A DNA stretch of 64,000 nt, taken from positions 1 through 64,000 of the forward strand of contig CAJCID010000266.1 in the NCBI GenBank assembly GCA_903970305.1, read 5' to 3'. The notes under the pieces were generated by a model. The model was not told where the DNA came from, did not search any database, and saw only the letters and a list, made by a program, of their open reading frames with translations. The position numbers were made by a program, and so were the translations under genes. Source of the stretch: Rhodospirillales bacterium. Its GTDB lineage: Bacteria > Pseudomonadota > Gammaproteobacteria > Burkholderiales > Burkholderiaceae_D. Positions 1 through 64,000 of the stretch are shown here, one piece after another (the first letter of the stretch is position 1; each line of letters opens with the position of its first letter).

Positions 1-4
1 TCGG

Positions 5-289
5 CTACGAATTGGACCACAGGTCGCACACGCCACCCGGATTGATCTCATCATCGTTGGGGATCAACTCGCAGTGGTTGGCGCCGTGGCCCGCTGCGTC
101 AGCGCTGCCGGGGCGAAAGTGCACGCAGCTTGCGCAGTGGCGCTGGCCTAAGGCGCGCTCGCGATACTTGAGTTCCTCGCGCAAACTCGGATTGCGCTGG
201 GCGTACGCGGGTGTGATCCCGGCCAGGGTGACTCCGGCCAGACCGAACAGAATCTTCGAAAGTGCGGCGCGTCGTTGGAACGAATGCAT
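5..289 (-). CDS. High-potential iron-sulfur protein (HiPIP), Tat-exported
   Basis: A small periplasmic electron carrier. The N-terminus carries a twin-arginine signal (FQRRAALSKILFG) followed by a hydrophobic stretch ending in AYA. The mature part has the HiPIP cysteine pattern: CASC, then single cysteines in NHCEL and GVCDLW, four ligands for one 4Fe-4S cluster. Known HiPIPs shuttle electrons between bc1 complexes and oxidases, reductases or photosynthetic reaction centres. The start is placed at 289 because the signal peptide begins there; an upstream in-frame ATG at 322 would add 11 residues with no good ribosome-binding site. About 94 residues is normal for the family. Confidence 0.88.
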   Translation of the reverse strand: MHSFQRRAALSKILFGLAGVTLAGITPAYAQRNPSLREELKYRERALGQRHCASCVHFRPGSADAAGHGANHCELIPNDDEINPGGVCDLWSNS

Positions 290-434
290 GATGTGGCCAG
301 GCGATGAATTGGTCTGCAGCATACGATGTCTGCGCGCCTTTCGCGGTGACGAAAGTCACCCCTCACGCCCTCCTCACTATTCGGATCTTGCGCAATCAAT
401 CCCGGCGGGGGCGAGCCGCCGGGCCTCGGCGGCT

Positions 435-1121
435 TTAGGCAAGCGTCCTGGCGAGGTGCGGGAACATGTACCTTTTCGCCTCCTCGTCGAACTCGGTCTT
501 AAAGGCGTGTTTGTCCTTCAAGGCGTTGGCACGAATCGCGGCCGGTCGTGCGCTGATTTCGTCGAAGAGCCGCTTCAGATGGGGCATCTGGCTAAAGCCC
601 ACGTCGCCAAAGATGAACGGTACCGCGCGCGCCCAACCCCAGACCGCCATGTCGACGATCGTATAGGTGTTGCCCAGCATATAAGGATGTTTGGCGAGTT
701 GGGCATCGAGAATGCCGAAATGCCGCTCGGCCTCGTGCATGTAGCGATTCACCGCATAGGGCATCTTCTCCGGGGCGAAGTGCTTAAAGTGCACGGCCTG
801 GCCGGAGTAGGGGCCAATACCGGTCGCCACGAACATGAGCCAGGACAGGAGCGCGCCACGTGCCACGGGGGTGCTCTCGGGAAGGAACTTGCCGGTCTTC
901 TCAGCCAGATACAGCAGGATCGCGTTGCTATCGAAGACCTTCACATCGCCATCGGTGATCGCTGGTGTCTTGCCATTGGGATTGATGTCAAGAAATGCAG
1001 GCAGGAATTGCTCGCCCTTTCGCGTATCGACAGGGACGAGTTCATACGGCAGGCCGGATTCCTCGAGAAAGAGGGCGACTTTTGCCGGATTGGGCGAGGG
1101 ATGGTAGTAGAACTTCAGCAT
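435..1121 (-). CDS. Glutathione S-transferase family protein
   Basis: A cytosolic GST of 228 residues. The N-terminal thioredoxin-like domain starts MLKFYYHPSPNPAKVALFL. It contains the cis-proline glutathione-binding region NPNGKTPAI and the FDSNAILLYLAEK helix, where a Ser/Asn pair normally contacts the gamma-glutamyl group. A helical C-terminal domain follows (ILDAQLAKHPYMLGNTYTIVDMA, typical of a GST). GGAG lies about 8 nt upstream of the ATG. The fold is clear; the substrate is not. It resembles the bacterial YfcG/YghU-like or beta-type groups used in thiol redox or detoxification. The gene stands alone, about 180 bp from a leftward SDR gene. Confidence 0.88.
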   Translation of the reverse strand: MLKFYYHPSPNPAKVALFLEESGLPYELVPVDTRKGEQFLPAFLDINPNGKTPAITDGDVKVFDSNAILLYLAEKTGKFLPESTPVARGALLSWLMFVATGIGPYSGQAVHFKHFAPEKMPYAVNRYMHEAERHFGILDAQLAKHPYMLGNTYTIVDMAVWGWARAVPFIFGDVGFSQMPHLKRLFDEISARPAAIRANALKDKHAFKTEFDEEAKRYMFPHLARTLA

Positions 1122-1301
1122 GGGGATACTCCGGTGGTGGTGATCAAGGAGAACTCTTCAAAGGGGATCGCTGCGAGAGAAGGCCCGCGTTCTTGGCAAG
1201 GCCCGGCATCTGGCTGGTCTCGAGGATGCGCCTAGCCTCGGACAGGAGTAGACCCGGTGCAGTTCCAGGCGGCGGGTGGCCGATCGATGAACGGTCTCGA
1301 T

Positions 1302-1994
1302 TCAGAACTTCTCGACCCAGGGTCGAACTTCGACCTCCCAGGTCCAGGCGCTGCGTGGCTGGTCGAGAATCGCCATATAGGTCTGTGCAATCGCATCCGG
1401 GTCGAGCTGGCTATCCCCGTCGGCGCTTGAGCCTGCGCGACGAATCGCCCCGTCGATGACGAAGTGGGCCACATGGATGCCCAGTGGCGCGAGTTCGCGC
1501 GCGGCACTTTGGGCTAAGCCCCGCAAGGCGAATTTACCCATCGCGAAAGGAGCCGACTGGGCATAGCCCTTCACGCTTGCGGACGCTCCCGTGAAGAAAA
1601 TCGCCCCGCGCCCCTTTTGCGTCATGCGCAAAGCGGCCTCTTTCGCCACCAGGAATCCGCCGTAGGCCGAAATGGCGATCACATCGGCCACCGCCTTGGC
1701 GTCGAGCGTGGCGAGCGGCCCCTTGACTCGACCGCTTGCATTAAAGAAGACGCTCTCGATGGAGCCCAAGGCGGCTTCTGCCAAGACGAACAGGCGAGCC
1801 ACCGCGGCCGGATCGGAGACATCGCATTCCAGGGCTGTCAGATCGAGCTCGGCGGCAAGCCCGCTGAGCCTTCCCGGATCGCGCGCAGCCAGCGCGACCT
1901 GCATCCCCCTTGCGCGGCACTGCCGGGCGAGCGAGGCGCCAAGACCGGGGCCGGCCCCGACGATCAGCGCGGTTTTATAGGGTTTTTCGGTCAT
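1302..1994 (-). CDS. SDR family oxidoreductase with altered active site
   Basis: A Rossmann-fold short-chain dehydrogenase/reductase of about 230 residues. The dinucleotide-binding glycine motif GAGPGLGASL is near the start. The SDR core continues with FFNASG (in place of NNAG) and FFTGASAS with the catalytic Ser. Where the usual YxxxK is expected the protein reads FAMGK, so the catalytic Tyr is Phe while the Lys is kept. The C-terminal half (GLAQSAARELAPLGIHVAH) is typical of a subgroup annotated only as SDR oxidoreductase. The ATG at 1994 is preferred; a GTG at 2012 is possible. Substrate unknown, and full reductase activity is uncertain without the Tyr. Confidence 0.82.
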   Translation of the reverse strand: MTEKPYKTALIVGAGPGLGASLARQCRARGMQVALAARDPGRLSGLAAELDLTALECDVSDPAAVARLFVLAEAALGSIESVFFNASGRVKGPLATLDAKAVADVIAISAYGGFLVAKEAALRMTQKGRGAIFFTGASASVKGYAQSAPFAMGKFALRGLAQSAARELAPLGIHVAHFVIDGAIRRAGSSADGDSQLDPDAIAQTYMAILDQPRSAWTWEVEVRPWVEKF

Positions 1995-2102
1995 CGTGAA
2001 CTCGCAAGGCACGGGGGTTGTGGATACCGGCTCTGCCCTCCTTATACTCCCGTTGGCGGGGTCTTGCAGCGCTGCCCTGCACCATCCAAAACCATGAGCA
2101 CG

Positions 2103-2744
2103 CTAGCGCGGGCGGCTGCGAGCACCCACGATCTTCATTGCCGTGCCCAGGGCGATCGCCACCGCCGCCAATGCGATTCCCGAGAGCAGGATCGAACTCA
2201 GGTGATCGCGCACCAAGGGGATGTTACCGAAGGCATAGCCTCCGGGAATGAGGATCCCGATCCACAACACGGCACCCAGAACATTGAATTGCATGAAGCG
2301 TGCAAGCTGCAGATCGAAAACCCCCGCAAGCAAGGGAGCGAAGGTTCGGATGACCGCAAGAAAGGGCGAGAAGATGAGAACGACGCTGCCGAAGCGGTCG
2401 TAGAACTTCCTCGTCCTCTCGAGCCCCTCTTTGTGCAGCCAGCGATAGTGTTGACTGAAGACCTTGTGCCCGAGAAGCCTGCCGATCCAAAAGCCGACAC
2501 TGCTGCCGAGCACGGTCGCGACGATCAGAAGCGGCACGAGAATCCAGGGATTGAGGGCGCCGCTTGCGCAAAAGGCCCCACAGATGAAGATGAGCGGATC
2601 ACCGGGCAGAAAAAAGAGCGGCGCGAACCCGATCTCGCAGAAGACGATTGCAAAGAGCAGCAGATAGATGGCAGGGCCATACTGGCCGATCGCCGTGCCC
2701 AGGTATCGGTCGAAGTGCAGGACCAGATTGACGATCTCCATCAT
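2103..2744 (-). CDS. DedA family integral membrane protein
   Basis: A polytopic inner-membrane protein of about 213 residues with the DedA/VTT hallmarks: the PGDPLIFICGAF segment with an acidic residue in a membrane-associated stretch, GSSVGFWIGRLLG, the amphipathic FYDRFGSVVLIFSPFLAVIRTFAPLLAGV region with conserved arginines, and a GAVLW helix. DedA proteins are linked to lipid scrambling, undecaprenyl-phosphate recycling and proton-motive-force homeostasis. The start at 2744 (MMEIV) is chosen because GAGGAG lies 7-8 nt upstream; the open frame continues to 2855 without a signal. Specific substrate unknown. Confidence 0.9.
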   Translation of the reverse strand: MMEIVNLVLHFDRYLGTAIGQYGPAIYLLLFAIVFCEIGFAPLFFLPGDPLIFICGAFCASGALNPWILVPLLIVATVLGSSVGFWIGRLLGHKVFSQHYRWLHKEGLERTRKFYDRFGSVVLIFSPFLAVIRTFAPLLAGVFDLQLARFMQFNVLGAVLWIGILIPGGYAFGNIPLVRDHLSSILLSGIALAAVAIALGTAMKIVGARSRPR

Positions 2745-3192
2745 GCCCCGGCTCCTCATCCGGGCGGACCACACGTTGTGCCGCAGAAGGTTTGTCCAAC
2801 CACTCGGGGGCAGTCGCTCTCGTCTTCTGACCCGCGCCCCAAGGCCGAGTTGCATGGTGCTTGGGTCTTGGCAGCTCTTCCCCAGGGCCTCCTTGGAGTC
2901 GCACCCGCCAGGCGAAGAATCAACCCCCGAATTTCACGAAAATTTCACGAGAATCTCCCGAGAATCTCACGCACGGAAATCCGCGCGGAGCTGATCTCAT
3001 CCAACTCCCCTTGGAGGTACCCCGAGGCGGGCGTAGCATAGCAGGCTCGCGGGGTTGCCCGAGCGCTTGACTGAACGCGTGTTCGTGCCGATCGCTCCTT
3101 CGATGCAATCACCGCGGATCCCCGAGCAACCCACATGCTCCCCACACGCCACCCACCAGCCGCCCACAGGCCGCCCCCTCGGAGATTCCAAC

Positions 3193-4587
3193 ATGGCTCA
3201 CTATGACTGCCTCGTCATCGGCTCGGGACAGGCCGGACCTGCCCTCGCGGTGCGGCTCGCCAAGTCCGGACTGAAGACGGCCATCGTCGAGCGCTACCGG
3301 ATTGGCGGGACCTGCGTGAACGTCGGCTGTATTCCAACCAAGGCCCTGGTCGCATCAGCCCGCGTGGCCCATGTGGTGCAGAACGCCAGAGCCTTCGGTG
3401 TGCACGTCGATGCGCCGATGCGGGTGGACATGGCCGAAGTCCAGGCGCGCATGGACCAGATCCGCAGCGCCTCGAACGAGTCGGTCACGCGCTGGCTCGA
3501 AGAGACCCCTGGGCTGCGCCTCATCCATGGCCATGCCCGCTTCGAGAGTCCGCACGAGGTCACTGTCGCAGGCGAAGTCCTCGAGGCCGACCGGATCTTT
3601 CTGAACGTCGGCGGGCGCGCGAGCGTACCCGAGACGCCCGGACTTGCCGGGATCGACTACCTCACCAATTCCAGCATCCTCGAGGTGAAGGCACTGCCCG
3701 AGCATCTCGTGATCCTGGGCGGCAGCTACATCGGGCTCGAATTCGCACAGATGTTTCGCCGCTTCGGAAGCAAAGTCTCGGTCCTGGAATTGGCACCGCG
3801 GCTCATTGCCCGCGAGGATGCCGACGTCTCCTCTGCGGTGGCGGACATTCTCGAGAAGGAGGGTATCGAGATCCATACGGGAGTCACAAAGCTGCAATTC
3901 GAGCGTGGCTCCTACGCGGGAAGCCCGACCGGGCTGCGGGCCCGCTTCGAGACCGCCAAAGGGCCTCTCGAACTCGAGGGCAGTCATTGTCTGGTTGCGG
4001 TCGGACGCCGGCCCAACACGGACGATCTCGCACTCGAACGGGCCGGGGTTCTGACCGATGCGCGCGGCTATATCCTGGTCGACGACACCCTCGCGACCAA
4101 CGTGCCGCACATCTTCGCCCTGGGCGACGTCAACGGACGCGGGGCGTTCACCCACACGGCCTACAACGACTATGAGATCGTCGCAGACAACCTGCTCGAT
4201 CAGGCCACGCGGCGCGTCTCGGATCGGATCAGCGCCTATGCGTTGTTCATCGATCCCCCGCTTGCGCGCATTGGACTGTCGGCCGAGGGCGCAAGAAAGA
4301 CCGGCCGCACGATCCTGCGTGCACGCATGGCCATGGAGCGCGTCGGCCGGGCGCGCGAGCGGAGCGAGACCGACGGCTTCATGGAGATCCTGGTCGACGC
4401 GGCAACCGAGGAGATCCTGGGTGCGACCTTGCTGGGCATCGAGGCCGACGAGGCGATCCACTCAATCCTTGATCTGATGAGTGCGCGCGCGTCCTTTCGT
4501 GTACTCCAGCACACGGTGCACATTCATCCGACGGTCTCCGAACTTCTGCCCACCCTCGTCGGTGACTTGAAGCCTCTGGACGCGTGA
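3193..4587 (+). CDS. FAD-dependent pyridine nucleotide-disulfide oxidoreductase
   Basis: A class I flavoprotein disulfide reductase of 464 residues, of the mercuric reductase/dihydrolipoamide dehydrogenase type. The FAD-binding GSGQAGPALA motif is at residues 11-20. The redox-active disulfide is GGTCVNVGCIPTK (Cys41, Cys46). A second Rossmann motif for NAD(P)H (GGSYIGLEFA) and the FALGDVNGRG FAD motif follow. The C-terminal HIHPTVSE contains the catalytic His-Glu pair. GGAG lies just before the ATG. No mercury-specific N-terminal domain or C-terminal Cys pair is present, so mercuric reductase is unlikely. The electron acceptor cannot be read from sequence. Apparently monocistronic; a stem-loop follows the stop. 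Confidence 0.88.
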   Translation: MAHYDCLVIGSGQAGPALAVRLAKSGLKTAIVERYRIGGTCVNVGCIPTKALVASARVAHVVQNARAFGVHVDAPMRVDMAEVQARMDQIRSASNESVTRWLEETPGLRLIHGHARFESPHEVTVAGEVLEADRIFLNVGGRASVPETPGLAGIDYLTNSSILEVKALPEHLVILGGSYIGLEFAQMFRRFGSKVSVLELAPRLIAREDADVSSAVADILEKEGIEIHTGVTKLQFERGSYAGSPTGLRARFETAKGPLELEGSHCLVAVGRRPNTDDLALERAGVLTDARGYILVDDTLATNVPHIFALGDVNGRGAFTHTAYNDYEIVADNLLDQATRRVSDRISAYALFIDPPLARIGLSAEGARKTGRTILRARMAMERVGRARERSETDGFMEILVDAATEEILGATLLGIEADEAIHSILDLMSARASFRVLQHTVHIHPTVSELLPTLVGDLKPLDA

Positions 4588-4603
4588 AGGTACGGCAGGG
4601 CGC

Positions 4604-4631
4604 CAGGATCAGGGCCCGCCCCCTGGTCCTG
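4604..4631 (+). terminator. Stem-loop after the disulfide oxidoreductase gene
   Basis: CAGGATCAGGG at 4604-4614 pairs with CCCTGGTCCTG at 4621-4631, with one G-T pair and a six-base loop. It begins 17 bp after the stop codon. No T-run follows, so it may be a Rho-associated or mRNA 3'-end hairpin rather than a classical terminator. Confidence 0.45.
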
Positions 4632-4707
4632 AATTGGCCACGAATTCGCGCAGTGCGTCGCGATTTCGTACACTAACGCCCAATTCGGATCATCTGCGAA
4701 GGCCTTC

Positions 4708-5328
4708 ATGCGCAATCTGCTGCACGCTCTTTGGCAACCCTCGTGTCTTGCACCGGCCCGCTCTGGGCGTGCGCATCTCCCCGCTCTCGCCGCCACCGTG
4801 CTCGCCCTGGTTGCCCCAGCCGGGCACGCCCAAGCCCCGGTGCGCTCACCCGCGGAATATCTGCAGGACTTCAAGAGACTCGTCGATTCGGGCGATATCT
4901 CCGACTACAAGGTGGTCGGAGAGGTGCTGCGCATGCCGGTGGCCCCTCATGTGGGCGAGGCGGTCGACTCGACTGCCGCCCGCGGCAACGCGCCGATCGC
5001 TGGAACGAGTCGCGACTTTTGGCGTTCGGCGCCCGCGCCCGAGTACCTGGATTTTCCGTTTCACTATGGAGACTTCGTGCCGCGCGGCGGTGGTCCGGCG
5101 CGCGTGCTCTTAAGCGCCTACCTTGACCGCACCAAGATCTGCATCAAGGAGAACGATCTTGCGCGGGTGTTCCCGGCGCTGACCAAGACCCCTTTGTCCG
5201 ACAGCGCGGGCGTGGCCTACCGCACGGACGTGCACAGCAAGAACGACATCACGGCGACCTTCATGATCTTCAGCGACACGAATTGCGCGGAGCGGGTCGA
5301 TCTGAACCAGAACACCCAGCGCGATTGA
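4708..5328 (+). CDS. Putative secreted protein of unknown function
   Basis: A 206-residue protein with a long basic N-region and a hydrophobic segment (LPALAATVLALVAPAGHAQA) that reads as a signal peptide cleaved after HAQA. The mature part has no family I recognise. It includes an FPFHYGDFVPRGGG stretch, two cysteines (KICIKE and TNCAER) that could form a disulfide, and a beta-rich C-terminal half. The coding pattern matches its neighbours. GAAGG precedes the ATG. It runs in the same direction as the GNAT gene 29 bp downstream, so the two may be co-transcribed. Likely periplasmic; function unknown. Confidence 0.7.
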   Translation: MRNLLHALWQPSCLAPARSGRAHLPALAATVLALVAPAGHAQAPVRSPAEYLQDFKRLVDSGDISDYKVVGEVLRMPVAPHVGEAVDSTAARGNAPIAGTSRDFWRSAPAPEYLDFPFHYGDFVPRGGGPARVLLSAYLDRTKICIKENDLARVFPALTKTPLSDSAGVAYRTDVHSKNDITATFMIFSDTNCAERVDLNQNTQRD

Positions 5329-5357
5329 CCGCCGGACCGGAGGAGGGGAGCGGACCC

Positions 5358-5912
5358 ATGCTGATTGGCAAGAAAGTCTCGGTGCGCCATGTCCTCGAAG
5401 AGGACCTGCCTGAACTCCTCTCCCAGATCAACGACCTGGAGGGACGCGGCGACTACTCCAGCAAGCTCATGCGCGCGCCAGTGCAGTTTCAAAAAAGCTT
5501 CGAGGAGAACGGCCTGTCGAGCGAGAAATTCGAGATGCTCGCCATCGTCGACGGCCAGAGCCGCCTGGTCGGCAATCTTGTGCACCTGCCCACGCGGGCC
5601 TACACGCGCACGCGCGAACTGGGCTATCGAATTTTCTCGCCCGACCTGTGGGGCCAAGGCTATGCGACCGAGGCGGTCACGCTCCTCGTCGATTACCTCT
5701 TTGAGAACCGCACCCTGAACCGGCTGGAGATCTGTATGGACCCACGCAACCGCGCTTCCGAGCGCATTGCGCAAAAGTGCGGCTTTCACCATGAGGGTAC
5801 GATGCGCGGCCAGGTTTTCTATGCAGGCAGCTATGCCGATGCCCATCTCTACGGGCTCACGCGCGCCGATTGGGCGATGCGCGGCAACTTTTCGCCGACG
5901 CTTCGAGCCTGA
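5358..5912 (+). CDS. GNAT family N-acetyltransferase (RimJ/RimL-like)
   Basis: A 184-residue acetyl-CoA-dependent acetyltransferase. The GNAT core is visible as LGYRIFSPDLWGQGYATEAV, where the Q/RxxGxG/A acetyl-CoA loop is WGQGYAT. It is followed by FENRTLNRLEICMDPRNRASERIAQKCGFHHEG, the late strand-helix typical of the RimJ/RimL and ribosomal-protein type. GGAGGAGG lies about 11 nt upstream of the ATG at 5358, which fixes the start against an in-frame upstream ATG at 5283. The acceptor (N-terminal amine, amino acid or small molecule) cannot be assigned. Confidence 0.88.
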   Translation: MLIGKKVSVRHVLEEDLPELLSQINDLEGRGDYSSKLMRAPVQFQKSFEENGLSSEKFEMLAIVDGQSRLVGNLVHLPTRAYTRTRELGYRIFSPDLWGQGYATEAVTLLVDYLFENRTLNRLEICMDPRNRASERIAQKCGFHHEGTMRGQVFYAGSYADAHLYGLTRADWAMRGNFSPTLRA

Positions 5913-5928
5913 TCAGGACTTTACCCGC

Positions 5929-5945
5929 CTGGCGATCCTCGCCAG
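5929..5945 (+). terminator. Stem-loop after the GNAT gene
   Basis: CTGGCG (5929-5934), loop ATCCT, CGCCAG (5940-5945) lies 17 bp after the GNAT stop. There is no T-run. The rest of the gap to 6202 shows only a short direct repeat (AAGTTCGTCCC twice) and a TATACT box at 6161-6166 that could be the -10 element of the next gene. Confidence 0.4.
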
Positions 5946-6201
5946 AAGTTCGTCCCTCCAAGTTCGTCCCCACCTTTGGCCTAGGTCAAATCCGTAGCGT
6001 CTTTGGGAGGCTTAGGGAATGAGTTCGCCCCGAGAAGGCTCCAAAGGTCGAGGCCATGCGGGTCCAAGGGGTTTCACCGGTCTAGGGGATGAACCTGCAG
6101 GACCTCTTTGCCTACTCCTTTTGGCCCGATTCGGCAAGCCAGTCCTCAGACTCACTACCGTATACTCGGAGCCTCGCTTTGGCCGGAGTATTCACGAACC
6201 C

Positions 6202-7437
6202 ATGCGCTTTGCGTTCCCAGCACCCATCTGTGCAATCTCAGTGGCTCTCCTTCTTGGCGGTTGTGGCGGGGGCGGCTCTTCGGGCAGTTCGCAAGGCACC
6301 AGCCCGGCGAATTCAAGTTCCTCTTCCGCATCCTCCGGATCCTCGACCGGTTCGTCTTCGGGCTCTCAAGGTACAGGCACCAGCGCCACGGGTGCGACCT
6401 CGATGACGACCGCACTCGGTAAGCCAGCGCGTCTCCTCGTTGGGCTGGGTGCGGGCAACAGCTTCTCGACGATCCAAAGCCAGTCGCTTGCGCCAGACAT
6501 CTACGACGCCTACCTCGTAGGTGTCGGAGCCGGTACCTGGCCCTACTGGAACAGTCCGAACGGCAGCTACATCACCGACACGGCCCAATCGGCGAGCGCA
6601 CTGGGGGCCGTGCCGATGTTCACGCTCTACCAGATGGCGACCAATGGCGATGGCAACATCTCCGAGATCAACACGCCCTCGTTCATGACCGGTTACTGGT
6701 CACAGGCGCGGCTCATGTTTCAGGTGATCGGATCCTGGTCGAAACCAGTCCTCGTTAATCTCGAGCCTGATTTCTGGGGCTATGTGGAGCAGCAGGCGCC
6801 GAGTGGCAATCCGGCCGCACTGGCGGCCTACGTGAATGCCGAACCCGAATGCACGACGCAACCGAACAACGCGATCGGTATCGCCGGGTGTCTCCTCGCC
6901 ATGGGCCGCAAATATGCCCCGAATGCCAAGATCGGTTTTCCGCCATCGCTTTGGAGCGGGACCTCGGCAAGCGTTGCCCAGTACATGGTCGAGCTGGGTG
7001 CGAACCATGCCGACTTCATCGTCGCCCAGACAAGCGACCGCGACGCCGGTTGCATGGAGGTCGCCTCACCCCCTGCCGAGTGCGCCGGGCGCGGCTCGGG
7101 ACCCTTCTACTGGGACGAGACCAACCTGACCAGTCCGAACTACACCCAGAGCATCGACGCCTGGTCGACCGTGCGCGGGGTGATGGGTAATCTGCCGATT
7201 CTCTACTGGCAAACGCCGATGGGTGTGCCCTCGACAACTCCCGGCGGCACGACCCAGCACTATCGGGACAATCATGTGCACTACATGTTGACCCATGCGG
7301 GCCAGTTCACCGCGATCGGAGTGTTCGCGGTGGTCTTTAGCTCCGGGGCGAGCTCCCAGACGACGATCTCGACCGACGGCGGCCAGTTTCAAACCCTCTT
7401 CGATGCCTACCTGAAGACGCCCGCAGCCTATCCGTGA
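6202..7437 (+). CDS. Putative lipoprotein with a glycoside hydrolase-like domain
   Basis: A 411-residue secreted protein. The N-terminus MRFAFPAPICAISVALLLGGC is a lipoprotein signal with lipobox LGGC (Cys21). It is followed by about 50 residues of Gly/Ser-rich linker, then a globular domain of about 340 residues. That domain looks like a TIM-barrel sugar hydrolase: VLVNLEPDFWGYVEQ (an acidic pair after a strand), MAGRKYAP-like helices, AKIGFPPSLWSG, ADFIVAQTSDRDAGC and LPILYWQTPMGVPSTTPGG. I do not recognise a named GH family, so hydrolase activity is inference. Probably surface- or periplasm-anchored. The upstream in-frame extension to 6019 lacks a signal and is rejected. Confidence 0.7.
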   Translation: MRFAFPAPICAISVALLLGGCGGGGSSGSSQGTSPANSSSSSASSGSSTGSSSGSQGTGTSATGATSMTTALGKPARLLVGLGAGNSFSTIQSQSLAPDIYDAYLVGVGAGTWPYWNSPNGSYITDTAQSASALGAVPMFTLYQMATNGDGNISEINTPSFMTGYWSQARLMFQVIGSWSKPVLVNLEPDFWGYVEQQAPSGNPAALAAYVNAEPECTTQPNNAIGIAGCLLAMGRKYAPNAKIGFPPSLWSGTSASVAQYMVELGANHADFIVAQTSDRDAGCMEVASPPAECAGRGSGPFYWDETNLTSPNYTQSIDAWSTVRGVMGNLPILYWQTPMGVPSTTPGGTTQHYRDNHVHYMLTHAGQFTAIGVFAVVFSSGASSQTTISTDGGQFQTLFDAYLKTPAAYP

Positions 7438-7516
7438 ATCGCCGGGGCCTGCACCCGTTCGTCGCTTGCGTTAAGGTTTCGCTGATGAGACTGACAGCGC
7501 TGCCCGAACCTTCCCC

Positions 7517-8212
7517 GTGACGAGCCTTCCAGCAAACTGGCAGGCCATTGTACTGGGTGCGACAGGCGCCCTCGGTGGCGCCTTCGTGGAGGTGCTGCGC
7601 GCGGCACCGGGTGCGCACAGGATTCTCGCCTTCGGTCGAACAAGTCAGCACTTTACGCTCGAGGACGAGGATTCGATCGCAGCCTTAGCCCGCGAGGCGG
7701 CACCGGATGGACCCTACCACCTTGTGATCGATGCGACAGGCGCACTCGAGATTGACGGGATCGGACCGGAGAAGCGCCTCGATCAGCTCGATGCCCAACG
7801 CTTGGCGCGCGCCTTCCAGGTCAATGCGATCGGCCCGGCCCTATTGTTGAAGCACTTCGTGCCGCTCTTGCCGATGAGCGGCCGCTCGATCTTCGCCACA
7901 CTGTCGGCGCGCGTGGGCAGCATCGGCGCAAACGAGAAAGGCGGATGGTATGGCTACCGCGCGTCCAAGGCAGCACGAAACATGCTCTTGCAGACGGCGG
8001 CCATCGAAGTCTGCCGGCGTCGTCCCGAAGCGGTCTTTTTGGCGTTGCAACCCGGCACCGTGCGCTCGCGCTTCTCCGCGCCCTACATCACGGATGGGAC
8101 CGCACTCATGCCCGCCGATGCAGCGGGCAGGCTTCTCGAGGTGATGGACCAGAGTCCGGCGACGCGCAAGGCGGCCTTCCTCGACTACCGGGGCGAGAAG
8201 GTGGCATGGTAG
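7517..8212 (+). CDS. SDR family protein (C-factor-like)
   Basis: A 231-residue NAD(P)-binding short-chain dehydrogenase. GATGALGGAF is the glycine motif, followed by DATGAL, NAIGPALLLKHF (NAG-region equivalent), and the catalytic set FATLSARVGS with YGYRASKAA (YxxxK, here YRASK). A PGTVRSRFSAP segment after the active site is typical of C-factor/YciK-like SDRs. Unlike the SDR at 1302-1994 the catalytic Tyr-Lys pair is intact. It starts with GTG at 7517, following CCCC with no strong ribosome-binding site. Substrate unknown. Confidence 0.82.
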   Translation: MTSLPANWQAIVLGATGALGGAFVEVLRAAPGAHRILAFGRTSQHFTLEDEDSIAALAREAAPDGPYHLVIDATGALEIDGIGPEKRLDQLDAQRLARAFQVNAIGPALLLKHFVPLLPMSGRSIFATLSARVGSIGANEKGGWYGYRASKAARNMLLQTAAIEVCRRRPEAVFLALQPGTVRSRFSAPYITDGTALMPADAAGRLLEVMDQSPATRKAAFLDYRGEKVAW

Positions 8213-8267
8213 GGCACGCGCAGCAGACGCCCTTTAGAGCACCGTTAGAGGACCGTTAGCGAAACCG

Positions 8268-8867
8268 TTAGCGGTCGTCCCGGGGCTCGGCGTGCCCCTC
8301 TTCAGAGTCGGCTGCCTCGGCTGCGTCGGCTTCGCTGCGCTTTTTGCCAGGGTGCGCATGACTCAGATAGAGTGCAACTGCAAGAAGTGCCACGCCACCT
8401 GCGAGATAGACCAGATCCAAAGGCTCGCGCACCGACACCGCAAGGCCCTGCTCGAGTACGGCTACGGCCAGGACGATCAAGACCACCTTGCCCAGGCTTG
8501 CCTTGAGATCGTCCAGGCTTTGGATGTCCAGAATGCGCCGCGCGCCAGGCGTGCTATGGGCGATGTCGAGCTTGCTGACAAAAAGCTCGTAGAGCCCGAA
8601 GGCGAAGATCAGAATTGCCGCGGCGAACAGGTAACCGTCGACGATCTTGACGATGTCTGAAACGATCGCCTCGGCGATCAGCTTGCTCCCCTCGCCCTCG
8701 CCATCCCAGAACAGTAGCCGCCAGGCGTTGGTGACGAGCCTTGCGACCGCGCGGCTCGTGACGACGAACAACGCAATCGAAGTGATGAGGCTACCCACCA
8801 CGCCCAGCATGACGAGGTAGCGCATCTTCCAGAGAAGCGCTTCGAAGAGCTTCATGAGCGAACTCAA
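8268..8867 (-). CDS. UPF0114 (YqhA) family membrane protein
   Basis: An inner-membrane protein of 199 residues with about four membrane segments. It follows the YqhA layout: an N-terminal FEALLWKMRYLVMLGVVGSLI, a second segment around VKIVDGYLFAAAILIFAFGLYELFVSKLD, the conserved LDIQSLDDLKASLGKVVLIVLAV block, and a last hydrophobic helix. The C-terminus is a charged Glu/Asp-rich tail. AGGAGG lies 5 nt upstream of a TTG at 8867, making TTG the likely start; an ATG sits at 8855. Family function is unknown. It lies 60 bp downstream of the serine hydrolase gene and is probably in its operon. Confidence 0.85.
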   Translation of the reverse strand: MSSLMKLFEALLWKMRYLVMLGVVGSLITSIALFVVTSRAVARLVTNAWRLLFWDGEGEGSKLIAEAIVSDIVKIVDGYLFAAAILIFAFGLYELFVSKLDIAHSTPGARRILDIQSLDDLKASLGKVVLIVLAVAVLEQGLAVSVREPLDLVYLAGGVALLAVALYLSHAHPGKKRSEADAAEAADSEEGHAEPRDDR

Positions 8868-8927
8868 GCGTTCCTCCTCCTGCCAGGTGGCCCCGAGCGG
8901 GGCCGCGATTGTGCGCTGTGCACCGCG

Positions 8928-10178
8928 CTAGCCCAACAGATGTTCGGCCATGGCCTCGTACATCGGTAAGAGCGTCGGATCGAGATAGATGTTGGCCGCG
9001 AGATGGTGTGACCCGAAGCGCGCCACCACCATCTCGGCCTTTGGATCGATCCAGATGGCCTGGCCGTGCACGCCGCGCGCCGTGAAGGCGCCGTGGGCAT
9101 TGTGGGTCACCCACCACATGTTGCGGTACGAGGCGCGCGGCAGATTGTGCGAATAGATCTTGGCGCGCGCGAAGTGTCCCGCATCGGCGCCCCGTTCGAT
9201 GTCGTCGACCACCGTGTGCGGCAGGATCTGGCGGCCGTTGAAGGTCCCCTTTTGCCGGATCATCTCGCCAAAGCGCGCGAGGTCCCGCAGCGTCGCGGAA
9301 AGGCCGCTGCCGCCGAGCTCGGTCCCGGCCCGATCCACCGAGAGGTAAGCATCATGCTCAGCACCGAGCTTCTGCCAGATCCGCTCCGAGAGGAGCTGGG
9401 CGAGCGAAACACCGCTGACGCGTCGTAATATCCAGCCAAGCACTTCGGTATTGACGGTCCGGTAGGCGAAGGCCTCGCCGTGCGCGCCAAGCTTGGGAAC
9501 GTGTCGCAGGTAGTCGCATAGGGTGTGCGGCCCGGCAAAGCCAGGCGGTGCTGGAATTGCGCCTGCCGCGCGCAGCATGTCATAGACACCCGCGCCAGGA
9601 TCGGTATAGTCCTCGGAACAATCCACGCCAACCGTCATGTCCATCACCTGACGCACGCTCGCATCCCCCCAGGCCGAACGGGCGAGTTCAGGTACGTAAT
9701 GCGTGACCGGTGCGGCCGTGTCGAGCAGGCGCTCGTCGGCCAGAAGCGCCGCGAGCGTCCCGACAAGGGATTTCGTCACCGAAAAGGCGATGTGCGCACG
9801 GTGCTCGCCACCGGCTCCGAAATAACGCTCGTAGACAATTGCGCCACGGTGCAGAACGACGACCCCATCGGTGTAGCCGAGCTCCAGGGCATCTTGCCAG
9901 GTCACACGGCGCCCGTCGCGTAGCGTCACCGTCAGTGCGTCCAGATCGGTCTGTTCATTGCGGGGGAAGACTGCGAGCGGTCCCGCCCCACGCTGCACCT
10001 CGACGGTCGGGCCGAACTGGCGCATGTGGGAATAGGACCAGCGCGTCTGCGGAAAGCGCAGAAAACTGCCATCTTCATAGAGGATCGTCTTGTCCGGCGG
10101 TGGCGGCGAGCCCTGCATCCACCCCATGCGTACGGGGTCCGAGTGAGCGGCGTCGGGATAGCTCTGAGTCGGTTCCAT
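8928..10178 (-). CDS. Serine hydrolase, class C beta-lactamase / 6-aminohexanoate-dimer hydrolase type
   Basis: A 416-residue penicillin-recognising-fold hydrolase. The nucleophile motif is SVTK (Ser133, Lys136) in AFSVTKSLVG. The Tyr-containing second motif lies near FAYRTVNTEVLGW (Tyr239, Asn243). The GGSGLSATLRDLARFGEM block is typical of esterase or nylon-oligomer hydrolase relatives (NylB-like) rather than true AmpC enzymes. No signal peptide is visible, which also argues against a periplasmic beta-lactamase. The ATG at 10178 has GGGAG upstream. It sits 66 bp after the membrane-protein gene, in a leftward run beginning with the M1 peptidase. Natural substrate unknown; amide or ester hydrolysis expected. 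Confidence 0.82.
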   Translation of the reverse strand: MEPTQSYPDAAHSDPVRMGWMQGSPPPPDKTILYEDGSFLRFPQTRWSYSHMRQFGPTVEVQRGAGPLAVFPRNEQTDLDALTVTLRDGRRVTWQDALELGYTDGVVVLHRGAIVYERYFGAGGEHRAHIAFSVTKSLVGTLAALLADERLLDTAAPVTHYVPELARSAWGDASVRQVMDMTVGVDCSEDYTDPGAGVYDMLRAAGAIPAPPGFAGPHTLCDYLRHVPKLGAHGEAFAYRTVNTEVLGWILRRVSGVSLAQLLSERIWQKLGAEHDAYLSVDRAGTELGGSGLSATLRDLARFGEMIRQKGTFNGRQILPHTVVDDIERGADAGHFARAKIYSHNLPRASYRNMWWVTHNAHGAFTARGVHGQAIWIDPKAEMVVARFGSHHLAANIYLDPTLLPMYEAMAEHLLG

Positions 10179-10244
10179 GGCGGCGGTGTGCTCCCGGGGC
10201 AGGTTACGGTGGCCGGGTGGGCGCTTGGCCCCCCTATGCAACGC

Positions 10245-11156
10245 TTAGTGCAGAGTTCGCCCCCGTGCCTCAGAGAGCGCCAGTTGCTGGCGTGCAATCT
10301 GCACGAGGACCATGAGACGGGCGATGCGCATCCAGATGAGACTGGCGGCGATCAGCTCGGCCAGGACGAAAGCGACCAGAAATCCGGGCAGCGCCGCATG
10401 CGGCAGGTTGATGCGCGCAAGTCCCAGAAGGCCGACCAAGCCCAGGCCCAGCAGGGTGACCACGGCATAGGTCCCGATCGAGGCCAACGGCCGCGCCATC
10501 ACGAGCCGCACGCCGCGCCACCAGGCTCGGATGGCCGAGCGGCGAGCGGTATCGAGCACGAACTGAGCGCGGCCGGCCTCAAGCGTCAGTTGCACCAGTC
10601 CGAGCAAGAGCGCAAACCCGATCCAGGCGGCGATCCTTTGCATCACGATCCCGGAGGAGACGATCGCCTCCTCATCGCGTTGACCAATCCAGTTGGTCAC
10701 CGTTGCGAAAAGTGCGATGACGAGGCCGAACGGAACAATCGACCAGAGGGACATGCGCAGCACGCGGCCGTACTCGGCCACTCCCCCAGACAGGAGCGCA
10801 ACGAAGCCCAAGGTGCGGTCCATGCGGATCCAGGTGACGACGACGCCGGTCAAAAGCGGACTGAGCAGCACCGTCAGCAACACGGCGAGGAGCCCCGTAC
10901 CGCCGACGAAAGGGATCGCCACGAAGCCGCGCGCCAGAAGATCAATCATCGCATCGACATTCAACTGCCTGGCCCACTCGATCGCGTAGATCGAATGATC
11001 GAGTTCGCGTGCGAAAAAACGCCCCATGGGCAGCGTCACCACGGCCGTGGGGACAAGGATCAGGACGAGCCAGACGAGCACGATACGCCACTGGGCGACG
11101 GCCCGGCCGACGGTGGCAAGAAGTCCGCCGTCAGATTTCGGATGGTGAGCAATCAT
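10245..11156 (-). CDS. Polytopic membrane protein of unknown function
   Basis: A 303-residue protein with about six hydrophobic segments: IVLVWLVLILVPTAVVTL, FVGGTGLLAVLLTVLLSPLLTGVVV, LWSIVPFGLVIALFATV, IAAWIGFALLLGLVQLTL, IGTYAVVTLLGLGLVGLLG and PGFLVAFVLAELIAASLIW. No family motif is recognised. Its ATG overlaps the stop of the M1 peptidase by 4 bp (ATGA), so the two are very likely translationally coupled. The protein may form a membrane partner for the anchored peptidase; that is inference from coupling only. Confidence 0.75.
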   Translation of the reverse strand: MIAHHPKSDGGLLATVGRAVAQWRIVLVWLVLILVPTAVVTLPMGRFFARELDHSIYAIEWARQLNVDAMIDLLARGFVAIPFVGGTGLLAVLLTVLLSPLLTGVVVTWIRMDRTLGFVALLSGGVAEYGRVLRMSLWSIVPFGLVIALFATVTNWIGQRDEEAIVSSGIVMQRIAAWIGFALLLGLVQLTLEAGRAQFVLDTARRSAIRAWWRGVRLVMARPLASIGTYAVVTLLGLGLVGLLGLARINLPHAALPGFLVAFVLAELIAASLIWMRIARLMVLVQIARQQLALSEARGRTLH

Positions 11157-13483
11157 AGGGTCGCGACCAAGGTGAGAAGGTTCTGCAGGAAAGCCGCGAG
11201 ATCGGAACTCCAGCGCCGCGATGCGGGTCCACCGAGGATGCCCGCAGCAAACTTGCGCAGGGCTCCGGCCACGCCCTGCCCCCCGGTCCCAACGGCATCG
11301 ACGGTCAGGCTGTTGTTGTTCCGATTGGCGTCCAGGAAGTGCGCGCGCTCGGGATCGAGTTCGGCCGAGACCGCCTTGACCGGCTTGACCCAGGAGAAGC
11401 GCCGCCAGAGCAGGTCGTCGTCCCAGACCACGGTCTCCCTGGTGCCATCGGCAAAGGCCACCACGAGCGTCTCGGGCACGGGCGCGCCGTAGCGCCTGAC
11501 CGTGACGATGGTGCGAAACGGATAGGGGCCGTGAACGGTATCGTTCGGATGATCTTTGTGCCAGGTTTTTTCAGTTTCGGCCGCGGTCTTCTCGATCGAC
11601 TCCTCGGTATCTTCCACCCACTTGCCTTCGACAAAGCGCGTTCCCGACAAGGGCTGTTCGGGCTTGCTCACAATACCTGTCACGGCGTCGTCGACCTTCT
11701 TGGCCGCATAAACTTCGAGGGCAAAGGAATCCTCGACGAGCTTGCGCTGACCCGTTCCTTCGGCAAGCGCCGCCTCCAGGTCCGCAACGCTCGGATGGCG
11801 GAACTTCCAGCGCGCATAGTAGAGCTTCATGCCCCGCTCCAAAGCCGCGTGGCCGACCTGCGCTTCGAGATCGTGCATGGTCGTGGCGGTACGCGAATAG
11901 GTCGTAAGGTAGCTGGCCGAGGACAGCCTATCCCAGCTGTTGGCGCCCACGGGATCGGCCGGCAGGTAGAGCTCGGCCGTCACATGCTCGAACTCGAAGC
12001 CGGGCAGGTGGGGATCAATGCCCAGCTTCTTGGCAAAGGCCGTGGTCAAATGAACATCCTCGCCGCGCGCTCCCATCATGCGCTGATCCCAGTACTCGTT
12101 CATGCCCTCATCGAGCACGGGCTCCTCGAACTCGTTGGAGGCGAGAATCCCATAGAAATAGCCATGGCCGAACTCGTGGATCGTGGTGAAATCGATGTCC
12201 TGCCGCGCGAAGGTATCAGGCTCGACCTCCTTCGTATGGGTGACCGTGAAGAAGGTCGGATACTCCATGCCCCCGGCCTCATCGGCGTTGTAGGGCACGA
12301 TCACGGCCGTGACCGTCTTATAGGGATAGGGTCCTAGGGTTTCTGAGAAGTAGGCGAGCGAATCGAGGGTTGCCTTGAGCACCGGTTGGGCGTCCATCTC
12401 ATATTCGGGCGGATAGATCACGAGAACCTTGACCTCGGGACTACCCGGCCCGCGATAGACCGCTTCGAGGGGCTTGGCGCTGCGGCTGTCGGCCGTCCAG
12501 GCGAACTCATGTACGTCGTTCTGTACGAAGTGGTGGGTGACAAGACCCGCCTTCTCCACGGGCGCATCGACCTCTTCGCCGGTTGCGCCCACGGTCATGC
12601 CCTGTGGCACCGTGAGGCGCATGTCGAAGCTGCCGAAGTCGGCATAGAACTCGCTGTTCAAGTGAAACTCGTGGACATTCCAGCGCACTGCCGTTGCGCC
12701 ACGCTCGCCGGGCAATTCCAGCACTCCGATTTTCGGGAACCACTGGCCCACGAGGTGGAAGGTGCCGAAATATCCGGTGCGCGATACGACACGCGGCAGC
12801 TGATCAAAAAAGTTGAATTCGAGCGTGGTGCTGGCGCCTGCCGGGACCGCAGTGGGCAGGTCGACGCGCACCACGGTGTGATCGGTCTCGGGGCCGCCGT
12901 CGGGATGGACGAACATGAACGGTGCGTTCTGGCCGCCCTGACTCGAAGAGCGCAGCTCGATGTGACCCCATTGCCCATCCTTCGTCTCCAGCCCCGAGCG
13001 AGAGGCGAATCCGGGTAGCCGGTCTTCGGTGAAATAGGTGCTGCCGTTGCCCTCGAAGGCGTTCAGATAGAGGTGCAGATAGACCGACTTCACCGCTTGC
13101 TTGCTGCGGTTCCGCCAGGTGAGCTCCTCGTGGCCCAGGACGGTGTGCAGGACCGGGTCGAGAGTGGCCTCGATCCGATAGCTCACCACCCGGTCCGACA
13201 GTGTCGGCTCCGATCCCGTGCGGGCACCCCCCCAGGCATCAGGCGCACTGGGTACCGTCACCGCCTGGGCACGCGCCGAGGCAAGAGGGATGTCCGCTAC
13301 CGCAGCCGCCACCGCCGTATCCGGGGCGGCTGCCACGGTACTCGCCGCGCGCGCCGTGGTGTTTGCCGCAACCCACGCAAATGCCGCCGTCGAACACCCG
13401 AGGATAAGGAGAACCGTGACCGAACGGCTGATCCATCTGGCAATCTTTCCCCGCGTCCAAGCCCTGCCCCTCGACTGCCCCAT
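11153..13483 (-). CDS. M1 family zinc metallopeptidase, membrane-anchored
   Basis: A 776-residue gluzincin aminopeptidase-like protein. An N-terminal hydrophobic segment (VTVLLILGCSTAAFAWVAA) reads as a signal anchor or signal peptide, so the catalytic domain faces the periplasm. A beta-rich N-domain precedes the zinc site HEFGH (His436, Glu437, His440) with the third ligand Glu459 in LDEGMNEY, exactly 18 residues later as in M1. The exopeptidase GAMEN motif is replaced by GGMEY (404-408), so specificity may differ from classical aminopeptidase N. The start at 13483 follows GGGAAGG; the frame is open to 13654. Translationally coupled to the membrane protein downstream. Confidence 0.88.
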   Translation of the reverse strand: MGQSRGRAWTRGKIARWISRSVTVLLILGCSTAAFAWVAANTTARAASTVAAAPDTAVAAAVADIPLASARAQAVTVPSAPDAWGGARTGSEPTLSDRVVSYRIEATLDPVLHTVLGHEELTWRNRSKQAVKSVYLHLYLNAFEGNGSTYFTEDRLPGFASRSGLETKDGQWGHIELRSSSQGGQNAPFMFVHPDGGPETDHTVVRVDLPTAVPAGASTTLEFNFFDQLPRVVSRTGYFGTFHLVGQWFPKIGVLELPGERGATAVRWNVHEFHLNSEFYADFGSFDMRLTVPQGMTVGATGEEVDAPVEKAGLVTHHFVQNDVHEFAWTADSRSAKPLEAVYRGPGSPEVKVLVIYPPEYEMDAQPVLKATLDSLAYFSETLGPYPYKTVTAVIVPYNADEAGGMEYPTFFTVTHTKEVEPDTFARQDIDFTTIHEFGHGYFYGILASNEFEEPVLDEGMNEYWDQRMMGARGEDVHLTTAFAKKLGIDPHLPGFEFEHVTAELYLPADPVGANSWDRLSSASYLTTYSRTATTMHDLEAQVGHAALERGMKLYYARWKFRHPSVADLEAALAEGTGQRKLVEDSFALEVYAAKKVDDAVTGIVSKPEQPLSGTRFVEGKWVEDTEESIEKTAAETEKTWHKDHPNDTVHGPYPFRTIVTVRRYGAPVPETLVVAFADGTRETVVWDDDLLWRRFSWVKPVKAVSAELDPERAHFLDANRNNNSLTVDAVGTGGQGVAGALRKFAAGILGGPASRRWSSDLAAFLQNLLTLVATL

Positions 13484-13812
13484 CGCATACCTTCCCAAAA
13501 AATAAGTCACAGACGTCCTGCGATAGGAACCCCATTCGAGGGTCGTATCGAACCCGCTCCCTACGGGAAGATGGGGCCCGGCTGTCCTGGTCTGCGCGCC
13601 AGGCAGCGGCGCGGGTGGCAGTCCTGCCCCGACCCCGGTGGAGCGATCGCCCAAGGGCTCTCACTGACCGACCGGGAATGAGCTGGTCCACTGGGGCACT
13701 CGGACCGGTCCCAAAGGCGATCCTAAGTCCGCGGCGCACACGACGCTCTTCCGGATTATAAGCGAGTCCGGGGCTTCGTCAGGCAACCCGAAGGAGGAGG
13801 GCGGCCCTCCTC
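13484..13812. other. Intergenic region between the M1 and M19 peptidase genes
   Basis: About 330 bp separate the M19 stop from the M1 start. The left part must hold the leftward M1 promoter and a GGGAAGG ribosome-binding site. The right end holds the terminator hairpin of the M19 gene. No gene with a convincing coding pattern is visible. Confidence 0.5.
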
Positions 13813-13814
13813 CT
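13792..13814 (-). terminator. Perfect hairpin overlapping the M19 gene stop
   Basis: AGGAGGAGGGC (13792-13802) and GCCCTCCTCCT (13804-13814) form an 11-bp perfect inverted repeat around one base. It overlaps the TAG stop of the leftward M19 gene and continues into its 3' flank. The tiny loop means the centre pairs must open, but the stem is very GC-rich. It is the likely end of the PLD-M19 transcript. Confidence 0.55.
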
Positions 13815-14961
13815 AGGCCGCCATCGAGGCGTCAAATACCCTGGCATAGTTGCCGCCGATGATCTGGCCGATCTCAGCGGAGGTGAAGCCGCGCGCGAGC
13901 AATTCCGAGACGAGCGCGGGCAGATCTTGATAGGAGCCGAACACCGATGGTCCGGTCAGACCGAGCATGTCCGTACCGAGGCCGACATGGTCGATTCCGA
14001 CGACGTCCGCGAGCGCCGCGATGCCCCCTGCCAAAGCCATCATGGTCGGAAAGCGCGACGCCGGAGGCCACACGCCGATGACCCCGCCGGTGCCGGCGAC
14101 GACACGCGCATGCTCGGGACTGATCAGACGCGAATAGGTCCTAGGGACGGCCGCCAGCGAGGTATGCGAGAGGACGAGCGGCTTGACGCTGACTTCCGCG
14201 GCCCGCTTGACCAGTTCGAGGGGGCCATGGGCCACGTCGACGACGACGCCGCGTTCGTTGCAGCGGCGCACGAGCGCCTCGCCAAATGGGGTCAGGCCGT
14301 CATGAACGAGAGGCACGGTCTGGATATCGCCGATCTCGCTGACCCGGTAGTGGGTCAGCTGCAGGTGACGCAGTCCGAAGGTCTCGTAGTATTCGTCGAG
14401 CCGGTCGATACGCCCTTCGAGGAAGTCCGCTCCCTCGCAGGCGAGGATGACCGCGGGCCCTGCCGATCGGGCCTTCTCGAGGGACGGGCGATCGACCACC
14501 TGGAGGAGCCGCTCCTGGGCGATGAGTTCAAGCGCCCTCGGGAAGGACCTTTGCGACCAGGCATAGAGTTCGCCCGCTCCAGGCTCCCGCACCGCGCTGA
14601 TGGTGCGATCCGCGTTCACGCGCGTGACGGGCGTGTCGCCTACAACGGCAAGACAAATGACGTTCATGCCCCCTTCGCGCATCGGCTCACGCACCGGCTC
14701 GAAAGGTCTCTCGAAATTGCCCGACCTTCCTGGAATGACCCGGCCGGCGTGGCTGTGCAGATCGATGGACAGGCCAGCCCGAAGGATCGAGCGCACGCGC
14801 TCGTCCAGGTTCGGGTCCTCCAAGGCTGAGATCTTCTCTGCCACACAGCCCGCCAAGGCAAAGGCCCCGGCCCCGAGGAGCAGGCGCCGGCGCAGCGTGG
14901 AGACGCGCGAGCCGGCGTTCCGGGCTTCGCGCGCCTTGCGATCGATCGTTTCTTGATCCAT
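13813..14961 (-). CDS. M19 (renal dipeptidase-type) lipoprotein
   Basis: A 382-residue amidohydrolase-fold dipeptidase. The N-terminus has RRRLLLGAGAFALAGC: twin or triple arginine plus a lipobox ending at Cys39, suggesting Tat-exported lipoprotein. SIDLHSHAG (His69, His71) is the first metal-ligand strand. CEGADFLEG supplies the bridging Glu region. VDVAHGP and LSHTSLAAVPRTYSRLISPE supply later histidines. IDHVGLGTDMLG is the C-terminal acidic strand (usual HVGIGSDFDG). M19 enzymes cleave dipeptides, including D-amino-acid dipeptides. It lies 4 bp downstream of the PLD-type lipoprotein, so both belong to one envelope operon. Confidence 0.87.
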   Translation of the reverse strand: MDQETIDRKAREARNAGSRVSTLRRRLLLGAGAFALAGCVAEKISALEDPNLDERVRSILRAGLSIDLHSHAGRVIPGRSGNFERPFEPVREPMREGGMNVICLAVVGDTPVTRVNADRTISAVREPGAGELYAWSQRSFPRALELIAQERLLQVVDRPSLEKARSAGPAVILACEGADFLEGRIDRLDEYYETFGLRHLQLTHYRVSEIGDIQTVPLVHDGLTPFGEALVRRCNERGVVVDVAHGPLELVKRAAEVSVKPLVLSHTSLAAVPRTYSRLISPEHARVVAGTGGVIGVWPPASRFPTMMALAGGIAALADVVGIDHVGLGTDMLGLTGPSVFGSYQDLPALVSELLARGFTSAEIGQIIGGNYARVFDASMAA

Positions 14962-14965
14962 AACC

Positions 14966-16513
14966 CTAGAGCAGACTCTCGGGCACCATCCAAGAGAGGA
15001 TCAGCGCCTTGGTGCGGCGCCACCAGGTGGTCTCAGGATCCACGTCGTAGATGAACTCGCCCTCGTCGGTCTCGGCGACCCATTGGACTTGACCGGCCGG
15101 TGAGAGTCGTAGGTGGTAGAGGCTCTTTTCGTCCATCAGGCCGTTCACCTCCTCGGTCAGTGCGGGACTATAGATCAGCATGCCCAGTTCGGTGTTGTGG
15201 CGCGCCGAGCGCGGATCCAGGTTCATCGATCCCATGTAGAGGATCTTCCCGTCGATCGTGACCACCTTGGCGTGGAGACTGCCCAACGACGCCCCGAAGT
15301 TGCCGAGCCGGCGGCGCTTCCTGGTCAGCATGGGACTGAGTTCGCGCAACTCGACTCCTGCCTCGAGCATCGGTTTGCGATATTGCGCGTAACCCGCCTC
15401 GGCAGCCGGGGCGTCGGTCGAGGCCAGCGAATTGGTCAGCACCGTGACGAGGCCGCCCCGATCGTGCCCGGCTTTCATCATCGCAAGCCCGCTCTCGCCT
15501 GGCACGAAGTAGGGCGACGTGATACGCACCTCCTTTACGGCCGCATTCATCATGTGGAGCACGTGGTCGATGACGGTTCCCTCGAGCGAATCCTCGCGCG
15601 TGCCCGAGGCCTTGTCGACCGGGTCCGCGAAAGCCTCGGCTCGGGCCAGTTTCAAGGAGTGGAGATGACCCAGGGTCAGCTCCTCGGGAAGATGACCCCA
15701 GACATCATAGGGGGGCGGCAGCTCTTCCCGTGGAGGGCCCTGGGCCTCACCAGCGCTGCGATCGAAGTCCGCGCGCACCCGCGCCGGATCCGCGGGCTGC
15801 TCGACAATCGCGGCCAGGGGGTAGACATAACTGCTGTTCCAATAGACATCGAAGATCGACTCGAGATCGCTAACGAGGGGGCCAGCGATGAATAGATCCA
15901 GATCGACGAAGTTGCTCTCTGCCGAATACATGAAGTACTCGTCGGCGACATTGCGCCCACCCGCGACTGCCATCGCATTGTCGGCAATGAAGAGCTTGTT
16001 GTGCATGCGGTGATTGACGCGCGAGGAATCGCTCGCGGCCAGAAGAAGGCGCCCGAGAAAGCTCGAGCGCCCTTCAACGAAGGGATTGAAGAGTCGGATC
16101 TCGATATTCGGGTAGGTCGACAGACCATAGAGCGCTTCGTCCTCGCCCGTCGTGTAGAGATCGTCGATCAGGATGCGCACGCGCACACCTCGCTGTGCGG
16201 CATCGCGCAGTTCGCGCATCAAGGAGAGTCCGGTGGGATCGGCCTGGAAAACGTAGTACTGCACGTCCAGGGTGCTCTCGGCCCTCCTCGCAAGCTCAAG
16301 GCGGGTGGCGAACGCAACCGAGGAGACGGGCAGGAGCGCAAAGCCCGATTCGGGACCGGGCGGAACCACCTCGTCGACCATTGCGTTGAGCGCGTGGCTC
16401 GGATCGGCAGGCAAGGCATGGCTGGGCATGCGCCCAGCGTCCTCCGGCAGGCCCGCGCAAGCGGCGAGAACAAGGAGTGCGGCCAAGACCAGCATGCGCG
16501 CCAATGCATCCAT
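14966..16513 (-). CDS. Phospholipase D-like lipoprotein (cardiolipin synthase-type)
   Basis: A 515-residue PLD-superfamily protein. The signal MDALARMLVLAALLVLAAC is a lipoprotein lipobox (Cys19). Two HKD motifs are visible: HRMHNKLFIAD (His171, Lys173, Asp178) and SLHAKVVTIDG (His414, Lys416, Asp421), each followed by the usual Gly-Ser/Gly-Arg-Asn element (VAGGRNVAD, YMGSMNLDPRS). This is the layout of bacterial PLD-like or ClsC-type phosphatidyl-transfer enzymes. An outer-envelope lipoprotein form is less usual. The start at 16513 is chosen for the signal; the frame continues open to 16759. It is first in an operon with the M19 lipoprotein. Confidence 0.85.
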   Translation of the reverse strand: MDALARMLVLAALLVLAACAGLPEDAGRMPSHALPADPSHALNAMVDEVVPPGPESGFALLPVSSVAFATRLELARRAESTLDVQYYVFQADPTGLSLMRELRDAAQRGVRVRILIDDLYTTGEDEALYGLSTYPNIEIRLFNPFVEGRSSFLGRLLLAASDSSRVNHRMHNKLFIADNAMAVAGGRNVADEYFMYSAESNFVDLDLFIAGPLVSDLESIFDVYWNSSYVYPLAAIVEQPADPARVRADFDRSAGEAQGPPREELPPPYDVWGHLPEELTLGHLHSLKLARAEAFADPVDKASGTREDSLEGTVIDHVLHMMNAAVKEVRITSPYFVPGESGLAMMKAGHDRGGLVTVLTNSLASTDAPAAEAGYAQYRKPMLEAGVELRELSPMLTRKRRRLGNFGASLGSLHAKVVTIDGKILYMGSMNLDPRSARHNTELGMLIYSPALTEEVNGLMDEKSLYHLRLSPAGQVQWVAETDEGEFIYDVDPETTWWRRTKALILSWMVPESLL

Positions 16514-17083
16514 GCTTCGGCCATACCAGGGACCATCGGCGTGCATGGGATGACTAAGCGGCCTGTTCTGGACTCGCGGCGCGACCCCGAGCGGCGCCCG
16601 CGTTGACAGCACCCGATGCGCGGTGGCCGGCATGGCGTGGGCCGCGCCGATCATACGGCGATCGAGTCCCGCACTGCCCTGGCGGCAACCGTTAGACCGA
16701 TGTCGAGAGCGGGCATCTTCTCCCACCACCTTCTTTGGTCCATATCCTCTGTGGAACATCGTAAATCCAGGAGCTTGGTTCTTTGTTGACCCTTCAGGGC
16801 GATTCCATTACTGTAACTCCAAGCCTGAAGATGAGCGCGCCTCTGACGCGACATCTGCACGCGTCACGCGAGAGGCTGGAGGGCACGCCGCGCCCGGCCC
16901 GTCCTCATCACCGGCTGAACTCGAGAGGCACTGGAGCATGCCGGGCGACTTGCGAACTCGTCGATATCGATGGAGTCGTCGATCACGCCCTTCTACAGTG
17001 CCGTGCCCACGAGGTATTGCTGGTAACGTTGGATTACATCGCAGAAGACCCACTCCCCCCGACCCACTTTCCCTGGAGGATCT
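16514..17083. other. Divergent intergenic region, about 570 bp
   Basis: It separates the leftward PLD gene from the rightward VOC gene. It contains a sigma-70-like promoter for the VOC gene at 16786-16814, leaving a 5' leader of roughly 260 nt. Small open frames exist in the leader (for example from 16783) but run through the VOC start in another frame and lack family similarity. No riboswitch class is recognised. Confidence 0.4.
16786..16814 (+). promoter_or_regulatory. Sigma-70-like promoter upstream of the VOC gene
   Basis: TTGACC at 16786-16791 and TACTGT at 16809-16814 are separated by exactly 17 bp. The region is locally AT-richer than its surroundings. Transcription would start near 16822, giving a long untranslated leader before the gene at 17084. 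Confidence 0.5.
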
Positions 17084-17470
17084 ATGAAACGAGTCACCGG
17101 CATTGGCGGCATTTTCTTCAAGGCCAAAGACGCTAAGGCGCTACAAGCTTGGTACAAGCAGCATCTCGGAATCGACGTTCAAGATTGGGGGGGCGCAGCA
17201 TTCACGTGGGCCGACGGTGATGGCAAGCCGGTTGCCGGAACAACCGTGTGGTCGATTGGTTCGGCGCAAAGCGACCAATTTGCGCCCAGCAGCGCCCCGT
17301 TCATGATCAACTACCGCGTCGAAGATCTCCACTCGTTGGTCAAGGTCTTGCGCGAAGAAGGCTGCAACGTCCTCGAGAAGATCGACGAATCCGAGTATGG
17401 AAAGTTTGCCTGGGTCATCGATCCGGAAGGAAACAAGGTGGAGCTCTGGCAACCGCCTGAGGGCCAATGA
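17084..17470 (+). CDS. VOC (glyoxalase/bleomycin resistance) family protein
   Basis: A 128-residue vicinal-oxygen-chelate fold protein. It begins VTGIGGIFFKAKDAKALQAWYKQHLGID, the standard first beta-alpha module. The second half has YRVEDLHSLVKVLREEGCNVLEKIDESEYGKFAWVIDPEGNKVELWQP, ending in the metal-ligand Glu of the KVELWQ strand. GGAGG lies 6 nt upstream of the ATG. Proteins with this exact layout are usually annotated as glyoxalase-like; neither the metal nor the substrate can be told. It has no operon partner. Confidence 0.87.
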   Translation: MKRVTGIGGIFFKAKDAKALQAWYKQHLGIDVQDWGGAAFTWADGDGKPVAGTTVWSIGSAQSDQFAPSSAPFMINYRVEDLHSLVKVLREEGCNVLEKIDESEYGKFAWVIDPEGNKVELWQPPEGQ

Positions 17471-17653
17471 CGAGTGCCCCGGGCGCGCCTTCTGAGTCAT
17501 TGGCCTCACCTCTGAGCGGATCTGGTTGCGGCAGACCTGCTCTGAGCGACTTCTGAGCAACTTGGAAGGGGCCCTGAAAAGCCCCCGAGCAAGTAAGCCT
17601 CGAGGGGAGCGCGCGCGGCAACGAAGACGGGCATCAATACAGGCGGTGTCACT

Positions 17654-20161
17654 TCAGAACTCGGCCCAGTCGTCGTCTGCTCCCGGCACGAGGGTGGCGG
17701 GCTTGGCGCCGGCTGCGGAGGCGGCAGGGCTTGCAGCTCGCTTGCGCTGGCCCTTGGCCGGCAGTCTCGCGACGTTTTGTGCGCGGTTCGGCCCGCGCCG
17801 CTCGACGGTCGCGGAAGGCTCGGGCTCTGGGCTGCCCTCGGTCAATCGCTTGAGAGTCGCTTCCTGGCTCGATTTGGGCAGTTTCGGTGCGGCCTTCATA
17901 CCCGTCGTGACCGCCGAGCGGGGCGGTGACTTGGGACTCGAGCCTGCATGCGTGCGCTGGCCCTTCTGGACATCAGTCGCCTGGGCCTTCGCCACGGGAC
18001 GTGGCTCCTGCGGCACCCGGGTCGGGGCGAGCTTCGCAGCGTCGCCAGCCGGCTGGTGTTCGCCCGCGATCGTAAAGACCGCGACAGCCTGCGCGAGCGA
18101 ATGAACCTGCTGTTCCATCGAACCCGCCGCCGCTGCAGCCTCTTCGACAAGAGCTGCGTTCTGATGGGTAACCTGATCCATGCGGCTGATTGCCAGATTC
18201 ACCTGCTCGATACCGGAACTTTGCTCCATCGAGGCAGCGGCGATCTGCGCAATGATGTCGTTGACGCGCCTGACCGCGGTCTCGATTTCTTCCATGGTCG
18301 TGCCCGCTGTTGCAACCAGCTTCGAGCCCGACTGGACTTTGTTCACCGAGTCCACGATCAAACTCTTGATCTCCTTCGCAGCGCCGGCGCTGCGCTGTGC
18401 GAGACTGCGCACCTCGGTCGCCACGACCGCGAAGCCGCGGCCTTGCTCACCGGCCCGGGCCGCCTCGACCGCAGCGTTGAGCGCCAGGATGTTGGTCTGG
18501 AAGGCGATGCCGTCGATGACACTGATGATCTCGACGATCTTCTTTGAGCTCTCGCTGATCGAATCCATTGTCTGGACGACCTGCTGTACGACACCACCGC
18601 CCTTGCGGGCCACGTCGGACGCGCCGATGGCCAACTGGTTGGCTTCCTTCGCGTTGTCCGCATTCTGGCGCACCGTCGCAGTCAGTTCCTCCATTGCGCT
18701 CGCGGTCTCCTCGAGACTGGCCGCCTGGGCCTCGGTGCGACCAGAGAGGTCCATGTTGCCCGCTGCGATCTCGCGTGCCGTCGCGTTCAAGCTGTCGGTG
18801 CCCGCGCGGATCTGACCGACGAGAAGCGCGAGTTGCCGCACGGTCCGGTTGCTGTCGTCCTTCAACTGGCCGAAAGTCCCACTGTAGGAGTTCGTGATCT
18901 CCTCGGTCAGATCGCCCTCGGCCAGGGCCGAGAGCACGCGCACGACTTCGTGCAGACCGGTGTGGCTGACTTCCATCAGGCGGTTCAGACCGTCGACGAG
19001 CTTGCGGAAGTCGTTTTCGTATTGGCTGGCTGAACCACGCGCCGAGAAATCGCCCAGGAGCGCAGCATCGACGAGCTTCACGACTTCGTGATTGATGGCC
19101 GTGAAGCTCGCCTTGACCTCGTCGATGGCCGTCGAGATCTGCGCCTTTTCACCAGGCAAGCGATCCATATCGACCGAGAAATCACCGCGCGCGTAGCAGG
19201 TGACCACCTCGACCAGGCGCTTCTCGGTAGCGATGTGCGAGGCCACGACCTCATTCATGGTTCCGGCCATGGCGCCGTAGTCGCCCGGCAGTCCGGCGAG
19301 CGGAATTCGGTAGCTCAACTGCCCCTCACCGTGGCGGCGTGCCATCTCGTTCTGCGCGCGCATGAAATTCTGCAGCGTCGACTGCATCGTCTGCATCGAG
19401 AGCAGGAGCCGTCCTGCCTCGTCGTTGCTGTGCGATTCGATCGCGGTGTCCAGTCGGCCCGCCGAGATCGCCTCGGCTGCGGCCATCGCCTTGTGCAGGG
19501 GCTTGGACATACCACGCCCGATCGCGATGCAGACGATCGTCAGGCCCGCCATCAGGACGCAGGCAACGAGCCCGAAGGACAGGGCATCGGCACGCGCGAG
19601 CGCGTCGACGTCATCGACATAGAGACCCGTTGAGACCGCGACGTGCCAGGCTGCGAATGGCTTGGCGAAGCTCAGCTTCGGATACTGCGGCGAATCCACC
19701 GGTGCACCGGGCCTGATCGTCTGATAGCGTACGAACGATCCCTCTGGACCCTTGCGGGCCGCCTGCGCGATGCTAGAAAGCGTCACACCCGTCGGGGTCT
19801 TTGCGTCCAGCGGAGCGCCGACCAGGTCGCTACGATACGGATGCATGACCACCACCCCGGTGTCCATGTCGCTGATCATGAAGTAGTTCTTGCCCGCATA
19901 GCGGAGCCGCGCCACCATCGCATAGGCCAAGGCACGCGCCTTGGTTTCGTCGATGTGCCCTGCCTGCTGCTCGGCATAGTAGGCGTCCAGGATCCCCAAG
20001 GCCGTGTCGACCTCGTGGGTCAGCTCCGCTTCCTTTTCATCGAGAAGCGCGGCGCGCTTGCCCATGACCGCGAGCGATACCACGACGATCATCGTCAGAA
20101 ACACCATTGCCCACACCAGGCCCAGCTTCTGACTGATGCGCAAGTCTTTGAATCGAAACAT
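17654..20161 (-). CDS. Methyl-accepting chemotaxis protein, sCache sensor, multiple HAMP units
   Basis: An 835-residue receptor. TM1 is at about 11-33. A periplasmic single-Cache (sCache_2) domain follows at about 35-190 ([49 protein letters not shown]). TM2 is at 194-216. A HAMP at 217-270 is followed by three more HAMP-like units at about 316-445 (each with a GDF/GDL turn), a poly-HAMP stack. The signalling domain has the invariant tip near 555-585 ([34 protein letters not shown]). The C-terminus ends in a low-complexity tail and DDDWAEF, resembling the CheR/CheB-tethering pentapeptide. Cache receptors of this type often sense small carboxylates; ligand unknown. Confidence 0.93.
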
Positions 20162-20206
20162 TTCCCATCCTCTCGTCTGATGCCCGTGTAGGTACCCTCC
20201 CGGTGA

Positions 20207-20233
20207 TTATCGGAATTTCCGGGAAAAACTTGA
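20207..20233 (-). promoter_or_regulatory. Sigma-28 (FliA) promoter of the chemotaxis receptor
   Basis: Read leftward, the sequence is TCAAGTTT, 11 bp, TCCGATAA, against the FliA consensus TAAAGTTT-N11-GCCGATAA: one mismatch in each box and exact spacing. It lies 46 bp upstream of the receptor ATG. It places the receptor in the flagellar/chemotaxis regulon. Confidence 0.8.
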
Positions 20234-20357
20234 CCATCCCACCCTGGGGGCCGATTGCGGACGCCCCCTTGGGATTCCCATTAAGATACGCTCGGCGTGC
20301 GCCTCACCCCGGCCAGAGGGCCAAGCGCGATCCGGCAGTACCGCACAGGGACAAAGC

Positions 20358-21632
20358 GTGAACAAGAAATTGGACGATGGATCGGTGAGGGCCGACCGAG
20401 GGGGCGAGGGTCGCACGCTCGCCCGGGCCGTATGGGCGCCGCCCCTGGCGCCCGCTCCCCCGCGAAATCTCTGCACCGACTGTGGCATCTCCCGGACCAG
20501 CACGCCCAAGCGCTGTGCGAGTGCCTGTCAATTCATCCAGCCGGACTATCCCGGGATGGAAGAGCGCGTGCAGGGCCGTAAGCGCGATCCGGCGCGCCCG
20601 GACGAGTTGTTCTTCGGGCCGCATCAGGAGATCCTGCGCGCGTCCTTGGCCGAACCTCGGCCCGGCGCACAGTGGACAGGGATCGTCACCCGCCTGGGCG
20701 AGCGGCTGCTCGAGTCGCACGGCGTCGACGCGGTTCTGACCATGGCGCCGGATCCGAACGATCCCTGGCGTCCGATCCCCGTGCTCGTCACCGAAGCCCA
20801 GGGCATGTCCGCCTGCCGCGGCATGCGCATGGGCTACGCCCCTCTTCTTGCGCTCCTCGAGCCGGCGCGCCGTCTAGGTTATCGGCGTCTGGCCGTCATC
20901 GGCATCCCCTGCCAGATCTATGCCCTACGGGCCCTCGAGGCGGAACTCGGACTCGAGAAGCTCTACGTGATCGGCACGCCCTGCTCGGACAACACCACGA
21001 CCGAACGCTTTCACGAGTTCCTGGGCTTGCTCTCGGACGACCCCGACTCGATCACCTATCTTGAGTTTCGCGCCGATTATCACGTCGAGTTGCGGTTCCG
21101 CGATGGCCGTCAGAAGGCGATCCCTTTTCTGCAGCTGCCGCTCTCGAAGCTGCCAGCCGATTTCTTTCCGCTGACCTGCCGCACCTGCGTGGACTATACG
21201 AATGTCTTGGCTGATATCACGGTCGGCTATATGGGTGGCGAGGGTGAGCAGTGGCTCCTCGTGCGCAATTCGCGAGGCAAGGAGCTCCTGGAACTGCTCG
21301 GTGACGAGATACGCACCCGTGCCTGCGGTAGTGCGGGCAACCGTAAAGGACCGGTGAAGGGCTTTCTGGCCAACGTCGAGCGTGCAGCAGGAGGACTGCC
21401 GCTACGGCGCATGCCCGACTGGGTGCGACCCATCGTGGGCTGGCTGATGCCCCGGATCGGCCCCCGGGGACTGGAATTCGCGCGCGCGCGCGTGGAGATG
21501 AAAGCGGTCGAGTCGGTCATTCATCTGCGCCGCGAGCAGCCTGGACGCATCAAGCACATGGTTCCAGAGCACGTCTGGGAACTCGTCAAGCCCTATGGTC
21601 TGGATAGAGCCTTGGGGGAGAAGAAGCTCTAG
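20358..21632 (+). CDS. FrhB/BciB-type iron-sulfur flavoprotein (divinyl chlorophyllide reductase-like)
   Basis: A 424-residue protein of the coenzyme F420 hydrogenase beta-subunit family. The N-terminal cluster NLCTDCGI...KRCASAC (Cys39, 42, 53, 57) fits a 4Fe-4S site. It then follows the order known from BciB and 7-hydroxymethyl-chlorophyll a reductases: ELFFGPHQEI, AQWTGIVTRL, AVIGIPCQIYALRAL, GLEKLYVIGTPCSDN, CRTCVDYTNVLADITVGYMGG and a C-terminal RIGPRGLEFARARVEM. These match my memory of BciB closely, but non-photosynthetic homologues exist. It starts with GTG; AGGGA lies about 8 nt upstream. Its TAG overlaps the oppositely oriented stop of the next gene. Ferredoxin-dependent reduction is expected; the substrate is open. 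Confidence 0.78.
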   Translation: MNKKLDDGSVRADRGGEGRTLARAVWAPPLAPAPPRNLCTDCGISRTSTPKRCASACQFIQPDYPGMEERVQGRKRDPARPDELFFGPHQEILRASLAEPRPGAQWTGIVTRLGERLLESHGVDAVLTMAPDPNDPWRPIPVLVTEAQGMSACRGMRMGYAPLLALLEPARRLGYRRLAVIGIPCQIYALRALEAELGLEKLYVIGTPCSDNTTTERFHEFLGLLSDDPDSITYLEFRADYHVELRFRDGRQKAIPFLQLPLSKLPADFFPLTCRTCVDYTNVLADITVGYMGGEGEQWLLVRNSRGKELLELLGDEIRTRACGSAGNRKGPVKGFLANVERAAGGLPLRRMPDWVRPIVGWLMPRIGPRGLEFARARVEMKAVESVIHLRREQPGRIKHMVPEHVWELVKPYGLDRALGEKKL

Positions 21633-22102
21633 CGTGCCGGCTGAGCTGATCCCGGTATCGACTCGTCGGTCTCGCCGGCCAGGCGAAATGCCCACGCGTC
21701 GAGCTGCGTTTGGTCAGCCGTGATGGTCAGATAGAGCGTGGCCGAATCGGCGAGGCCCCCAGAGAGCTTTAGCGCATAGACGAGAGACAGATAGGGCTCA
21801 CCGTCATAGGTCACAGGCGCGTTCGAGCTGACATAGCGAAAGGTCTCGATATGGCCCAGACGCGAACTGAGCCGAGGCAGACGGTGCTGCAGCTGAAGGG
21901 CGGTGAACTGCGCGTGCGCACGTGCATCAAAGAGGTCGTAGAGCCCCGCCGCGTCGCCTTCGTTGTAGAGGCCGATGAAGCGGGCGACGAGCCGGTGGGC
22001 CTGGGAATCATCGGCCACAGAAACCGGTGTCAAGACGACGCCCAGGGCGCATAGGCCAAGTCGAAGCGATCGGCCCACTCTTCGCCCCACTCTTCGCCCC
22101 AC
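21629..22102 (-). CDS. Small secreted protein, NTF2/DUF3887-like
   Basis: About 157 residues: a signal peptide (RSLRLGLCALGVVLTPVSVADD) and a mature part beginning QAHRLVARFIGLYNEGDAAGLYDLFDARAHAQF, the helical opening of NTF2-like/DUF3887 folds. Beta strands follow (IETFRYVSSNAPVTYDGEPYLSLVYAL). Three in-frame GTG codons at 22102, 22090 and 22078 lie in a 12-bp tandem repeat (GTGGGGCGAAGA), so the start is ambiguous. It begins 14-38 bp after the ROK kinase stop and is probably co-transcribed with it. The longer open frame upstream is antisense-like read-through of the kinase gene. Function unknown. Confidence 0.65.
   Translation of the reverse strand: MGRRVGRRVGRSLRLGLCALGVVLTPVSVADDSQAHRLVARFIGLYNEGDAAGLYDLFDARAHAQFTALQLQHRLPRLSSRLGHIETFRYVSSNAPVTYDGEPYLSLVYALKLSGGLADSATLYLTITADQTQLDAWAFRLAGETDESIPGSAQPAR
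22079..22102 (-). repeat. 12-bp tandem repeat holding alternative GTG starts
   Basis: Two exact copies of GTGGGGCGAAGA read leftward, then a partial third copy (GTGGGC). Each unit carries one in-frame GTG, so copy-number change would alter the N-terminus by four residues without breaking the frame. Confidence 0.7.
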
Positions 22103-22115
22103 CCTGCCCAAGGGG

Positions 22116-23072
22116 CTAGACGCCTGCACGGGGTGCCGCGCCCAAGGGGGATGGCTCCTTTGGCGATAAGGCCTTGGAGTGGGTGAGCCTCGCGGCTCCT
22201 CGCACCCCAGAATCGTCTCCCCAGACCGGGGGCACGAGCCGCGTGCGTACGCTGTCGGAGAAGATATATCGGCCCCAGATCCTGGGCACCGTCTCGTAGA
22301 GCGCTCCGATCCGCGAGAGGCCGCCGCCAAGCACGATGACCTCGGGATCGAACAGGTTGACGACCGTGCCGAGCGACTTTGCCAGTTGATCCGCGTAATG
22401 ATCGAGAACCTCCCGGGCGGCTCGCTCGGCCCGAGCGGCACGTGCCACGATCTCCTCACCGGCGACGCTCTGGCCGGTGGCGCGGTGATAGCTGGCCTGA
22501 AGTCCAGGTCCGGAGAGATAGGTCTCGATGCAACCGGTGCGTCCGCAATAGCATGGCGGTTCTGGCCGATCCGCGCCCTGCGGATCGGGCAAGGGATTGT
22601 GCCCCCACTCCCCGGCGATGCGATTGAATCCTTCAAGGAGCCGCCCCTCTACGACCAGGCCGCCGCCGACGCCTGTCCCGAGAATCACGCCGAAGGCGAC
22701 CGAGGCCCCACGGGCGGCGCCGTCGGTGGTCTCCGAGAGCACGAAGCAATTGGCGTCGTTTGCGATCGCCACCTCGCGACCGAGTTGAGCCTCGATGTCG
22801 CCTTGGAACGGCATCCCGTTCAGCCAGACCGAATTGGCATTGCGCATCAATCCGGTTGCGAGACTCGCGCTGCCGGGCGTGCCGATGCCGATCGAATCGA
22901 TACGACCGAGGCGCTTCTCGGCCTGGTTCACCATCGCCTCGATCAATTCGAGTATCCGCAGATACTCGCCGCGCGGCGTGCTCTGCCGATCGCGGTAGAG
23001 TTCGGCCCCCCCTTCATCGAGGACGGCAAGGGAGATCTTGGTGCCCCCGAGGTCGATGCCCAGGCTCAGCAA
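22116..23072 (-). CDS. ROK family sugar kinase (fructokinase/Mak-like)
   Basis: A 318-residue ASKHA-fold kinase. The phosphate-1 motif is LGIDLGGTKISLAVLD. ANDANCFVLSE contains the catalytic Asp region. GVILGTGVGGG is the adenosine-side loop. The ROK signature IAGEWGHNPLPDP is followed by the zinc-binding CYCGRTGCIETYLSG (CxCGxxGCxE). The AGEWGHNPLP segment closely resembles E. coli Mak (fructokinase), although N-acetylglucosamine and glucose kinases share it. The ATG is at 23072. A small secreted protein follows in the same direction. Confidence 0.88.
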   Translation of the reverse strand: MLSLGIDLGGTKISLAVLDEGGAELYRDRQSTPRGEYLRILELIEAMVNQAEKRLGRIDSIGIGTPGSASLATGLMRNANSVWLNGMPFQGDIEAQLGREVAIANDANCFVLSETTDGAARGASVAFGVILGTGVGGGLVVEGRLLEGFNRIAGEWGHNPLPDPQGADRPEPPCYCGRTGCIETYLSGPGLQASYHRATGQSVAGEEIVARAARAERAAREVLDHYADQLAKSLGTVVNLFDPEVIVLGGGLSRIGALYETVPRIWGRYIFSDSVRTRLVPPVWGDDSGVRGAARLTHSKALSPKEPSPLGAAPRAGV

Positions 23073-23375
23073 GAGGCCTCCTCTGAGAGCGGCGCAGAGA
23101 GCACGCGGGTGCGATGGCTCAAGGTCGAACGAACAAGGGACCGCCCAGCGGGTCGTGTGCGAGCAGCTTGGCCTCGCCGCCGGCCCTTGGGTCGGCCGGT
23201 CGATAGCGCATGGTCAGATTCCTTCGACAATGGATTGATGATCGAGACTCAGGTGGCTCGCGTTAGACCCACTCCTGCCGATGAGGGTGCGCAAACCGTT
23301 CATGCATCATAGCGCCTGAGCGGCCCGATTGCTCTTTCTCGCACTTCGATCGACCCAGAAAACCGCGGCGCGCGT
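23073..23375. other. Intergenic region between the ROK kinase and histidine kinase genes
   Basis: About 300 bp with no open frame showing the coding pattern of its neighbours. It must hold the leftward promoter of the ROK gene and the end of the two-component transcript. No obvious T-tailed hairpin was found. Confidence 0.4.
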
Positions 23376-24656
23376 CTAGACGACCGGATGGATCGAAGGA
23401 TCGGCGAGAAACGCCGCAGGTTTCTTCGAGTGCAGCGCAAGGTCCGCAGCCTCGATGTGAGCGGGTGCCGAGTCACGAGCAGGGTCGGCGACGGCAAGAG
23501 CTGCGGTCGGGGTGTCGTTGCGACCGAGAAATTCGTCCAGACCCGAGGCCGCCAGAGGGCGTTCGAGCAGCCGCACCTCGAATCGTCCAAGGCTCGTTGC
23601 CAAGGCGCCGTCCCTCGGATCGGCAACCACCGCCACGGGCAGCTCCGGGTAGCGCACCGCGAGAATGCCCACCAGAAAGTCCGCGCTCACCGGACCCGTG
23701 CACATGTCGATCACAAGGGCATCGGGACGATTCAGCGGCACGTTCAGGTACGCGAGCATCTGCAGGGGGTCGGAGAAGGACACGTGGGCATCGCCGCGCG
23801 CCAGTACCAGCCTTTGCTGCTCGATCAGCACCTCGCTGTCCGAAGACAGGAGCGCGACCAAAAGCCGGCTCGGCCGCGCTGCCGCGACACTTTGCGAGGG
23901 ACGCGGCTTGAGCGTCTCGACCGGCACGGGCAGGCGCAACCGGAACACGCTGCCGCGACCATGGCGCGACTGGACCGAGAGATCGCCGCCAAGCAGGCGC
24001 GCAAACTCGCGTCCGTTCCAAAGGCCAATGCCTGTGTTCTTCCCCGGCGACTGTTCGCGCTCGCTCGCGCCGCGATAGAACGGCGTGAAAACCTTCTCGA
24101 TCTCGTCCTCGCGAATGCCCTTGCCGGTGTCCCAGACCTCGAGCGAGAACTGGCCCGACACCCGGCGAGCAGCGACCAAGATGCCCCCTTCGTGCGTGTA
24201 GTTCAGCGCATTGTGAACCAGGTTCCACAGAATGCGTCCGAGGAGTATTTCGTCTGTCACCACGACATAAGGCGAAGGCGAGACCGTGAGCTTTAGGCCT
24301 TTCTGCTCGGCCAGCGGCGTGAACTCGTGGCGCAGACGCTCGAACAGTGCCGCGATCGAGACCGCGCCAAGATTGGGCTTGATCGAGGAGCGCGAAAGCC
24401 TGATCGCGTCGAACACCGTCTCGCTCATGTTCGAGATCTCGCGCAGATTGAGGTGCAGTTCCTCGAGCAGTTCGCGATCCTGCCCGCTCGTGTAGGCCCT
24501 CTTCAACGAGGCCAGCCGCATCAGCGCCGCGTTCAGAGGCTGACGCAGGTCGTGACAGAACGAGCCGATGATCTGTTCGTGCAAGGCCTCGGCTCCCTTC
24601 GCGTAATCCTCCGGATCGGGAAGCACGCCCTCCGCAGGCCCGTCGACGGAACTCAT
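23376..24656 (-). CDS. Cytosolic hybrid sensor histidine kinase
   Basis: A 426-residue protein with no membrane segment and a very short N-terminus before the kinase core. The H-box is SFCHDLRQPLNAAL (His35). NLVHNALNYTHEGG (N-box) and DTGKGIREDEIEKVF (G1) are followed by IGLWNGREFARLLGG (G2-like). Residues from about 265 form a receiver-like domain (RPSRLLVALLSSD, ALVIDMCTG) with an Asp in the phospho-acceptor position, then a Pro/Ala-rich tail. The start at 24656 overlaps the response-regulator stop by 4 bp (ATGA), so the pair is translationally coupled. The signal is unknown; without a sensor domain it may be tuned by a partner protein. Confidence 0.85.
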   Translation of the reverse strand: MSSVDGPAEGVLPDPEDYAKGAEALHEQIIGSFCHDLRQPLNAALMRLASLKRAYTSGQDRELLEELHLNLREISNMSETVFDAIRLSRSSIKPNLGAVSIAALFERLRHEFTPLAEQKGLKLTVSPSPYVVVTDEILLGRILWNLVHNALNYTHEGGILVAARRVSGQFSLEVWDTGKGIREDEIEKVFTPFYRGASEREQSPGKNTGIGLWNGREFARLLGGDLSVQSRHGRGSVFRLRLPVPVETLKPRPSQSVAAARPSRLLVALLSSDSEVLIEQQRLVLARGDAHVSFSDPLQMLAYLNVPLNRPDALVIDMCTGPVSADFLVGILAVRYPELPVAVVADPRDGALATSLGRFEVRLLERPLAASGLDEFLGRNDTPTAALAVADPARDSAPAHIEAADLALHSKKPAAFLADPSIHPVV

Positions 24657-25276
24657 GTGAGGCTCGCAGAACTGGGCAAGATGCCGCATTGCCCGGCCTT
24701 GATCGAAGCCGCAACCCGCGTCTTCACGCCGAGCTTGGCATAGATGTGCTTGATATGGCTCTTGACCGTCGGGATCCCAAGCGCGAGTTCGCGCGCGATC
24801 TCCTTATTCTGTTTGCCCGCGGCGATGAGGCGCATCACCGTGATCTCGCGATTGGTGAGCTGGATCGCTCCGGGCGTGGGAGCGCTCTTTGCATAGACGT
24901 ATTCGGGAAAGTGCGATGCCCCGGCCAGAATCAGATAGAGCGCCTGGGAGAATGCTTCAGGCGGGCTCGCCTTGGAGATGAAGCCCACGGCGCGCTCGGC
25001 GAACACGGCATGCACCATCACCGGATCGTCGCTGGCCGAGATGATGGCTACGCGCGTGGTGCTTTGTGCCCGGATTTGCTTCAGCAACGACAGACCGCTG
25101 GCTCCCGGAATGGCGAGATCGGCCAGGACCAGATCAAATTCTTGCTTGCGCAATGCATCCAATGCATCCTGGGCACTTCCGGCAATCATGACCGAGTTCT
25201 GCGGAGCAAGCCGGATGACTTCGTCCCGGATGGCGCGCGCAAAAAGCGGATGGTCCTCGATGATCAGTAATCGCAT
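24653..25276 (-). CDS. NarL/LuxR-type response regulator
   Basis: A 207-residue regulator. The receiver domain begins MRLLIIEDHPLF with acidic pocket residues and Asp53 in LADLAIPG as the phosphorylation site; ISAS and FISKAS supply the conserved Ser/Thr and Lys. The C-terminal LuxR helix-turn-helix reads LTNREITVMRLIAAGKQNKE and KSHIKHIYAKLGVKTRVAA. It is the first gene of a coupled pair with the histidine kinase. Targets are not evident; the flanking genes do not point to a regulon. Confidence 0.92.
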   Translation of the reverse strand: MRLLIIEDHPLFARAIRDEVIRLAPQNSVMIAGSAQDALDALRKQEFDLVLADLAIPGASGLSLLKQIRAQSTTRVAIISASDDPVMVHAVFAERAVGFISKASPPEAFSQALYLILAGASHFPEYVYAKSAPTPGAIQLTNREITVMRLIAAGKQNKEIARELALGIPTVKSHIKHIYAKLGVKTRVAASIKAGQCGILPSSASLT

Positions 25277-25736
25277 GGCTTGGTTGACTCATTGAAGGGC
25301 CAAAGCACGTCGGATAGGGCGCAACCCTGATACAGCCTACCGTGCTAAGGGATGAAAGGTAAGCCTTCCAAAGGATGATTTGTAACCGTCCTCCTGCACT
25401 AAACGAAAGAAGGGGGTGCTAGGCATGAATCTACGCCTTTTTGCAACAATATCCGTGTACCCCTGCCAACTCTGGTCGATTTCAATTCCGCACACGCCCT
25501 TCAGACCCAGGGTGCAGAGCGCCTCATGGGGGGCCCTTCAAGGCCTCTGAGCGGGCTCATTGGCACCCGGATGACCGCAAGAAATCCCAATACACGGCAA
25601 AAATAGGCTAGGGACTCATCCAAGGTTCGCCTTCTGAGTTCCCCAGCGATCCCGAACATGCACTGCGAGCGGGCAACCCCGGATTCGCTCAGGCCAGTAC
25701 GGTTCGGAGGACGACTTTGCGCGGCGCCCTGCACGC
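25277..25736. other. Intergenic region, about 460 bp
   Basis: It lies between the ABC exporter stop and the response-regulator start. It is AT-richer near 25320-25450 (the likely leftward promoter of the two-component pair). A 77-codon frame at 25501-25734 (minus) has no family features and was not called. No RNA gene is recognised. Confidence 0.4.
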
Positions 25737-27635
25737 TCAGCTCGAGCCGGATTCGGCAAGAGAGCCTTCACCCTCCTCCAGTTGACCAAACAGCCCTTGG
25801 CGGCTCCTCAACTCGCCCACAGTTCCCGTGTCGACGACACGGCACTGGGCCATCAGGATCACGCGATCGAAATGACGCAGCGCCGAGAAGCGGTGTACGG
25901 AGGCCAAAATGGCGACCGCCTTCAGACTCTCCCTTAACCTCTCGAAGACCTTGGACTCGGTCGCCTGATCCAGCGCAGAAGTCGGCTCGTCGAGCAGAAG
26001 GATCGATGCCTCCTCGGCTGCGAGCAGGCCGCGGGCAAGCGCAAGACGCTGGCGCTGCCCCCCCGACAGGTTAAAGCCGCCCTCGACAATCGGCGTCTTA
26101 AGGCCCAGGGGCAAGGAGGCGACGACCTCATCCAAACAACTCAGATAGAGCGCACGCTCGATCGCCTGGTTCGAATACTCCCGCCCGAAGGTCAGATTCA
26201 CGAGCAGGCTCGCCTCGAACACTTCGGTCTCCTGGGGGACGAGGATCGCAAGCCGGGCCAGATCGCGTGGCGCATCCATCGGGCGTCCATCGATCGCGAT
26301 CTCACCCCGTTCGGGCCCGTAGAGACCTGCCAGGACCCGCAACAAGGTGCTCTTACCCGCACCGCTTGGGCCCACGAGCGCGATCCGCTCGCCAGCACCG
26401 ATGACCAGATCCGCCGTCAGGGTCGTGACGGTGCGTGAGGTCGCTGAGGTCGCTGAGGTCGCTGAGGCCGCCGACACCGCGCCGCTGCCGTGGGTTGATG
26501 GCTCAAGACGCACGTGCTGAAACTCGAGTTCGCGGATCTCGATCCTCTTCCACTGTGGTGCAAGAAAGCTCGCGGCCGCGGACCGCTCCTCGGCTTCCCA
26601 GATCGGCTCAGCGCTGGCCACGTTCGCCTTCACGCTCGAAAAATTCTGGAAGTTGGTCGCCAAGGCGCTGATCACCGAAGCCGCCTGCTGCCCATATTGA
26701 TAGACCATGAAGATCGATCCGAGGAGGATGGCCGGTTGCTTTCCCACTCCCCCCGTCGCGGCAGCCCCGGCCGCCGCTGCTCGAGTGGCCTGCCAGGCCT
26801 GCAGCGCGACCAGGCCCCAGACCAGGGCGATCGTGAGGAGGTCGACCGTGCACCATTTCGCCTCGTTGACCTCGATCGAGCGCCGCAGCGGCTTGAAGGC
26901 ATCGACGAGGCGCTGACCGACGAGCCTGCGCGCAGCGGCCTCGAGCCTTAAGGCCATCACCGTCGAGATGTTGCGCGTGAAGTCCAAGAGCCCGGCACTA
27001 TAGCGCCGGTCCGCGTCGATTTCGAAGACCGCAAGACGCAAGAGCACCGCATCGAAGCGCAGGATGGCGTAGGCGATGACGACAAAGCCCACGAGTGCAA
27101 ACAGACCGGTCGGCCAGGACAGGATGCACAGCGCCACAAGCGGGCCGATGATGTTGATCAGATTCTGCAGATAGACAAACTGACTTTGGGTGAAATCGTA
27201 CAGCGCGTGGGTCGCCTGCTGGACCCTCTGGGCGAGTTCGCTCGAGTGATGCTGCTCGTGCCACGGCAAAGGCGCAGCCAACAGTTTCGCGTAGAGCGCA
27301 TCGGACATCGCGATGCGCACCGCCAAGCCCACGTTGCGCTCGAGGATGCGTCCGGGACCGTGCAACGTCCAGGCCACGACATTGACCGCGAGAATCGCGG
27401 CGATGAGCCAGCCTGCGTGAGCGAGCCGAGCGGACTCCCCGGTCTGGATGGTGTTGATCGCCTCGCCAGCGAGCCAGGGTACGGTGAGCTTGATCACCTG
27501 CGAGAATCCCAGGAGACTCATCGCGGTCACATAGTTCGTGCGCACCCCGGCAGCGTAGCGCCAGAGCTGCCGATACAGACCCAAAAGGCTCGTCGGCGGC
27601 TCGGATGTCACTCGGCGGTAGTGGCTGGCTTGCAT
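25737..27635 (-). CDS. ABC transporter with fused permease and ATPase domains
   Basis: A 632-residue half-transporter. The N-terminal membrane domain (about 30-330) has about six helices and the type-1 exporter motif region RILERNVGLAVRIAMSDALYAKLLAAPLPWHE. The ATPase domain has Walker A GPSGAGKST, the Q-loop in LVPQETEVFEASL, signature LSGGQRQRLALARG, Walker [13 protein letters not shown], and the H-loop in ASVHRFSAL. A short Ser/Ala/Thr insertion between the permease and ATPase is encoded by 9-bp repeats. Homodimeric export of lipids, peptides or drugs is typical; substrate unknown. No accessory genes nearby. Confidence 0.9.
   Translation of the reverse strand: MQASHYRRVTSEPPTSLLGLYRQLWRYAAGVRTNYVTAMSLLGFSQVIKLTVPWLAGEAINTIQTGESARLAHAGWLIAAILAVNVVAWTLHGPGRILERNVGLAVRIAMSDALYAKLLAAPLPWHEQHHSSELAQRVQQATHALYDFTQSQFVYLQNLINIIGPLVALCILSWPTGLFALVGFVVIAYAILRFDAVLLRLAVFEIDADRRYSAGLLDFTRNISTVMALRLEAAARRLVGQRLVDAFKPLRRSIEVNEAKWCTVDLLTIALVWGLVALQAWQATRAAAAGAAATGGVGKQPAILLGSIFMVYQYGQQAASVISALATNFQNFSSVKANVASAEPIWEAEERSAAASFLAPQWKRIEIRELEFQHVRLEPSTHGSGAVSAASATSATSATSRTVTTLTADLVIGAGERIALVGPSGAGKSTLLRVLAGLYGPERGEIAIDGRPMDAPRDLARLAILVPQETEVFEASLLVNLTFGREYSNQAIERALYLSCLDEVVASLPLGLKTPIVEGGFNLSGGQRQRLALARGLLAAEEASILLLDEPTSALDQATESKVFERLRESLKAVAILASVHRFSALRHFDRVILMAQCRVVDTGTVGELRSRQGLFGQLEEGEGSLAESGSS
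26437..26472 (-). repeat. 9-bp tandem repeat inside the ABC exporter gene
   Basis: Three exact copies of GAGGTCGCT (plus strand) and one variant copy encode an Ala-Thr-Ser repeat in the protein, upstream of the ATPase core. The length is a multiple of three, so expansion would be in frame. Confidence 0.8.
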
Positions 27636-27754
27636 TATTTTTTCTGGAGAGATCGATGCTTCGGTTGGTCTTTGCCCAGGCGCTCACCGAGCCGGGTCGG
27701 CGACTCTTTGGGCCGACCCGCCCAGGCACGACTGTACAGGACGTCGAGCGCGCC

Positions 27755-29248
27755 CTAGCGGGTCCGCACCAGCAAGGCACTGGCTGGCGCCAGATCGATT
27801 TCGAGGTGGCGCGGCGCGGCTGAGGACACGGAGCCGAGCCGGGGCGGATTCCAGCTGCCGTCTTGTCCGAGCGCAGCACCCGCGAGCAGGATCTTCTCGT
27901 GCTCGCCAAGCGTGGCGGCGCCAAAACTCAAGAGTTCGGCGCCGGAAACGTTCTCGTCGAAGCGGAGGATAGCCCGCGCCGCGCGCGACGGCTCCTTGTT
28001 GAGGAGCACGACCGAGAGCGACGCGCCGGCGCCCCGCACGGCGTAAGCGGCAAGGTTCAGCCGGCCGGCCTCGATCTCGGTCTGGACGAGGCGCCCCACC
28101 CCGACTTCCTTCACAAAACGCATTGCATAGTACTCGGGCCGGGGCCCGAGGGCCACGAGGTCGTCGTCGGCGATCGGGGTGTACCCGGCGGTGTGACCCC
28201 CACCGTGGAAGTTCACCCCTGAAGCCCCACCTCGGGCAGTCTCGAAAAGAAATTCAATCGCCCAAAGCGCGGCACCGAAGGAGTTGCTAACGCCAGGGCG
28301 GCCGCCATGGTAGAAGGAATTCGCTTCGGTGTATCGAAACCCGAGCGCAGTGCCTGCGTCACTCACCGCGCGCGCCAGGGAGGTCAGCGCGCCCGGTAAT
28401 CCCGGGTCGGGCGAGAGCAGGAGTTCCAGCGTCGATGTCGCGTCCTCGCCGTTGGCCCGATAATAGTGCTGGCTAAGGAGTGCAAGCCCGCTGCCCGAGG
28501 CCTTCGCCAAGGGTAGAGAAAAACCGTGCAGATCGTAGGAGCTCGCCGGTCCGCTAAAGAGCGCCTTGGGAACGGCAAGACGGATCGCCGTCTGCATGCC
28601 CTGCCACTCCGCAAGATAGTCTTCGAAACGGTAGGTTGGTGCACGCAGTCCGTTGGCCGAGAAGAGATCCGGTTCATTGCCGAGCTCAAAGGCGACGAGG
28701 TGTTCGCCCAGGATCTGAGCCGCCACGCGCGCCTCGAGGGCGGCACGCGCCGCAGTGTTCTGTCCGAGGTTGATTCCATAGAGGACTTGCCAGCCGGTCG
28801 CGTCGAGAAATCCCCTCAGCCGCTCCAGGTCGCTGGGTGTGATGACGCCAGGCGTGGGCAACGGCGCGCCAGCGCTGCTGCCGTTCCCCAGAGATGCGCC
28901 ATCCGGCACGAAGACACACTCGTCGACCGAGTTGCCGCCCAGTCGCAGAAGACTCGGTCCCACTCCTCGAAAAAGACCGACGAGTGTAGCGTTGCTCTCC
29001 GAAAAAAAGGGCGTGCCCAGCTTGGCTTTCTCGTAGGACAAGCCCGCCTGGCCGGGCACGATCTGTCCGCTGCTTGTCGCGGCCCTGACCGTTACCACTA
29101 CGGTTGTGGCCGCCATGCGGGTGCGCTCGAGCGCTGCCTCGCCCCGAGCTGATCCCAGTACCGGGGGCAGGGCCGCGAGGCCCAGGGTGCGCGAGGCCAA
29201 GCCCAACATCCTCCTGCGCCGCACATCGCAGCGGTGCGGCTCGGTCAA
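27755..29248 (-). CDS. Secreted GH79-like glycoside hydrolase (beta-glucuronidase/heparanase type)
   Basis: A 497-residue protein with a Tat-like signal (VRRRRMLGLASRTLGLAALPPVLGSARG). The catalytic barrel shows FELGNEPDLF, whose Glu192 fits the acid/base of clan GH-A, and FRYTEANSFYHGG, whose Glu308 fits the nucleophile. LRLGGNSVDECVF near the start and GASGVNFHGGGHTAGYTPI near the end match GH79. A beta-sandwich C-terminal domain follows (SVVLLNKEPSRAARAILRFDE). The start is placed at TTG 29248 because GGAGG lies 5 nt upstream; the open frame to 29314 runs through a 13-bp repeat. It would act on uronic-acid-containing glycans outside the cytoplasm; exact sugar inferred. Confidence 0.78.
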   Translation of the reverse strand: MTEPHRCDVRRRRMLGLASRTLGLAALPPVLGSARGEAALERTRMAATTVVVTVRAATSSGQIVPGQAGLSYEKAKLGTPFFSESNATLVGLFRGVGPSLLRLGGNSVDECVFVPDGASLGNGSSAGAPLPTPGVITPSDLERLRGFLDATGWQVLYGINLGQNTAARAALEARVAAQILGEHLVAFELGNEPDLFSANGLRAPTYRFEDYLAEWQGMQTAIRLAVPKALFSGPASSYDLHGFSLPLAKASGSGLALLSQHYYRANGEDATSTLELLLSPDPGLPGALTSLARAVSDAGTALGFRYTEANSFYHGGRPGVSNSFGAALWAIEFLFETARGGASGVNFHGGGHTAGYTPIADDDLVALGPRPEYYAMRFVKEVGVGRLVQTEIEAGRLNLAAYAVRGAGASLSVVLLNKEPSRAARAILRFDENVSGAELLSFGAATLGEHEKILLAGAALGQDGSWNPPRLGSVSSAAPRHLEIDLAPASALLVRTR

Positions 29249-29267
29249 GGAAGCCTCCGAATTGACG

Positions 29268-29306
29268 GTCCTGAATCGCGGTCCTGAATCGCGGTCCTGA
29301 ATCGCG
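29268..29306. repeat. 13-bp tandem repeat in the leader of the GH79-like gene
   Basis: Three exact copies of GTCCTGAATCGCG (plus strand) lie 20-58 bp upstream of the TTG start. They fall in the 5' untranslated or promoter region of the leftward gene. Confidence 0.85.
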
Positions 29307-29531
29307 TACCTCAACCACGCTCATCAAGACGGGTCCGATACGGTTTGTGAAGTCACGCGTTCGCAAGGCCCATTTTAGACCAGCTTGCCGGTCGGTCACG
29401 CGCCCCCGACCGAGGGCGGCCCGTGCGAGAGCGCCGCCTCGATAGACCCGACCCAACTCACGTACGCCCTCTTTGAGCCTCGGTGAGTCGAAGCAGTTCA
29501 CGGACGTGCCTCCCCGGCGGGACGTTACCTC

Positions 29532-29921
29532 TCACCCCAGCGCTCTGGCCTGGCGCGTCTGGCGCACAAAGCGCGACAGGCGCGCTATCTCCGCAAAGAC
29601 CTGCGGCGAGACCCAGCGTTCATCGAGCCGGTCGGTGACGACGAGTTCATCCAGATAGATGAGCACCGCCGAGTGGTTATCCCAGCGGCCGATCACATTC
29701 AGAAGGACACTCTCAAACTGGGCCGCGAGTTCGATCGGACGGACATGTGCCGGGAGCTGCGCCATCCACTCCTCGATGATCTGGTGACGCACGAGCTTTT
29801 GGACCTGCTCGGCAGCCCGCGTCGAGCCATCGGTCTTGGCGGGGGTGAACGATTCAAACCAGTCGTCGAACGACCGACTTTTCGAGTCGGAATCCTTCTG
29901 GGTCAGCAGTGTGGCAAACAT
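29532..29921 (-). CDS. Conserved-looking hypothetical protein
   Basis: A 129-residue, mostly helical and acidic/basic-mixed protein with no signal peptide. GAGGTG lies about 7 nt before the ATG at 29921. Codon usage matches its neighbours. Segments such as QVQKLVRHQIIEEWMAQLPAH and LSRFVRQTRQARALG are amphipathic. No family is recognised. It stands between the GH79-like gene and the divergent MFS gene. Function unknown. Confidence 0.55.
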   Translation of the reverse strand: MFATLLTQKDSDSKSRSFDDWFESFTPAKTDGSTRAAEQVQKLVRHQIIEEWMAQLPAHVRPIELAAQFESVLLNVIGRWDNHSAVLIYLDELVVTDRLDERWVSPQVFAEIARLSRFVRQTRQARALG

Positions 29922-30218
29922 GGCAATCACCTCAAAAAGTTGTTGGACCACGAAGCGCGGGATGAGCCGGCATCCGATCAGTTCATCCTAGGACTCTCTT
30001 TGGGCGGGAGGTGCAACCCAATCTCCTTCGTTTGTATCGGCATGCAACCTGGCTGGACCGCTTCAGAGGAGCCTTTGTCGCGTGCAGAATTTTTTGTAAC
30101 AACCTCGACCAGGGCTGCCCCGGCACGTCCCGCCCTTTCGGGGCGCTTTGGGGATATGCGAAAATAGCGTCTTGAGCCGTTCATCTTGCCGTCTTGCAGG
30201 ACCGAGTCCCCCTTTTGC

Positions 30219-31739
30219 ATGAGCACTCCCCCGCCCCCCGTCGCGCATCGCGGCCTGATCACGGTCTCGATCATGCTGGCAACGATCATGCAGACTCTGG
30301 ACAGTACGATCGCCAACGTGGCGCTGCCGCACATGCAGGGCACGCTCTCGGCCTCGAGCGACCAGATCACCTGGGTTCTCACGTCCTATATCGTGGCCGC
30401 GGCGATTGCCACACCGGCGACTGGCTGGCTGGCCGACCGCTTTGGCCGCAAGAATCTCTTCCTCCTGACCGTCCTCGGATTCACGATCACCTCGGCGCTG
30501 TGCGGCTTATCAGGAACTCTCTCGGAGATCGTCGTCGCGCGCCTCTTGCAGGGGGTGTTCGGTGCGGCGCTCGTCCCCCTGTCCCAGGCGACCCTGCTCG
30601 ACATCAACCCGCCGGGCAAGCAAGGACCCGCCATGGCCGTCTGGGGGATGGGCGTCATGATCGGTCCGATCATCGGTCCGACACTGGGCGGCTGGCTGAC
30701 TGAGGACTACAACTGGCGCTGGGTGTTCTATATCAATCTGCCCATCGGCGCGGTGGCCTTCTTCGGCATCCTCACGTTCATGCGCGAGACCACGCGTCAG
30801 GTGGGGCGGCGCTTCGACTTCTTCGGCTTTGCCACCTTAAGCCTTGCGATCGGCATGCTTCAGCTGTTTCTCGATCGGGGCGAGCAGAAGGACTGGTTCG
30901 GCTCAACCGAGATTTGCGTCGAGGCCGTCTGCGCGGGCTTGGCGGCCGCCTTTTTCCTCGCGCACACGGCCTTAAGCGGCCACGACTCTTTCTTTGATAC
31001 CCGCATTCTGCGTGACCGAAACTATTTCACGGGGTTTCTGGTGATCTTCGTGACCGGCCTCGTACTCTACGCCACGCGCGCCCTGTTGCCGCCGATGCTG
31101 CAGACCTTGATGGACTATCCGGTCATCGCCACAGGCCTCGTTCTCGCCCCGAGCGGTGCCGGCACGATGCTCGCGATGCTCATCGCGGGGCGCCTCGTGC
31201 GCAAGGTCGACATCCGGCTTCTGATGAGCGTCGGGTTCACCTTGACCATCTTCTCGCTCTGGCAGATGAGCCACTACTCGCTCGTGCTCTCGGAGAGCGA
31301 TATCGTCTGGCCGGGGATCATCCAGGGAATCGGCCTGGGCTTCATCTTCGTGCCGTTGAGCACGGTGACCTTCTCGACGCTCAAGGCCGACCTCAGGCCG
31401 GCGGGGACCTCGATGTTCAGTCTGTCGCGCAACATCGGCTCGTCGATCGGCATCTCCGTTGTCGAGACGCTCTTGACGCGCAACACCGAAGTCGCCCATT
31501 CCACACTGGCCGAGCACATCAGCGTTTTCAATCCGCTCGCCGTGTCGGCCCTGCGCTTGGGCGATGCCTCGAGCCTCGCGGCCTTGAATGTGGAAGTCAC
31601 GCGCCAAGCCTCCATGATCGCCTATGTCGATGACTTTCGCTTCATGATGATCCTGACCCTGGTCACGATGCCGCTCATCCTCTTGATCCGGCCGTTGCGG
31701 CTGCGCGTCGAGGAGGCCGGCCACCTGGCCGTTGAGTAG
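30219..31739 (+). CDS. DHA2-family (EmrB-like) MFS drug/proton antiporter
   Basis: A 506-residue permease with 14 predicted helices, typical of DHA2. Motif A is GWLADRFGRKNLF. The DHA2/EmrB start LATIMQTLDSTIANVALPHM holds the conserved membrane Asp. The motif C region is GMGVMIGPIIGPTLGGWLTEDYNWRWVFYINLPIG. Partner genes emrA/tolC are not adjacent. The ATG at 30219 is used; an upstream TTG at 30186 is possible. Export of hydrophobic toxic compounds is expected. Its C-terminal coding end is followed by a 190-bp gap before hscC. Confidence 0.9.
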   Translation: MSTPPPPVAHRGLITVSIMLATIMQTLDSTIANVALPHMQGTLSASSDQITWVLTSYIVAAAIATPATGWLADRFGRKNLFLLTVLGFTITSALCGLSGTLSEIVVARLLQGVFGAALVPLSQATLLDINPPGKQGPAMAVWGMGVMIGPIIGPTLGGWLTEDYNWRWVFYINLPIGAVAFFGILTFMRETTRQVGRRFDFFGFATLSLAIGMLQLFLDRGEQKDWFGSTEICVEAVCAGLAAAFFLAHTALSGHDSFFDTRILRDRNYFTGFLVIFVTGLVLYATRALLPPMLQTLMDYPVIATGLVLAPSGAGTMLAMLIAGRLVRKVDIRLLMSVGFTLTIFSLWQMSHYSLVLSESDIVWPGIIQGIGLGFIFVPLSTVTFSTLKADLRPAGTSMFSLSRNIGSSIGISVVETLLTRNTEVAHSTLAEHISVFNPLAVSALRLGDASSLAALNVEVTRQASMIAYVDDFRFMMILTLVTMPLILLIRPLRLRVEEAGHLAVE

Positions 31740-31930
31740 CTCGAAGGCCGAGGGCACGCCCGCGTCGGCCAGGCGGATCCGTACCGGGCGGCAACAAGCC
31801 TGGCACCGAGCCCTGCAACGAGGCTTGAGTCGGCGCCGCACATCGGTGAGAATTCGAGCGGAGCCCCTCTGTCCGAATGCACAGATTGCGCTGAAGGGAC
31901 GACCGCAGGACCACCGCGCAAGGAACCATT

Positions 31931-33631
31931 GTGATATTTGGCATCGACCTGGGCACGACCAATAGCCTCATTGCCTATCTGAAGGACGGCGTGCCCACGC
32001 CGATTCCGAATGTCTTCGGCGAGTTCACGACGCCCTCCGTGGTTGCGCTTGACGAAAACAACGAGATCCTGGTCGGGCGCAATGCGCGCGAGCGACTCTA
32101 CACCGCGCCACGCCAGAGCGTCGCGTCGTTCAAGCGGCTGATGGGATCGACTGAGCAGATTGCTCTGGGCAAGCGCCACTTTCGACCCGAGGACCTCTCT
32201 GCCTTGGTGTTACGCTCGCTTGCCGCCGATGCCGAGGCGCACCTGAACGAGCGCGTCGAAGAAGTCGTGATCTCGGTGCCGGCCTACTTCAACGACACCC
32301 AGCGCAAGGCCACCCGCTTGGCTGGAGAGCTTGCGGGACTTTCGGTCAAGCGCCTCATCAACGAGCCGACCGCTGCGGCCTTGTTCCACGGCATCGCCGA
32401 TCGTGAGGACGACGCAACCTTTCTGGTGTTCGATCTGGGCGGGGGCACCTTCGATGTCTCGATACTGGAGCGCTTCTCCGGGGTCATGGAGGTACGCGCC
32501 ACCGGAGGCGACAGTTTCCTCGGAGGGGACGACTTCACCGAGATGATGATGCGCTTGATCGCCGAGCAACTCGCCTTGCCTCCGAAAAAACGCACCGAAC
32601 CCAAGATCGCCTCGGCGCTGCGCTTTGCGGCCGAGTCAGCCAAGCGCGCGCTCAGCGAAGACAAGGAGGCCGAGGTGCAACTGCCCGCCGCCCTCGGAGG
32701 CAGCGTGTTTCGCATTGCGGCGAGCGATTATGAGTCGGCCTGCTCCGGCCTATTGCAACGTCTGCGCAGCCCAGTCGAGCAGGCCATGCGCGATGCGCGC
32801 CTGCAGCTTGCTGGGCTGGCTGAAATCGTCCTGGTCGGAGGCGCGACGCGCATGCCGATGATCCGCAGGCTCGCCGCCCAGCTCTTTGGGCGACTGCCCG
32901 CGCGCTATCCGGACCCGGACCAGACGATTGCCCTGGGTGCCGCGGTCTGCGCCGGGCTCGTCGGGCGCGACGCGGCCTTCGAGGAGATGGTTCTTGCCGA
33001 CGTGTGTCCGCACAGCCTGGGTACCTCGGTGTCAGAAAGAGATGCTCGGGGCACGATGATCGGCGACATCTTTCTGCCGATCATCGAACGTAACACGGTC
33101 GTGCCCGCGTCCCGGGTCAAGACGGTCCAGACGGTCGCCGACTTTCAGGAGAAGTTGCGCATCGACATCTACCAGGGGGAATCCCGCCAGTGCAGCAAGA
33201 ACGTCCATCTCGGAGGGATGGAGTTTACGATCCCGCTGGAGAAGGCCGGCGAGGTCAAGGCGGACATCCGCTACACCTACGATGTGAATGGTATTCTCGA
33301 CGTGGACATCGACATCGGCCGGGCCGGGATCAGCAAGAATCTCCTCATCAAGAAGCTCTCGGGCGACGTCTCCGAAGAGGAGATCGAAAGGCGGCGCCTG
33401 GAATTGGCCGAGCTGAAGGTCCATCCTCGGGATCAGGAGCAGAACCGTCTGCTTCTGGAGAGCGGCGACCGGCTGTACGAACACCTCCTGGGCGACGAGC
33501 GTCAGTTCGTGGGCAGCTGGCTCGACGAGTTCCGTGCCGTGCTCGAACGCCAGGATCCCCGTGAGATCAAGGCTGCAGGCGATGCCTTGAAGGACCGGTT
33601 GGCGGCCCTGGAGCGGGGCGGCGCCTGGTGA
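31931..33631 (+). CDS. hscC: Hsp70-class chaperone HscC
   Basis: A 566-residue Hsp70. The ATPase domain begins MIFGIDLGTTNSLIAYLKDG. It contains SVPAYFNDTQRKATRLAGELAGL, INEPTAAALFHG, LVFDLGGGTFDVSILE and LVGGATRMPMIRR. N-terminal words such as IPNVFGEFTTPSVVALDENN and FKRLMGS follow HscC rather than DnaK, and the length matches E. coli HscC (about 556). The substrate-binding half is shorter than in DnaK. It starts with GTG at 31931, with AAGGAA upstream. It is followed after 46 bp by a J-like membrane protein, the usual hscC arrangement. HscC has been linked to sigma-70 regulation and stress in E. coli; the role here is inferred. Confidence 0.92.
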   Translation: MIFGIDLGTTNSLIAYLKDGVPTPIPNVFGEFTTPSVVALDENNEILVGRNARERLYTAPRQSVASFKRLMGSTEQIALGKRHFRPEDLSALVLRSLAADAEAHLNERVEEVVISVPAYFNDTQRKATRLAGELAGLSVKRLINEPTAAALFHGIADREDDATFLVFDLGGGTFDVSILERFSGVMEVRATGGDSFLGGDDFTEMMMRLIAEQLALPPKKRTEPKIASALRFAAESAKRALSEDKEAEVQLPAALGGSVFRIAASDYESACSGLLQRLRSPVEQAMRDARLQLAGLAEIVLVGGATRMPMIRRLAAQLFGRLPARYPDPDQTIALGAAVCAGLVGRDAAFEEMVLADVCPHSLGTSVSERDARGTMIGDIFLPIIERNTVVPASRVKTVQTVADFQEKLRIDIYQGESRQCSKNVHLGGMEFTIPLEKAGEVKADIRYTYDVNGILDVDIDIGRAGISKNLLIKKLSGDVSEEEIERRRLELAELKVHPRDQEQNRLLLESGDRLYEHLLGDERQFVGSWLDEFRAVLERQDPREIKAAGDALKDRLAALERGGAW

Positions 33632-33677
33632 ACCGCGTAAAGAAGGAAGGCCACCCTCCTCGGCTTGCGTCTCGACC

Positions 33678-35699
33678 GTGACGCTAAACGGCTGGCAACT
33701 CCTTGGGATCGGCCCGGGAGCAACCCAGGCCGAAATCAAGCGTGCCTACGCAGCGGCGATCCGGCGTTATCGCCCTGAAACCCATCCAGAGGAATTCTCG
33801 GCAATCCGCGAAGCCTATGAAGCCGCGCTGCGCTGGCACGTGCCACGCCCGGTATTTCCGGGGCCTCTGCTCAAAGAGCAGTCCCCGCTCCTTGGGAGCG
33901 GTTTCGGATTGCAGTTGGGCCTCCCTGCACCTGAGGAGATCCCCGTTCCAGTGGAGGCACGCGAGCCAGGTGATCCCGACGGCGCGACCGATGAGGAAGA
34001 GCGCGAGCTTACGCCCAAGGCCGAACCGGGTCGGCAAAGGAAGCGTGGGCCAAGAGCCGCACCGACTGAGCCAGTCCCGCCGTCCCGGCAGCCATCGGAT
34101 CGAATATCGGATCCAGAGCCTCCACCAGCGGCTCCACCAGCGCCGCATCCAGCCCCGCATGCAGCCCCGCATGCAGCCCCTCATGCAGCACCTCATGCAG
34201 CCCCTCATGCAGCACCTCAGTCAGCTCCCGATCTTGGGCCCGATATCCCTCCCGTCCTTGAAGCTCCTCAGCCCCCCGCCAAGACCCCGATCGATCCAGA
34301 TGAGGCGCTGGGACCTCTAGCAAACAATGCGACCCCACCGCCGGTGCGCAAGCTCCAGTCCGGCGCCGATCCGGCCATTCTGAATGGTATTGGCGCGCTC
34401 CTGAAGGTCTTCGCCTCAGGCGGAGATGCGCAGGGCGCGGCGCAGTTTCGCGAGCAGATGCAGCAGTTGTCGGAGGCGACGATCGACGTCCGCCTGCGCT
34501 ACGAGGCCTTTCTTCTGGGCGCGCTCTTTAACCATCCCGCGCCGCCGCTCGCGCTCGTCTTTCTCGCCGACGCCGAGTTTGGTTGGGACGCCCAGATGCT
34601 CGAATTGGGCCGGCGCCTCGGAGGGGCGGTGGCGGGTCGGGTTGCGCTTCTCAACACCTTGGCCGATCAGTATCTGATCGGGCGCTATCTGACCCGCAAT
34701 CCCTGGCACAAGATGCTCTTTGGTCAGTCCGGACCACGCTGGTTCGCCTGGATCTGGCAATGGCAGAACGCTCTCCTCGCGCAGGCCCGCTGGAAAAGAG
34801 ACTGTGGCCCCTTCGCATCGCCCGCCCTACTGGGCCTTGTCGCCCCGATCCGGCTGCCACGCTGGACCCTGTATTCGACCGATGTCTTTCTCGGTGTCCT
34901 CGCAGGTCTTGCGATCTGGTCGTTCCAGGACCGCGCCCTCCCGGCATTCTTCTTGGCCGTCGTCACGGTACTGGCGCTTCTCCTCTCGAGGATGGTCGGA
35001 GGGACCCGGCTGGGTCATTGGACGCTTCAGCTGTTCTTGAAAAGGCGCTACCTGGTGCTGGTCTGGCTGATCGGCTGTGGCTTCGTCAGCACGACGGTCG
35101 CGGGCTCGGGCCTGGGATTGGAGTGGCTCGCAGTCGGATTGACCGGTTTGGCAATCCTCCCCGTGTTGGTTTTTGTGGCTCTTGCAGGCTTTGGCCTGGG
35201 GCTGCGGGTTGAGCGCGCTCTGACGTATCCACTGGTCTACCTCGCGCGCATCACCGAGCATGAACTCTTGCAACAGCAAAAGAAAAGGCCCTGGCCCCCG
35301 CTCCAGAATCCACCCGTACCCGAGGATGCCGTCATGCTGGCCCAGGTGATTCTGTTCAAACCCCTGTGGATATGGATGGATAAGCTTGCCCGGTCCACAC
35401 GCGATCGCGGCTGGCGACTCGTGAATTTCGATCCCTCGAGCCGACCCGGGCCAGGCGACATCCTCTTCGCACTCCCCGCGGCCTTCGTCGCCGATGGCTG
35501 GCCCGGCCGGCGCAAGCCCAAGAAGCAGGGTATCTCACGGCCCCGCATGATGGCGACCCTCGTGATGGGATTCGTCCTCAGCGCTGCAGCACTCGTGGGC
35601 TTGGTCCTGATGTTCAAATTCGCCAGCAGCGCCGGATGGCTCGTCTTGTTCTTCTTCGGCATCGTGCTGCTGGGCGGGATCCAGAAGATGAAGCGCTAA
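33678..35699 (+). CDS. J-like domain membrane protein, probable HscC partner
   Basis: A 673-residue protein starting at GTG. Residues 4-52 form a J-like domain: WQLLGIGPGATQAEIKRAYAAAIRRY, then RPETHPEEF where the HPD loop is expected, then helix III SAIREAYEAAL. The HPD that stimulates Hsp70 ATPase is replaced by RPE. Next is a long Pro/Ala/Glu-rich linker with a His-Ala-Ala-Pro repeat, a helical domain, and a C-terminal half with about six membrane helices (VFLGVLAGLAIW, LPAFFLAVVTVLALLL, LVWLIGCGFVSTTVAGSG, IGL...LPVLVFVALAGFGLGL and a last pair). Co-directional with hscC and 46 bp away. It probably recruits HscC to the membrane. Confidence 0.82.
   Translation: MTLNGWQLLGIGPGATQAEIKRAYAAAIRRYRPETHPEEFSAIREAYEAALRWHVPRPVFPGPLLKEQSPLLGSGFGLQLGLPAPEEIPVPVEAREPGDPDGATDEEERELTPKAEPGRQRKRGPRAAPTEPVPPSRQPSDRISDPEPPPAAPPAPHPAPHAAPHAAPHAAPHAAPHAAPQSAPDLGPDIPPVLEAPQPPAKTPIDPDEALGPLANNATPPPVRKLQSGADPAILNGIGALLKVFASGGDAQGAAQFREQMQQLSEATIDVRLRYEAFLLGALFNHPAPPLALVFLADAEFGWDAQMLELGRRLGGAVAGRVALLNTLADQYLIGRYLTRNPWHKMLFGQSGPRWFAWIWQWQNALLAQARWKRDCGPFASPALLGLVAPIRLPRWTLYSTDVFLGVLAGLAIWSFQDRALPAFFLAVVTVLALLLSRMVGGTRLGHWTLQLFLKRRYLVLVWLIGCGFVSTTVAGSGLGLEWLAVGLTGLAILPVLVFVALAGFGLGLRVERALTYPLVYLARITEHELLQQQKKRPWPPLQNPPVPEDAVMLAQVILFKPLWIWMDKLARSTRDRGWRLVNFDPSSRPGPGDILFALPAAFVADGWPGRRKPKKQGISRPRMMATLVMGFVLSAAALVGLVLMFKFASSAGWLVLFFFGIVLLGGIQKMKR
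34143..34226 (+). repeat. 12-bp tandem repeat encoding a His-Ala-Ala-Pro linker
   Basis: Seven 12-bp units, of types CCGCATGCAGCC and CCTCATGCAGCA, the first and last divergent. They encode repeated Pro-His-Ala-Ala in the linker of the J-like protein. In-frame, so length variation would be tolerated. Confidence 0.88.
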
Positions 35700-35817
35700 T
35701 ATGTCGGATCCCGTCGGAGTAGGAATCTCCTCGCTTTAGCCAGGGGGAGATGTCAAACTTCAACAGGTCCCCGCCGATCGCAGCCTCGATCCCTCTTGTC
35801 CGTCAGGAGCTCCCCCG

Positions 35818-36435
35818 ATGACCACCTCACCCACCGTCACGCTCTACCATTCCCCCCAATCGCGCTCCAACGGGGTGTTGCATCTGCTTGAAGAGCTTGG
35901 CGCGCCTTACGAGTTGAAGCTTGTCAATCTGCGCGCAGGCGAACAGTTGACGCCCAAGTATCGCGCCATCAACCCGATGGGTAAGATCCCGGCCATCGTC
36001 CACCGTGGCGCCGTCACCACTGAACAGGTGGCCATCTATGTCTACCTCGCCGACGAGTTTGCAAAGGCGGGGCTTGCGCCTCCAATCGGCGATCCGCTGC
36101 GCGGGCCCTATCTACGCTGGCTTGCCTTCTACGGCTCATGCTTTGAGCCAGCGGTCGTCGACCGTGCTCAAAAGCGGGAGGCGCCGCCACGCGCAATGTC
36201 CCCTTATGCCGACTTCGAGACGACGCTTGCGACGCTGACCGATCAGTTGGAGAAGGGTCCCTACCTGCTCGGTGAGCGGTTCAGCGCCGCCGATGTCCTC
36301 TGGGGTACCGCGCTCACCTGGATCACGGCCTTCAAACTCCTTCCGAATGCGCCCGTCATCGAGCGTTATGTCGCGACCTGGCAGGCCCGGCCCTCGATTG
36401 CTCGGGTTGCCGCGCGGAACGCCGCGCTCGCATAA
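35818..36435 (+). CDS. Glutathione S-transferase family protein
   Basis: A 205-residue GST. The thioredoxin domain starts VTLYHSPQSRSNGVLHLLEELGAPYELK. It contains the cis-Pro loop NPMGKIPAI and TTEQVAIYVYLADEF at the glutathione gamma-Glu site (TEQ rather than ES). The helical domain includes GPYLLGERFSAADVLWGTALTW, the usual N-capping and hydrophobic staple motif. AGGAG lies 8 nt upstream of the ATG. Not of the zeta/maleylpyruvate isomerase type. An SDR relic lies directly downstream. Confidence 0.88.
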   Translation: MTTSPTVTLYHSPQSRSNGVLHLLEELGAPYELKLVNLRAGEQLTPKYRAINPMGKIPAIVHRGAVTTEQVAIYVYLADEFAKAGLAPPIGDPLRGPYLRWLAFYGSCFEPAVVDRAQKREAPPRAMSPYADFETTLATLTDQLEKGPYLLGERFSAADVLWGTALTWITAFKLLPNAPVIERYVATWQARPSIARVAARNAALA

Positions 36436-36470
36436 CTACGCCCGGTCCGGGCAAGCCCGTGGAGTGGTCC

Positions 36471-36676
36471 GTGTTCGATCGAGCGGGCAGGCTCGCCATC
36501 GTGACGGGCGGCCACGGCTGGCGCACAGGTGCGCGATCGATGATCGGGCGGGGGTAGCTGGGCTCCTGGCCAGCCGAGCCCCCGACTGGGTGATGGGCGC
36601 CACCCTCATCGTCGACGGCGGCTCCTCCATGCCGGGTGAGGGGCATCCTCTGCCCGAAGTCGAGTTTTGGGGCTAG
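36471..36676 (+). pseudogene. SDR oxidoreductase relic (N- and C-terminal ends only)
   Basis: From a GTG at 36471 the frame reads VFDRAGRLAIVTGGHG, the usual first strand and glycine loop of an SDR, and then stops at 36556. A second frame from about 36550 reads GVAGLLASRAPDWVMGATLIVDGG, the typical SDR C-terminus, and stops at 36676. The two ends of one SDR remain, joined out of frame after loss of about 200 internal codons. GGAG lies before the GTG. Not expected to make a functional protein. Confidence 0.75.
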
Positions 36677-36735
36677 AATCAAGTGACGTCGTTCAACGTC
36701 GGCCAACCCGGGTTGGAAGCTCCTGGAGGACACAC

Positions 36736-37935
36736 ATGGTGACGGTCGCGAGTCAGGCGCCAAGGCGACACGCTCTGGCCCCGCCGGCTTTGATGGTGGT
36801 GCTGACGCTTTTGCTCGGATTGGCCGGCTGCGCGGACCTCTCGCAGACTCCTGCGACTGCCTCACTGTTGGACGACGCGGCGTTCACCCCCCCGCCCAGT
36901 CCGATCCGCCCCCAGGATGTTCTCGCGCCAAGCGCTGCAATGCAGCATTACGTCAGCGACGAGATCGCGGGCGATCTCTTCATCCACGGCCGCAAGGACG
37001 GACTGATCGAGGCGCTCTACACACGGGGTCAGTTAAGGCTCGAGTACGACGCTTCGATGACCCGGAACGCCTCCGAAACCTTCGCGAGCCGCTCCGGCAA
37101 TTGCCTCTCGCTCGTGATCATGACCGCCTCACTGGCACACGAGCTGCATGTCCCGGTGCACTTTCAGCTGGCCGTGGGCGAGGATACCTGGAGCCGCAAT
37201 GGCGATCTGTATCTGGCCATCGGTCACGTGAATCTCGTGCTGGGCAAGCCGCACTCCACGGTCGCCTTCGGCCACGACGAGGACGCGCTCACGGTCGTGG
37301 ACTTCCTGCCCCAGGAAGACGCGGCCAAGCTCGCCGTGCGCCCGATCGACGAATCGACGGTGGTTGCCATGTATATGAACAACCGTGCCGTGGAGACCCT
37401 GGCCGAGGGACACGTCGACGAAGCCTACTGGTGGGCGCGCGCAGCGATCAATGCCGATCCTCGCTTTCTGAATGGCTACAACACGCTCGGCGCAATTTAT
37501 TCGCGCCACGGCAACTGGGCCGACGCGCGCCGGGTTCTGGTCGCCGCGCTCGAGCGTGAGCCTCGCAATAGCGATGCGATGGCGAACCTGATCCCGGTCC
37601 TCGAAGCTCTAGGCGAGACCGAGAGAGCACGCGTGCTCGCCATGCAACTGCGAGCGATCGAGCCGAATCCGCCTTTCGCCGATTTCAACCGGGGCCTGAC
37701 GGCCATGCAGAATGCCCAGTACGCCACGGCGCGCGACCTCTTTGCCAAGGAGGTGCGGCGCCAGCCTTGGTATCACGAGTTTCACTATTGGCTCGGGCTC
37801 GCCCATATGCGCTTGGGTGAGCTTCCGGAGGCGCGCGATGAGCTCAAACTGGCCATGGAGAACAGCACCACCCATCATGACTACAACCTCTACGCAGCCA
37901 AGTTCGAGCGGATCAGCCAGGCGCTCACCCGTTAA
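36736..37935 (+). CDS. Lipoprotein with transglutaminase-like and TPR domains
   Basis: A 399-residue protein. The lipoprotein signal ends in LLLGLAGC (Cys32). The middle region has a transglutaminase-like core: FASRSGNCLSLVIMTASLAHELHVPVHFQL (nucleophile-like Cys123 at a helix start) and YLAIGHVNLVLG (His). It is followed by TVVDFLPQED with an acidic residue. The C-terminal half has tetratricopeptide repeats (YWWARAAINADPRFLNGYNTLGAIYSRHGNWADARRVL, FADFNRGLTAMQNAQYATARDLF, YWLGLAHMRLGELPEARDELKLA). GGAGGA lies before the ATG. Probable periplasmic/outer-envelope scaffold or peptidase-like protein; substrate unknown. Confidence 0.78.
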   Translation: MVTVASQAPRRHALAPPALMVVLTLLLGLAGCADLSQTPATASLLDDAAFTPPPSPIRPQDVLAPSAAMQHYVSDEIAGDLFIHGRKDGLIEALYTRGQLRLEYDASMTRNASETFASRSGNCLSLVIMTASLAHELHVPVHFQLAVGEDTWSRNGDLYLAIGHVNLVLGKPHSTVAFGHDEDALTVVDFLPQEDAAKLAVRPIDESTVVAMYMNNRAVETLAEGHVDEAYWWARAAINADPRFLNGYNTLGAIYSRHGNWADARRVLVAALEREPRNSDAMANLIPVLEALGETERARVLAMQLRAIEPNPPFADFNRGLTAMQNAQYATARDLFAKEVRRQPWYHEFHYWLGLAHMRLGELPEARDELKLAMENSTTHHDYNLYAAKFERISQALTR

Positions 37936-38052
37936 ACCAACCGAAGTGCCGCCGCGCACCCGCGCCAAGACCCGGCTTCCATAGCGTAGAGTGCAAGCCA
38001 CAGCACGTTCAGTGCGAACGACCTGGTCGCGCACCTCGCGAAGAGACACCCG

Positions 38053-39003
38053 ATGAACCAACCCCCGACCCACATCCACACGATCCACGGCACCCATAGC
38101 CACTACGGATGGAACAATGCCTTTCCACCTGTCGCGACCATCGCGCCGGGGACGGTGATGGAATTCCATCCCCAGGATGCCTCGGGCGGCCAGCTTACCG
38201 CGCACTCGACGCTGCATGACCTCGCGCGTCTGGACTTCAGCAAGGTCAATCCGGTCGTAGGGCCCGTCTACATCGACGGGGCCATGCCAGGTGATGTCGT
38301 CAAGGTGACCCTCCTCTCGTTCGCGCCCTCCGGCTGGGGTTGGACCGCGAATATTCCAGGATTTGGCCTCCTCTCCGATCAGTTTCCCGATCCGGCCCTG
38401 CAGATCTGGAAGTACCAGCCCGATCTCGCCCTGCCCGCCCTCTATGGTCCCGGCGGCGCCGTTCCGCTCAAACCTTTTTGCGGGACGATCGGCTTGGCGC
38501 CTGCCGAGGCGGGCCTGCATAGCGTCGTGCCTCCCCGGCGCGTCGGCGGCAACATGGATATCCGCGATCTGGGTGCGGGGACCGAGCTCTATCTGCCCGT
38601 CGAGGTCGCCGGAGGACTGTTCTCGGTGGGGGACACGCATGCTGCGCAAGGTGACGGCGAGGTGTGCGGGACCGCCATCGAAAGTCCGGCCGTGCTTGCC
38701 GCCCGCTTCGATCTGATCAAGAACGCCCCACTGGCCTTTCCGCGCTTCACGACTCCCGGACCGGTATCGAGGCATCTCGATGCGCGCGGCTACGAGGTCA
38801 CCACGGGCATCGGTCCGGACCTCTTCGCCGCTGCGCGCGCGGCCGTATCCGGCATGATTGATCTCCTCTGCAAGACCCAACATCTCTCGGCTGTGGAGGC
38901 CTACATGCTGGGAAGCGTCTGCGGCGATCTACGCATCTCCGAGATCGTCGATCAGCCGAACTGGGTGGTCTCGTTCTATTTCCCGCGCGTGGTCTTCGAG
39001 TGA
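38053..39003 (+). CDS. Acetamidase/formamidase family amidohydrolase
   Basis: A 316-residue member of the FmdA/AmdA family. Characteristic blocks are THSHYGWNNAFPPVATIAPGTVMEFHPQDASGG, the VVGPVYIDGAMPGDVVKVTLLSF strand pair, IGLAPAEAGLHSVVPPRRVGGNMDIRDLGAG, and LFSVGDTHAAQGDGEVCGTAIE near the metal-ligand region. Members hydrolyse formamide or acetamide to ammonia and the acid; substrate range is uncertain. Cytosolic. The stop TGA overlaps the GTG start of the next gene by 4 bp, so the NHL-propeller protein is translationally coupled. Confidence 0.9.
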   Translation: MNQPPTHIHTIHGTHSHYGWNNAFPPVATIAPGTVMEFHPQDASGGQLTAHSTLHDLARLDFSKVNPVVGPVYIDGAMPGDVVKVTLLSFAPSGWGWTANIPGFGLLSDQFPDPALQIWKYQPDLALPALYGPGGAVPLKPFCGTIGLAPAEAGLHSVVPPRRVGGNMDIRDLGAGTELYLPVEVAGGLFSVGDTHAAQGDGEVCGTAIESPAVLAARFDLIKNAPLAFPRFTTPGPVSRHLDARGYEVTTGIGPDLFAAARAAVSGMIDLLCKTQHLSAVEAYMLGSVCGDLRISEIVDQPNWVVSFYFPRVVFE

Positions 39004-40142
39004 ATTCCAAAGCAACCCATTCTCGAGGGCAAATCGGCTCTACGGTCGCAAGTAGCTGGCCTCGCTACTGGATCGCGGTCATCTTGATGATGGGCGCGGC
39101 AGGGCTCGCGGGCGGCGCCCGGGCGGCCGAGGGTAGCGTGCCTGAGATCGCCTTCGATTCAGTCGTCGATCCGATCAAGCTGCCCCCCGACCTGTATCTT
39201 GGCGAGGTCTCGGGGGTGGCGGTCAACTCCAAGGGCCATCTATTCGTCTTTTCGCGGGGCAACACCAAAGGGCCCGCCTATGGGGCGGCAGCGGCCCAGC
39301 TCCTAGAATTCGATGCCCAGGGCAACTTCATCCGGGAGATCGGCAAGAATCTGTATGCCTGGTCCTTCGCCCACGCAGTGAAGATCGATGCCGACGATGC
39401 CATCTGGGTCACTGACAAGGGCTCGGACCTGGTCATCAAATTCACCCCGGAGGGACGCGTGGCCATGGTGCTTGGGCGCAAACAAGAGGCCTCCGACGAG
39501 GATACGGCGCCGTTGAAACATCCGAAACCGCCGCTGGCCGCCGAGGACGGACGCTTTCGGCAGGTGACCGATGTGACCTGGGATCGCTCGGGCAACATCT
39601 TTGTCAGCGACGGTTACATCAATTCGCGCGTGGCCAAGTTCGATCGCAGCGGCAATTGGATCAAGTCATTCGGTGTGCGCGGCGACAAACCTGGCGAATT
39701 CAATACGCCGCATAGCATCGCCTCGGACCGCGAGGGCAACATCTATGTCGCGGACCGCTTTAATCGACGCATCCAGGTGTTCGATGGGGAGGGCAATTTC
39801 CTGCGCGCGTTCACGATCGATGTGCCCTTTGATCACAACGTTCGACCGGTCATTGGTAACCCGCTCGACCCGAACGCGACTTCGGGCACCTTCTCCCCGG
39901 GAGCACCCTGGGCGATTTGCATCACCCCAGGCCCGAATCCGGTGCTCTACAGTTCCGATGCCTATCCGGGACGGATCTATAAGTTAAGCCTCGATGGCAA
40001 GGTCTTGGGCGTACTGGGCGGACCAGGGCGAGAGCTCAAACAGTTCGGCTGGATCCACGAGATCGCCTGCCCTTCTGAGAACGTGCTGTATGTCGCTGAA
40101 CTGTTGAATTGGCGGGTGCAGAAACTCCTCCTTCACCCCTAG
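39000..40142 (+). CDS. Secreted NHL-repeat beta-propeller (peptidyl-alpha-hydroxyglycine lyase-like)
   Basis: A 380-residue protein beginning with GTG and a signal peptide (YWIAVILMMGAAGLAGGARAAEG). The mature part is a six-bladed propeller: EVSGVAVNSKGHLFVFSRG, SFAHAVKIDADDAIWVTDKG, VTDVTWDRSGNIFVSDGYINSRVAKFD, PHSIASDREGNIYVADRFNRRIQVF, APWAICITPGPN and IHEIACPSENVLYVAELLNWRVQKL. The wording and blade order are those of PAL-type domains of peptidyl-glycine alpha-amidating enzymes, which release an amide from alpha-hydroxyglycine. Coupled by a 4-bp overlap to an amidase gene. Whether it is catalytic cannot be told. Confidence 0.82.
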   Translation: MNSKATHSRGQIGSTVASSWPRYWIAVILMMGAAGLAGGARAAEGSVPEIAFDSVVDPIKLPPDLYLGEVSGVAVNSKGHLFVFSRGNTKGPAYGAAAAQLLEFDAQGNFIREIGKNLYAWSFAHAVKIDADDAIWVTDKGSDLVIKFTPEGRVAMVLGRKQEASDEDTAPLKHPKPPLAAEDGRFRQVTDVTWDRSGNIFVSDGYINSRVAKFDRSGNWIKSFGVRGDKPGEFNTPHSIASDREGNIYVADRFNRRIQVFDGEGNFLRAFTIDVPFDHNVRPVIGNPLDPNATSGTFSPGAPWAICITPGPNPVLYSSDAYPGRIYKLSLDGKVLGVLGGPGRELKQFGWIHEIACPSENVLYVAELLNWRVQKLLLHP

Positions 40143-40264
40143 GTCGGCAGGAGGCTACAGATCTCCAGCGCGCTTGCTGCGCACAATCACCCCTTAGTTA
40201 CGCTTTCCAGGTACATTGCGCGAGGCTCGGCAGAACGCCCACATCGCATCCATCGAAAGCATCC

Positions 40265-41185
40265 ATGACACCCATGAGTGAACCAGCCAAGCCGCGCCCC
40301 CTCGCTTCGCGTCTCCTCGACTCTCCACTGGCGCGCATCGTCATCGCCATCGCGATCGTCATGGTCCCCTTCATTCTGATTCAGATCCCACTGCGAGAAG
40401 GCCCGGTTCGCGTCGGGCTCGAGGCAATCTTTCCGCGCCCGGAGGTCCGTCAGACCGTGGTCCTGCTCTTCCTGTCGGCGCTCGTTTTGACCCTCTACTC
40501 GGCGTACGTTCGCTGGATCGAAAAGCGCCGGGTCACTGAACTCGCAGCGCGCGGTGCGCTAAGCGAGTGCGCCGCGGGGCTAGCAGGAGGGGCCGTACTG
40601 ATCAGCGCAAGTGTCGGGCTCCTCGCTCTGCTTGGCGGCTACGAGATCACGGGATCGAATCCCTGGACTATCGTCATCGTGCCCTTGGCGACGATGATCC
40701 TGGCCGGCGTCCTCGAGGAGACTCTGTTTCGCGGAATCGTCTTTCGCATTCTCGAGAAAAGCCTCGGCACATGGATTGCTTTGGCGCTCTCCTCGGTCCT
40801 CTTTGGCGCCCTTCATCTCGCCAATCCCCATGCCAGTTGGATCAGTGCGCTGGCCATCATGGTCGAGGCAGGGCTGCTCCTGGGGGCTGCATTCCTCTTG
40901 ACGCGCAGGCTCTGGATGTGCATGGGTATCCATATCGCGTGGAACTTCGGAGGGGCAAGCATCTATTCAGTGCCGATATCGGGCGAAGAGCTCAAGGGCC
41001 TGTTCACGGTCGCCGTACACGGACCCGTGTGGGAGACCGGAGGCGCTTTTGGTATCGAGGCCTCGGTGCTGTCGGTGTTGGTGTGCACTGCAGCAGGAAT
41101 AGTGCTTCTCTTTCTTGCGCTCGGCCGGGGTCGGGTCATCCTACCGTTCTGGAAAAGGGCGCCCCTCGCGCCTGTTCTTGCGTGA
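40265..41185 (+). CDS. CPBP family intramembrane glutamic protease
   Basis: A 306-residue polytopic protein with about eight hydrophobic segments. The CPBP (Abi/Rce1-like) motifs are present: LEETLFRGIVFRIL (EExxxR), FGALHLANPH (FxxxH), and MGIHIAWNFGG (HxxxN). These residues form the catalytic site of intramembrane CAAX-type proteases. Two close ATGs (40265 and 40274) are possible starts; neither has a strong ribosome-binding site. Substrate unknown; many bacterial members process prenylated-like or bacteriocin-related peptides, but no such genes are nearby. Confidence 0.85.
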   Translation: MTPMSEPAKPRPLASRLLDSPLARIVIAIAIVMVPFILIQIPLREGPVRVGLEAIFPRPEVRQTVVLLFLSALVLTLYSAYVRWIEKRRVTELAARGALSECAAGLAGGAVLISASVGLLALLGGYEITGSNPWTIVIVPLATMILAGVLEETLFRGIVFRILEKSLGTWIALALSSVLFGALHLANPHASWISALAIMVEAGLLLGAAFLLTRRLWMCMGIHIAWNFGGASIYSVPISGEELKGLFTVAVHGPVWETGGAFGIEASVLSVLVCTAAGIVLLFLALGRGRVILPFWKRAPLAPVLA

Positions 41186-41336
41186 GTGCTCCACGCCACC
41201 CCTGCGCATTGTTCCCAGCTTTCCGACGTCAGGGCTCGAAGACTTGCGGTTTCCGAAAAAAGGGCTATCGTTTGATGGATCAGCCTACAGGGCAGATGGT
41301 CCCGATTCCTGTAGAGCCCACTACGAGGCGCACAAA

Positions 41337-41732
41337 ATGATGAAATCGCCCGATTCTTTTCCAGTAGCCCGCATGACACCCCTTGGCCTTGCGCCCACGA
41401 GCATGAATCCGGCGGCCCGTCGATCCAGAGCAGCATCACGGGCCGCGCATCCTCTGTCGAGTCTGCGCAACGTCGGACCAGCGACTTGTGCCGATTTCGA
41501 TCTCTTGGGTATCACGAGCCTCGCGCAACTCGCCCGGTCGGATCCGGATGTCCTCTTCAAACGACTCGAGCGGATCACCGGCAAGCGCCAAGACCCGTGC
41601 GTCTGGGACGTGTTCGCCGCCGCGATCTTCGAGGCCAAGACGGGCAAAGCCCGTGCCTGGTGGACGTTCACGCCGATCCGCAAGGCCCGCGAGGAGCGCC
41701 GCGACAGGAAGAATGCGAGCGCAGAGCGCTAA
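41337..41732 (+). CDS. Helix-hairpin-helix protein of the Cdd1 (pathogenicity-locus) type
   Basis: A 131-residue small protein. The core HPLSSLRNVGPATCADFDLLGITSLAQLARSDPDVLFKRLERITGKRQDPCVWDVF has the GVGP-like helix-hairpin-helix that binds nucleic acid backbones, followed by a second helical pair; this matches the short Cdd1 family. The tail is strongly basic (RKAREERRDRKN). The start at 41337 follows GAGGCG; later ATGs at 41340, 41373 and 41403 are alternatives. DNA-binding is expected. It stands convergent with hisP. Confidence 0.75.
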   Translation: MMKSPDSFPVARMTPLGLAPTSMNPAARRSRAASRAAHPLSSLRNVGPATCADFDLLGITSLAQLARSDPDVLFKRLERITGKRQDPCVWDVFAAAIFEAKTGKARAWWTFTPIRKAREERRDRKNASAER

Positions 41733-41755
41733 GGCGGGAGCGTCACCTCGTCGGA

Positions 41756-42523
41756 CTATTTCAGGCTCGCGGCAAGAAACTGCTTCAGCCGGTCGCTTTG
41801 GGGTTGCGCGAGAACCGTGCGCGGAGCACCTTCCTCGAGCACGCGGCCGTCGTGCAGGAACAAGAGGTGATTGGAGACTTCGCGCGCAAAGCCCATCTCG
41901 TGCGTGACCACGATCATCGTGCGGCCCTCCTCGGCGAGCGCGCGCATGACCTGCAGCACCTCGCCCACGCGTTCGGGATCCAAGGCCGAGGTGGGTTCAT
42001 CGAAGAGCATCACCTCGGGCTCCATCGCGAGCGCCCGGGCGATCGCCACCCGCTGCTGCTGGCCACCTGAGAGGTGCGCAGGATAGCGATCCTCGACGCC
42101 GGCCAGACCGACCTTCTCGAGATAGAGCCGGCCCCGGGCGAGCGCATCGGCCCGTCCGAGCTTCAAGACCCTGATCGGGGCCTCGATGACGTTCTCGAGC
42201 GCTGTCATATGGGCCCACAAGTTGAAGTGCTGGAACACCATGGCGAGCTTCGCGCGCATGCGCTGCAGCTGACCCGAGTCCGCCGCATGCAGTGCGCCGT
42301 CGCGACCGGTCCTTAGCGAGATGGGCTCTCCGGCGACCTCGATCGCGCCTGCGTGCGGACGCTCGAGCATGTTGATACAACGCAAGAAGGTACTCTTGCC
42401 CGATCCGGATGATCCGATGATGCTGATGACATCACCCGCCTGGGCGGTCAGGGAGACGCCCTTTAACACCTCATTGGCGCCGAAGCGCTTGTGCAGATCG
42501 ACGACCTTCAGTTTCGTGGTCAT
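41756..42523 (-). CDS. hisP: Amino-acid ABC transporter ATPase (HisP type)
   Basis: A 255-residue ATPase. Walker A is GSSGSGKST, the Q-loop [13 protein letters not shown], signature [15 protein letters not shown], Walker [15 protein letters not shown], and the H-loop VVTHEMGF. The order and the insertion before the Q-loop are those of the polar amino-acid class (HisP/GlnQ/ArtP). It is last of four leftward genes with its binding protein and two permeases. Uptake of a basic or polar amino acid is predicted; His/Arg/Lys/Orn is likely from similarity. Confidence 0.93.
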
Positions 42524-42542
42524 GGCGCTCTCAAGGAGAAGG

Positions 42543-43256
42543 TCAGGTGCCGCGCACGCGCAGGTAGGCGAGCCAGCGACGCTCAGCCAAGCGGAACAGC
42601 GCGACCAGGCCGAGCGTGAGCAGAAGATAGATGGCGCCTGCCGTCAGGTAGGCCTCGAAGGGCAGATAGTAGGTTGAATAGACGCTGCCGGCCGCACCCG
42701 TGATGTCGATCAAGGACGGCACGACACTTGCGACCGATGTCGCCTGGAGCATCAGGATGACTTCATTGGAGTAGGCAGGCAGCGCGCGCCTAAGCGCCGA
42801 GGGCAGCAGGATACGCCGGTAGAGCATAGCTTCGCTCATGCCGACACTGCGCCCGCCCTCGATCTCGCCGTGCGGCGTGGTACGGATCGCTCCGGCTATG
42901 ATCTCGATCGTATAGGCGGTCGTGTTGATCACGAAGGCCAGCACCGTGCAAAAGAGCGGACCCTTGAACCAGGTCCAGGGCCAGATCGAATCCCACCGAG
43001 CCTCGACCCACGGCAGTTGACCCACGCCGTAATAGATCAGATAGACCTGGACCAAAAGCGGCGTGCCACGGATGGCGAAGGTGAAGAGCCACACGGGACC
43101 CCAGAGCCAGGGCTTATCTGAGCTGCGCAGGATCGAGAGCGGCAAGGCGAAGATCATCCCGAAGAAAAGCGACATCACCAGCAGTTCGAGCGTGGTCACG
43201 ATTCCGTGTGCATACAGAAGGAGCGTCTCGGGCGCGAAGATGACATCGAACTGCAT
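42543..43256 (-). CDS. hisM: Amino-acid ABC transporter permease (HisM type)
   Basis: A 237-residue inner-membrane permease with five helices and the EAA-type coupling loop [32 protein letters not shown]. The N-terminal half ([36 protein letters not shown]) is typical of the HisM side of the His/Arg family. It begins one base before the end of hisQ (TGATG overlap). Confidence 0.92.
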
Positions 43257-43942
43257 CAGAGCTCCACCTGACGCACTCCCAGGGAGAAGCGCTTTTCAAC
43301 GAGACGCAGCGCCACGAGCGAGAAGCTTGTGATCGCCAGATAGACGAGGGCAGCCAGAAGGAAATAGAGAAATGCCGAACGTGTCGCGCCGCTTGCCTGC
43401 TTCGCGCGATACATCATGTCGCCCAGGCCGATGATCGACACCAGCGCGGTCGCCTTGACGAGGACCAGCCAGTTGTTGGTCAGGCCCGGTAGCGCAAGCC
43501 GCACCATCTGCGGCAAGACGATGCGGCCCATGACCTGCAGGGGGGACATACCAAAGGCGATCCCGGCCTCGGCCTGGCCGCGCGGGATCGCCTGGATCGC
43601 GCCACGAAACGTCTCGGTCAGGTAGGCCCCATAGATGAACCCGATCGTGATCACTCCCGCGACGAACGGATTGACATCAATGTTGCCATCGTAGCCCAGT
43701 CGCTCGACGGCGAGATTGACGAGCGTCTGTCCGCCGTAGAAGACAAGCAGCATGAGGACCAGATCGGGAATGCCGCGGATGAGGGTGGTGTAGACGGTGG
43801 CGGCGAAGACCAGGACGCGCCTGCCCGAGAGTTTCGCCGCCGCCCCGGCCAAGCCCAGCACGACCGCGACGGCGAGCGAACCCACGGCAACTGCGACCGT
43901 GAGCCAGGCTCCTCCGAGGATACTAAGGAGGTAGCCGTCCAT
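43256..43942 (-). CDS. hisQ: Amino-acid ABC transporter permease (HisQ type)
   Basis: A 228-residue permease with about five helices. The coupling loop is GMSPLQVMGRIVLPQMVRLALPGLTNNWLVLVKATALVSIIG. The sequence LIRGIPDLVLMLLVFYGGQTLVN near the centre matches the HisQ/ArtQ group. It lies 59 bp downstream of the binding-protein gene and overlaps hisM by one base. Confidence 0.92.
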   Translation of the reverse strand: MDGYLLSILGGAWLTVAVAVGSLAVAVVLGLAGAAAKLSGRRVLVFAATVYTTLIRGIPDLVLMLLVFYGGQTLVNLAVERLGYDGNIDVNPFVAGVITIGFIYGAYLTETFRGAIQAIPRGQAEAGIAFGMSPLQVMGRIVLPQMVRLALPGLTNNWLVLVKATALVSIIGLGDMMYRAKQASGATRSAFLYFLLAALVYLAITSFSLVALRLVEKRFSLGVRQVEL

Positions 43943-44001
43943 CGGTTCCGCTGGCTGTGCCCCTTGGCCCCTCGGGCCCTACGATCGGCAGCCCAGGCAG
44001 G

Positions 44002-44805
44002 CTAACTGCCATAGACGTCGAAGCTGAAGTACTTGTCGTTAAGTTTCTTGTAGACCCCGTTGGCGCGGATCTCTTTCAAAGCCTCGTTGAGCTTGTCGCG
44101 CAGATCGGAATCGGTCTTGCGCACGGCGATGCCGGCGCCATAGCCGAAGAACTTGGGATCGCGCAGTTCCGGTCCGATGAAGACGAAACCCTGGCCGTCG
44201 GGAGACTTCAGGAATCCTTCGCCGGCCTCGACGGCATCGGCGACCGTTGCATCGAGCCGCCCAGACTTCAGGTCCAGGTAGACCTGTTCCTGAGTGTCGT
44301 AGCTGACCACGCTCGCTCCGGCAGGAGCCAACACGGCCAGCGCATACTTCTCCTGCACGGAGGCCTTCAGAACCCCCACGCGCTTACCTTTCAAGCTTTC
44401 AGGGGCGCTATAGGAACTACCCGCCTTGGCGACGATGCGGGTCGGCGTTTCATAGTACTTGTTGGTGAAATCCACCGCGCGGCGCCGGTCGTCAGTGATC
44501 GACATCGAGCTGATGATGGCGTCGAACTTGCGCGCATTCAGAGCCGGGATGATGCCGTCCCAGTTCTGCTCGACGAAGCTGCACTTGATCTTCATCTGCA
44601 CGCACAGCGCGTTGGCGATGTCGATGTCAAAGCCGGTGAGCTTGCCGTCCGCGGTCTTGTAGGTGAAGGGCTTGTAGGCAGCGTCGACTCCGACGCGCAG
44701 TTCAGTCCAGTCCTTCGCTGTTGCGAGACCCGGCAGAACCAGCGTCGCAACGAGGGCAAAGAGCGCCATGGCAGACCGCGCCTGGCGTGGAAAATACGGT
44801 TTCAT
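44002..44805 (-). CDS. hisJ: Periplasmic amino-acid-binding protein (HisJ/ArgT type)
   Basis: A 267-residue binding protein with a signal peptide (MALFALVATLVLPGLATAKDW). The type II SBP fold is shown by LRVGVDAAYKPFTYKTADGKLTGFDIDIANALC, the ligand-contact KRVGVLKASVQEKY, VVSYDTQEQVYLDLKSGRLDATVAD, and FGYGAGIAVRKTDSDLRDKLNEAL. These follow the lysine/arginine/ornithine and histidine-binding proteins. The ATG at 44805 is chosen for the signal. It is first in the hisJQMP-like operon behind a clear promoter. Confidence 0.92.
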   Translation of the reverse strand: MKPYFPRQARSAMALFALVATLVLPGLATAKDWTELRVGVDAAYKPFTYKTADGKLTGFDIDIANALCVQMKIKCSFVEQNWDGIIPALNARKFDAIISSMSITDDRRRAVDFTNKYYETPTRIVAKAGSSYSAPESLKGKRVGVLKASVQEKYALAVLAPAGASVVSYDTQEQVYLDLKSGRLDATVADAVEAGEGFLKSPDGQGFVFIGPELRDPKFFGYGAGIAVRKTDSDLRDKLNEALKEIRANGVYKKLNDKYFSFDVYGS

Positions 44806-44836
44806 GGGGAACTCGCTACTCGGTACAATCCTTGGC

Positions 44837-44865
44837 ATGTTACGCACCGTTCGGGCTCGAGGCAA
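44837..44865 (-). promoter_or_regulatory. Sigma-70-like promoter of hisJQMP
   Basis: Read leftward: TTGCCT (44865-44860), 17 bp, TAACAT (44842-44837). The -10 box lies 31 bp upstream of the hisJ ATG. The divergent membrane-protein gene starts 70 bp away on the other strand. Confidence 0.6.
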
Positions 44866-44934
44866 TTTTTTTTGCGGCGCCGCGGCACGCGCGCACGGCT
44901 CTTGCCGCGCACCGTTTGCCTGCGCGAGCCGCCA

Positions 44935-45792
44935 ATGAGCCCCGCGGTGGCACTCCCGCCAACAGCGCCGGATCCGGGTGCAACTCCCCGATTGCCTGAT
45001 CGGGCGACGCTCGTCGCGGTCTCGGCACTCGCTTATTTGATTGCTGTGGGATTGCACGAACATCTCGGGCACGCAACGGCCTGCGCGCTGCTTGGCAGCC
45101 GTCCCACAGAGCTCGGCGCATTCTATGTGAACTGCGACGATACGCGCTTGTCCGAGACACGCATCCGGCTCGTCGCGCTCGCCGGTCCCCTCATGAGTCT
45201 AGTGACCGGATTCGCCTGCCTTGCGCTCGCCCGGGTGATGCCGGCGCGGGCGCGTACCGCGTATTACTTCTTCTGGCTTCTCGGCAGCCTGGGTCTCATG
45301 ACGGCCGCAGGCTACGCACTCTTCTCGGGCGTCTCGGGAATTGGTGACTTCGGGACCGGCCACGACGGGGCCTTCTACGCCATCGACCCCGAATGGGTTG
45401 TTCGGGTCGTGCTCGCCCTGACGGGTGGCGTCGCCTATTTCTGGGTCGTCGGGTTTTGCGCGCGTGAGATCGCGCCTCACGCGGCGGGCACGGGAGCGCT
45501 ACGCATCGGCTGCGCCCGGCGCACGGTCCTCATCTCCTACTTCACCGGAGCTAGCGTGTCGCTTTTGATCGGACTGCTCAACCCCTATGGGATCCTGATC
45601 GTCGCCACTTCGGCACTCGCCTCCTCGATGGGAGGCACCTCGGGCCTCATCTGGATGATGAAGCGCCTCGATTCGAAGGACGTGGTACCAGGACCGGGTC
45701 TCTACTTTTCGCGCAGCTGGGTGTGGATCGCAATCGCCCTCATCGGCTCACTCGCCTATGCGGCGATTTTCGGCCCGACACTCTGGCTCTAA
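44935..45792 (+). CDS. Polytopic membrane protein with an HExxH-like motif
   Basis: A 285-residue protein with about seven hydrophobic segments. The first one holds VGLHEHLGHATACALLG, an HExxH placed inside a membrane helix as in M50-type site-2 proteases. Later segments are VALAGPLMSLVTGFACLAL, YYFFWLLGSLGLMTAAGYALF, VVRVVLALTGGVAYFWVVGF, ISYFTGASVSLLIGLLNPYGILIVATSAL and WIAIALIGSLAYAAIF. The second M50 motif (LDG/NPDG) is not obvious, so catalytic activity is uncertain. The ATG at 44935 fits the N-terminus; the open frame upstream is antisense to the transporter operon. Its TAA stop lies inside a tRNA-fMet-like remnant, so the gene end coincides with an island boundary. Confidence 0.75.
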   Translation: MSPAVALPPTAPDPGATPRLPDRATLVAVSALAYLIAVGLHEHLGHATACALLGSRPTELGAFYVNCDDTRLSETRIRLVALAGPLMSLVTGFACLALARVMPARARTAYYFFWLLGSLGLMTAAGYALFSGVSGIGDFGTGHDGAFYAIDPEWVVRVVLALTGGVAYFWVVGFCAREIAPHAAGTGALRIGCARRTVLISYFTGASVSLLIGLLNPYGILIVATSALASSMGGTSGLIWMMKRLDSKDVVPGPGLYFSRSWVWIAIALIGSLAYAAIFGPTLWL

Positions 45793-45829
45793 CCCGAAGG
45801 GCACAGGTTCAATCCTGTCCCCGCAACCA
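45784..45829 (+). pseudogene. Initiator tRNA-fMet 3' remnant (repeat copy R1)
   Basis: The sequence from GGCTCTAACCCGAAGG through the T-arm (ACAGG-TTCAAT-CCTGT) to CCCCGCAACCA matches the anticodon stem to CCA end of bacterial initiator tRNA. This includes the A72 that gives the unpaired C1-A72 end typical of tRNA-fMet. The 5' half is missing, the anticodon loop lacks bases, and the T-loop is one base short. So this is a remnant, consistent with a site-specific integration junction. A terminator-like hairpin follows. Confidence 0.7.
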
Positions 45830-45837
45830 AATATTTC

Positions 45838-45869
45838 AACGGCTCGCTTGCTCACGCAATCGGGCCGTT
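45838..45869 (+). terminator. Hairpin after the R1 tRNA-fMet remnant
   Basis: AACGGC (45838-45843) pairs with GCCGTT (45864-45869), followed by TTGGTTTT. The same kind of hairpin follows copies R2 and R3, as expected for a tRNA terminator carried along with each duplicated 3' end. Confidence 0.6.
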
Positions 45870-46216
45870 TTGGTTTTGACTTTCGCTAAGTTTGAATGCT
45901 CGCTTCCGACCCCCAACTGAGACACTCGGGCCAAGAAAAGCGTGCGTTCAGCGATGCGTTGAGCTAGGAGGTGCAGATGGCAGCTTGAGAGCCATTCCTG
46001 CAAAGCGTCAATCGAAGTACGCACTTGATCGCTTTACCTGGCACTTCCAGAAATGCCAAGACCTTCGCGAAGAGGGCCTTGGTGTCCTACTCTGTTGCTT
46101 CCCAATCTATTCGGCAAACACCCACTGGGCGAGGTGCTGATTCTCCGCGCGAACGGGTATCTGCCTAATTCCAGTGTGTAAGTTACACCGCCCGTCATCC
46201 AGACGCAAGCACGGGA
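45870..46216. other. Island left flank without a clear gene
   Basis: About 350 bp of lower-GC DNA between the R1 hairpin and the tRNA-like gene. It includes the first copy of a 55-bp direct repeat (46101-46155). Read leftward the repeat encodes RAENQHLAQWVFAE followed by a stop, apparently a degraded coding end. No intact gene is visible. Confidence 0.5.
46101..46155. repeat. 55-bp direct repeat, left copy
   Basis: It matches 48897-48951 at 49 of 55 positions (core TCGGCAAAC, CCCACTGGGC, CCGCGCGAACG). Both copies encode LAQW(V/E)FAE on the minus strand, so they look like ends of the same ancestral gene duplicated at both sides of the island. Confidence 0.8.
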
Positions 46217-46289
46217 TGGAGACGTCCGGAGTCGAACCGGCGACGCACGGAGAATCAGTCCGCCGCTCTCCCAACTGATCTACGCCTCC
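46217..46289 (-). tRNA. tRNA-like gene, candidate tRNA-Ile (GAU)
   Basis: Read leftward, a 73-base cloverleaf can be drawn. The acceptor GGAGGCG pairs with CGTCTCC (one G-U). The D-arm is GATC...GAGC with one A-G mismatch at 11-24. The anticodon stem is GCGGA/TCCGT with loop CTGATTC (anticodon GAU, Ile). The variable loop is GCGTC and the T-arm centres on TTCGACT. CCA is not encoded. The D-stem mismatch and the unusual acceptor suggest a mobile-element-borne or decaying tRNA rather than the housekeeping copy. Anticodon reading assumes this alignment. Confidence 0.6.
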
Positions 46290-46947
46290 ATCTGATGTCG
46301 GGTATAAAAAGTGTTTCCGGTGATTCTCGCGAAAGGAGACCGACGACACCAATCCACCGTGCGTGCGGCGAGAGACAGATACCGTAGACCGGAAATAGAT
46401 TCAGCGGAATCTGACGTGCGGCCCCACTGAACGTCCACGTACGCAGGACAGCGAAACGGGGCGTCCGAGTCGTTCTCGCCAGGCCGTGTTTTTGGCCGAT
46501 GCAAAAAGAGCCAATTTTGGCGATCGCGACAACAGGAAACGCTCGCAATCATTGCGCCTTGCTGTGAGAACTCGAGTTCCTTCCCTCGCGTTTCTACACT
46601 TCGGACCGTCACGTATCCGGTCCAGGAGCGTCGACGAGATACTTCCCACATGGAGAGAAAATGGCCTCTGCACCTTCCCCATCTCTTTGATTGGCAAAAT
46701 CGACTATGGTGGCACTTGATTCAACGTCGAGGATTGCAATTCGACCAGTAGTACTCTTGACTGCGAGCGGCGTCCCATGTCGGCTGAAGTTCACGCAGGA
46801 AGGATGTGACACCGGATGAGAACTCCATAGCCGTTTCCGAACTGAAGTTTCGACCATGACGACATTCCTACCGACACAAGCAAGACGGTCACCTAGGGGA
46901 GACACGGCAATCGAGTAAGAACTCGGCAATTTCAAATGACTTCTCAT
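46290..46947 (-). pseudogene. WD40/beta-propeller protein relic with two frameshifts
   Basis: The first frame (46947 down to 46609) encodes propeller strands: YSIAVSPLGDRLACVG, CVNFSRHGTPLAVKSTTG, IAILDVESSAT and EAIFSPCGKYLVD. It stops at 46609. The next frame continues in register with GYVTVRSVETRGKELEFS (to about 46450). The original frame then resumes with VYGICLSPHARWIGVVG. This pattern needs one single-base change near 46615-46630 and a compensating one near 46430-46450. The ATG overlaps the VapC stop by 4 bp. GC is lower than in flanking chromosome. Downstream it runs into the tRNA-like gene. Confidence 0.65.
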
Positions 46948-47342
46948 CGCCAGTCTTCGATTTGAAGCGCGGTTACCCTTTCGAACTCGTTAAGATTCGA
47001 TGTGACAACGACGAGCCCCCGCGCCACGGCAGTACCTGCAATCAGGACGTCGTAGGCGCCGATGGGTTGCCCTCTTGACTTGAGGGAGGCTCGAATTGCT
47101 GCTGCCGCTCGTGCGTCTGCCTCATCGAATGGCAGCGTGGCTACTGCCGAGAAGAACGCTTCAAGTACAGGTGCGAGTTTTTGAGCACGCTCAACGTTGA
47201 GGAAGAGGCTATAGTCAATCTCCATCCGAGTTAGCGCGGACACGGCAATGAGGTTCGGCGCCGTCGAATTGACTCGAGCGAGAGTGCTCGATTGCCCTCG
47301 GACGAAATCCGAAACTGCGCAAGTATCGAGGAGGTACTTCAC
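46944..47342 (-). CDS. vapC: VapC-type PIN-domain ribonuclease toxin
   Basis: A 132-residue PIN-domain protein. The acidic metal-binding residues are visible: Asp6 (YLLDTCAVSDF), Glu41 (LTRMEIDYS) and Asp97 (IGAYDVLIAGTA), then VVTSNLNEFERV near the C-terminus, the usual TxN-x3-F element. VapC toxins cleave specific RNAs such as initiator tRNA. The ATG overlaps the antitoxin stop by 4 bp, the typical vapBC coupling. Cleavage target here unknown. Confidence 0.9.
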   Translation of the reverse strand: MKYLLDTCAVSDFVRGQSSTLARVNSTAPNLIAVSALTRMEIDYSLFLNVERAQKLAPVLEAFFSAVATLPFDEADARAAAAIRASLKSRGQPIGAYDVLIAGTAVARGLVVVTSNLNEFERVTALQIEDWR

Positions 47343-47575
47343 GTCAAGGGATCATCTGACGGCGGATTGAGCCCATGACGCGTCGATTCGAACGGGGGTA
47401 TCTCGGGCAGTCCTTCGAAGGACAAAAGCTCGGGCGGCCACTGGGGCGTTCCGTGCCTTCCCAACCATTCACTCAGCGCCTGGCGAATCAGCGCGTTCCG
47501 ACTCTCTCCGGATTGCTCCACGGCACGATTCAACTGCCTGCCTGTTTCATCGTCGAGATAGATATTGAAGTTCAT
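47339..47575 (-). CDS. vapB: Ribbon-helix-helix antitoxin of the VapC module
   Basis: A 78-residue protein. The N-terminal MNFNIYLDDETGRQLNRAVEQSGESRNALIRQALSEWL is a ribbon-helix-helix DNA-binding domain. The C-terminal tail (WPPELLSFEGLPEIPPFES) would wrap the toxin. AGGAG lies 8 nt upstream of the ATG. A perfect palindrome lies 13-30 bp upstream, the likely autorepression site. Confidence 0.88.
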   Translation of the reverse strand: MNFNIYLDDETGRQLNRAVEQSGESRNALIRQALSEWLGRHGTPQWPPELLSFEGLPEIPPFESTRHGLNPPSDDPLT

Positions 47576-47587
47576 TGCGCGCTCCTC

Positions 47588-47605
47588 ATAACATGTTTAC
47601 ATGTT
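47588..47605. promoter_or_regulatory. Palindromic operator upstream of vapBC
   Basis: TAACATG-TTTA-CATGTTA is a perfect inverted repeat with 7-bp arms. It starts 13 bp upstream of the antitoxin ATG. Ribbon-helix-helix antitoxins bind such sites as dimers of dimers; autorepression is inferred. Confidence 0.7.
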
Positions 47606-47688
47606 AGATAAATATCCTTTTTGAATCAGGGGGTACGAGGCGAAAATGCGCAAGCGCGACGGCAAGTGCGATGCGACTGGTCAATGAA

Positions 47689-47730
47689 GGCGGACCCATC
47701 CATAAAGGTGGAATCCTGTCCCCGCAACCA
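47689..47730 (+). repeat. tRNA-fMet 3'-end repeat, copy R2
   Basis: It ends AATCCTGTCCCCGCAACCA, identical over 19 bases to the 3' end of R1. Its upstream 20 bp (GGACCCATCCATAAAGGTGG) resemble those of R3 rather than a tRNA. It marks the boundary between the two toxin-antitoxin modules. Confidence 0.75.
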
Positions 47731-47738
47731 TACAGATC

Positions 47739-47762
47739 AACGGCCTACCTCGGTAGGCCGTT
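47739..47762 (+). terminator. Strong hairpin after repeat R2
   Basis: AACGGCCTACC (47739-47749) and GGTAGGCCGTT (47752-47762) form a long perfect stem followed by T-rich sequence. It fits a Rho-independent terminator carried with the tRNA-fMet 3' end. Confidence 0.75.
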
Positions 47763-47976
47763 TGTCTTATGAGACCGTTGGTCTTCCTTCTTGCCACCCG
47801 AACGCAGCATCGCAAATCGTCCGCAATGCCGGAATCCGCACGTCGAACCGCGCTTCTGAAAGCGGTTTGACTCAAACTTGCTCGATTCTGGCGAGAACCT
47901 TTGCCTTTGCAACCAATCTTGACCCCTCGCTTCAAGCGGCAAATTACTGCTTCAGTAACTCGCCAGGGAACATCTA

Positions 47977-48390
47977 TCATGCCTCTTTCTCTTGGCCTTC
48001 CTTCTGCTTCGTAGAGTTGCGTTCCAAGAAGTCGGAATAGCCGCTCTCATCGAGCGCGCCCGAAGCCAAGTCGAGCACGGCTTGCGCCGCTTCCTGCTCA
48101 CTCGCACCAAAGCGGTAGCCGTTGAGCTCTAGGAACAGGACACCAACAAGGAAACCCACGCGCTTGTTTCCGTCGATGAAAGGGTGGTTCTGTACGATTC
48201 CGCCTGTATAGGCTGCAGCCAACGAGATGACACTTGGATTGTCTCCGTATACGAGCTGCTGTCGGGGGCGAGACAACGCCGACTCCAACAAGCCGATGTC
48301 GCGAATCCCGCCCGCACCACCGTGTGCGACCAATGACTTGCGGTGGAGACCGAGCGCATCGCGCTCATCAATCCACGTGGGCTCCTTCAC
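47977..48390 (-). CDS. doc: Doc/Fic-family toxin (death-on-curing)
   Basis: A 137-residue Fic-fold protein. The catalytic loop HPFIDGNKRVG (69-79) matches the HxFx(D/N)GNKR motif of Doc kinases, which phosphorylate EF-Tu. The N-terminal HRKSLVAHGGAGGIRDIGLLESALSRPRQQ is typical of Doc. The ATG overlaps the stop of the antitoxin gene by 4 bp. The partner is an AbrB-type rather than a Phd-type antitoxin. Confidence 0.92.
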   Translation of the reverse strand: MKEPTWIDERDALGLHRKSLVAHGGAGGIRDIGLLESALSRPRQQLVYGDNPSVISLAAAYTGGIVQNHPFIDGNKRVGFLVGVLFLELNGYRFGASEQEAAQAVLDLASGALDESGYSDFLERNSTKQKEGQEKEA

Positions 48391-48614
48391 TTCGCAAGTA
48401 CGTGCAGCGTATTCCGGTATCGCCGCATGATGTCGTCCGCCTTCGACATCTTCTTCTCAAAATCCGGATCGTACGGAGTCAACTGAAAGGACCCGTCCGG
48501 GTTCTCCAATAGGAAAAGAGGTGCCCCATCGCCTGTTTGAAGTCGATTGATGACTTCGCGCGGCAGAACCACGCCAAGCGAATTGCCAAACTTTCGAACC
48601 TTGAGCTCAATCAT
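48387..48614 (-). CDS. AbrB/MazE-type antitoxin of the Doc module
   Basis: A 75-residue protein beginning MIELKVRKFGNSLGVVLPREVINRL, the swapped-hairpin AbrB/SpoVT fold. The C-terminal acidic tail (YDPDFEKKMSKADDIMRRYRN) should bind the toxin. The ATG at 48614 has GGAGG 6 nt upstream; an in-frame ATG at 48626 and the open frame to 48770 are less likely. It is directly preceded by a perfect palindrome. Confidence 0.88.
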   Translation of the reverse strand: MIELKVRKFGNSLGVVLPREVINRLQTGDGAPLFLLENPDGSFQLTPYDPDFEKKMSKADDIMRRYRNTLHVLAK

Positions 48615-48629
48615 GGTGGCCTCCATCGA

Positions 48630-48649
48630 GTTATTACGATTGTAATAAC
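48630..48649. promoter_or_regulatory. Palindromic operator of the doc module
   Basis: GTTATTAC-GATT-GTAATAAC is a perfect inverted repeat with 8-bp arms, 15 bp upstream of the antitoxin ATG. It is the expected autorepression site of the AbrB-type antitoxin/Doc complex. Confidence 0.75.
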
Positions 48650-48732
48650 ATCGCAATGGGGTGTCAAGACACTGACACTGCCTCTGATTCCGCGGGCGAA
48701 AAGTTTGCATCCGAAACGATCGGTCATTTGAG

Positions 48733-48773
48733 CCGGACCCTTCTGTGAAGGTGGAATTCTGTCCCCGCAACCA
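48733..48773 (+). repeat. tRNA-fMet 3'-end repeat, copy R3
   Basis: It ends AATTCTGTCCCCGCAACCA, one base different from R1 and R2. It shares the upstream GGACCC...AAGGTGGAAT with R2. It is followed by GGCTCGCT...AATCGGGCCGTTTTGGT, closely resembling the sequence after R1. It is the right boundary of the array. Confidence 0.75.
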
Positions 48774-49022
48774 AATTCCAATGGCTCGCTGACTTACTCA
48801 ATCGGGCCGTTTTGGTCTTCTGCGGTCATTTTATGGAACGGCGTTTAGGCGCGTGCGAGACAAATCAAAAGCCCACTCCAGGTGGACTTTGAACCACCCA
48901 ATCTCTTCGGCAAACTCCCACTGGGCTAGGAGCTGATACCCCGCGCGAACGCGTTAGCGCCTGATTGATTTCGAGATACCGTCCCAGCGGACTGAAGTCA
49001 ATCGATAGGGTAAAGTCAGGCT
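48774..49022. other. Island right flank, about 250 bp
   Basis: It holds the R3 hairpin region and the second 55-bp direct repeat (48897-48951). Read leftward, a frame through the repeat gives GYQLLAQWEFAEEIGWFKVHL and continues to a stop near 48835. It looks like the end of a coding sequence without a start. No intact gene. Confidence 0.5.
48897..48951. repeat. 55-bp direct repeat, right copy
   Basis: It matches 46101-46155 at 49 of 55 positions, in the same orientation, so the two copies bracket both toxin-antitoxin modules, the tRNA-like gene and the WD40 relic. Confidence 0.8.
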
Positions 49023-50231
49023 CTAAACCTGGCTTGACGGTGGGGCGGCGAGGCAGCTCGAGGCCTGCCAGCCATAGAGCCACTCCAGAGCATCGTAGTA
49101 GCGCTCCGAACTGCGCCCCTTCCAGAGCTCGTTACGGACCAGACGCTCGATGCCGTCTGCGTGATAGATTCGACCCATCTCGCGCGAAGAGAGCACGACG
49201 CGCGCCGTGCGCGCGATGCGCGAGCGTTCGTAGAGCCGAAAGGCGGATTCGAAGTCGAACTCGCACCGGGCCACGGCGGCGCCAAGCGTGACCGCGTCCT
49301 CGAGCGCCATGCAGGCACCCTGGGCGAGGTACTGCAGCATCGGATGTGCGGCATCACCCAAGATGGTCGCGCGACCCCGTCCCCAGGACAGGACCGGATC
49401 GCGATCGGCCGTACTCCAGCGCCGCCAGGTCTTCGGGACATCCAAAAGGCGCCTGGGTTGCTCGAGTATCCCCTCGAAGTAAGACAGGACTTCCTCTTTG
49501 CTGCCGTCCTTGACCCCCCAGGTCTCGTTCTCGCGGCTGTGGAATGTGACGACGATGTTATATTGCGAGCCGCCGCGCAGCGGATAGTGCACCAGATGGC
49601 AATTCGGTCCCCCCCAGACCGCAGGTGCATTCCAGCGCAGATCATCGGGCATCTCTTCGGCAGGAACGACTGCACGGTAGACCACATGTCCGGACACGCG
49701 CGCGGCATCGCCGATCAAGTGCTGGCGTACGACTGACTTCACCCCATCGCAGCCCACGAGCGCTGCCGCACGATAATGGCGGCCAGAACTATCGCTGACC
49801 GAGACGCCGCCTGCCTCGAGCTCGATCGCCTCGACCTTCACCGAGGTCGCGAACTCGATCAGATTGCTTTGTCCGACGGCGTCCAAGATCGACTGGTGGA
49901 TGTCGGCGCGGTGGATGACAGCATAGGGATTGCCAAAGCGCTCGCGAAACGCCTCGCCCACTGGAAAGGAAGCCACCTCTGATCCGTCCACGGCATCCAT
50001 CATCACCAGACGCTCGGTGAAGACGGCGCGCGAGCGCGCTTGGGCACCCACGCCTAAGGCATCCATGGCCGCGAATGCGTTCGGCCCGAGCTGGATCCCC
50101 GCGCCGATCTCGCCGATCGATGCACTTTGCTCGAGCAAGAGGCTTGGCACCTTCAGGCGGGCGAGTGCGAGCGCCGTCGCGAGGCCCCCGATTCCTGCCC
50201 CGACAATCAGAATCCTGTCTTCCTCGGCCAT
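49023..50231 (-). CDS. 3-hydroxybenzoate 6-hydroxylase (FAD monooxygenase)
   Basis: A 402-residue class A flavoprotein hydroxylase. The FAD motif is GAGIGGLATALAL (11-23), the internal DG motif LVGCDGVKSVVR, and the second FAD motif ATILGDAAHPMLQYLAQGACMALEDA. The overall wording follows 3-hydroxybenzoate 6-monooxygenases, close to salicylate hydroxylases. It would convert 3-hydroxybenzoate to gentisate with NADH and O2. GGAGAG lies before the ATG at 50231. It is divergent from a MarR gene and near the gentisate operon, which supports this substrate over salicylate. The last 30 residues are low-complexity. Confidence 0.85.
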   Translation of the reverse strand: MAEEDRILIVGAGIGGLATALALARLKVPSLLLEQSASIGEIGAGIQLGPNAFAAMDALGVGAQARSRAVFTERLVMMDAVDGSEVASFPVGEAFRERFGNPYAVIHRADIHQSILDAVGQSNLIEFATSVKVEAIELEAGGVSVSDSSGRHYRAAALVGCDGVKSVVRQHLIGDAARVSGHVVYRAVVPAEEMPDDLRWNAPAVWGGPNCHLVHYPLRGGSQYNIVVTFHSRENETWGVKDGSKEEVLSYFEGILEQPRRLLDVPKTWRRWSTADRDPVLSWGRGRATILGDAAHPMLQYLAQGACMALEDAVTLGAAVARCEFDFESAFRLYERSRIARTARVVLSSREMGRIYHADGIERLVRNELWKGRSSERYYDALEWLYGWQASSCLAAPPSSQV

Positions 50232-50366
50232 CTGTCTCTCCGATCCCAAGGGGTGAATCCGAAGCAGCAATTTGTCGTAAGATCGAAACTGAGATTCCAA
50301 GACGTGCCGCTGGCACAACGCGTTTCGCCGACGGCTGGCCTACCGTTATCCGACGCTAACCGACCG

Positions 50367-50846
50367 ATGCCCAAGAACTCCGACGAACCCTTCATCTCCG
50401 ATCTGCCGGGGCACCTGATCCGCCGTCTGCAGCAGATCGCGGTGGCTGCCTTCTACGAGCAGACCGCGTTGTTCGAGATTACGCCCGTCCAGTTCGCCGC
50501 ATTGCAGACGATCAGGGAGAATCCCTCGATCGACCAGCGCTCGCTTTCCGGTGCCATCGCGCTCGACGCGTCCACCACGGGCGGGGTCATTGATCGCCTC
50601 GAGAAACGGGGCTTGATCAAGCGCACCCAGGCCGTCCACGATCGCCGTGTCAAGCAACTCCGTGTCACGCCCTCGGGCACGAAGCTGCTGCGCCAGCTGC
50701 GCCCACATGTCATGCGCACCCAGGTCCGCATCCTCGCCCCGCTCAGATCCCGGGAATCGCGCGAGTTCCTGCGCTTACTCGAGATCCTCGTCGACAAGAA
50801 CAATCTCTTGAGCCGCGCCCCCCATGCCGAAGACGAGGAGGGCTAA
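50367..50846 (+). CDS. MarR family transcriptional regulator
   Basis: A 159-residue winged-helix regulator. The helix-turn-helix is in NPSIDQRSLSGAIALDASTTGGVIDRLEKRGLIKR, followed by the wing HDRRVKQLRVTPSG. MarR regulators beside aromatic-ring genes usually repress and respond to the aromatic substrate. It diverges from the hydroxylase gene, and its stop overlaps the fumarylpyruvate hydrolase stop in a convergent layout. The 135-bp divergent gap probably holds its operator. Confidence 0.88.
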   Translation: MPKNSDEPFISDLPGHLIRRLQQIAVAAFYEQTALFEITPVQFAALQTIRENPSIDQRSLSGAIALDASTTGGVIDRLEKRGLIKRTQAVHDRRVKQLRVTPSGTKLLRQLRPHVMRTQVRILAPLRSRESREFLRLLEILVDKNNLLSRAPHAEDEEG

Positions 50847-51544
50847 ACCATCCTGACCGAGAGTTCGCCCAAACCCTCGATCGAGCCGTGCATCAGATCC
50901 CCAGGAACGACCGGGCCGACCCCGGCGGGTGTACCGGTGAAGATCAGATCGCCCGGCTCCAGAGCAAAGTAGGTCGACAGATTCGCAATCACTTCGTCGA
51001 TCGACCAGATCAGCTGGCCAAGCTCGCTCTTTTGCTGGGTCACCCCGTTGACAGCGAGTTCAATGGCGCGCGAGCTGAGGTCTTCCTTGCCGGTGGCCCG
51101 GTGGATGGGCGCAATCGGCGCAGACCAGTCGAAGGCCTTGCCGATCTCCCAGGGCCGGCCCTTCTCACGCATGGCGATCTGCAGATCGCGCCGCGTCATG
51201 TCCAGGCCCACCGCGTAGCCGAAGACATGTGAACGCGCGTCTTCAGTGCGAATGTCGCGCCCTCCAGCTCCAATCGCAACCACGAGTTCGATCTCGTAAT
51301 GCAGGTTCTTCGTCAGGCTCGGATAGGGCATGCTCCCGGTGGTGCCGGGCGCCACACTCCAGACTGCATCAGCCGGTTTGCAGAAAAAAAACGGCGGCTC
51401 GCGATCGGGATCGAAACCCATCTCGCGCGCGTGTTCGGCATAGTTGCGCCCCACGCAGTAGACGCGGCGCACGTGAAAGAGCTCGCTGTGTCCGACGACA
51501 GGGACCGTGACGGGCTTTAGGGGAGTAAGACACTTCTCGTTCAT
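50843..51544 (-). CDS. Fumarylpyruvate hydrolase (FAH family)
   Basis: A 233-residue FAH-fold hydrolase. YCVGRNYAEHAREMG, PPFFFCKPADAV, LHYEIELVVAIG (metal-binding Glu region), GYAVGLDMTRRDLQ and FTGTPAGVGPVVPGD match the fumarylpyruvate/maleylpyruvate hydrolase group. It cleaves fumarylpyruvate to fumarate and pyruvate, the last step of the gentisate pathway. The ATG at 51544 follows GGAGAGAGAG. It lies 15 bp downstream of the gentisate dioxygenase, so one operon. Confidence 0.88.
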   Translation of the reverse strand: MNEKCLTPLKPVTVPVVGHSELFHVRRVYCVGRNYAEHAREMGFDPDREPPFFFCKPADAVWSVAPGTTGSMPYPSLTKNLHYEIELVVAIGAGGRDIRTEDARSHVFGYAVGLDMTRRDLQIAMREKGRPWEIGKAFDWSAPIAPIHRATGKEDLSSRAIELAVNGVTQQKSELGQLIWSIDEVIANLSTYFALEPGDLIFTGTPAGVGPVVPGDLMHGSIEGLGELSVRMV

Positions 51545-51559
51545 GGGCTCTCTCTCCAA

Positions 51560-52621
51560 TTACTCGAGGGCATCGCGCCAGAGCCCCAGTGCCTTTTGCA
51601 CCGGGCGATCCGAGAAACTAAAGAGAACCGTTTCGGCCGCTGCCCGAAGCCGAAAGCGCTGCCACGACGGTACGACGAAATGATCCTTCTCGCCAAACTC
51701 CAGGACACGCTTTGCGCCCTCATCGCCGATCTCGACCGAGCCGCGACCCTCGATGACACTAAAGACCGCTGCATCGGTGCACCGATAGGCGGCGCTCGCA
51801 AAGTCCTTTGGGAGCAGCTGAAGATAGGTGGCCATGGTGGGCATCGCCGATCCACCGGTCGTGGGATTGATGTACTGCATCTTGAATCCGTGCACCGGGT
51901 GCGGTAGGGTGCCGCGCGCCAAAGCGAACACGGCGGCGCGCGAGCGGGCGTAGGGATAGACAAAGAGCGGCGCTGACGTGGGCGCCCTCTCGTCGGCCAC
52001 CGGGACCATGTTTGCGCCATAACGCAGCAACGCATCGCCCGGCGGCCTGGTGGGCTCGGGCGGACGATCTGTCGGATGGGCCTGGTTCTCTGCAAAGCCC
52101 AGATCCAGCATCCGTAAGAGGGGGATGTCCAGCCCGTCGAGCCAGATCACAGGCTCCTTGCCGGGATTGCCATGATCGTGCCAGGTCCAGGAAGGTGTGA
52201 TGACAAAGTCGCCCGGAGTCATCGGATGCCGTTCGCCATCGACTGCGGTATAGGCGCCCAGGCCCTCGAGGACCAGGCGCAGCGCGCTTTGGGTATGTCG
52301 GTGGCTGGGCGCGATCTCGCCCGGAAGAATGAGTTGCAGGCCGGCGTACAAAGTGCCGGTGATCGAGGACTGTCCGGGCAAGCCCGGATTCTCCAGAATG
52401 AGCACGCGCCGCACCGCTTCGGCAGCCCCGATGATCTCTCCGGCGCGCATCACTTCCGGGCGCACGTCCTGCCAGCGCCACAGAGCCGCTTGGGCCGCCG
52501 TCGCGGGCCGCGGCGGCACGAGCGCGTGCAGCACTTCCCAAAGCGGAGCGAGACCAAGCGGCGCGATCGACTCATAAAACGCTTGCCGGGAAGCACTGGC
52601 ATGCGGGCCAAGCGGCATCAT
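51560..52621 (-). CDS. Gentisate 1,2-dioxygenase
   Basis: A 353-residue bicupin dioxygenase. The N-terminal cupin has APSHRHTQSALRLVLEG (His107, His109) and TPSWTWHDHGN (His148), the iron-binding residues. A second cupin region follows (LLPKDFASAAYRCTDAAVFSVIEGRGSVEIG). It opens the gentisate ring to maleylpyruvate with Fe(II) and O2. GGAG lies before the ATG at 52621; the next codon is also ATG. It is first in an operon with fumarylpyruvate hydrolase. Confidence 0.9.
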   Translation of the reverse strand: MMPLGPHASASRQAFYESIAPLGLAPLWEVLHALVPPRPATAAQAALWRWQDVRPEVMRAGEIIGAAEAVRRVLILENPGLPGQSSITGTLYAGLQLILPGEIAPSHRHTQSALRLVLEGLGAYTAVDGERHPMTPGDFVITPSWTWHDHGNPGKEPVIWLDGLDIPLLRMLDLGFAENQAHPTDRPPEPTRPPGDALLRYGANMVPVADERAPTSAPLFVYPYARSRAAVFALARGTLPHPVHGFKMQYINPTTGGSAMPTMATYLQLLPKDFASAAYRCTDAAVFSVIEGRGSVEIGDEGAKRVLEFGEKDHFVVPSWQRFRLRAAAETVLFSFSDRPVQKALGLWRDALE

Positions 52622-52672
52622 CGTCTCCTTGCGCATCGACGCAGAAGGAACACCGGCTCTCTGGCCGGATCA

Positions 52673-52686
52673 GATACTAAGTATAC
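52673..52686 (-). promoter_or_regulatory. Candidate -10 box and dyad upstream of the gentisate operon
   Basis: Read leftward, TATACT (52685-52680) is a good -10 box, about 60 bp upstream of the dioxygenase ATG. It overlaps an ATAC-TAA-GTAT dyad (52674-52684) that could be a regulator site, for example for the nearby MarR protein. No convincing -35 was found. Confidence 0.35.
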
Positions 52687-52861
52687 CTACAATCAGGCCT
52701 TCAAAAGTCGCAAACATCTCTCTACCCGGCGGGATTCTCGGCGTAGGGCGGTGGTGAATTGGTGCGATGCAGCGCTGGTCGGCGCCGTGAATGTGTATGC
52801 TGCGACCTGCGTGGAAGCCGACACCTGCGACTTCCCTGCTCCAAAACTTAGGGAGAGAGGA

Positions 52862-54022
52862 ATGCGCCAGCAGAGATTGTGGAAGTGGCTCGCCTTGGGA
52901 CTCATCGCCACCGCGGCCCAGGCCGGGGAGGGGCCGATCCGGATCGGCATGGTCTTGCCCTTGTCCGGTCCCTTCGCCCAGTACGGCCTGCAGATCAGCA
53001 ATGGCGCGAAGCTCTATCTCGCCCAACACGGCGACACCGTCAACGGTCGCAAGATCGAACTGCTCATCCGTGACGACACCGGCACCGCACCAGAGGTCAC
53101 CAAGCGGCTCTCGCAGGAGCTCGTCACCCGCGATCACGTCGATCTCCTCGCGGGCTATGCGCTCACGCCGGGAGCGATCGCGTCCGCCTCGGTGGCCGAG
53201 GCCAGCAAGCATCCGATGGTCGTCATGAACGCCGCCGCCTCGGCGATCACGACCAAGTCCGGCTATATCGTGCGCGTCTCGCATACGCTGCCGCAGCTGG
53301 CCCAGCCGATCGCCAAGTGGGCCAGCAAGAACGGTATTGCGAAGGTCTACACGATCGTGGCCGACTATGCACCAGGACTCGATGCCGAGTCTGGGTTTCA
53401 GAAGGCCTTCACGGCCGAGGGTGGCGAAATCGTGGGCCAGGTCCGCGTGCCCGTGACGAACACTGACTTCGCGCCGTTCGTGCAACGCATCAAGGATGCT
53501 CATCCCCAGGCGGTGTTCGTCTTCCTGCCTCCGGGCGAGGGGACCATCTCTTTTCTGAAGACCTGGAAGGAGCGCGACCTCGATGCCCAGGGGATCAAGC
53601 TCATCGGTACGGTCGATCTGATCGACGACGACCTTCTGGAAGTGATCGGCCCCCTGGTACAGGGCTCGGTCACCTCCGGTCACTACTCGATGGTCCACGA
53701 CTCCCCCTTGAACAAGAGCTACGTCGAGGCCTATCGCAAGGCCTACGGAATTCGGCCGAACTTCATGTCGGTCGCCGGATACGACGGCATGCACCTGATC
53801 ACGAGCGTGCTCGCCAACATGGGCGGCGAGATCGACGGCGAAACCTTCATCGCACTGGCCAAGAAGGCCAGCTGGGAGAGTCCGCGTGGACCTATCTCCA
53901 TCGATCCCGAGACCCGGGATATCGTCCAGACAGTCTACATCCGCCGCACGCAGATGCAAGACGGGCATGCGGTGGCCCTCGAGTTCGACAGCTTCAAGGC
54001 GGTCAAGGATCCAGGGAAGTAG
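52862..54022 (+). CDS. Branched-chain-type ABC substrate-binding protein
   Basis: A 386-residue periplasmic binding protein of type I (LivJ-like). The signal is LWKWLALGLIATAAQAGEG. The mature part has IRIGMVLPLSGPFAQYGLQISNGAKLYL, LIRDDTGTAPEVTKRLSQELV, VYTIVADYAPGLDAESGF, VPVTNTDFAPFVQRIKDAHPQAVFVFLP and YDGMHLITSVLANMGGEIDGETF. AGGGAGAGGA lies before the ATG. It diverges from the gentisate operon; no permease or ATPase gene accompanies it. A ligand such as an aromatic acid is plausible from context; unproven. Confidence 0.87.
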   Translation: MRQQRLWKWLALGLIATAAQAGEGPIRIGMVLPLSGPFAQYGLQISNGAKLYLAQHGDTVNGRKIELLIRDDTGTAPEVTKRLSQELVTRDHVDLLAGYALTPGAIASASVAEASKHPMVVMNAAASAITTKSGYIVRVSHTLPQLAQPIAKWASKNGIAKVYTIVADYAPGLDAESGFQKAFTAEGGEIVGQVRVPVTNTDFAPFVQRIKDAHPQAVFVFLPPGEGTISFLKTWKERDLDAQGIKLIGTVDLIDDDLLEVIGPLVQGSVTSGHYSMVHDSPLNKSYVEAYRKAYGIRPNFMSVAGYDGMHLITSVLANMGGEIDGETFIALAKKASWESPRGPISIDPETRDIVQTVYIRRTQMQDGHAVALEFDSFKAVKDPGK

Positions 54023-54189
54023 CCTGCTACAAGCCGGTACCGGGCCCGGTGTGTGAGGTGGGTGGGCGCTGGCGCACTGACTCGGGTTCGCTAAAATAGG
54101 GGGCGCTGAGCTCACCCAGGGCGCCTGACTTCAGCGAGCGACGACTTCGGAGCGGCAACACTTCCGTCACCTCCTCATCGGAGTACCTT

Positions 54190-55242
54190 GTGAACACCCT
54201 GTCTGCCTTGTTACTTGTCGCGGCCGCGATGACCTCCAGCGCCCACGGGCAAGGTCAAGCGGGCCACTTCGACTATGACTTCGGGGCACCACTTGATATC
54301 CAGGAGTCGGGCGTCGAGCATCGGGGCGGGGTCGCGATCCATGACATCTCCTACGCGAGTCCAAAGGGCGGTCGGGTGCCCGCCTACCTCGTCGTCCCAG
54401 AGGGCCGGGGGCCTTTTGCTGCGGTCATCTGGGGTCATTGGTATTGGAGCAACTCGGCTCTGCGCAATCGCAAGGAGTTTCTCGACGAAGCGGTGGCCCT
54501 TGCACCCAGCGGAGTGGTATCACTGCTCACCGACGGACCCATCGCGCGTCCCGGTCATGTTGCGGATAAGAATCCGTTGAGCCAAGCCCCTGTCGCCGAC
54601 CTGATCCAGCAAGTCGTGGACTCGCGGCGTGGCGCCGATCTCTTGCTCGCCCGCTCCGATGTCGATCGTCACCGGCTCGCCTATGTCGGTCACAGCTACA
54701 ACGCTGCCGTGGGTGGGATCCTCTCGGGGGCCGACAAACGTTTCAAGGCCTTCGTGCTGATGGCGGGGAATCTGTCTGACGAACAGGACGACCGATCCAA
54801 GGAAGGAGAGGAGTTCCGGCAGCAGATCGGGCCCGAGGCCTTCGACGCGTTCGTGGCCCAATATGGCTGGCTCGATCCGGGCAAGTTCATCTCCCGGGCG
54901 ACGGGTACGACTTTCCTCTTGCAGTACGGCTCGCAAGAGGAGTTCTTCAGTCAGAGCCGGGTCAGCGGCTACGCAAGCCTGATCAAGGTCCAGAAAGAGG
55001 TGAAGTTCTATGACGCACCGCATGCTCTGAACGCTCAGGCGCGGCACGACCGGCTCGTCTTCTTGGCCAAGCATCTGAAGGTGAGAGCGCCCACCGAAGC
55101 GGTGATGCGCGACATACCGGACCTGTTTCAACCAGCCGACCAGGATAGTCGAGGTCTCGACGGTGCTCGCTTTGCTTCAAGCCCGAGCGTGAATCGATCG
55201 GAGGCGGCGCGCCCTGGCACAGAAGGCAAGACGCGGTCATGA
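54190..55242 (+). CDS. Secreted alpha/beta-fold hydrolase
   Basis: A 350-residue protein starting at GTG, with a short signal peptide (LSALLLVAAAMTSSAHGQG). The alpha/beta-hydrolase elbow is LAYVGHSYNAAVGG (GHSYN, nucleophile Ser). FYDAPHALNAQARHDRLVFL supplies the catalytic His near the end, in the dienelactone-hydrolase manner. Dienelactone-hydrolase-like esterase or peptidase activity is likely; substrate unknown. Its TGA overlaps the ATG of the HAD gene by 4 bp, so the two proteins are coupled. Confidence 0.8.
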   Translation: MNTLSALLLVAAAMTSSAHGQGQAGHFDYDFGAPLDIQESGVEHRGGVAIHDISYASPKGGRVPAYLVVPEGRGPFAAVIWGHWYWSNSALRNRKEFLDEAVALAPSGVVSLLTDGPIARPGHVADKNPLSQAPVADLIQQVVDSRRGADLLLARSDVDRHRLAYVGHSYNAAVGGILSGADKRFKAFVLMAGNLSDEQDDRSKEGEEFRQQIGPEAFDAFVAQYGWLDPGKFISRATGTTFLLQYGSQEEFFSQSRVSGYASLIKVQKEVKFYDAPHALNAQARHDRLVFLAKHLKVRAPTEAVMRDIPDLFQPADQDSRGLDGARFASSPSVNRSEAARPGTEGKTRS

Positions 55243-55976
55243 CTGAACTGCTGAACCTTGTCGCATCAGCCAAAGGGCTGGTCTTCGATCTCTTCCATAC
55301 GTTGACGGCCCCGGAACACGCTTGGGGGCAGTTTCCAGCGACCTACCAGATGCTCGGTGTACCTCGCGAGCAATGGGACGACCAGCTCTTTAGGTCTTCC
55401 CGGTTTCGCCTCGCTGGCGAGGAGCGAGATCCCTATCGGATCGTCGCGCTCATGGCTCGATCGATCGATCCCGAGATCGAGGGTGCCGTGATCGAGGCTG
55501 CCGTGCACAATCGGATCGAACGGATGCGCTTCGCGCTCCGCAATATCCCCGCCGAAAACGTAAGGCTCTTGCAGCACTTGAGAAAGGCCGGCAAGCGACT
55601 TGCTCTGGCGAGCAATGCCGACGCGATGGAGACCGCTGGCTGGGAATCGTCCCCCTTGTCCGGATGCTTCGATACCGTGGCGTTTTCATGTGAGGTGGGA
55701 AGCGTCAAGCCCGAGCCAGAGATTTTCCTGCACTGTCTTCGCGGTATCGGTCTTCAGGCCCGCGAATGCCTGTTCGTCGGCGACGGAGGCTCCAATGAGC
55801 TCGTGACGGCGCGACAACTGGGGTTTCGCACCGTCATGGTCGCGGCAATCGCCCGACAGATGTGGCCCGAGAAGGTATCCGAGCGGGCTGCAGCGGCCGA
55901 CTTCGTCATCGAAGTGCCCACAAAACTGCTGGATCTCGCGCCCGAACCCCAAAGCACTCCGAGCAAAGCTCAGTGA
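55239..55976 (+). CDS. HAD-superfamily hydrolase
   Basis: A 245-residue HAD protein. Motif I is LVFDLFHTLT, with the nucleophile Asp kept and Phe in place of the second acidic residue, as in haloacid-dehalogenase and Cof-like groups. Motif II is LALASNADAM, motif III SCEVGSVKPEPEIF (Lys), and motif IV CLFVGDGGSNE. An alpha-helical cap lies between motifs I and II. Phosphatase or dehalogenase activity is possible; the motif IV GDGGSNE favours phosphatase. Coupled to the alpha/beta hydrolase by overlap. Confidence 0.85.
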   Translation: MTELLNLVASAKGLVFDLFHTLTAPEHAWGQFPATYQMLGVPREQWDDQLFRSSRFRLAGEERDPYRIVALMARSIDPEIEGAVIEAAVHNRIERMRFALRNIPAENVRLLQHLRKAGKRLALASNADAMETAGWESSPLSGCFDTVAFSCEVGSVKPEPEIFLHCLRGIGLQARECLFVGDGGSNELVTARQLGFRTVMVAAIARQMWPEKVSERAAAADFVIEVPTKLLDLAPEPQSTPSKAQ

Positions 55977-56019
55977 TGACCGCAGCGCCGGGCCCGGTCG
56001 CGACCGCAGCGGGCTGCCC

Positions 56020-56913
56020 TCACGCCTTGACCGCCGCGTCGCCCGACGCAAAGAGTTCGACCAGCAAGGCTCGCAGCCACACGGAAGCGGGATCGGTCGC
56101 CGCGCGGCGCGTCCAGTAGAGACTCACATCAAAGGGCTGGCTCGGCCCCGGCAGCGGGGTGATCCGAAATGCGCTCGCCGGCTGGAAGGATCGGGCGGCC
56201 ATCCGCGGCAGGATGACCGCGAAATCAGTCTTTGCAAGGATGGCCGGGACCACCATGAAATGCGGGATCGAGAGCTTGATCCGATCCGCAAGGCCGCGCT
56301 CGCTCAGATGCTTCTGCGTCGGGGGATGCGAGCTCACCACGATGTAGTCCCACGGGGCGTTGGCAGAGCGCTTGCCTGCCTTTGCAGGGGTGAGCCGCAC
56401 GTACTCCTCATGGAACAGAAGCTGGCTCTCAAAATGTCCCGCCAGAAAGGGCAGATAGCCCAGAGCGAAGTCCACCTGGCCCTGGGTCAGGGCTTCGGGA
56501 ATCTCGCCCCAGGGAATCTGGCGAGTCTCGAGGGAGACGCCGGGGGCCCGTGCGCGCAGCGCCTTGAGCAAGGGCGGCAGGAACACCACCTCACCGAAGT
56601 CGCTCAGATGGAGCCGAAAGGTCCGCCTGGCCAGCCGGGCGTCGAAACGACTCGTCGCATCGAGCGTCGCCTGCAAATTCTTCAAGGCCTCCGAGATGGG
56701 CTGGGCGATCCTCTCGGCCGCCGCCGTCGCTTCGACTCCCGCTCGGGCGCGCACGAAAAGCCGATCTCCAAAGAGCAACCGCAAGCGCGCCAACCCGTGA
56801 CTCACCGAGGGTTGGGTCAGTCCGAGCCGCACCGCGGCACGACTGACGCTGCGCTCGGCATAAATCGCATCGAACACTTTCAGGAGGTTCAGGTCGACCG
56901 AGTAGATATTCAT
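56020..56913 (-). CDS. LysR family transcriptional regulator
   Basis: A 297-residue LysR regulator. The N-terminal HTH reads LNLLKVFDAIYAERSVSRAAVRLGLTQPSVSHGLARLRLLFGDRLFVR. The effector-binding domain follows (RLHLSDFGEVVFLPPLLKALRARAPGVSLE). The start at 56913 (MNIYSVDL) is standard; the open frame upstream to 57006 is not used. It diverges from iorA across 144 bp, so it probably controls the indolepyruvate oxidoreductase genes in response to an aromatic or keto acid. Confidence 0.88.
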   Translation of the reverse strand: MNIYSVDLNLLKVFDAIYAERSVSRAAVRLGLTQPSVSHGLARLRLLFGDRLFVRARAGVEATAAAERIAQPISEALKNLQATLDATSRFDARLARRTFRLHLSDFGEVVFLPPLLKALRARAPGVSLETRQIPWGEIPEALTQGQVDFALGYLPFLAGHFESQLLFHEEYVRLTPAKAGKRSANAPWDYIVVSSHPPTQKHLSERGLADRIKLSIPHFMVVPAILAKTDFAVILPRMAARSFQPASAFRITPLPGPSQPFDVSLYWTRRAATDPASVWLRALLVELFASGDAAVKA

Positions 56914-57057
56914 GGGATCGATATGCCAAATAGGTCCTATCTTTTCGACAGCATAACTGCTTAGGCCTACACTTGGCTCGGAGAAGAGTTCGGAATCCCT
57001 CCGCAAGGGTCACTCCCGGTTCGGGCCGCGGAGAAAAATGAGGAGACAGGTCGAAAT

Positions 57058-59244
57058 ATGGAGCGTTCCTTCACCCGTGAAGTCGAGATGCTCAAGCGTG
57101 GCTCGGGCGAGGTCTTTCATGGCGAGGGAATTCTCGCCATCACCAAGGGCCTCCTCGAAGCCGGTGTAGCGTATGTCGGCGGGTACCAGGGAGCGCCGGT
57201 CTCCCATCTGCTCGATGTCCTGGTTCAGGCGTCCGAGTTTCTCGGTGAGCTCGGCGTCTACGTCGAGGCGTGCTCGAATGAGGCTTCGGCAGCGGCTCTC
57301 CTGGCAGCCTCGATCCATTATCCGGTGCGCGGCGCGGTCACCTGGAAATCCGTCGTTGGAACCAATGTCGCCTCGGACGCCCTCTCGAACCTGGCCTCGG
57401 CCGGAGTCACGGGAGGCGCACTCATCATCGTTGGTGAAGACTATGGCGAGGGAGCAAGCGTGATCCAGGAGCGCACGCTGGCCTTCGCGCTCAAATCCTC
57501 GGTCTGCCTTCTCGATCCGCGACCCGACCTGGGCTTGATGGCACGCATGGTCGAATCCGGGTTCGAGCTTTCTGAAGCCTCCAGCCTGCCGGTCATCATG
57601 CAGTTGCGGATTCGCGCCTGCCACGTGCGCGGCCAGTTCCTTTGTCGCGACAACGTCGCACCGCTCAATTCGGCTCTGCACCACTTGGAAGGTCCAGCAC
57701 CTTTCGACTATGCGCGTCTGTCGCATCCGCCCGCGACCTTTCGACAGGAAAAGCAGAAGAGTGATCTGCGGCTACCCAATGCACGCCGTTTCATCGTGGA
57801 GCATGAGTTGAACGAATTGATCGATGGGCCGCGCACGGAGGTCGGCCTCATCGTCCAGGGGGGCTTGTACAACACGCTCATGCGTGCGCTTCGGGAGGTC
57901 GGACTTGCGGATCTCTATGGCGACAGCGAATTCCCGATCCTGGTATTGAACGTCACCTGCCCTCTGGTTCCCGAACAGATCGCCGCGTTCGCCGAAGACA
58001 GGAAGGCTGTCCTTGTGATCGAGGAAGGGCAACCTGAATTCCTGGAGCACGAGATCGGCTCGATCCTGCGGCGCGCGGCCATCGACACCCCGCTATACGG
58101 TAAGGATCTGCTCGCCATGGCTGGGGAGTACACGGTCGAGGTGCTGGTTGCAGGTATCGCGGCTCTGGTTGAGCAAGTCAAGGAGAAACCTGCGAACCCC
58201 CAGGCTTTGGGCGCGCTCCTGGAACACAGTTCGCAACTGGCAAGCCGCTGGCTCGAATCGAATCGAGAACGACGCCATGGCGCAGCGCTGCGTCTGGGTA
58301 CCGTACCACCCCGGCCGCCCGGATTCTGTATCGGTTGTCCCGAGCGACCCGTGTTCGCCGCATTAAAGCTCGTTCAGGCAAAGATCGGACCGATCCACAT
58401 CGCAGCCGATATCGGCTGCCATGCCTTCGCGACCTTCGAGCCCTTCTCATCGGGGCACTCGATCTTGGGCTATGGCATGAGTCTCGCATCTGCCGCCGCC
58501 GTCGCGCCGCTGATGCGCCAGCGCACGCTCGCGATCATGGGCGATGGCGGCTTCTGGCACAACGGCCTGCTCTCAGGTGTGCAGTCGGCCCTCTTCAACC
58601 GGGATGACGTCGTGCTCCTGATCCTGAAGAACGGCTATACCTCGGCCACCGGTACCCAGGAGATCATCTCCTCGCCCGAGGATGAGGTTCGCGAGATCGC
58701 ACGTGCACAACCGGCGGGCATGCTCGCTCATAACCGCACCATCGAAACCACCTTGGAGGGGATGGGGCTCAAGTGGCTCGAGACCGTCCATACCTACGAC
58801 GTCGAGAAGATGATGGCGACCCTGACCGAGGCCTTCACGACCGACTTCAAGGGCCTGAAGGTCATCATCGGCGAAGGCGAGTGCCAGCTCGAACGCCAAA
58901 GGCGCATCCGTCCGAGCGACGCGAGACGGCTCGCAAAGGGTAAGCGCGTGGTCCGGGTGAAATACGGCGTCGATGAGGACGTCTGCTCGGGCGATCATTC
59001 CTGCATGCGACTCTCGGGTTGCCCAACGCTCACCTTGAAGGACAGCCACGACGGCCTGAAGGTCGATCCGGTGGTTACAGTCGAGGACGGCTGCGTGGGC
59101 TGCGGCTTGTGCGGCGCCAACGCCCACGCGGCGACGCTGTGTCCGTCGTTCTATCGGGCCGAAGTGATCCAGAACCCCGGCTGGCGGGATCGGATCATGG
59201 CCAGCGTGCGCGCGGGGGTGCTGCGCCTCGTACAACCCGCCTAG
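57058..59244 (+). CDS. iorA: Indolepyruvate:ferredoxin oxidoreductase alpha subunit
   Basis: A 728-residue thiamine-diphosphate enzyme. The N-terminal pyrimidine-binding domain has EGILAITKGLLEAGVAYVGGYQGAPVSHLLD. The ThDP domain has GDGGFWHNG (495-503) and NGYTSATG. The C-terminal part carries eight cysteines: CSGDHSCMRLSGC (643-655) and DGCVGCGLCGANAHAATLC (679 onward), two 4Fe-4S clusters. It oxidatively decarboxylates aryl-2-oxo acids (indole-, phenyl-, hydroxyphenylpyruvate) to the acyl-CoA, passing electrons to ferredoxin. GAGGAG lies upstream. iorB begins 5 bp after its stop. Confidence 0.87.
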   Translation: MERSFTREVEMLKRGSGEVFHGEGILAITKGLLEAGVAYVGGYQGAPVSHLLDVLVQASEFLGELGVYVEACSNEASAAALLAASIHYPVRGAVTWKSVVGTNVASDALSNLASAGVTGGALIIVGEDYGEGASVIQERTLAFALKSSVCLLDPRPDLGLMARMVESGFELSEASSLPVIMQLRIRACHVRGQFLCRDNVAPLNSALHHLEGPAPFDYARLSHPPATFRQEKQKSDLRLPNARRFIVEHELNELIDGPRTEVGLIVQGGLYNTLMRALREVGLADLYGDSEFPILVLNVTCPLVPEQIAAFAEDRKAVLVIEEGQPEFLEHEIGSILRRAAIDTPLYGKDLLAMAGEYTVEVLVAGIAALVEQVKEKPANPQALGALLEHSSQLASRWLESNRERRHGAALRLGTVPPRPPGFCIGCPERPVFAALKLVQAKIGPIHIAADIGCHAFATFEPFSSGHSILGYGMSLASAAAVAPLMRQRTLAIMGDGGFWHNGLLSGVQSALFNRDDVVLLILKNGYTSATGTQEIISSPEDEVREIARAQPAGMLAHNRTIETTLEGMGLKWLETVHTYDVEKMMATLTEAFTTDFKGLKVIIGEGECQLERQRRIRPSDARRLAKGKRVVRVKYGVDEDVCSGDHSCMRLSGCPTLTLKDSHDGLKVDPVVTVEDGCVGCGLCGANAHAATLCPSFYRAEVIQNPGWRDRIMASVRAGVLRLVQPA

Positions 59245-59249
59245 AGCCC

Positions 59250-60908
59250 ATGGATTCCGCCATCCAGATTGCCCCCTCGAGCGCAACCGCCGACTCGAAA
59301 CAACCACCCAAGACAGACGGCCGACCGGTCTCGATCCTCATTGCCGCGCTCGGTGGCGAGGGAGGCGGCGTGCTCTGCGAATGGCTCGTCGATGCCGCAA
59401 CGAGCGCCGGGTTTCCCGTGCAGGGCACTTCGATTCCCGGGGTCGCCCAGCGTACCGGGGCGACAACCTACTATGTCGAGATCAGTCCTCTTGCACAAAA
59501 CGAGCTGCAGGGTCGCCACCCCATCTTCAGCCTGACCCCGGTACCGGGCACGGTCGAACTCGTCATCGCCTCGGAGCTCCTCGAGACCGCGCGCGTCCTG
59601 CAGGCCGGCTTCGTCGATCCGATCCATACGACCCTCATCTCGTCGGTCTCGCGCACACTGACTACCCTGGAAAAAATGGCGATGGGCGATGGCAGACTCG
59701 ACTCCGAGGAGTTGAAGGCGACCGCCCGGGAGTTCAGCGCCGAGTTCATATCCTTCGACATGCAGGCCGAGGCAAAAAAGGCGCAGACCGTTGTCAGTGC
59801 CGTCCTCTTCGGGGCCCTGGCCGGCTCGGGAAAGCTGCCCTTTTCTCGCGAATTCTGCGAAGCGGCGATCCGCGCCCAAGGCAAGGGCGTCGCTCAGAGC
59901 CTTGCCGGATTCGCCCGGGGATTCGAGGCCTGTCTGGCGGCGCGCGCTGCTCTTGCAGCCGGCCCTGCCGAGGCGTTGGCAAGTGGCGCCACATCGATGC
60001 GCCCGGCCCTGCCGGCCAGGCTTTCTCTCGCCCTCGAGCGCTTTCCAAACGAGGCCTTGGACGTGCTGACGACGGCGCTCTCACGGCTCATCGACTATCA
60101 GGACGAGAGCTACGCGAGGCTCTACCTGGAGCGCATCGAGAGTGTTCGGGTGCTCTCCGAGAGCCTCGCTGCGTCCGTTTCGCAACGTGCTGAACTGGTC
60201 CGCGAGGCCGGTCGTTTTCTGGCGCTTTGGATGATGTTCGACGACGTGATCCGGGTGGCCGAACTGAAGACCCGCGCCACGCGTTTTGCCCGGGTGCGCG
60301 ACGAGGTCAGGGCCCACCCCGGCGATATCGTACAGATCGCCGACTACTTCAAACCCCGACTCGAGGAGCTGCTTGGGATCCTTCCGGTGCGGCTTGGCAG
60401 GCTCGTGGCCGCTTGGGCAGAAGGGGTGCAACGCATCATCGGACGCCCGCTGGAACTCGCGCTCGCGTTGCGCACCGATTCGATTCTCGGATTCATCGCA
60501 CTGCGGCTGGTTGCGGCCTGCAAACCCCTGCGACCCCGAGGCGCGCGCTACGAGCAGGAGCAGGTGCGTATCGGGGACTGGCTTCGCGCTCTGCACGACT
60601 GCTCTGCGCTGGGCATTCTGCCGGCCCAGGAGATCGCGCTCTGCGCGCGCCTCATCAAAGGCTATGGCGCGACCAATGCGCGCGCCCACGAAAACCTGGA
60701 GCGCATCATCGCAACGCTCGCCAGTCCCGCGGCGCTCGCTCAGTGGCGGGACGGTGCCGCGTTGGCTCGGGCGCTTGCGAGCGCGCGGCAAGCGGCTCTC
60801 GCGGATCCCGAGGGACGCGCGCTCGACCGGGATATCGAGCGACACGGTGCACGAGCGCGTCCTCTAGCCGAGCGGCCGATCAAGCTGATTCGCAGAGCGC
60901 GCGCATGA
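59250..60908 (+). CDS. iorB: Indolepyruvate oxidoreductase beta subunit with C-terminal extension
   Basis: A 552-residue subunit. The first about 190 residues are the gamma-type domain of 2-oxoacid:ferredoxin oxidoreductases: SILIAALGGEGGGVLCEWLVDAATSAGFPVQGTSIPGVAQRTGATTYYVEI. The rest, about 350 residues, is an alpha-helical extension (ALSRLIDYQDESYARLYLERIESV, FARVRDEVRAHPGDIVQIADYFKP), as in the long IorB-like proteins of aerobic proteobacteria. Start ATG 59250, 5 bp after iorA. It completes the oxidoreductase with iorA. Confidence 0.85.
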   Translation: MDSAIQIAPSSATADSKQPPKTDGRPVSILIAALGGEGGGVLCEWLVDAATSAGFPVQGTSIPGVAQRTGATTYYVEISPLAQNELQGRHPIFSLTPVPGTVELVIASELLETARVLQAGFVDPIHTTLISSVSRTLTTLEKMAMGDGRLDSEELKATAREFSAEFISFDMQAEAKKAQTVVSAVLFGALAGSGKLPFSREFCEAAIRAQGKGVAQSLAGFARGFEACLAARAALAAGPAEALASGATSMRPALPARLSLALERFPNEALDVLTTALSRLIDYQDESYARLYLERIESVRVLSESLAASVSQRAELVREAGRFLALWMMFDDVIRVAELKTRATRFARVRDEVRAHPGDIVQIADYFKPRLEELLGILPVRLGRLVAAWAEGVQRIIGRPLELALALRTDSILGFIALRLVAACKPLRPRGARYEQEQVRIGDWLRALHDCSALGILPAQEIALCARLIKGYGATNARAHENLERIIATLASPAALAQWRDGAALARALASARQAALADPEGRALDRDIERHGARARPLAERPIKLIRRARA

Positions 60909-60917
60909 ATTGATGTG

Positions 60918-60942
60918 CACCATGGCGAGCCGCGCCATGGTG
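60918..60942 (+). terminator. Perfect stem-loop between iorB and the binding-protein gene
   Basis: CACCATGGCG (60918-60927), loop AGCCG, CGCCATGGTG (60933-60942) is a 10-bp perfect stem 9 bp after the iorB stop. No T-run follows. Such intercistronic stems often protect or set the level of an abundant binding-protein mRNA segment; a Rho-type end is possible. Confidence 0.55.
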
Positions 60943-60989
60943 GCTGGACAACGAGTGCGGCCCACGCCGACGACAACAAGGAGACATGC

Positions 60990-62153
60990 ATGAACTTTCT
61001 ACGGATGAGCCGCAATCTGATGGTGCTGGGGCCCCTTCTCGGGCTCGCGTTGGTCTGTGGCCCCGCCCTCGCCCAGATCAAGGTCGGAATCATCGTGTCA
61101 GCAACCGGACCTGCCGCCTCGCTGGGCATTCCCCAGCAGAACACCGTGGCGCTCCTTCCCAAGGAGATGGGTGGCAGGAAGGTCGAATATATCCTTCTCG
61201 ACGATGCCTCGGACACCACGACCGCGGTCAAGGACGAGCGTAAGTTGATCTCGGAAGACCATGTCGATGTGATCATCGGTTCTTCGGTCACGCCCAATGC
61301 GCTCGCGATGATCGATGCCGCAGCGGAGAGTGAAACCCCGGTGATCTCACTGGCGGCGAGCGTTGCGATCATCACGCCCATGGACGCAAAGAAGGCCTGG
61401 GTCTTCAAGACCCCGCAGAACGATTCGCTGATGGCCAGTGCGGTGGTCGAGCACATGGTCGCTCACCATGTGCATTCGGTCTCCTTCATCGCGCTCACCG
61501 ATAGCTACGGGCAGAGCTGGATCACTGAGGTGACGAAACTGTGTAAGCAGAACGACATTCAGATCCTGACCAGTGAGAGCTACCAGCCGACCGACACGAG
61601 CACCACGGGTCAGGTGCTTCGAGTCGTCGCCTCCAAGCCCGATGCGGTGCTCATCGCCAGTCGCGGCACGCCCGCCGTGCTTCCGCAAAAGCAACTCCGG
61701 GAGAGGGGCTATGCCGGACCGATCTACCAGACCCATGGGGTGGCCAACAACGACTACCTGCGCGTCGGTGGACACGACGTCGAAGGAACGATCCTGCCCG
61801 CAGGGCCTGTGCTCGTCGCGAGCCAGTTACCCGACACCCATCCCAGCAAGAAGGCGGCACTCGACTATCAGAAGGTCTACGAGGCGGCCTATGGACCGGG
61901 CTCGACGACGACCTTCGGAGCGCATCTCTGGGACGCCTCGCTGCTCTTGGAAAATGCCCTTCCACAGGCCTTGAAGGCGGGTGACCCGGGCACGGTCGCA
62001 TTCCGCCGCGCTCTGCGCGACGCGCTCGAGAACGTGCACGATCTCGTCATCTCCCAGGGCGTGATGAATCTGAGCAAGACCGATCACAATGGCATGGACC
62101 AGCGCGCGCGTGTGATGGTCACCGTCGAGAACGGAAAGTGGAAGGCCCTGTAG
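60990..62153 (+). CDS. Branched-chain-type ABC substrate-binding protein
   Basis: A 387-residue LivJ-like periplasmic binding protein. The signal is LMVLGPLLGLALVCGPALAQ. The mature part has IKVGIIVSATGPAASLGIPQQNTVALLPKEM, VIIGSSVTPNALAMIDAAAESETPVISLAA, WVFKTPQNDSLMASAVVEHM, SFIALTDSYGQSWITEVTKLC and TFGAHLWDASLLLENALPQAL. AAGGAGA lies before the ATG. It is in the same direction as iorAB; no permease or ATPase genes are seen. It probably supplies the aromatic or keto-acid substrate used by IorAB; inference from position. Confidence 0.86.
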   Translation: MNFLRMSRNLMVLGPLLGLALVCGPALAQIKVGIIVSATGPAASLGIPQQNTVALLPKEMGGRKVEYILLDDASDTTTAVKDERKLISEDHVDVIIGSSVTPNALAMIDAAAESETPVISLAASVAIITPMDAKKAWVFKTPQNDSLMASAVVEHMVAHHVHSVSFIALTDSYGQSWITEVTKLCKQNDIQILTSESYQPTDTSTTGQVLRVVASKPDAVLIASRGTPAVLPQKQLRERGYAGPIYQTHGVANNDYLRVGGHDVEGTILPAGPVLVASQLPDTHPSKKAALDYQKVYEAAYGPGSTTTFGAHLWDASLLLENALPQALKAGDPGTVAFRRALRDALENVHDLVISQGVMNLSKTDHNGMDQRARVMVTVENGKWKAL

Positions 62154-62611
62154 TCCGGTCAGCCGTTCGATGGGGTAGCCAGCCGATCCGAGACGCGGCG
62201 TAGCCGGCGACAGGCCAAAGGCAGGCGGGCCTTCACACGCTCATGACAGGCTGATCTCACGCTGATCTCACGCTGATCTCATGCTGATCTCACGCTTATC
62301 TCACGCTGATTACGCGCTGATTACGCGCTGATCGCACGCCGATTCTTGCTGTCTGGACGCCCGGGAGACTTTTTTTGGTTTCGGCGCCCGGTGTGCAGTG
62401 CCTCTGGGCAGCCGTGCGCCGGAAGTCCGCCCGATTTTTCGAGACCGTTCGATCATCGCGGCATTGCTTCGCTGTCACTAGCATTCTGCGCAAAGTACCG
62501 CCATCACCCAAAGGTTTAGGCCGACCGGAGATCGTCTGTCAGGACCGACTCAGCTAAACTCAGAATGTTATGGAAATCGCCTGAGCCGGGTAATCGGCTC
62601 GATCATCTCCC
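62154..62611. other. Intergenic region with a minisatellite, about 460 bp
   Basis: After the binding-protein stop lies an 11-bp tandem repeat (62250-62337), then a T-run (62369-62376) and AT-richer sequence leading to the cyclase gene. No intact gene is visible. Confidence 0.5.
62250..62337. repeat. 11-bp tandem repeat, eight units
   Basis: Eight contiguous 11-bp units: GCTGATCTCAC (exact or one mismatch) five times, then GCTGATTACGC twice, then GCTGATCGCAC. Non-coding. The array is degenerate toward its right end. Confidence 0.85.
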
Positions 62612-64000
62612 ATGGACCTTCTCTCGCCGCGCCGCCAAGTGCCCTCGACCGCCCAGGGAATGGAGTACCAGCGCGCCCTGGCACTGGTGAAAGACGCCGA
62701 CGAGCTACGCGGCACGAGCTCGCAGCGCGCGCTGAGCGCGGCCAACGAATCCATCGAGATTGCAAGACGTCTGGGCGACACGGCGCTACTGGCGCGGGGA
62801 CTGGCGATCCGCTCGGTGTGTCAGCGCAATCTGTCCGACCCGGTCGGCGCTGCGCAATCGGCGAGCGAGGCGAGCCGGCTCTTCGCGGACATCGAGGATA
62901 CCGAAAGCGAGGCCAATGCCCTCATCAATCACGGCATCGCCCTGTCGTCGATCGGGCAGATGTCCGAAGCACTGTCCGCCTTCGAGCGGGCCCGCCATCT
63001 GAACCGCAACATCGACAACCGTGTCGGCGAAGCGGATGCCCTGATGGACATCGCGGTGGTCTACAACATGCTGGGCGATGACGAACGTGCCATGGAACTC
63101 TATGGCGAACTCCTGCCGATCTACGAAGGCCTGAAGGACGACTATCACGTTGCCACTACGCTCAACAATCTCGCGTTCGCGCGGATCAGCCGGGGCATGC
63201 GCATCGGCGAAGAAGGCCGGGGCGAACTGGCCCGGGAACTGTTTCTGCAGGCCATCTCTGAAAGCGAGCGCGCGCTCGCGCTCGCCCAGGAGGCGGACCA
63301 GCCCGACTTCACCGTGATCTGCTTTGATACGCTCTCGACGGCTCTGCGCGAGGCAGCTGATTTCAAGCGTTGCTTCGAGATTCTCGAAGAGCAGTTGAAG
63401 CTCGCGCGCGCATTGGATGGGCGGCGCATGGAGGCCGTCACGCTGGCCAACCTAGGCGAAGCGCAGCGACGCACCGGAGCCATCGAGGCGGCGATTGCCA
63501 CCCTCGAGTCCGCCGACGCGATCTACTCGACCCTCCAGTTGACCGAACAACACGCCAATCTACTCTTCTCGCTCGTCGCCGCCTATGAGCAGGCCGGTCG
63601 GCTCGCCGAGGCACTCGCCTCGCACCGGCGTTACCACCGTATCGAAACGCAGATCAAGACCGCCGCGGCCGCCGAGAAGATGCAGGTGCTCCAGGCGCGG
63701 CTCGAATTGGAAAAACTCGAGTCCGAATTGGCATTGGCCCAGCACCGGCAGGCCGAGCTCGCCACGCTCAACGCCCAGCTGCATGACGTCGATCGCGAAA
63801 AATCGAGGCTCCTCGAGCAACTCGAACGTCAGAGCTTCGAGGATTCCCTGACCGGACTTCACAACCGGCGCTCGCTCGATGCACGTCTGGGTGCAGATCT
63901 GAGACGGACCCAGCGCTACCAGAGCCGGCTCTCGGTCGCGCTCGGCGACATCGATTTCTTCAAACGCATCAACGACCAGCTCTCTCACGCCGTAGGCGAC
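62612..64000 (+). CDS. TPR-coiled coil-GGDEF diguanylate cyclase (truncated by window end)
   Basis: 463 residues are visible. Residues about 15-340 form TPR-like helical repeats (EYQRALALVKDADELRGTSSQ, EANALINHGIALSSIGQMSEALSAF, YHVATTLNNLAFARISRG, EAVTLANLGEAQRRTGAIEAAI). A coiled coil follows at about 350-415 (EKMQVLQARLELEKLESELALAQHRQ). The GGDEF domain begins with EDSLTGLHNRRSLDARL and ALGDIDFFKRINDQ, and the window ends before the GGDEF loop itself. No signal peptide or membrane helix is seen, so a cytosolic cyclase making c-di-GMP under protein-protein control is likely. Confidence 0.88.
   Translation, partial: MDLLSPRRQVPSTAQGMEYQRALALVKDADELRGTSSQRALSAANESIEIARRLGDTALLARGLAIRSVCQRNLSDPVGAAQSASEASRLFADIEDTESEANALINHGIALSSIGQMSEALSAFERARHLNRNIDNRVGEADALMDIAVVYNMLGDDERAMELYGELLPIYEGLKDDYHVATTLNNLAFARISRGMRIGEEGRGELARELFLQAISESERALALAQEADQPDFTVICFDTLSTALREAADFKRCFEILEEQLKLARALDGRRMEAVTLANLGEAQRRTGAIEAAIATLESADAIYSTLQLTEQHANLLFSLVAAYEQAGRLAEALASHRRYHRIETQIKTAAAAEKMQVLQARLELEKLESELALAQHRQAELATLNAQLHDVDREKSRLLEQLERQSFEDSLTGLHNRRSLDARLGADLRRTQRYQSRLSVALGDIDFFKRINDQLSHAVGD

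Follow-up and report, generated by a model that had tools for sequence, protein, structure and literature searches.

Introduction

BciA and BciB serve as alternatives to each other in 8-vinyl reduction. BciB, which is found in some purple bacteria, is a ferredoxin-dependent enzyme containing FAD and [4Fe-4S] clusters, and a third 8-vinyl reductase activity is that of chlorophyllide a oxidoreductase (COR) (PMC7242693). The preferred substrate of BciA, as of BciB, is 8-vinyl chlorophyllide (PMC4214422). The window analyzed here (the whole stretch of 64,000 nucleotides, contig C266) belongs to a genome of 4.33 Mb in 329 contigs, and contains a gene coding for an FrhB-family reductase (Table 1). 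Judging by homology and context, this gene very probably encodes BciB, an FrhB-family 8-vinyl reductase, in a phototrophic member of the Burkholderiales.

Table 1. Coordinates in the window of the predicted bciB gene and of the features of its product.
Feature	Position	Strand	Description and basis
bciB	20358..21632	+	Predicted 8-vinyl (proto)chlorophyllide reductase, presumably ferredoxin-dependent; 424 aa, GTG start; ORF, Pfam, HCAR match, co-occurrence
N-terminal cysteine motif C39-x2-C42-x10-C53-x3-C57	20472..20528	+	Presumed first [4Fe-4S] ligands; alignment of 97 close homologues, HCAR, Thiodictyon
FrhB_FdhB_N	20637..20858	+	Residues 94-167, AQWTGIVT inside; Pfam PF04422, E 2.9e-21
FrhB_FdhB_C	20883..21296	+	Residues 176-313, with C185, C209, C274 and C277 (presumed second [4Fe-4S] ligands); Pfam PF04432, E 1.2e-26

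Results

Identification of an FrhB-Family Reductase Gene

Translation of the open reading frame confirmed the four motifs that a sequence-only reading of this DNA had quoted from it (AQWTGIVT, GLEKLYVIGTPCSDN, DYTNVLADITVGYMGG, and RIGPRGLEFARARVEM), and Pfam placed both FrhB_FdhB domains, N and C, on a single chain of about 400 amino acids. Almost 100 full-length homologues share at least 62% identity with the deduced protein, which indicates that the open reading frame is a real gene. The GTG start codon also appears to be fitting, because the alignments of homologues begin mostly at about residue 25 and, in several cases, at residues 3-17. In a search of its own genome, this was the only protein found with an FrhB_FdhB_C domain. 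Its scores against the NCBIfam F420 models (F420-reducing hydrogenase and FpoF subunits) were 60-68 bits, far short of the cut-offs of 269-475.

The top match in the PDB was HCAR (7-hydroxymethyl chlorophyll a reductase) from Arabidopsis, a plant relative of BciB (5dqr; E 1.1e-68, residues 27-415), which at 35% identity was the closest characterized protein among those compared. F420-linked enzymes were matched in the same search at E 2.6e-16 or weaker, and only partially, at about residues 86-318. Six HCAR chains were likewise the top fold matches of the predicted structure (E 2e-28). This structure was predicted from an input in which the plasmid-collection row was left out, and its confidence was modest (mean pLDDT 65.8, with residues 1-47 below 50), so that the geometry of the N-terminal cluster is not readable from the model.

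A tree was constructed with 25 sampled close homologues, HCAR, a homologue from Candidatus Thiodictyon syntrophicum and four distant FrhB proteins. The phylogenetic placement that the sequence-only reading had proposed as a check was obtained relative to HCAR and the Thiodictyon protein, which together with the close homologues were separated from the four distant FrhB proteins with support of 100/100. The protein of the window therefore groups with chlorophyll-type reductases and apart from other FrhB proteins. Support was weaker (82/86) for the separation of the close homologues from HCAR and the Thiodictyon homologue, and the long branches leading to HCAR, Thiodictyon and the outgroup call for caution in reading the tree.

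Photosynthesis Genes and Gene Neighborhood

No photosynthesis genes were found in the window (the flanks examined span positions of about 13.8-29.3 kb, and the genome was searched with PF00124 and BchZ). The earlier statement that the reductase gene stood without other photosynthesis genes therefore holds for the 64-kb window and fails for the genome, in which contig C196 carries pufL, pufM, pufC, bchY, and bchZ, each scoring above its curated cut-off. The gene had looked like an orphan because the view was limited to the window. A non-phototrophic host was rejected on these C196 genes; by its gene content, the host is a phototroph. The bciB gene and the puf and bchYZ genes are on different contigs of this genome, and a second genome of the genus (G001) contains both a BciB-type gene and reaction-centre genes, which speaks against a binning error. 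The HiPIP gene that had also been reported in the window was weakly supported: the sole candidate is a short open reading frame at 8-355 on the minus strand, whose N-terminus is signal-like and whose four cysteines have HiPIP-like spacing, but which scored 14.1 bits versus a Pfam cut-off of 22. Two clear HiPIPs are encoded elsewhere in the genome, on contigs C238 and C117.

Genes next to bciB in the window code for a chemotaxis receptor, a ROK-family kinase and a two-component system, and these are all that the surroundings of the gene have in common with the genome of the same genus. Neighbors with no tie to pigments, and the widespread occurrence of FrhB domains, would suit a non-photosynthetic reductase of the FrhB type (for F420 or ferredoxin) that is present in a phototroph by chance. 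Against this, every close homologue in the genomes sampled belongs to a phototroph. In a sample of 398 genomes of the phylum, a close homologue (E < 1e-160, identity at least 64%) was found in 15 and reaction-centre genes in 31, and all 15 were among the 31 (Fisher p 5e-19, uncorrected for kinship). Six further matches in these genomes, one of them in a phototroph, were distant (25-32% identity, E no better than 2.6e-10), and those included in the tree fell outside the clade of close homologues. A separate set of 60 relatives gave the same pattern: the gene was present in four genomes, all of them among the seven with a reaction centre (p 7e-5, also uncorrected for kinship).

Inspection of the loci of relatives showed the gene inside a bch cluster in some of them. 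In L071, L076, and L077, which are Comamonadaceae-type loci, 73-76 bases separate the end of the gene from bchI, which follows on the same strand and has bchO, crtE and bchC-X-Y further along; in G036, bchI is about 1 kb away; and in seven other loci bch or crt genes lie within about 6.4 kb. A search of a plasmid collection for BciB relatives yielded only one, the homologue from Candidatus Thiodictyon syntrophicum (38% identical), which is located near bchO, bchD and bchI, with puf genes on the same plasmid. The flanks of most loci lacked any photosynthesis gene of the query set, so that a separate location, as in the window, is common. Based on the linkage to bch genes and the co-occurrence with reaction centres, a reductase unrelated to photosynthesis was rejected as highly improbable, leaving BciB as the preferred reading.

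The region upstream of the gene in the window contained no PpsR/CrtJ-type site (TGTN12ACA). Such sites were present in 15 of 94 upstream stretches, where about 5% would be expected (with duplicates removed, rough p 4e-4), an enrichment that was set aside as evidence for being modest only. The sites lie upstream of bciB in L051, L072, L099, L101, L106, and others, and several of them are alike (e.g., TGTCCAATTTATTTGACA).

Mutual Exclusion With BciA-Like Genes

Phototrophs were also searched for BciA, using as query a putative BciA from G035 and G051, identified by its motifs; no library names this protein. Among 37 genomes with reaction centres, the window-type gene was found in 18 and a strong match to the BciA query (E < 1e-80) in 13, and none had both (Fisher p 1e-5). 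This exclusion bears on whether the protein could be a reductase of this chlorophyll-related clade that works elsewhere on the macrocycle, in the way that the plant enzyme HCAR reduces the C7 hydroxymethyl group. An N-terminal cysteine pattern unlike that of HCAR speaks for such an enzyme; however, mutual exclusion with BciA-like genes is what would be expected of alternative 8-vinyl reductases, and 7-hydroxymethyl chlorophyll is not an expected substrate in an organism making bacteriochlorophyll a. A reductase acting at another position is thus quite unlikely, and 8-vinyl reduction by BciB is favored.

Six genomes with pufL and pufM contained neither a BciB-type gene nor a full BciA-like one (G087, G154, G201, G209, G225, and G398), four of which (G087, G201, G209, and G225) belong to one genus. 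In these, another enzyme must serve, which may be COR through its 8-vinyl reduction. G087 contains a 71-residue stretch, within an open frame of 87 amino acids, that matches the end of BciA at 66% identity and is perhaps a remnant.

Conserved Cysteines

An alignment of 97 close homologues, with the window protein included and a few near-duplicates among its rows, showed eight invariant cysteines: C39, C42, C53, C57, C185, C209, C274, and C277. Four of them (C185, C209, C274, and C277) are common to all close homologues, HCAR, the Thiodictyon protein and the four distant FrhB relatives. HCAR and the Thiodictyon protein keep seven of the eight, with a cysteine at position 45 and none at the position of C53. 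In contrast, position 45 is serine throughout the close homologues and cysteine in none, Cys53 being found eight residues downstream instead. Thiodictyon, a purple sulphur bacterium, thus keeps CxxCxxC as HCAR does. The comparison of active-site cysteines suggested by the sequence-only reading is consistent with BciB, with a single ligand position shifted in the same manner in every close homologue.

Going by the published cluster count, the eight cysteines are presumed to be the ligands of two [4Fe-4S] clusters. The chances seem evenly balanced that purple-bacterial BciB is a subclade in which one N-terminal [4Fe-4S] ligand has moved from position 45 to 53 (CxxCxxC-x11-C to CxxC-x10-C-x3-C), a move that might have altered the properties of the cluster or its electron donor. 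This moved cysteine is the only feature that we consider worth specialist attention.

Discussion

The assignment as BciB is based on HCAR being the top PDB and fold match, the puf and bch genes of the host, the co-occurrence with reaction centres, the linkage to bchI in relatives, the exclusion with BciA-like genes, and the literature. These results favor BciB in a phototroph, one of the two options that had been left by the sequence-only reading, and lend no support to the other, an uncharacterized reductase of another substrate. Counted against BciB were the different reaction of HCAR, the six genomes with neither gene, the altered third cysteine, the separate contig and the lack of a TGTN12ACA site upstream of the gene. 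The apparent oddity is settled by assigning the orphan-looking reductase to pigment synthesis in a phototroph that carries its remaining photosynthesis genes on other contigs. Across the phylum, this gene and the BciA-like gene exclude each other cleanly in their distribution, and a few phototrophs seem to have neither.

By analogy with characterized BciB, the enzyme would hold FAD and two [4Fe-4S] clusters, receive electrons from reduced ferredoxin and convert the vinyl group at C8 of 8-vinyl chlorophyllide a into an ethyl group, a step that would be ahead of that of BchXYZ in bacteriochlorophyll a synthesis. The substrate, cofactors and electron donor of the window protein are therefore putative, and no functional test on a member of the purple-type clade was found.

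Comparison With Known Reductases

FrhB, the beta subunit of F420-reducing hydrogenase, and its kin have the same two Pfam domains as the window protein, but their similarity is limited to the central part of the chain and far under the NCBIfam cut-offs. HCAR is closer, as it aligns over the whole length, leads the fold matches and shares C39, C42, C57, C185, C209, C274, and C277; unlike the window protein, it is a plant enzyme catalyzing another reaction, in which a different group of chlorophyll is reduced, and its N-terminus reads CxxCxxC versus CxxCxxS plus the additional cysteine eight residues on in the window clade. With BciB of Synechocystis (slr1923) and Chloroherpeton thalassium (Ctha_1208), the window protein shares membership in the FrhB family, a length of about 400 amino acids, occurrence in phototrophs and the role of alternative to BciA, and its eight conserved cysteines would be sufficient for two [4Fe-4S] clusters. 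The evidence for this likeness comes from HCAR and the Thiodictyon homologue, together with distribution, linkage and published work, and by it the window protein would add a member to the already known BciB type.

Follow-up and report, generated by a model that had tools for sequence, protein, structure and literature searches.

Large serine recombinases (LSRs) are prized integration tools, and most reports of their natural sites place them in protein genes or in intergenic DNA. Integrons gather small cassettes into an array at a single site, toxin–antitoxin (TA) cassettes are common in them, and their attC sites carry the core words RYYYAAC / GTTRRRY. Where integrative elements occupy tRNA genes, the accreted integrase-less remnants at such sites are termed CIMEs. 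According to the available portions of two reports, integrative elements in tRNA genes restore the tRNA and leave a 3′ fragment as attR (PMC9897764, PMC12884075). In SCC, as set out in the available part of one account, serine recombinases act on a single site in the chromosome, the 3′ end of a gene, which is kept intact, the att sites are direct repeats, and some members have no recombinase genes (PMC6243372). A search of mainly open-access literature gave, among the matches listed, no LSR at tRNA-fMet and no TA cassettes between tRNA-fMet ends; the main text of PMC10083194 has no occurrence of 'tRNA'.

The window analysed here is a 64,000-nucleotide stretch of a 4.33-Mb assembly (G000) from a soil bacterium and contains a block in which partial copies of the tRNA-fMet 3′ end, R1 to R3, alternate with TA operons. 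On balance, we slightly favour the reading that this block was once part of an SCC-like attachment-site array lacking an integrase and has since been displaced, with its repeats derived from LSR elements at tRNA-fMet. The features of the block are as follows:

44891–49050, no strand: stretch in the window's genome, replaced by 52 bp in the same-genus genome G001; holds a membrane-like ORF and the whole block
45782–45829, +: R1, a degenerate tRNA-fMet 3′ part that runs from the anticodon stem to CCA; attL-like end (98-column match to G035)
45830–45877, +: terminator-like hairpin after R1, common to C244, G001 and G035 (sequence comparison, fold)
46944–47342, −: VapC, PIN toxin whose sequence places it in the tRNA(fMet)-specific group (profile and PDB-sequence matches)
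47339–47575, −: VapB, ribbon-helix-helix (RHH) antitoxin (profile match)
47590–47605, no strand: palindromic operator-like site upstream of vapB (sequence inspection)
47696–47730, +: R2, tRNA-fMet 3′ end preceded by a left arm of non-tRNA sequence (repeat comparison)
47731–47767, +: hairpin after R2 (inverted repeat I2; fold)
47977–48390, −: Doc (Fic/DOC family) toxin (profile matches)
48387–48614, −: doc_partner, MazE/AbrB-type antitoxin (profile matches)
48630–48649, no strand: operator-like palindrome upstream of doc_partner (sequence inspection)
48739–48773, +: R3, tRNA-fMet 3′ end preceded by a left arm of non-tRNA sequence (one mismatch, last 16 nt)
48774–48819, +: degenerate R1-type hairpin after R3 (D4 repeat, 84%; fold)

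The initial annotation had described VapBC and Doc/AbrB-type antitoxin modules running leftward, each behind its own palindrome, in a region of lowered GC, and all of this was borne out. Specifically, PIN, RHH, Fic and MazE-type profiles were found (Doc scores 55.8 bits with the DOC_P1 model, above the cut-off of 38.65), both operons have their upstream palindromes, and GC is 0.51–0.59 across 46000–49000 compared with 0.60–0.66 across 42000–45500 and 49000–52000. The tRNA-like gene placed between R1 and R2 is indeed present and is tRNA-Ile-like (42 bits, Rfam); the WD40 relic placed there does give a match (E 1.9e-6), but a weak one, below the curated cut-off. A Pfam scan of the membrane-protein-like ORF at 44935–45792 gave no match, and this ORF is present in only one of 80 genomes, its own. 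A 70-nt repeat, D2, was also observed and led to no further insight. Judged from their sequences, the TA operons of the window probably work as ordinary type II modules.

The motif CCTGTCCCCGCAACCA occurs exactly at 45814–45829 and 47715–47730 of the window, and a third copy with one mismatch lies at 48758–48773, all on the + strand. With up to three mismatches there are four matches in the window, compared with a shuffle mean of 0.76, and at least four were reached in 3 of 100 shuffles; such loose matches are partly expected by chance, and the case for the repeats therefore rests on the near-exact copies. The suggested genome search was informative: the 14-mer TGTCCCCGCAACCA occurs six times in the assembly, with three copies in the window block, one in the real tRNA-fMet on contig C29 and two on contig C244, and no additional copies were found in the assembly at up to three mismatches. 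That the repeats arose by chance, or belong to a dispersed family without relation to attachment, might be argued from the 0.76 window matches expected randomly at three mismatches, but a reversed control gave zero occurrences against the six in the genome, and in other genomes the repeats bracket cargo after genuine tRNA-fMet genes. We consider this explanation barely conceivable, and chance repeats were rejected on the shuffle, reversed-pattern and genome-wide mismatch searches.

The three copies differ in extent. R1 aligns with the tRNA-fMet and terminator of G035, a bog MAG, at 91.8% over 98 columns, starting from tRNA base 28; by inspection it has single-base losses in the anticodon loop and T loop, and its terminator is of the G035 type, unlike that of its own genome's tRNA-fMet. 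In R2 and R3, similarity to the tRNA begins only at about the T-loop, and the 62-nt stretches upstream of the two are 79% alike. Each copy had been said to be followed by a hairpin; the copies are confirmed and the hairpins are clear after R1 and R2, but fold analysis shows the one after R3 to be disrupted.

Related genomes show what these repeats may be. Genuine tRNA-fMet genes are followed by downstream repeat copies in G035, G275, G175 and G014, as expected of attR-type sites. G035 has an intact tRNA-fMet, the same terminator as R1, a Doc/antitoxin pair and then a repeat, beyond which lie DUF5615/DUF433, Phd/VapC and a nucleotidyltransferase. In two complete, Collimonas-like genomes, repeats follow tRNA-fMet at spacings of 8.2, 2.4 and 1.0 kb (G275) and 0.87 kb (G175); the smallest LSR-free unit in these arrays is 871 bp with a single gene, and the cargo scanned with Pfam comprises DUF4272, SnoaL, a metallo-beta-lactamase fold and a flavodoxin-like protein, with no TA genes among those scanned. 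On C244, two repeat copies frame another TA cassette; the toxin of the C244a cassette is visible only in the G001 homologue. Apart from R1, there are five distinct bog repeats (R2, R3, C244a, C244b and G035), and each comes directly after a leftward TA antitoxin, with 89–124 nt from antitoxin start to repeat arm in four of them and, by our own count, about 128 nt in C244a. In the relatives, then, the repeats behave as sites of elements inserting at tRNA-fMet, and the proposal that they are attachment sites is well supported.

An LSR query matched 9 of 195 genomes of the family at E ≤ 1e-40, and in seven of the nine, including the query's own and one in which the LSR is broken by stops (G028), the match overlaps the intact 3′ end of tRNA-fMet by 41 nt; in the remaining two (G159 and G022) no tRNA-fMet was found beside the LSR. 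In these related Burkholderiaceae, the LSR gene immediately follows the tRNA and is oriented toward it, terminating within the antisense of the tRNA 3′ end; a single piece of DNA therefore serves as both attachment site and integrase-gene 3′ end. Three of six viral records retrieved with the repeat carry PF07508, and in all three the 3′ end of the LSR overlies a copy of the tRNA-fMet 3′ end. When named phages and plasmids were searched for the LSR, all relatives obtained were below 60% identity. Relics of the LSR 3′ end follow 7 of the 11 non-bog repeats and array tRNAs tested, each exceeding all 100 shuffles, and were found at all six tested in G275 and G175. At bog repeats, the relic score was reached by shuffles 2 times in 100 for R1 and 3 in 100 for R3, and by far more of the 100 at the other six bog sites; with significance this low against shuffles, relics at the window repeats were dropped as proof. 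A first test of the left arms was partly circular, its training sites having been found by a pattern that fixes six arm bases; redone on free bases, the arms of C244, G001 and G035 fit (fractions 7e-4 to 7e-3) but those of R2 and R3 do not (about 0.5). Of 17 contig loci found with the pattern, only one has a tRNA in the fetched stretch and two have LSR similarity, although islands above 8 kb would hide both. We regard an LSR origin as moderately supported for the C244, G001 and G035 copies; for R2 and R3 it is suggested only by analogy.

The repeats might instead have been left by tyrosine-integrase islands at tRNA-fMet, with the block being accreted, CIME-like remnants that lack an integrase. 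Tyrosine integrases are usual at tRNA genes. L042 has, about 0.5 kb away from a repeat, an ORF fragment that looks tyrosine-recombinase-like on inspection of its translation, the available text of PMC11476347 gives tRNA-fMet as a known site in Sinorhizobium, and a PF07508 search found no protein in G000 (a MAG, 91.6% complete) or G035 and one distant protein in G001. However, wherever an integrase could be tied to the repeat family in the relatives, which were searched for LSR/PF07508, it was an LSR overlapping the tRNA, and we judge the tyrosine route improbable.

Under the preferred reading, a displaced LSR-derived array, elements would enter tRNA-fMet at its T-arm/3′ end. Each would restore the tRNA with a 3′ end and terminator of its own, and the previous 3′ end, shifted downstream, would remain as a partial, attR-like copy. 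Serial insertion would give the order tRNA 3′ end and terminator, cargo, 3′ end copy and terminator, cargo; elements that lost most of their recombinase would persist as short cassettes, which TA operons probably guarded against loss. The block would then comprise R1, the vapBC cassette, R2, the doc cassette, R3 and the start of a third cassette, and we infer that the same LSR type made its repeats.

The position of the block bears on one step of this scheme. The same two flanking genes enclose about 4.2 kb in the window and 52 bp in G001, and this 52-bp empty site has no tRNA-fMet 3′ end. Because of this, and because the intact tRNA-fMet of the window's genome is on C29, the block of the window does not lie at tRNA-fMet. 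Array growth at the initiator tRNA, as first envisaged, thus describes the relatives, whose integrase-less arrays directly follow tRNA-fMet, but not the block, which would be an array piece that has since been displaced from it. The initial annotation had also named two observations that would together count against its proposal: one, a site for the block without tRNA-fMet sequence, is what G001 shows, while the other, absence of the repeats from other TA loci, is contradicted by C244, G001 and G035.

Two TA stretches are more alike between genomes than the chromosomal genes compared. The Phd/VapC stretch of G000 and G035 is 93.7% identical over 764 nt, compared with 68.8% for tRNA-fMet locus genes, and the antitoxin–repeat stretch of C244 is 98.4% identical to that of G001 over 364 nt, compared with 75–76% for the FAD/ABC flank. 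A single-gene cassette is common to G175 and G188; their similarity (95% over 921 nt) runs through the repeat and terminator, and no match was obtained past that point. Such cassettes may have moved in trans; neither excised circles nor activity were observed. Equally, an LSR origin could hold with cassettes that never moved by themselves, full elements having inserted serially and been eroded by deletion, with sharing by homologous recombination at the repeats; the graded lengths of LSR relics beside repeats and the broken LSR in G028 fit this, although shared units ending at the repeat/terminator (G175/G188 and G000/G001) suit site-specific exchange equally well. We give erosion an even chance.

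The initial annotation had drawn attention to a possible functional tie between an initiator-tRNA-cutting toxin and tRNA-fMet ends. Among solved structures, the nearest in sequence to the window VapC is a tRNA(fMet)-specific VapC (6ifc, E 1.2e-20), and the best seven PDB sequences for the window toxin all bear that name; against the curated tRNA(fMet)-specific model this toxin scores 100.4 bits, below the cut-off of 140. The sibling cassettes argue against such a link: they hold Doc and DUF433/DUF5615, a Phd/VapC that scores weaker (41–42 bits, same cut-off), another VapC that matches the general model only and, in Collimonas, non-toxin genes without TA among those scanned. Given this varied cargo, we rejected a general link; the association looks coincidental, and a functional one is highly improbable.

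If our reading is true, there is an LSR clade whose fixed target is the initiator tRNA and whose attachment site lies within the end of its own gene, which would make a widely present landing site; array building would have a natural case without tyrosine integrases; and tRNA-fMet fragments and orphan TA pairs would be one phenomenon.

Compared with known systems, the window genes themselves are ordinary type II TA modules, VapBC and Doc/doc_partner matching in sequence families and operon layout; only their setting is unusual. The likeness to integrons, which had been suggested, lies in small cassettes arrayed at a single site and in the TA cargo, but none of the attC core words occurs within 120 nt of R1–R3, so integron attC sites there were rejected, and the integrase candidate in the relatives is an LSR. 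We hold it tentatively, and rather doubt, that the system is a beta-proteobacterial serine-recombinase counterpart of the integron, with tRNA-fMet as fixed entry and LSRs acting in trans to capture and exchange integrase-less cassettes; in that still doubtful case each cassette would be one gene or TA pair, its site the tRNA 3′ end and terminator, with the LSR stop codon within the site. Integrative elements of tRNA genes, including tandem and accreted islands, share tRNA restoration and the 3′-fragment attR with the relatives' elements, but the available text on them names a tyrosine integrase or no enzyme (PMC9897764, PMC12884075), in contrast to the LSR here. With SCC and pseudo-SCC, the shared features are a serine recombinase, an intact gene 3′ end, direct-repeat att sites and recombinase-less members. 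The best NCBIfam match of the Glaciimonas LSR is CcrB (E 6e-35), but its 120.9 bits against a cut-off of 900 do not reach the equivalog range. In addition, the target here is tRNA-fMet (seven of nine LSR genomes) instead of the orfX/rlmH of SCC, a single recombinase overlaps that target, and the cassettes range down to 0.9–1.9 kb.

Re-examination of the window sequence bore out the three tRNA-fMet 3′-end repeats (R1–R3), the hairpins that follow them, and the two leftward toxin-antitoxin (TA) operons described in the initial annotation. The repeat is specific: a whole-assembly search found six copies of the 14-mer TGTCCCCGCAACCA and none of the reversed control. One copy belongs to the real tRNA-fMet on contig C29, and contig C244 holds two (C244a and C244b), 1,865 bp apart with a Phd/VapC pair between them and an AbrB-like antitoxin ahead of them at the contig end. 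Immediately past the second C244 repeat, the translation reads as a helicase-like fragment (locus L008, 2306-2618).

The window block does not sit at the initiator tRNA gene. Genome G001, of the same genus, has the FAD monooxygenase and ABC-transporter genes side by side in the window's gene order; homology ends at 44890 and restarts at 49051, with 52 bp in G001 between those points, and no tRNA-fMet 3′ end is present at ≤4 mismatches in the 700 bp searched around the site. The block and a membrane-protein-like ORF are therefore additional DNA at a location outside any tRNA gene, either gained in the source genome or lost from G001. The features concerned are:

44935-45792, membrane-protein-like ORF, stop codon inside tRNA-derived R1
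46214-46290, minus strand, tRNA-Ile(GAT)-like gene within the block
46609-46947, minus strand, weak beta-propeller fragment

The ORF lacks a Pfam match and is present in one of 80 genomes searched, its own. A 70-nt repeat (83%) follows both R1 (46101-46170) and R3 (48897-48966), with no match in loci L007, L008, L039 or L040. In G001, 51 nt (L039, 4615-4665) are 94% like the window's Doc-operon operator region (48621-48671) and are perhaps a cassette relic.

A degenerate pattern of the repeat, searched against genome_contigs, 392 family genomes and viral contigs, matched 17 loci, nine genomes and six contigs, respectively. Downstream of an intact tRNA-fMet, the bog MAG G035 has an R1-type terminator, then a Doc pair and a repeat; additional TA or nucleotidyltransferase genes come next, and all of these genes run leftward. 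The complete genomes G275 and G175 share one genus code with G233; in both, repeats with their own terminators lie downstream of the ate-aat-nudix-tRNA-fMet locus. Within this Collimonas-like genus the repeat is patchy (4/15 genomes at ≤3 mismatches), and the tRNA-fMet pair was detected in 14/15. An Azospirillum contig (L058) carries a GTTCGGTAAAGGCCAAATCC-type repeat at 633-660 and, just past it, an LSR-like stretch (36%; 1079-2212), so the site family may reach the Alphaproteobacteria.

In Glaciimonas soli, a gene for a 530-aa PF07508-type large serine recombinase (LSR) immediately follows tRNA-fMet and is oriented toward it, with a repeat ~9.8 kb away; Herbaspirillum G058 has the same layout, with repeats ~28 kb from the tRNA. 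Among 195 family genomes, nine matched an LSR query at E≤1e-40; in seven of them, the match and an intact tRNA-fMet share 41 nt. In Glaciimonas soli (L132: LSR 12373-13965, tRNA 13922-13998), the antisense strand of the tRNA-fMet 3′ end codes for the LSR C-terminus. The two exceptions among the nine are G159, with a partial LSR beside a degenerate tRNA 3′ end, and G022, the weakest match. PF07508 occurs in three of six viral records, and in each of the three the LSR end lies on a copy of the tRNA 3′ end.

DNA past repeats or array tRNAs was scored for LSR C-terminal coding against 100 shuffles each. Outside the bog sites (repeats in the source genome, G001 and G035), 7/11 sites still encode LSR C-terminal sequence, scoring 57-137, above all shuffles (maxima ≤41); the first G058 repeat, G233, the second Glaciimonas soli repeat and G159 were negative. 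None of 26 control tRNA-fMet sites, one being the G035 array tRNA, exceeded 30, and four further control tRNAs behaved likewise. At the eight bog sites, R1 scored 34, R3 32 and the others 21-28, scores reached by 2 of 100 shuffles for R1, 3 of 100 for R3 and far more for the others. The non-tRNA arms of the C244, G001 and G035 repeats fit those of other sites very well, but the pattern fixed six arm bases; on free bases only, the fit is 7e-4 to 7e-3 per site, the C244 and G001 arms being homologous and hence non-independent. The R2 and R3 arms showed no fit on free bases and resemble the C244 arm by eye only; R2 and R3 are otherwise linked to C244 by a shared genome, by the tRNA part, by terminator family and by their TA context.

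R1 comprises the tRNA-fMet 3′ part from base 28 onward plus a terminator resembling that of the G035 tRNA-fMet (91.8% over 98 columns, versus 92.3% over 52 columns, tRNA part only, for the tRNA-fMet of its own genome). Because R1 is tRNA-derived with a terminator and the left arms of R2 and R3 are non-tRNA, R1 resembles an attL end, on the tRNA side of an array, and R2 and R3 resemble attR ends, on the far side.

The source genome and G035 share 93.7% identity across 764 nt of the Phd/VapC stretch, compared with 68.8% across 2,283 columns of the tRNA-fMet locus genes. For the antitoxin-repeat stretch of C244, identity to G001 is 98.4% over 364 nt and ends at the terminator, against 75-76% for the FAD and ABC flanks. 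A DUF4272 cassette common to G175 and G188 (95% over 921 nt) ends 54 nt beyond the repeat. These comparisons show that small units bordered at or near repeats have been exchanged; they are silent on the enzyme responsible.

A leftward TA antitoxin gene directly precedes all five distinct bog repeats (R1 excluded; the partner VapC of C244a is visible only in its G001 homologue), while the scanned Collimonas cargo contained no TA genes; TA content is thus a mark of the bog group, not of the repeat site family. With TA cargo confined in this way, the special relation between VapC and tRNA-fMet suggested initially is unnecessary.

Among NCBIfam models the LSR is nearest to CcrB, far under its cut-off. 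We read the window block as an integrase-less, SCC-like array of attachment sites, probably made by an LSR and displaced from tRNA-fMet.
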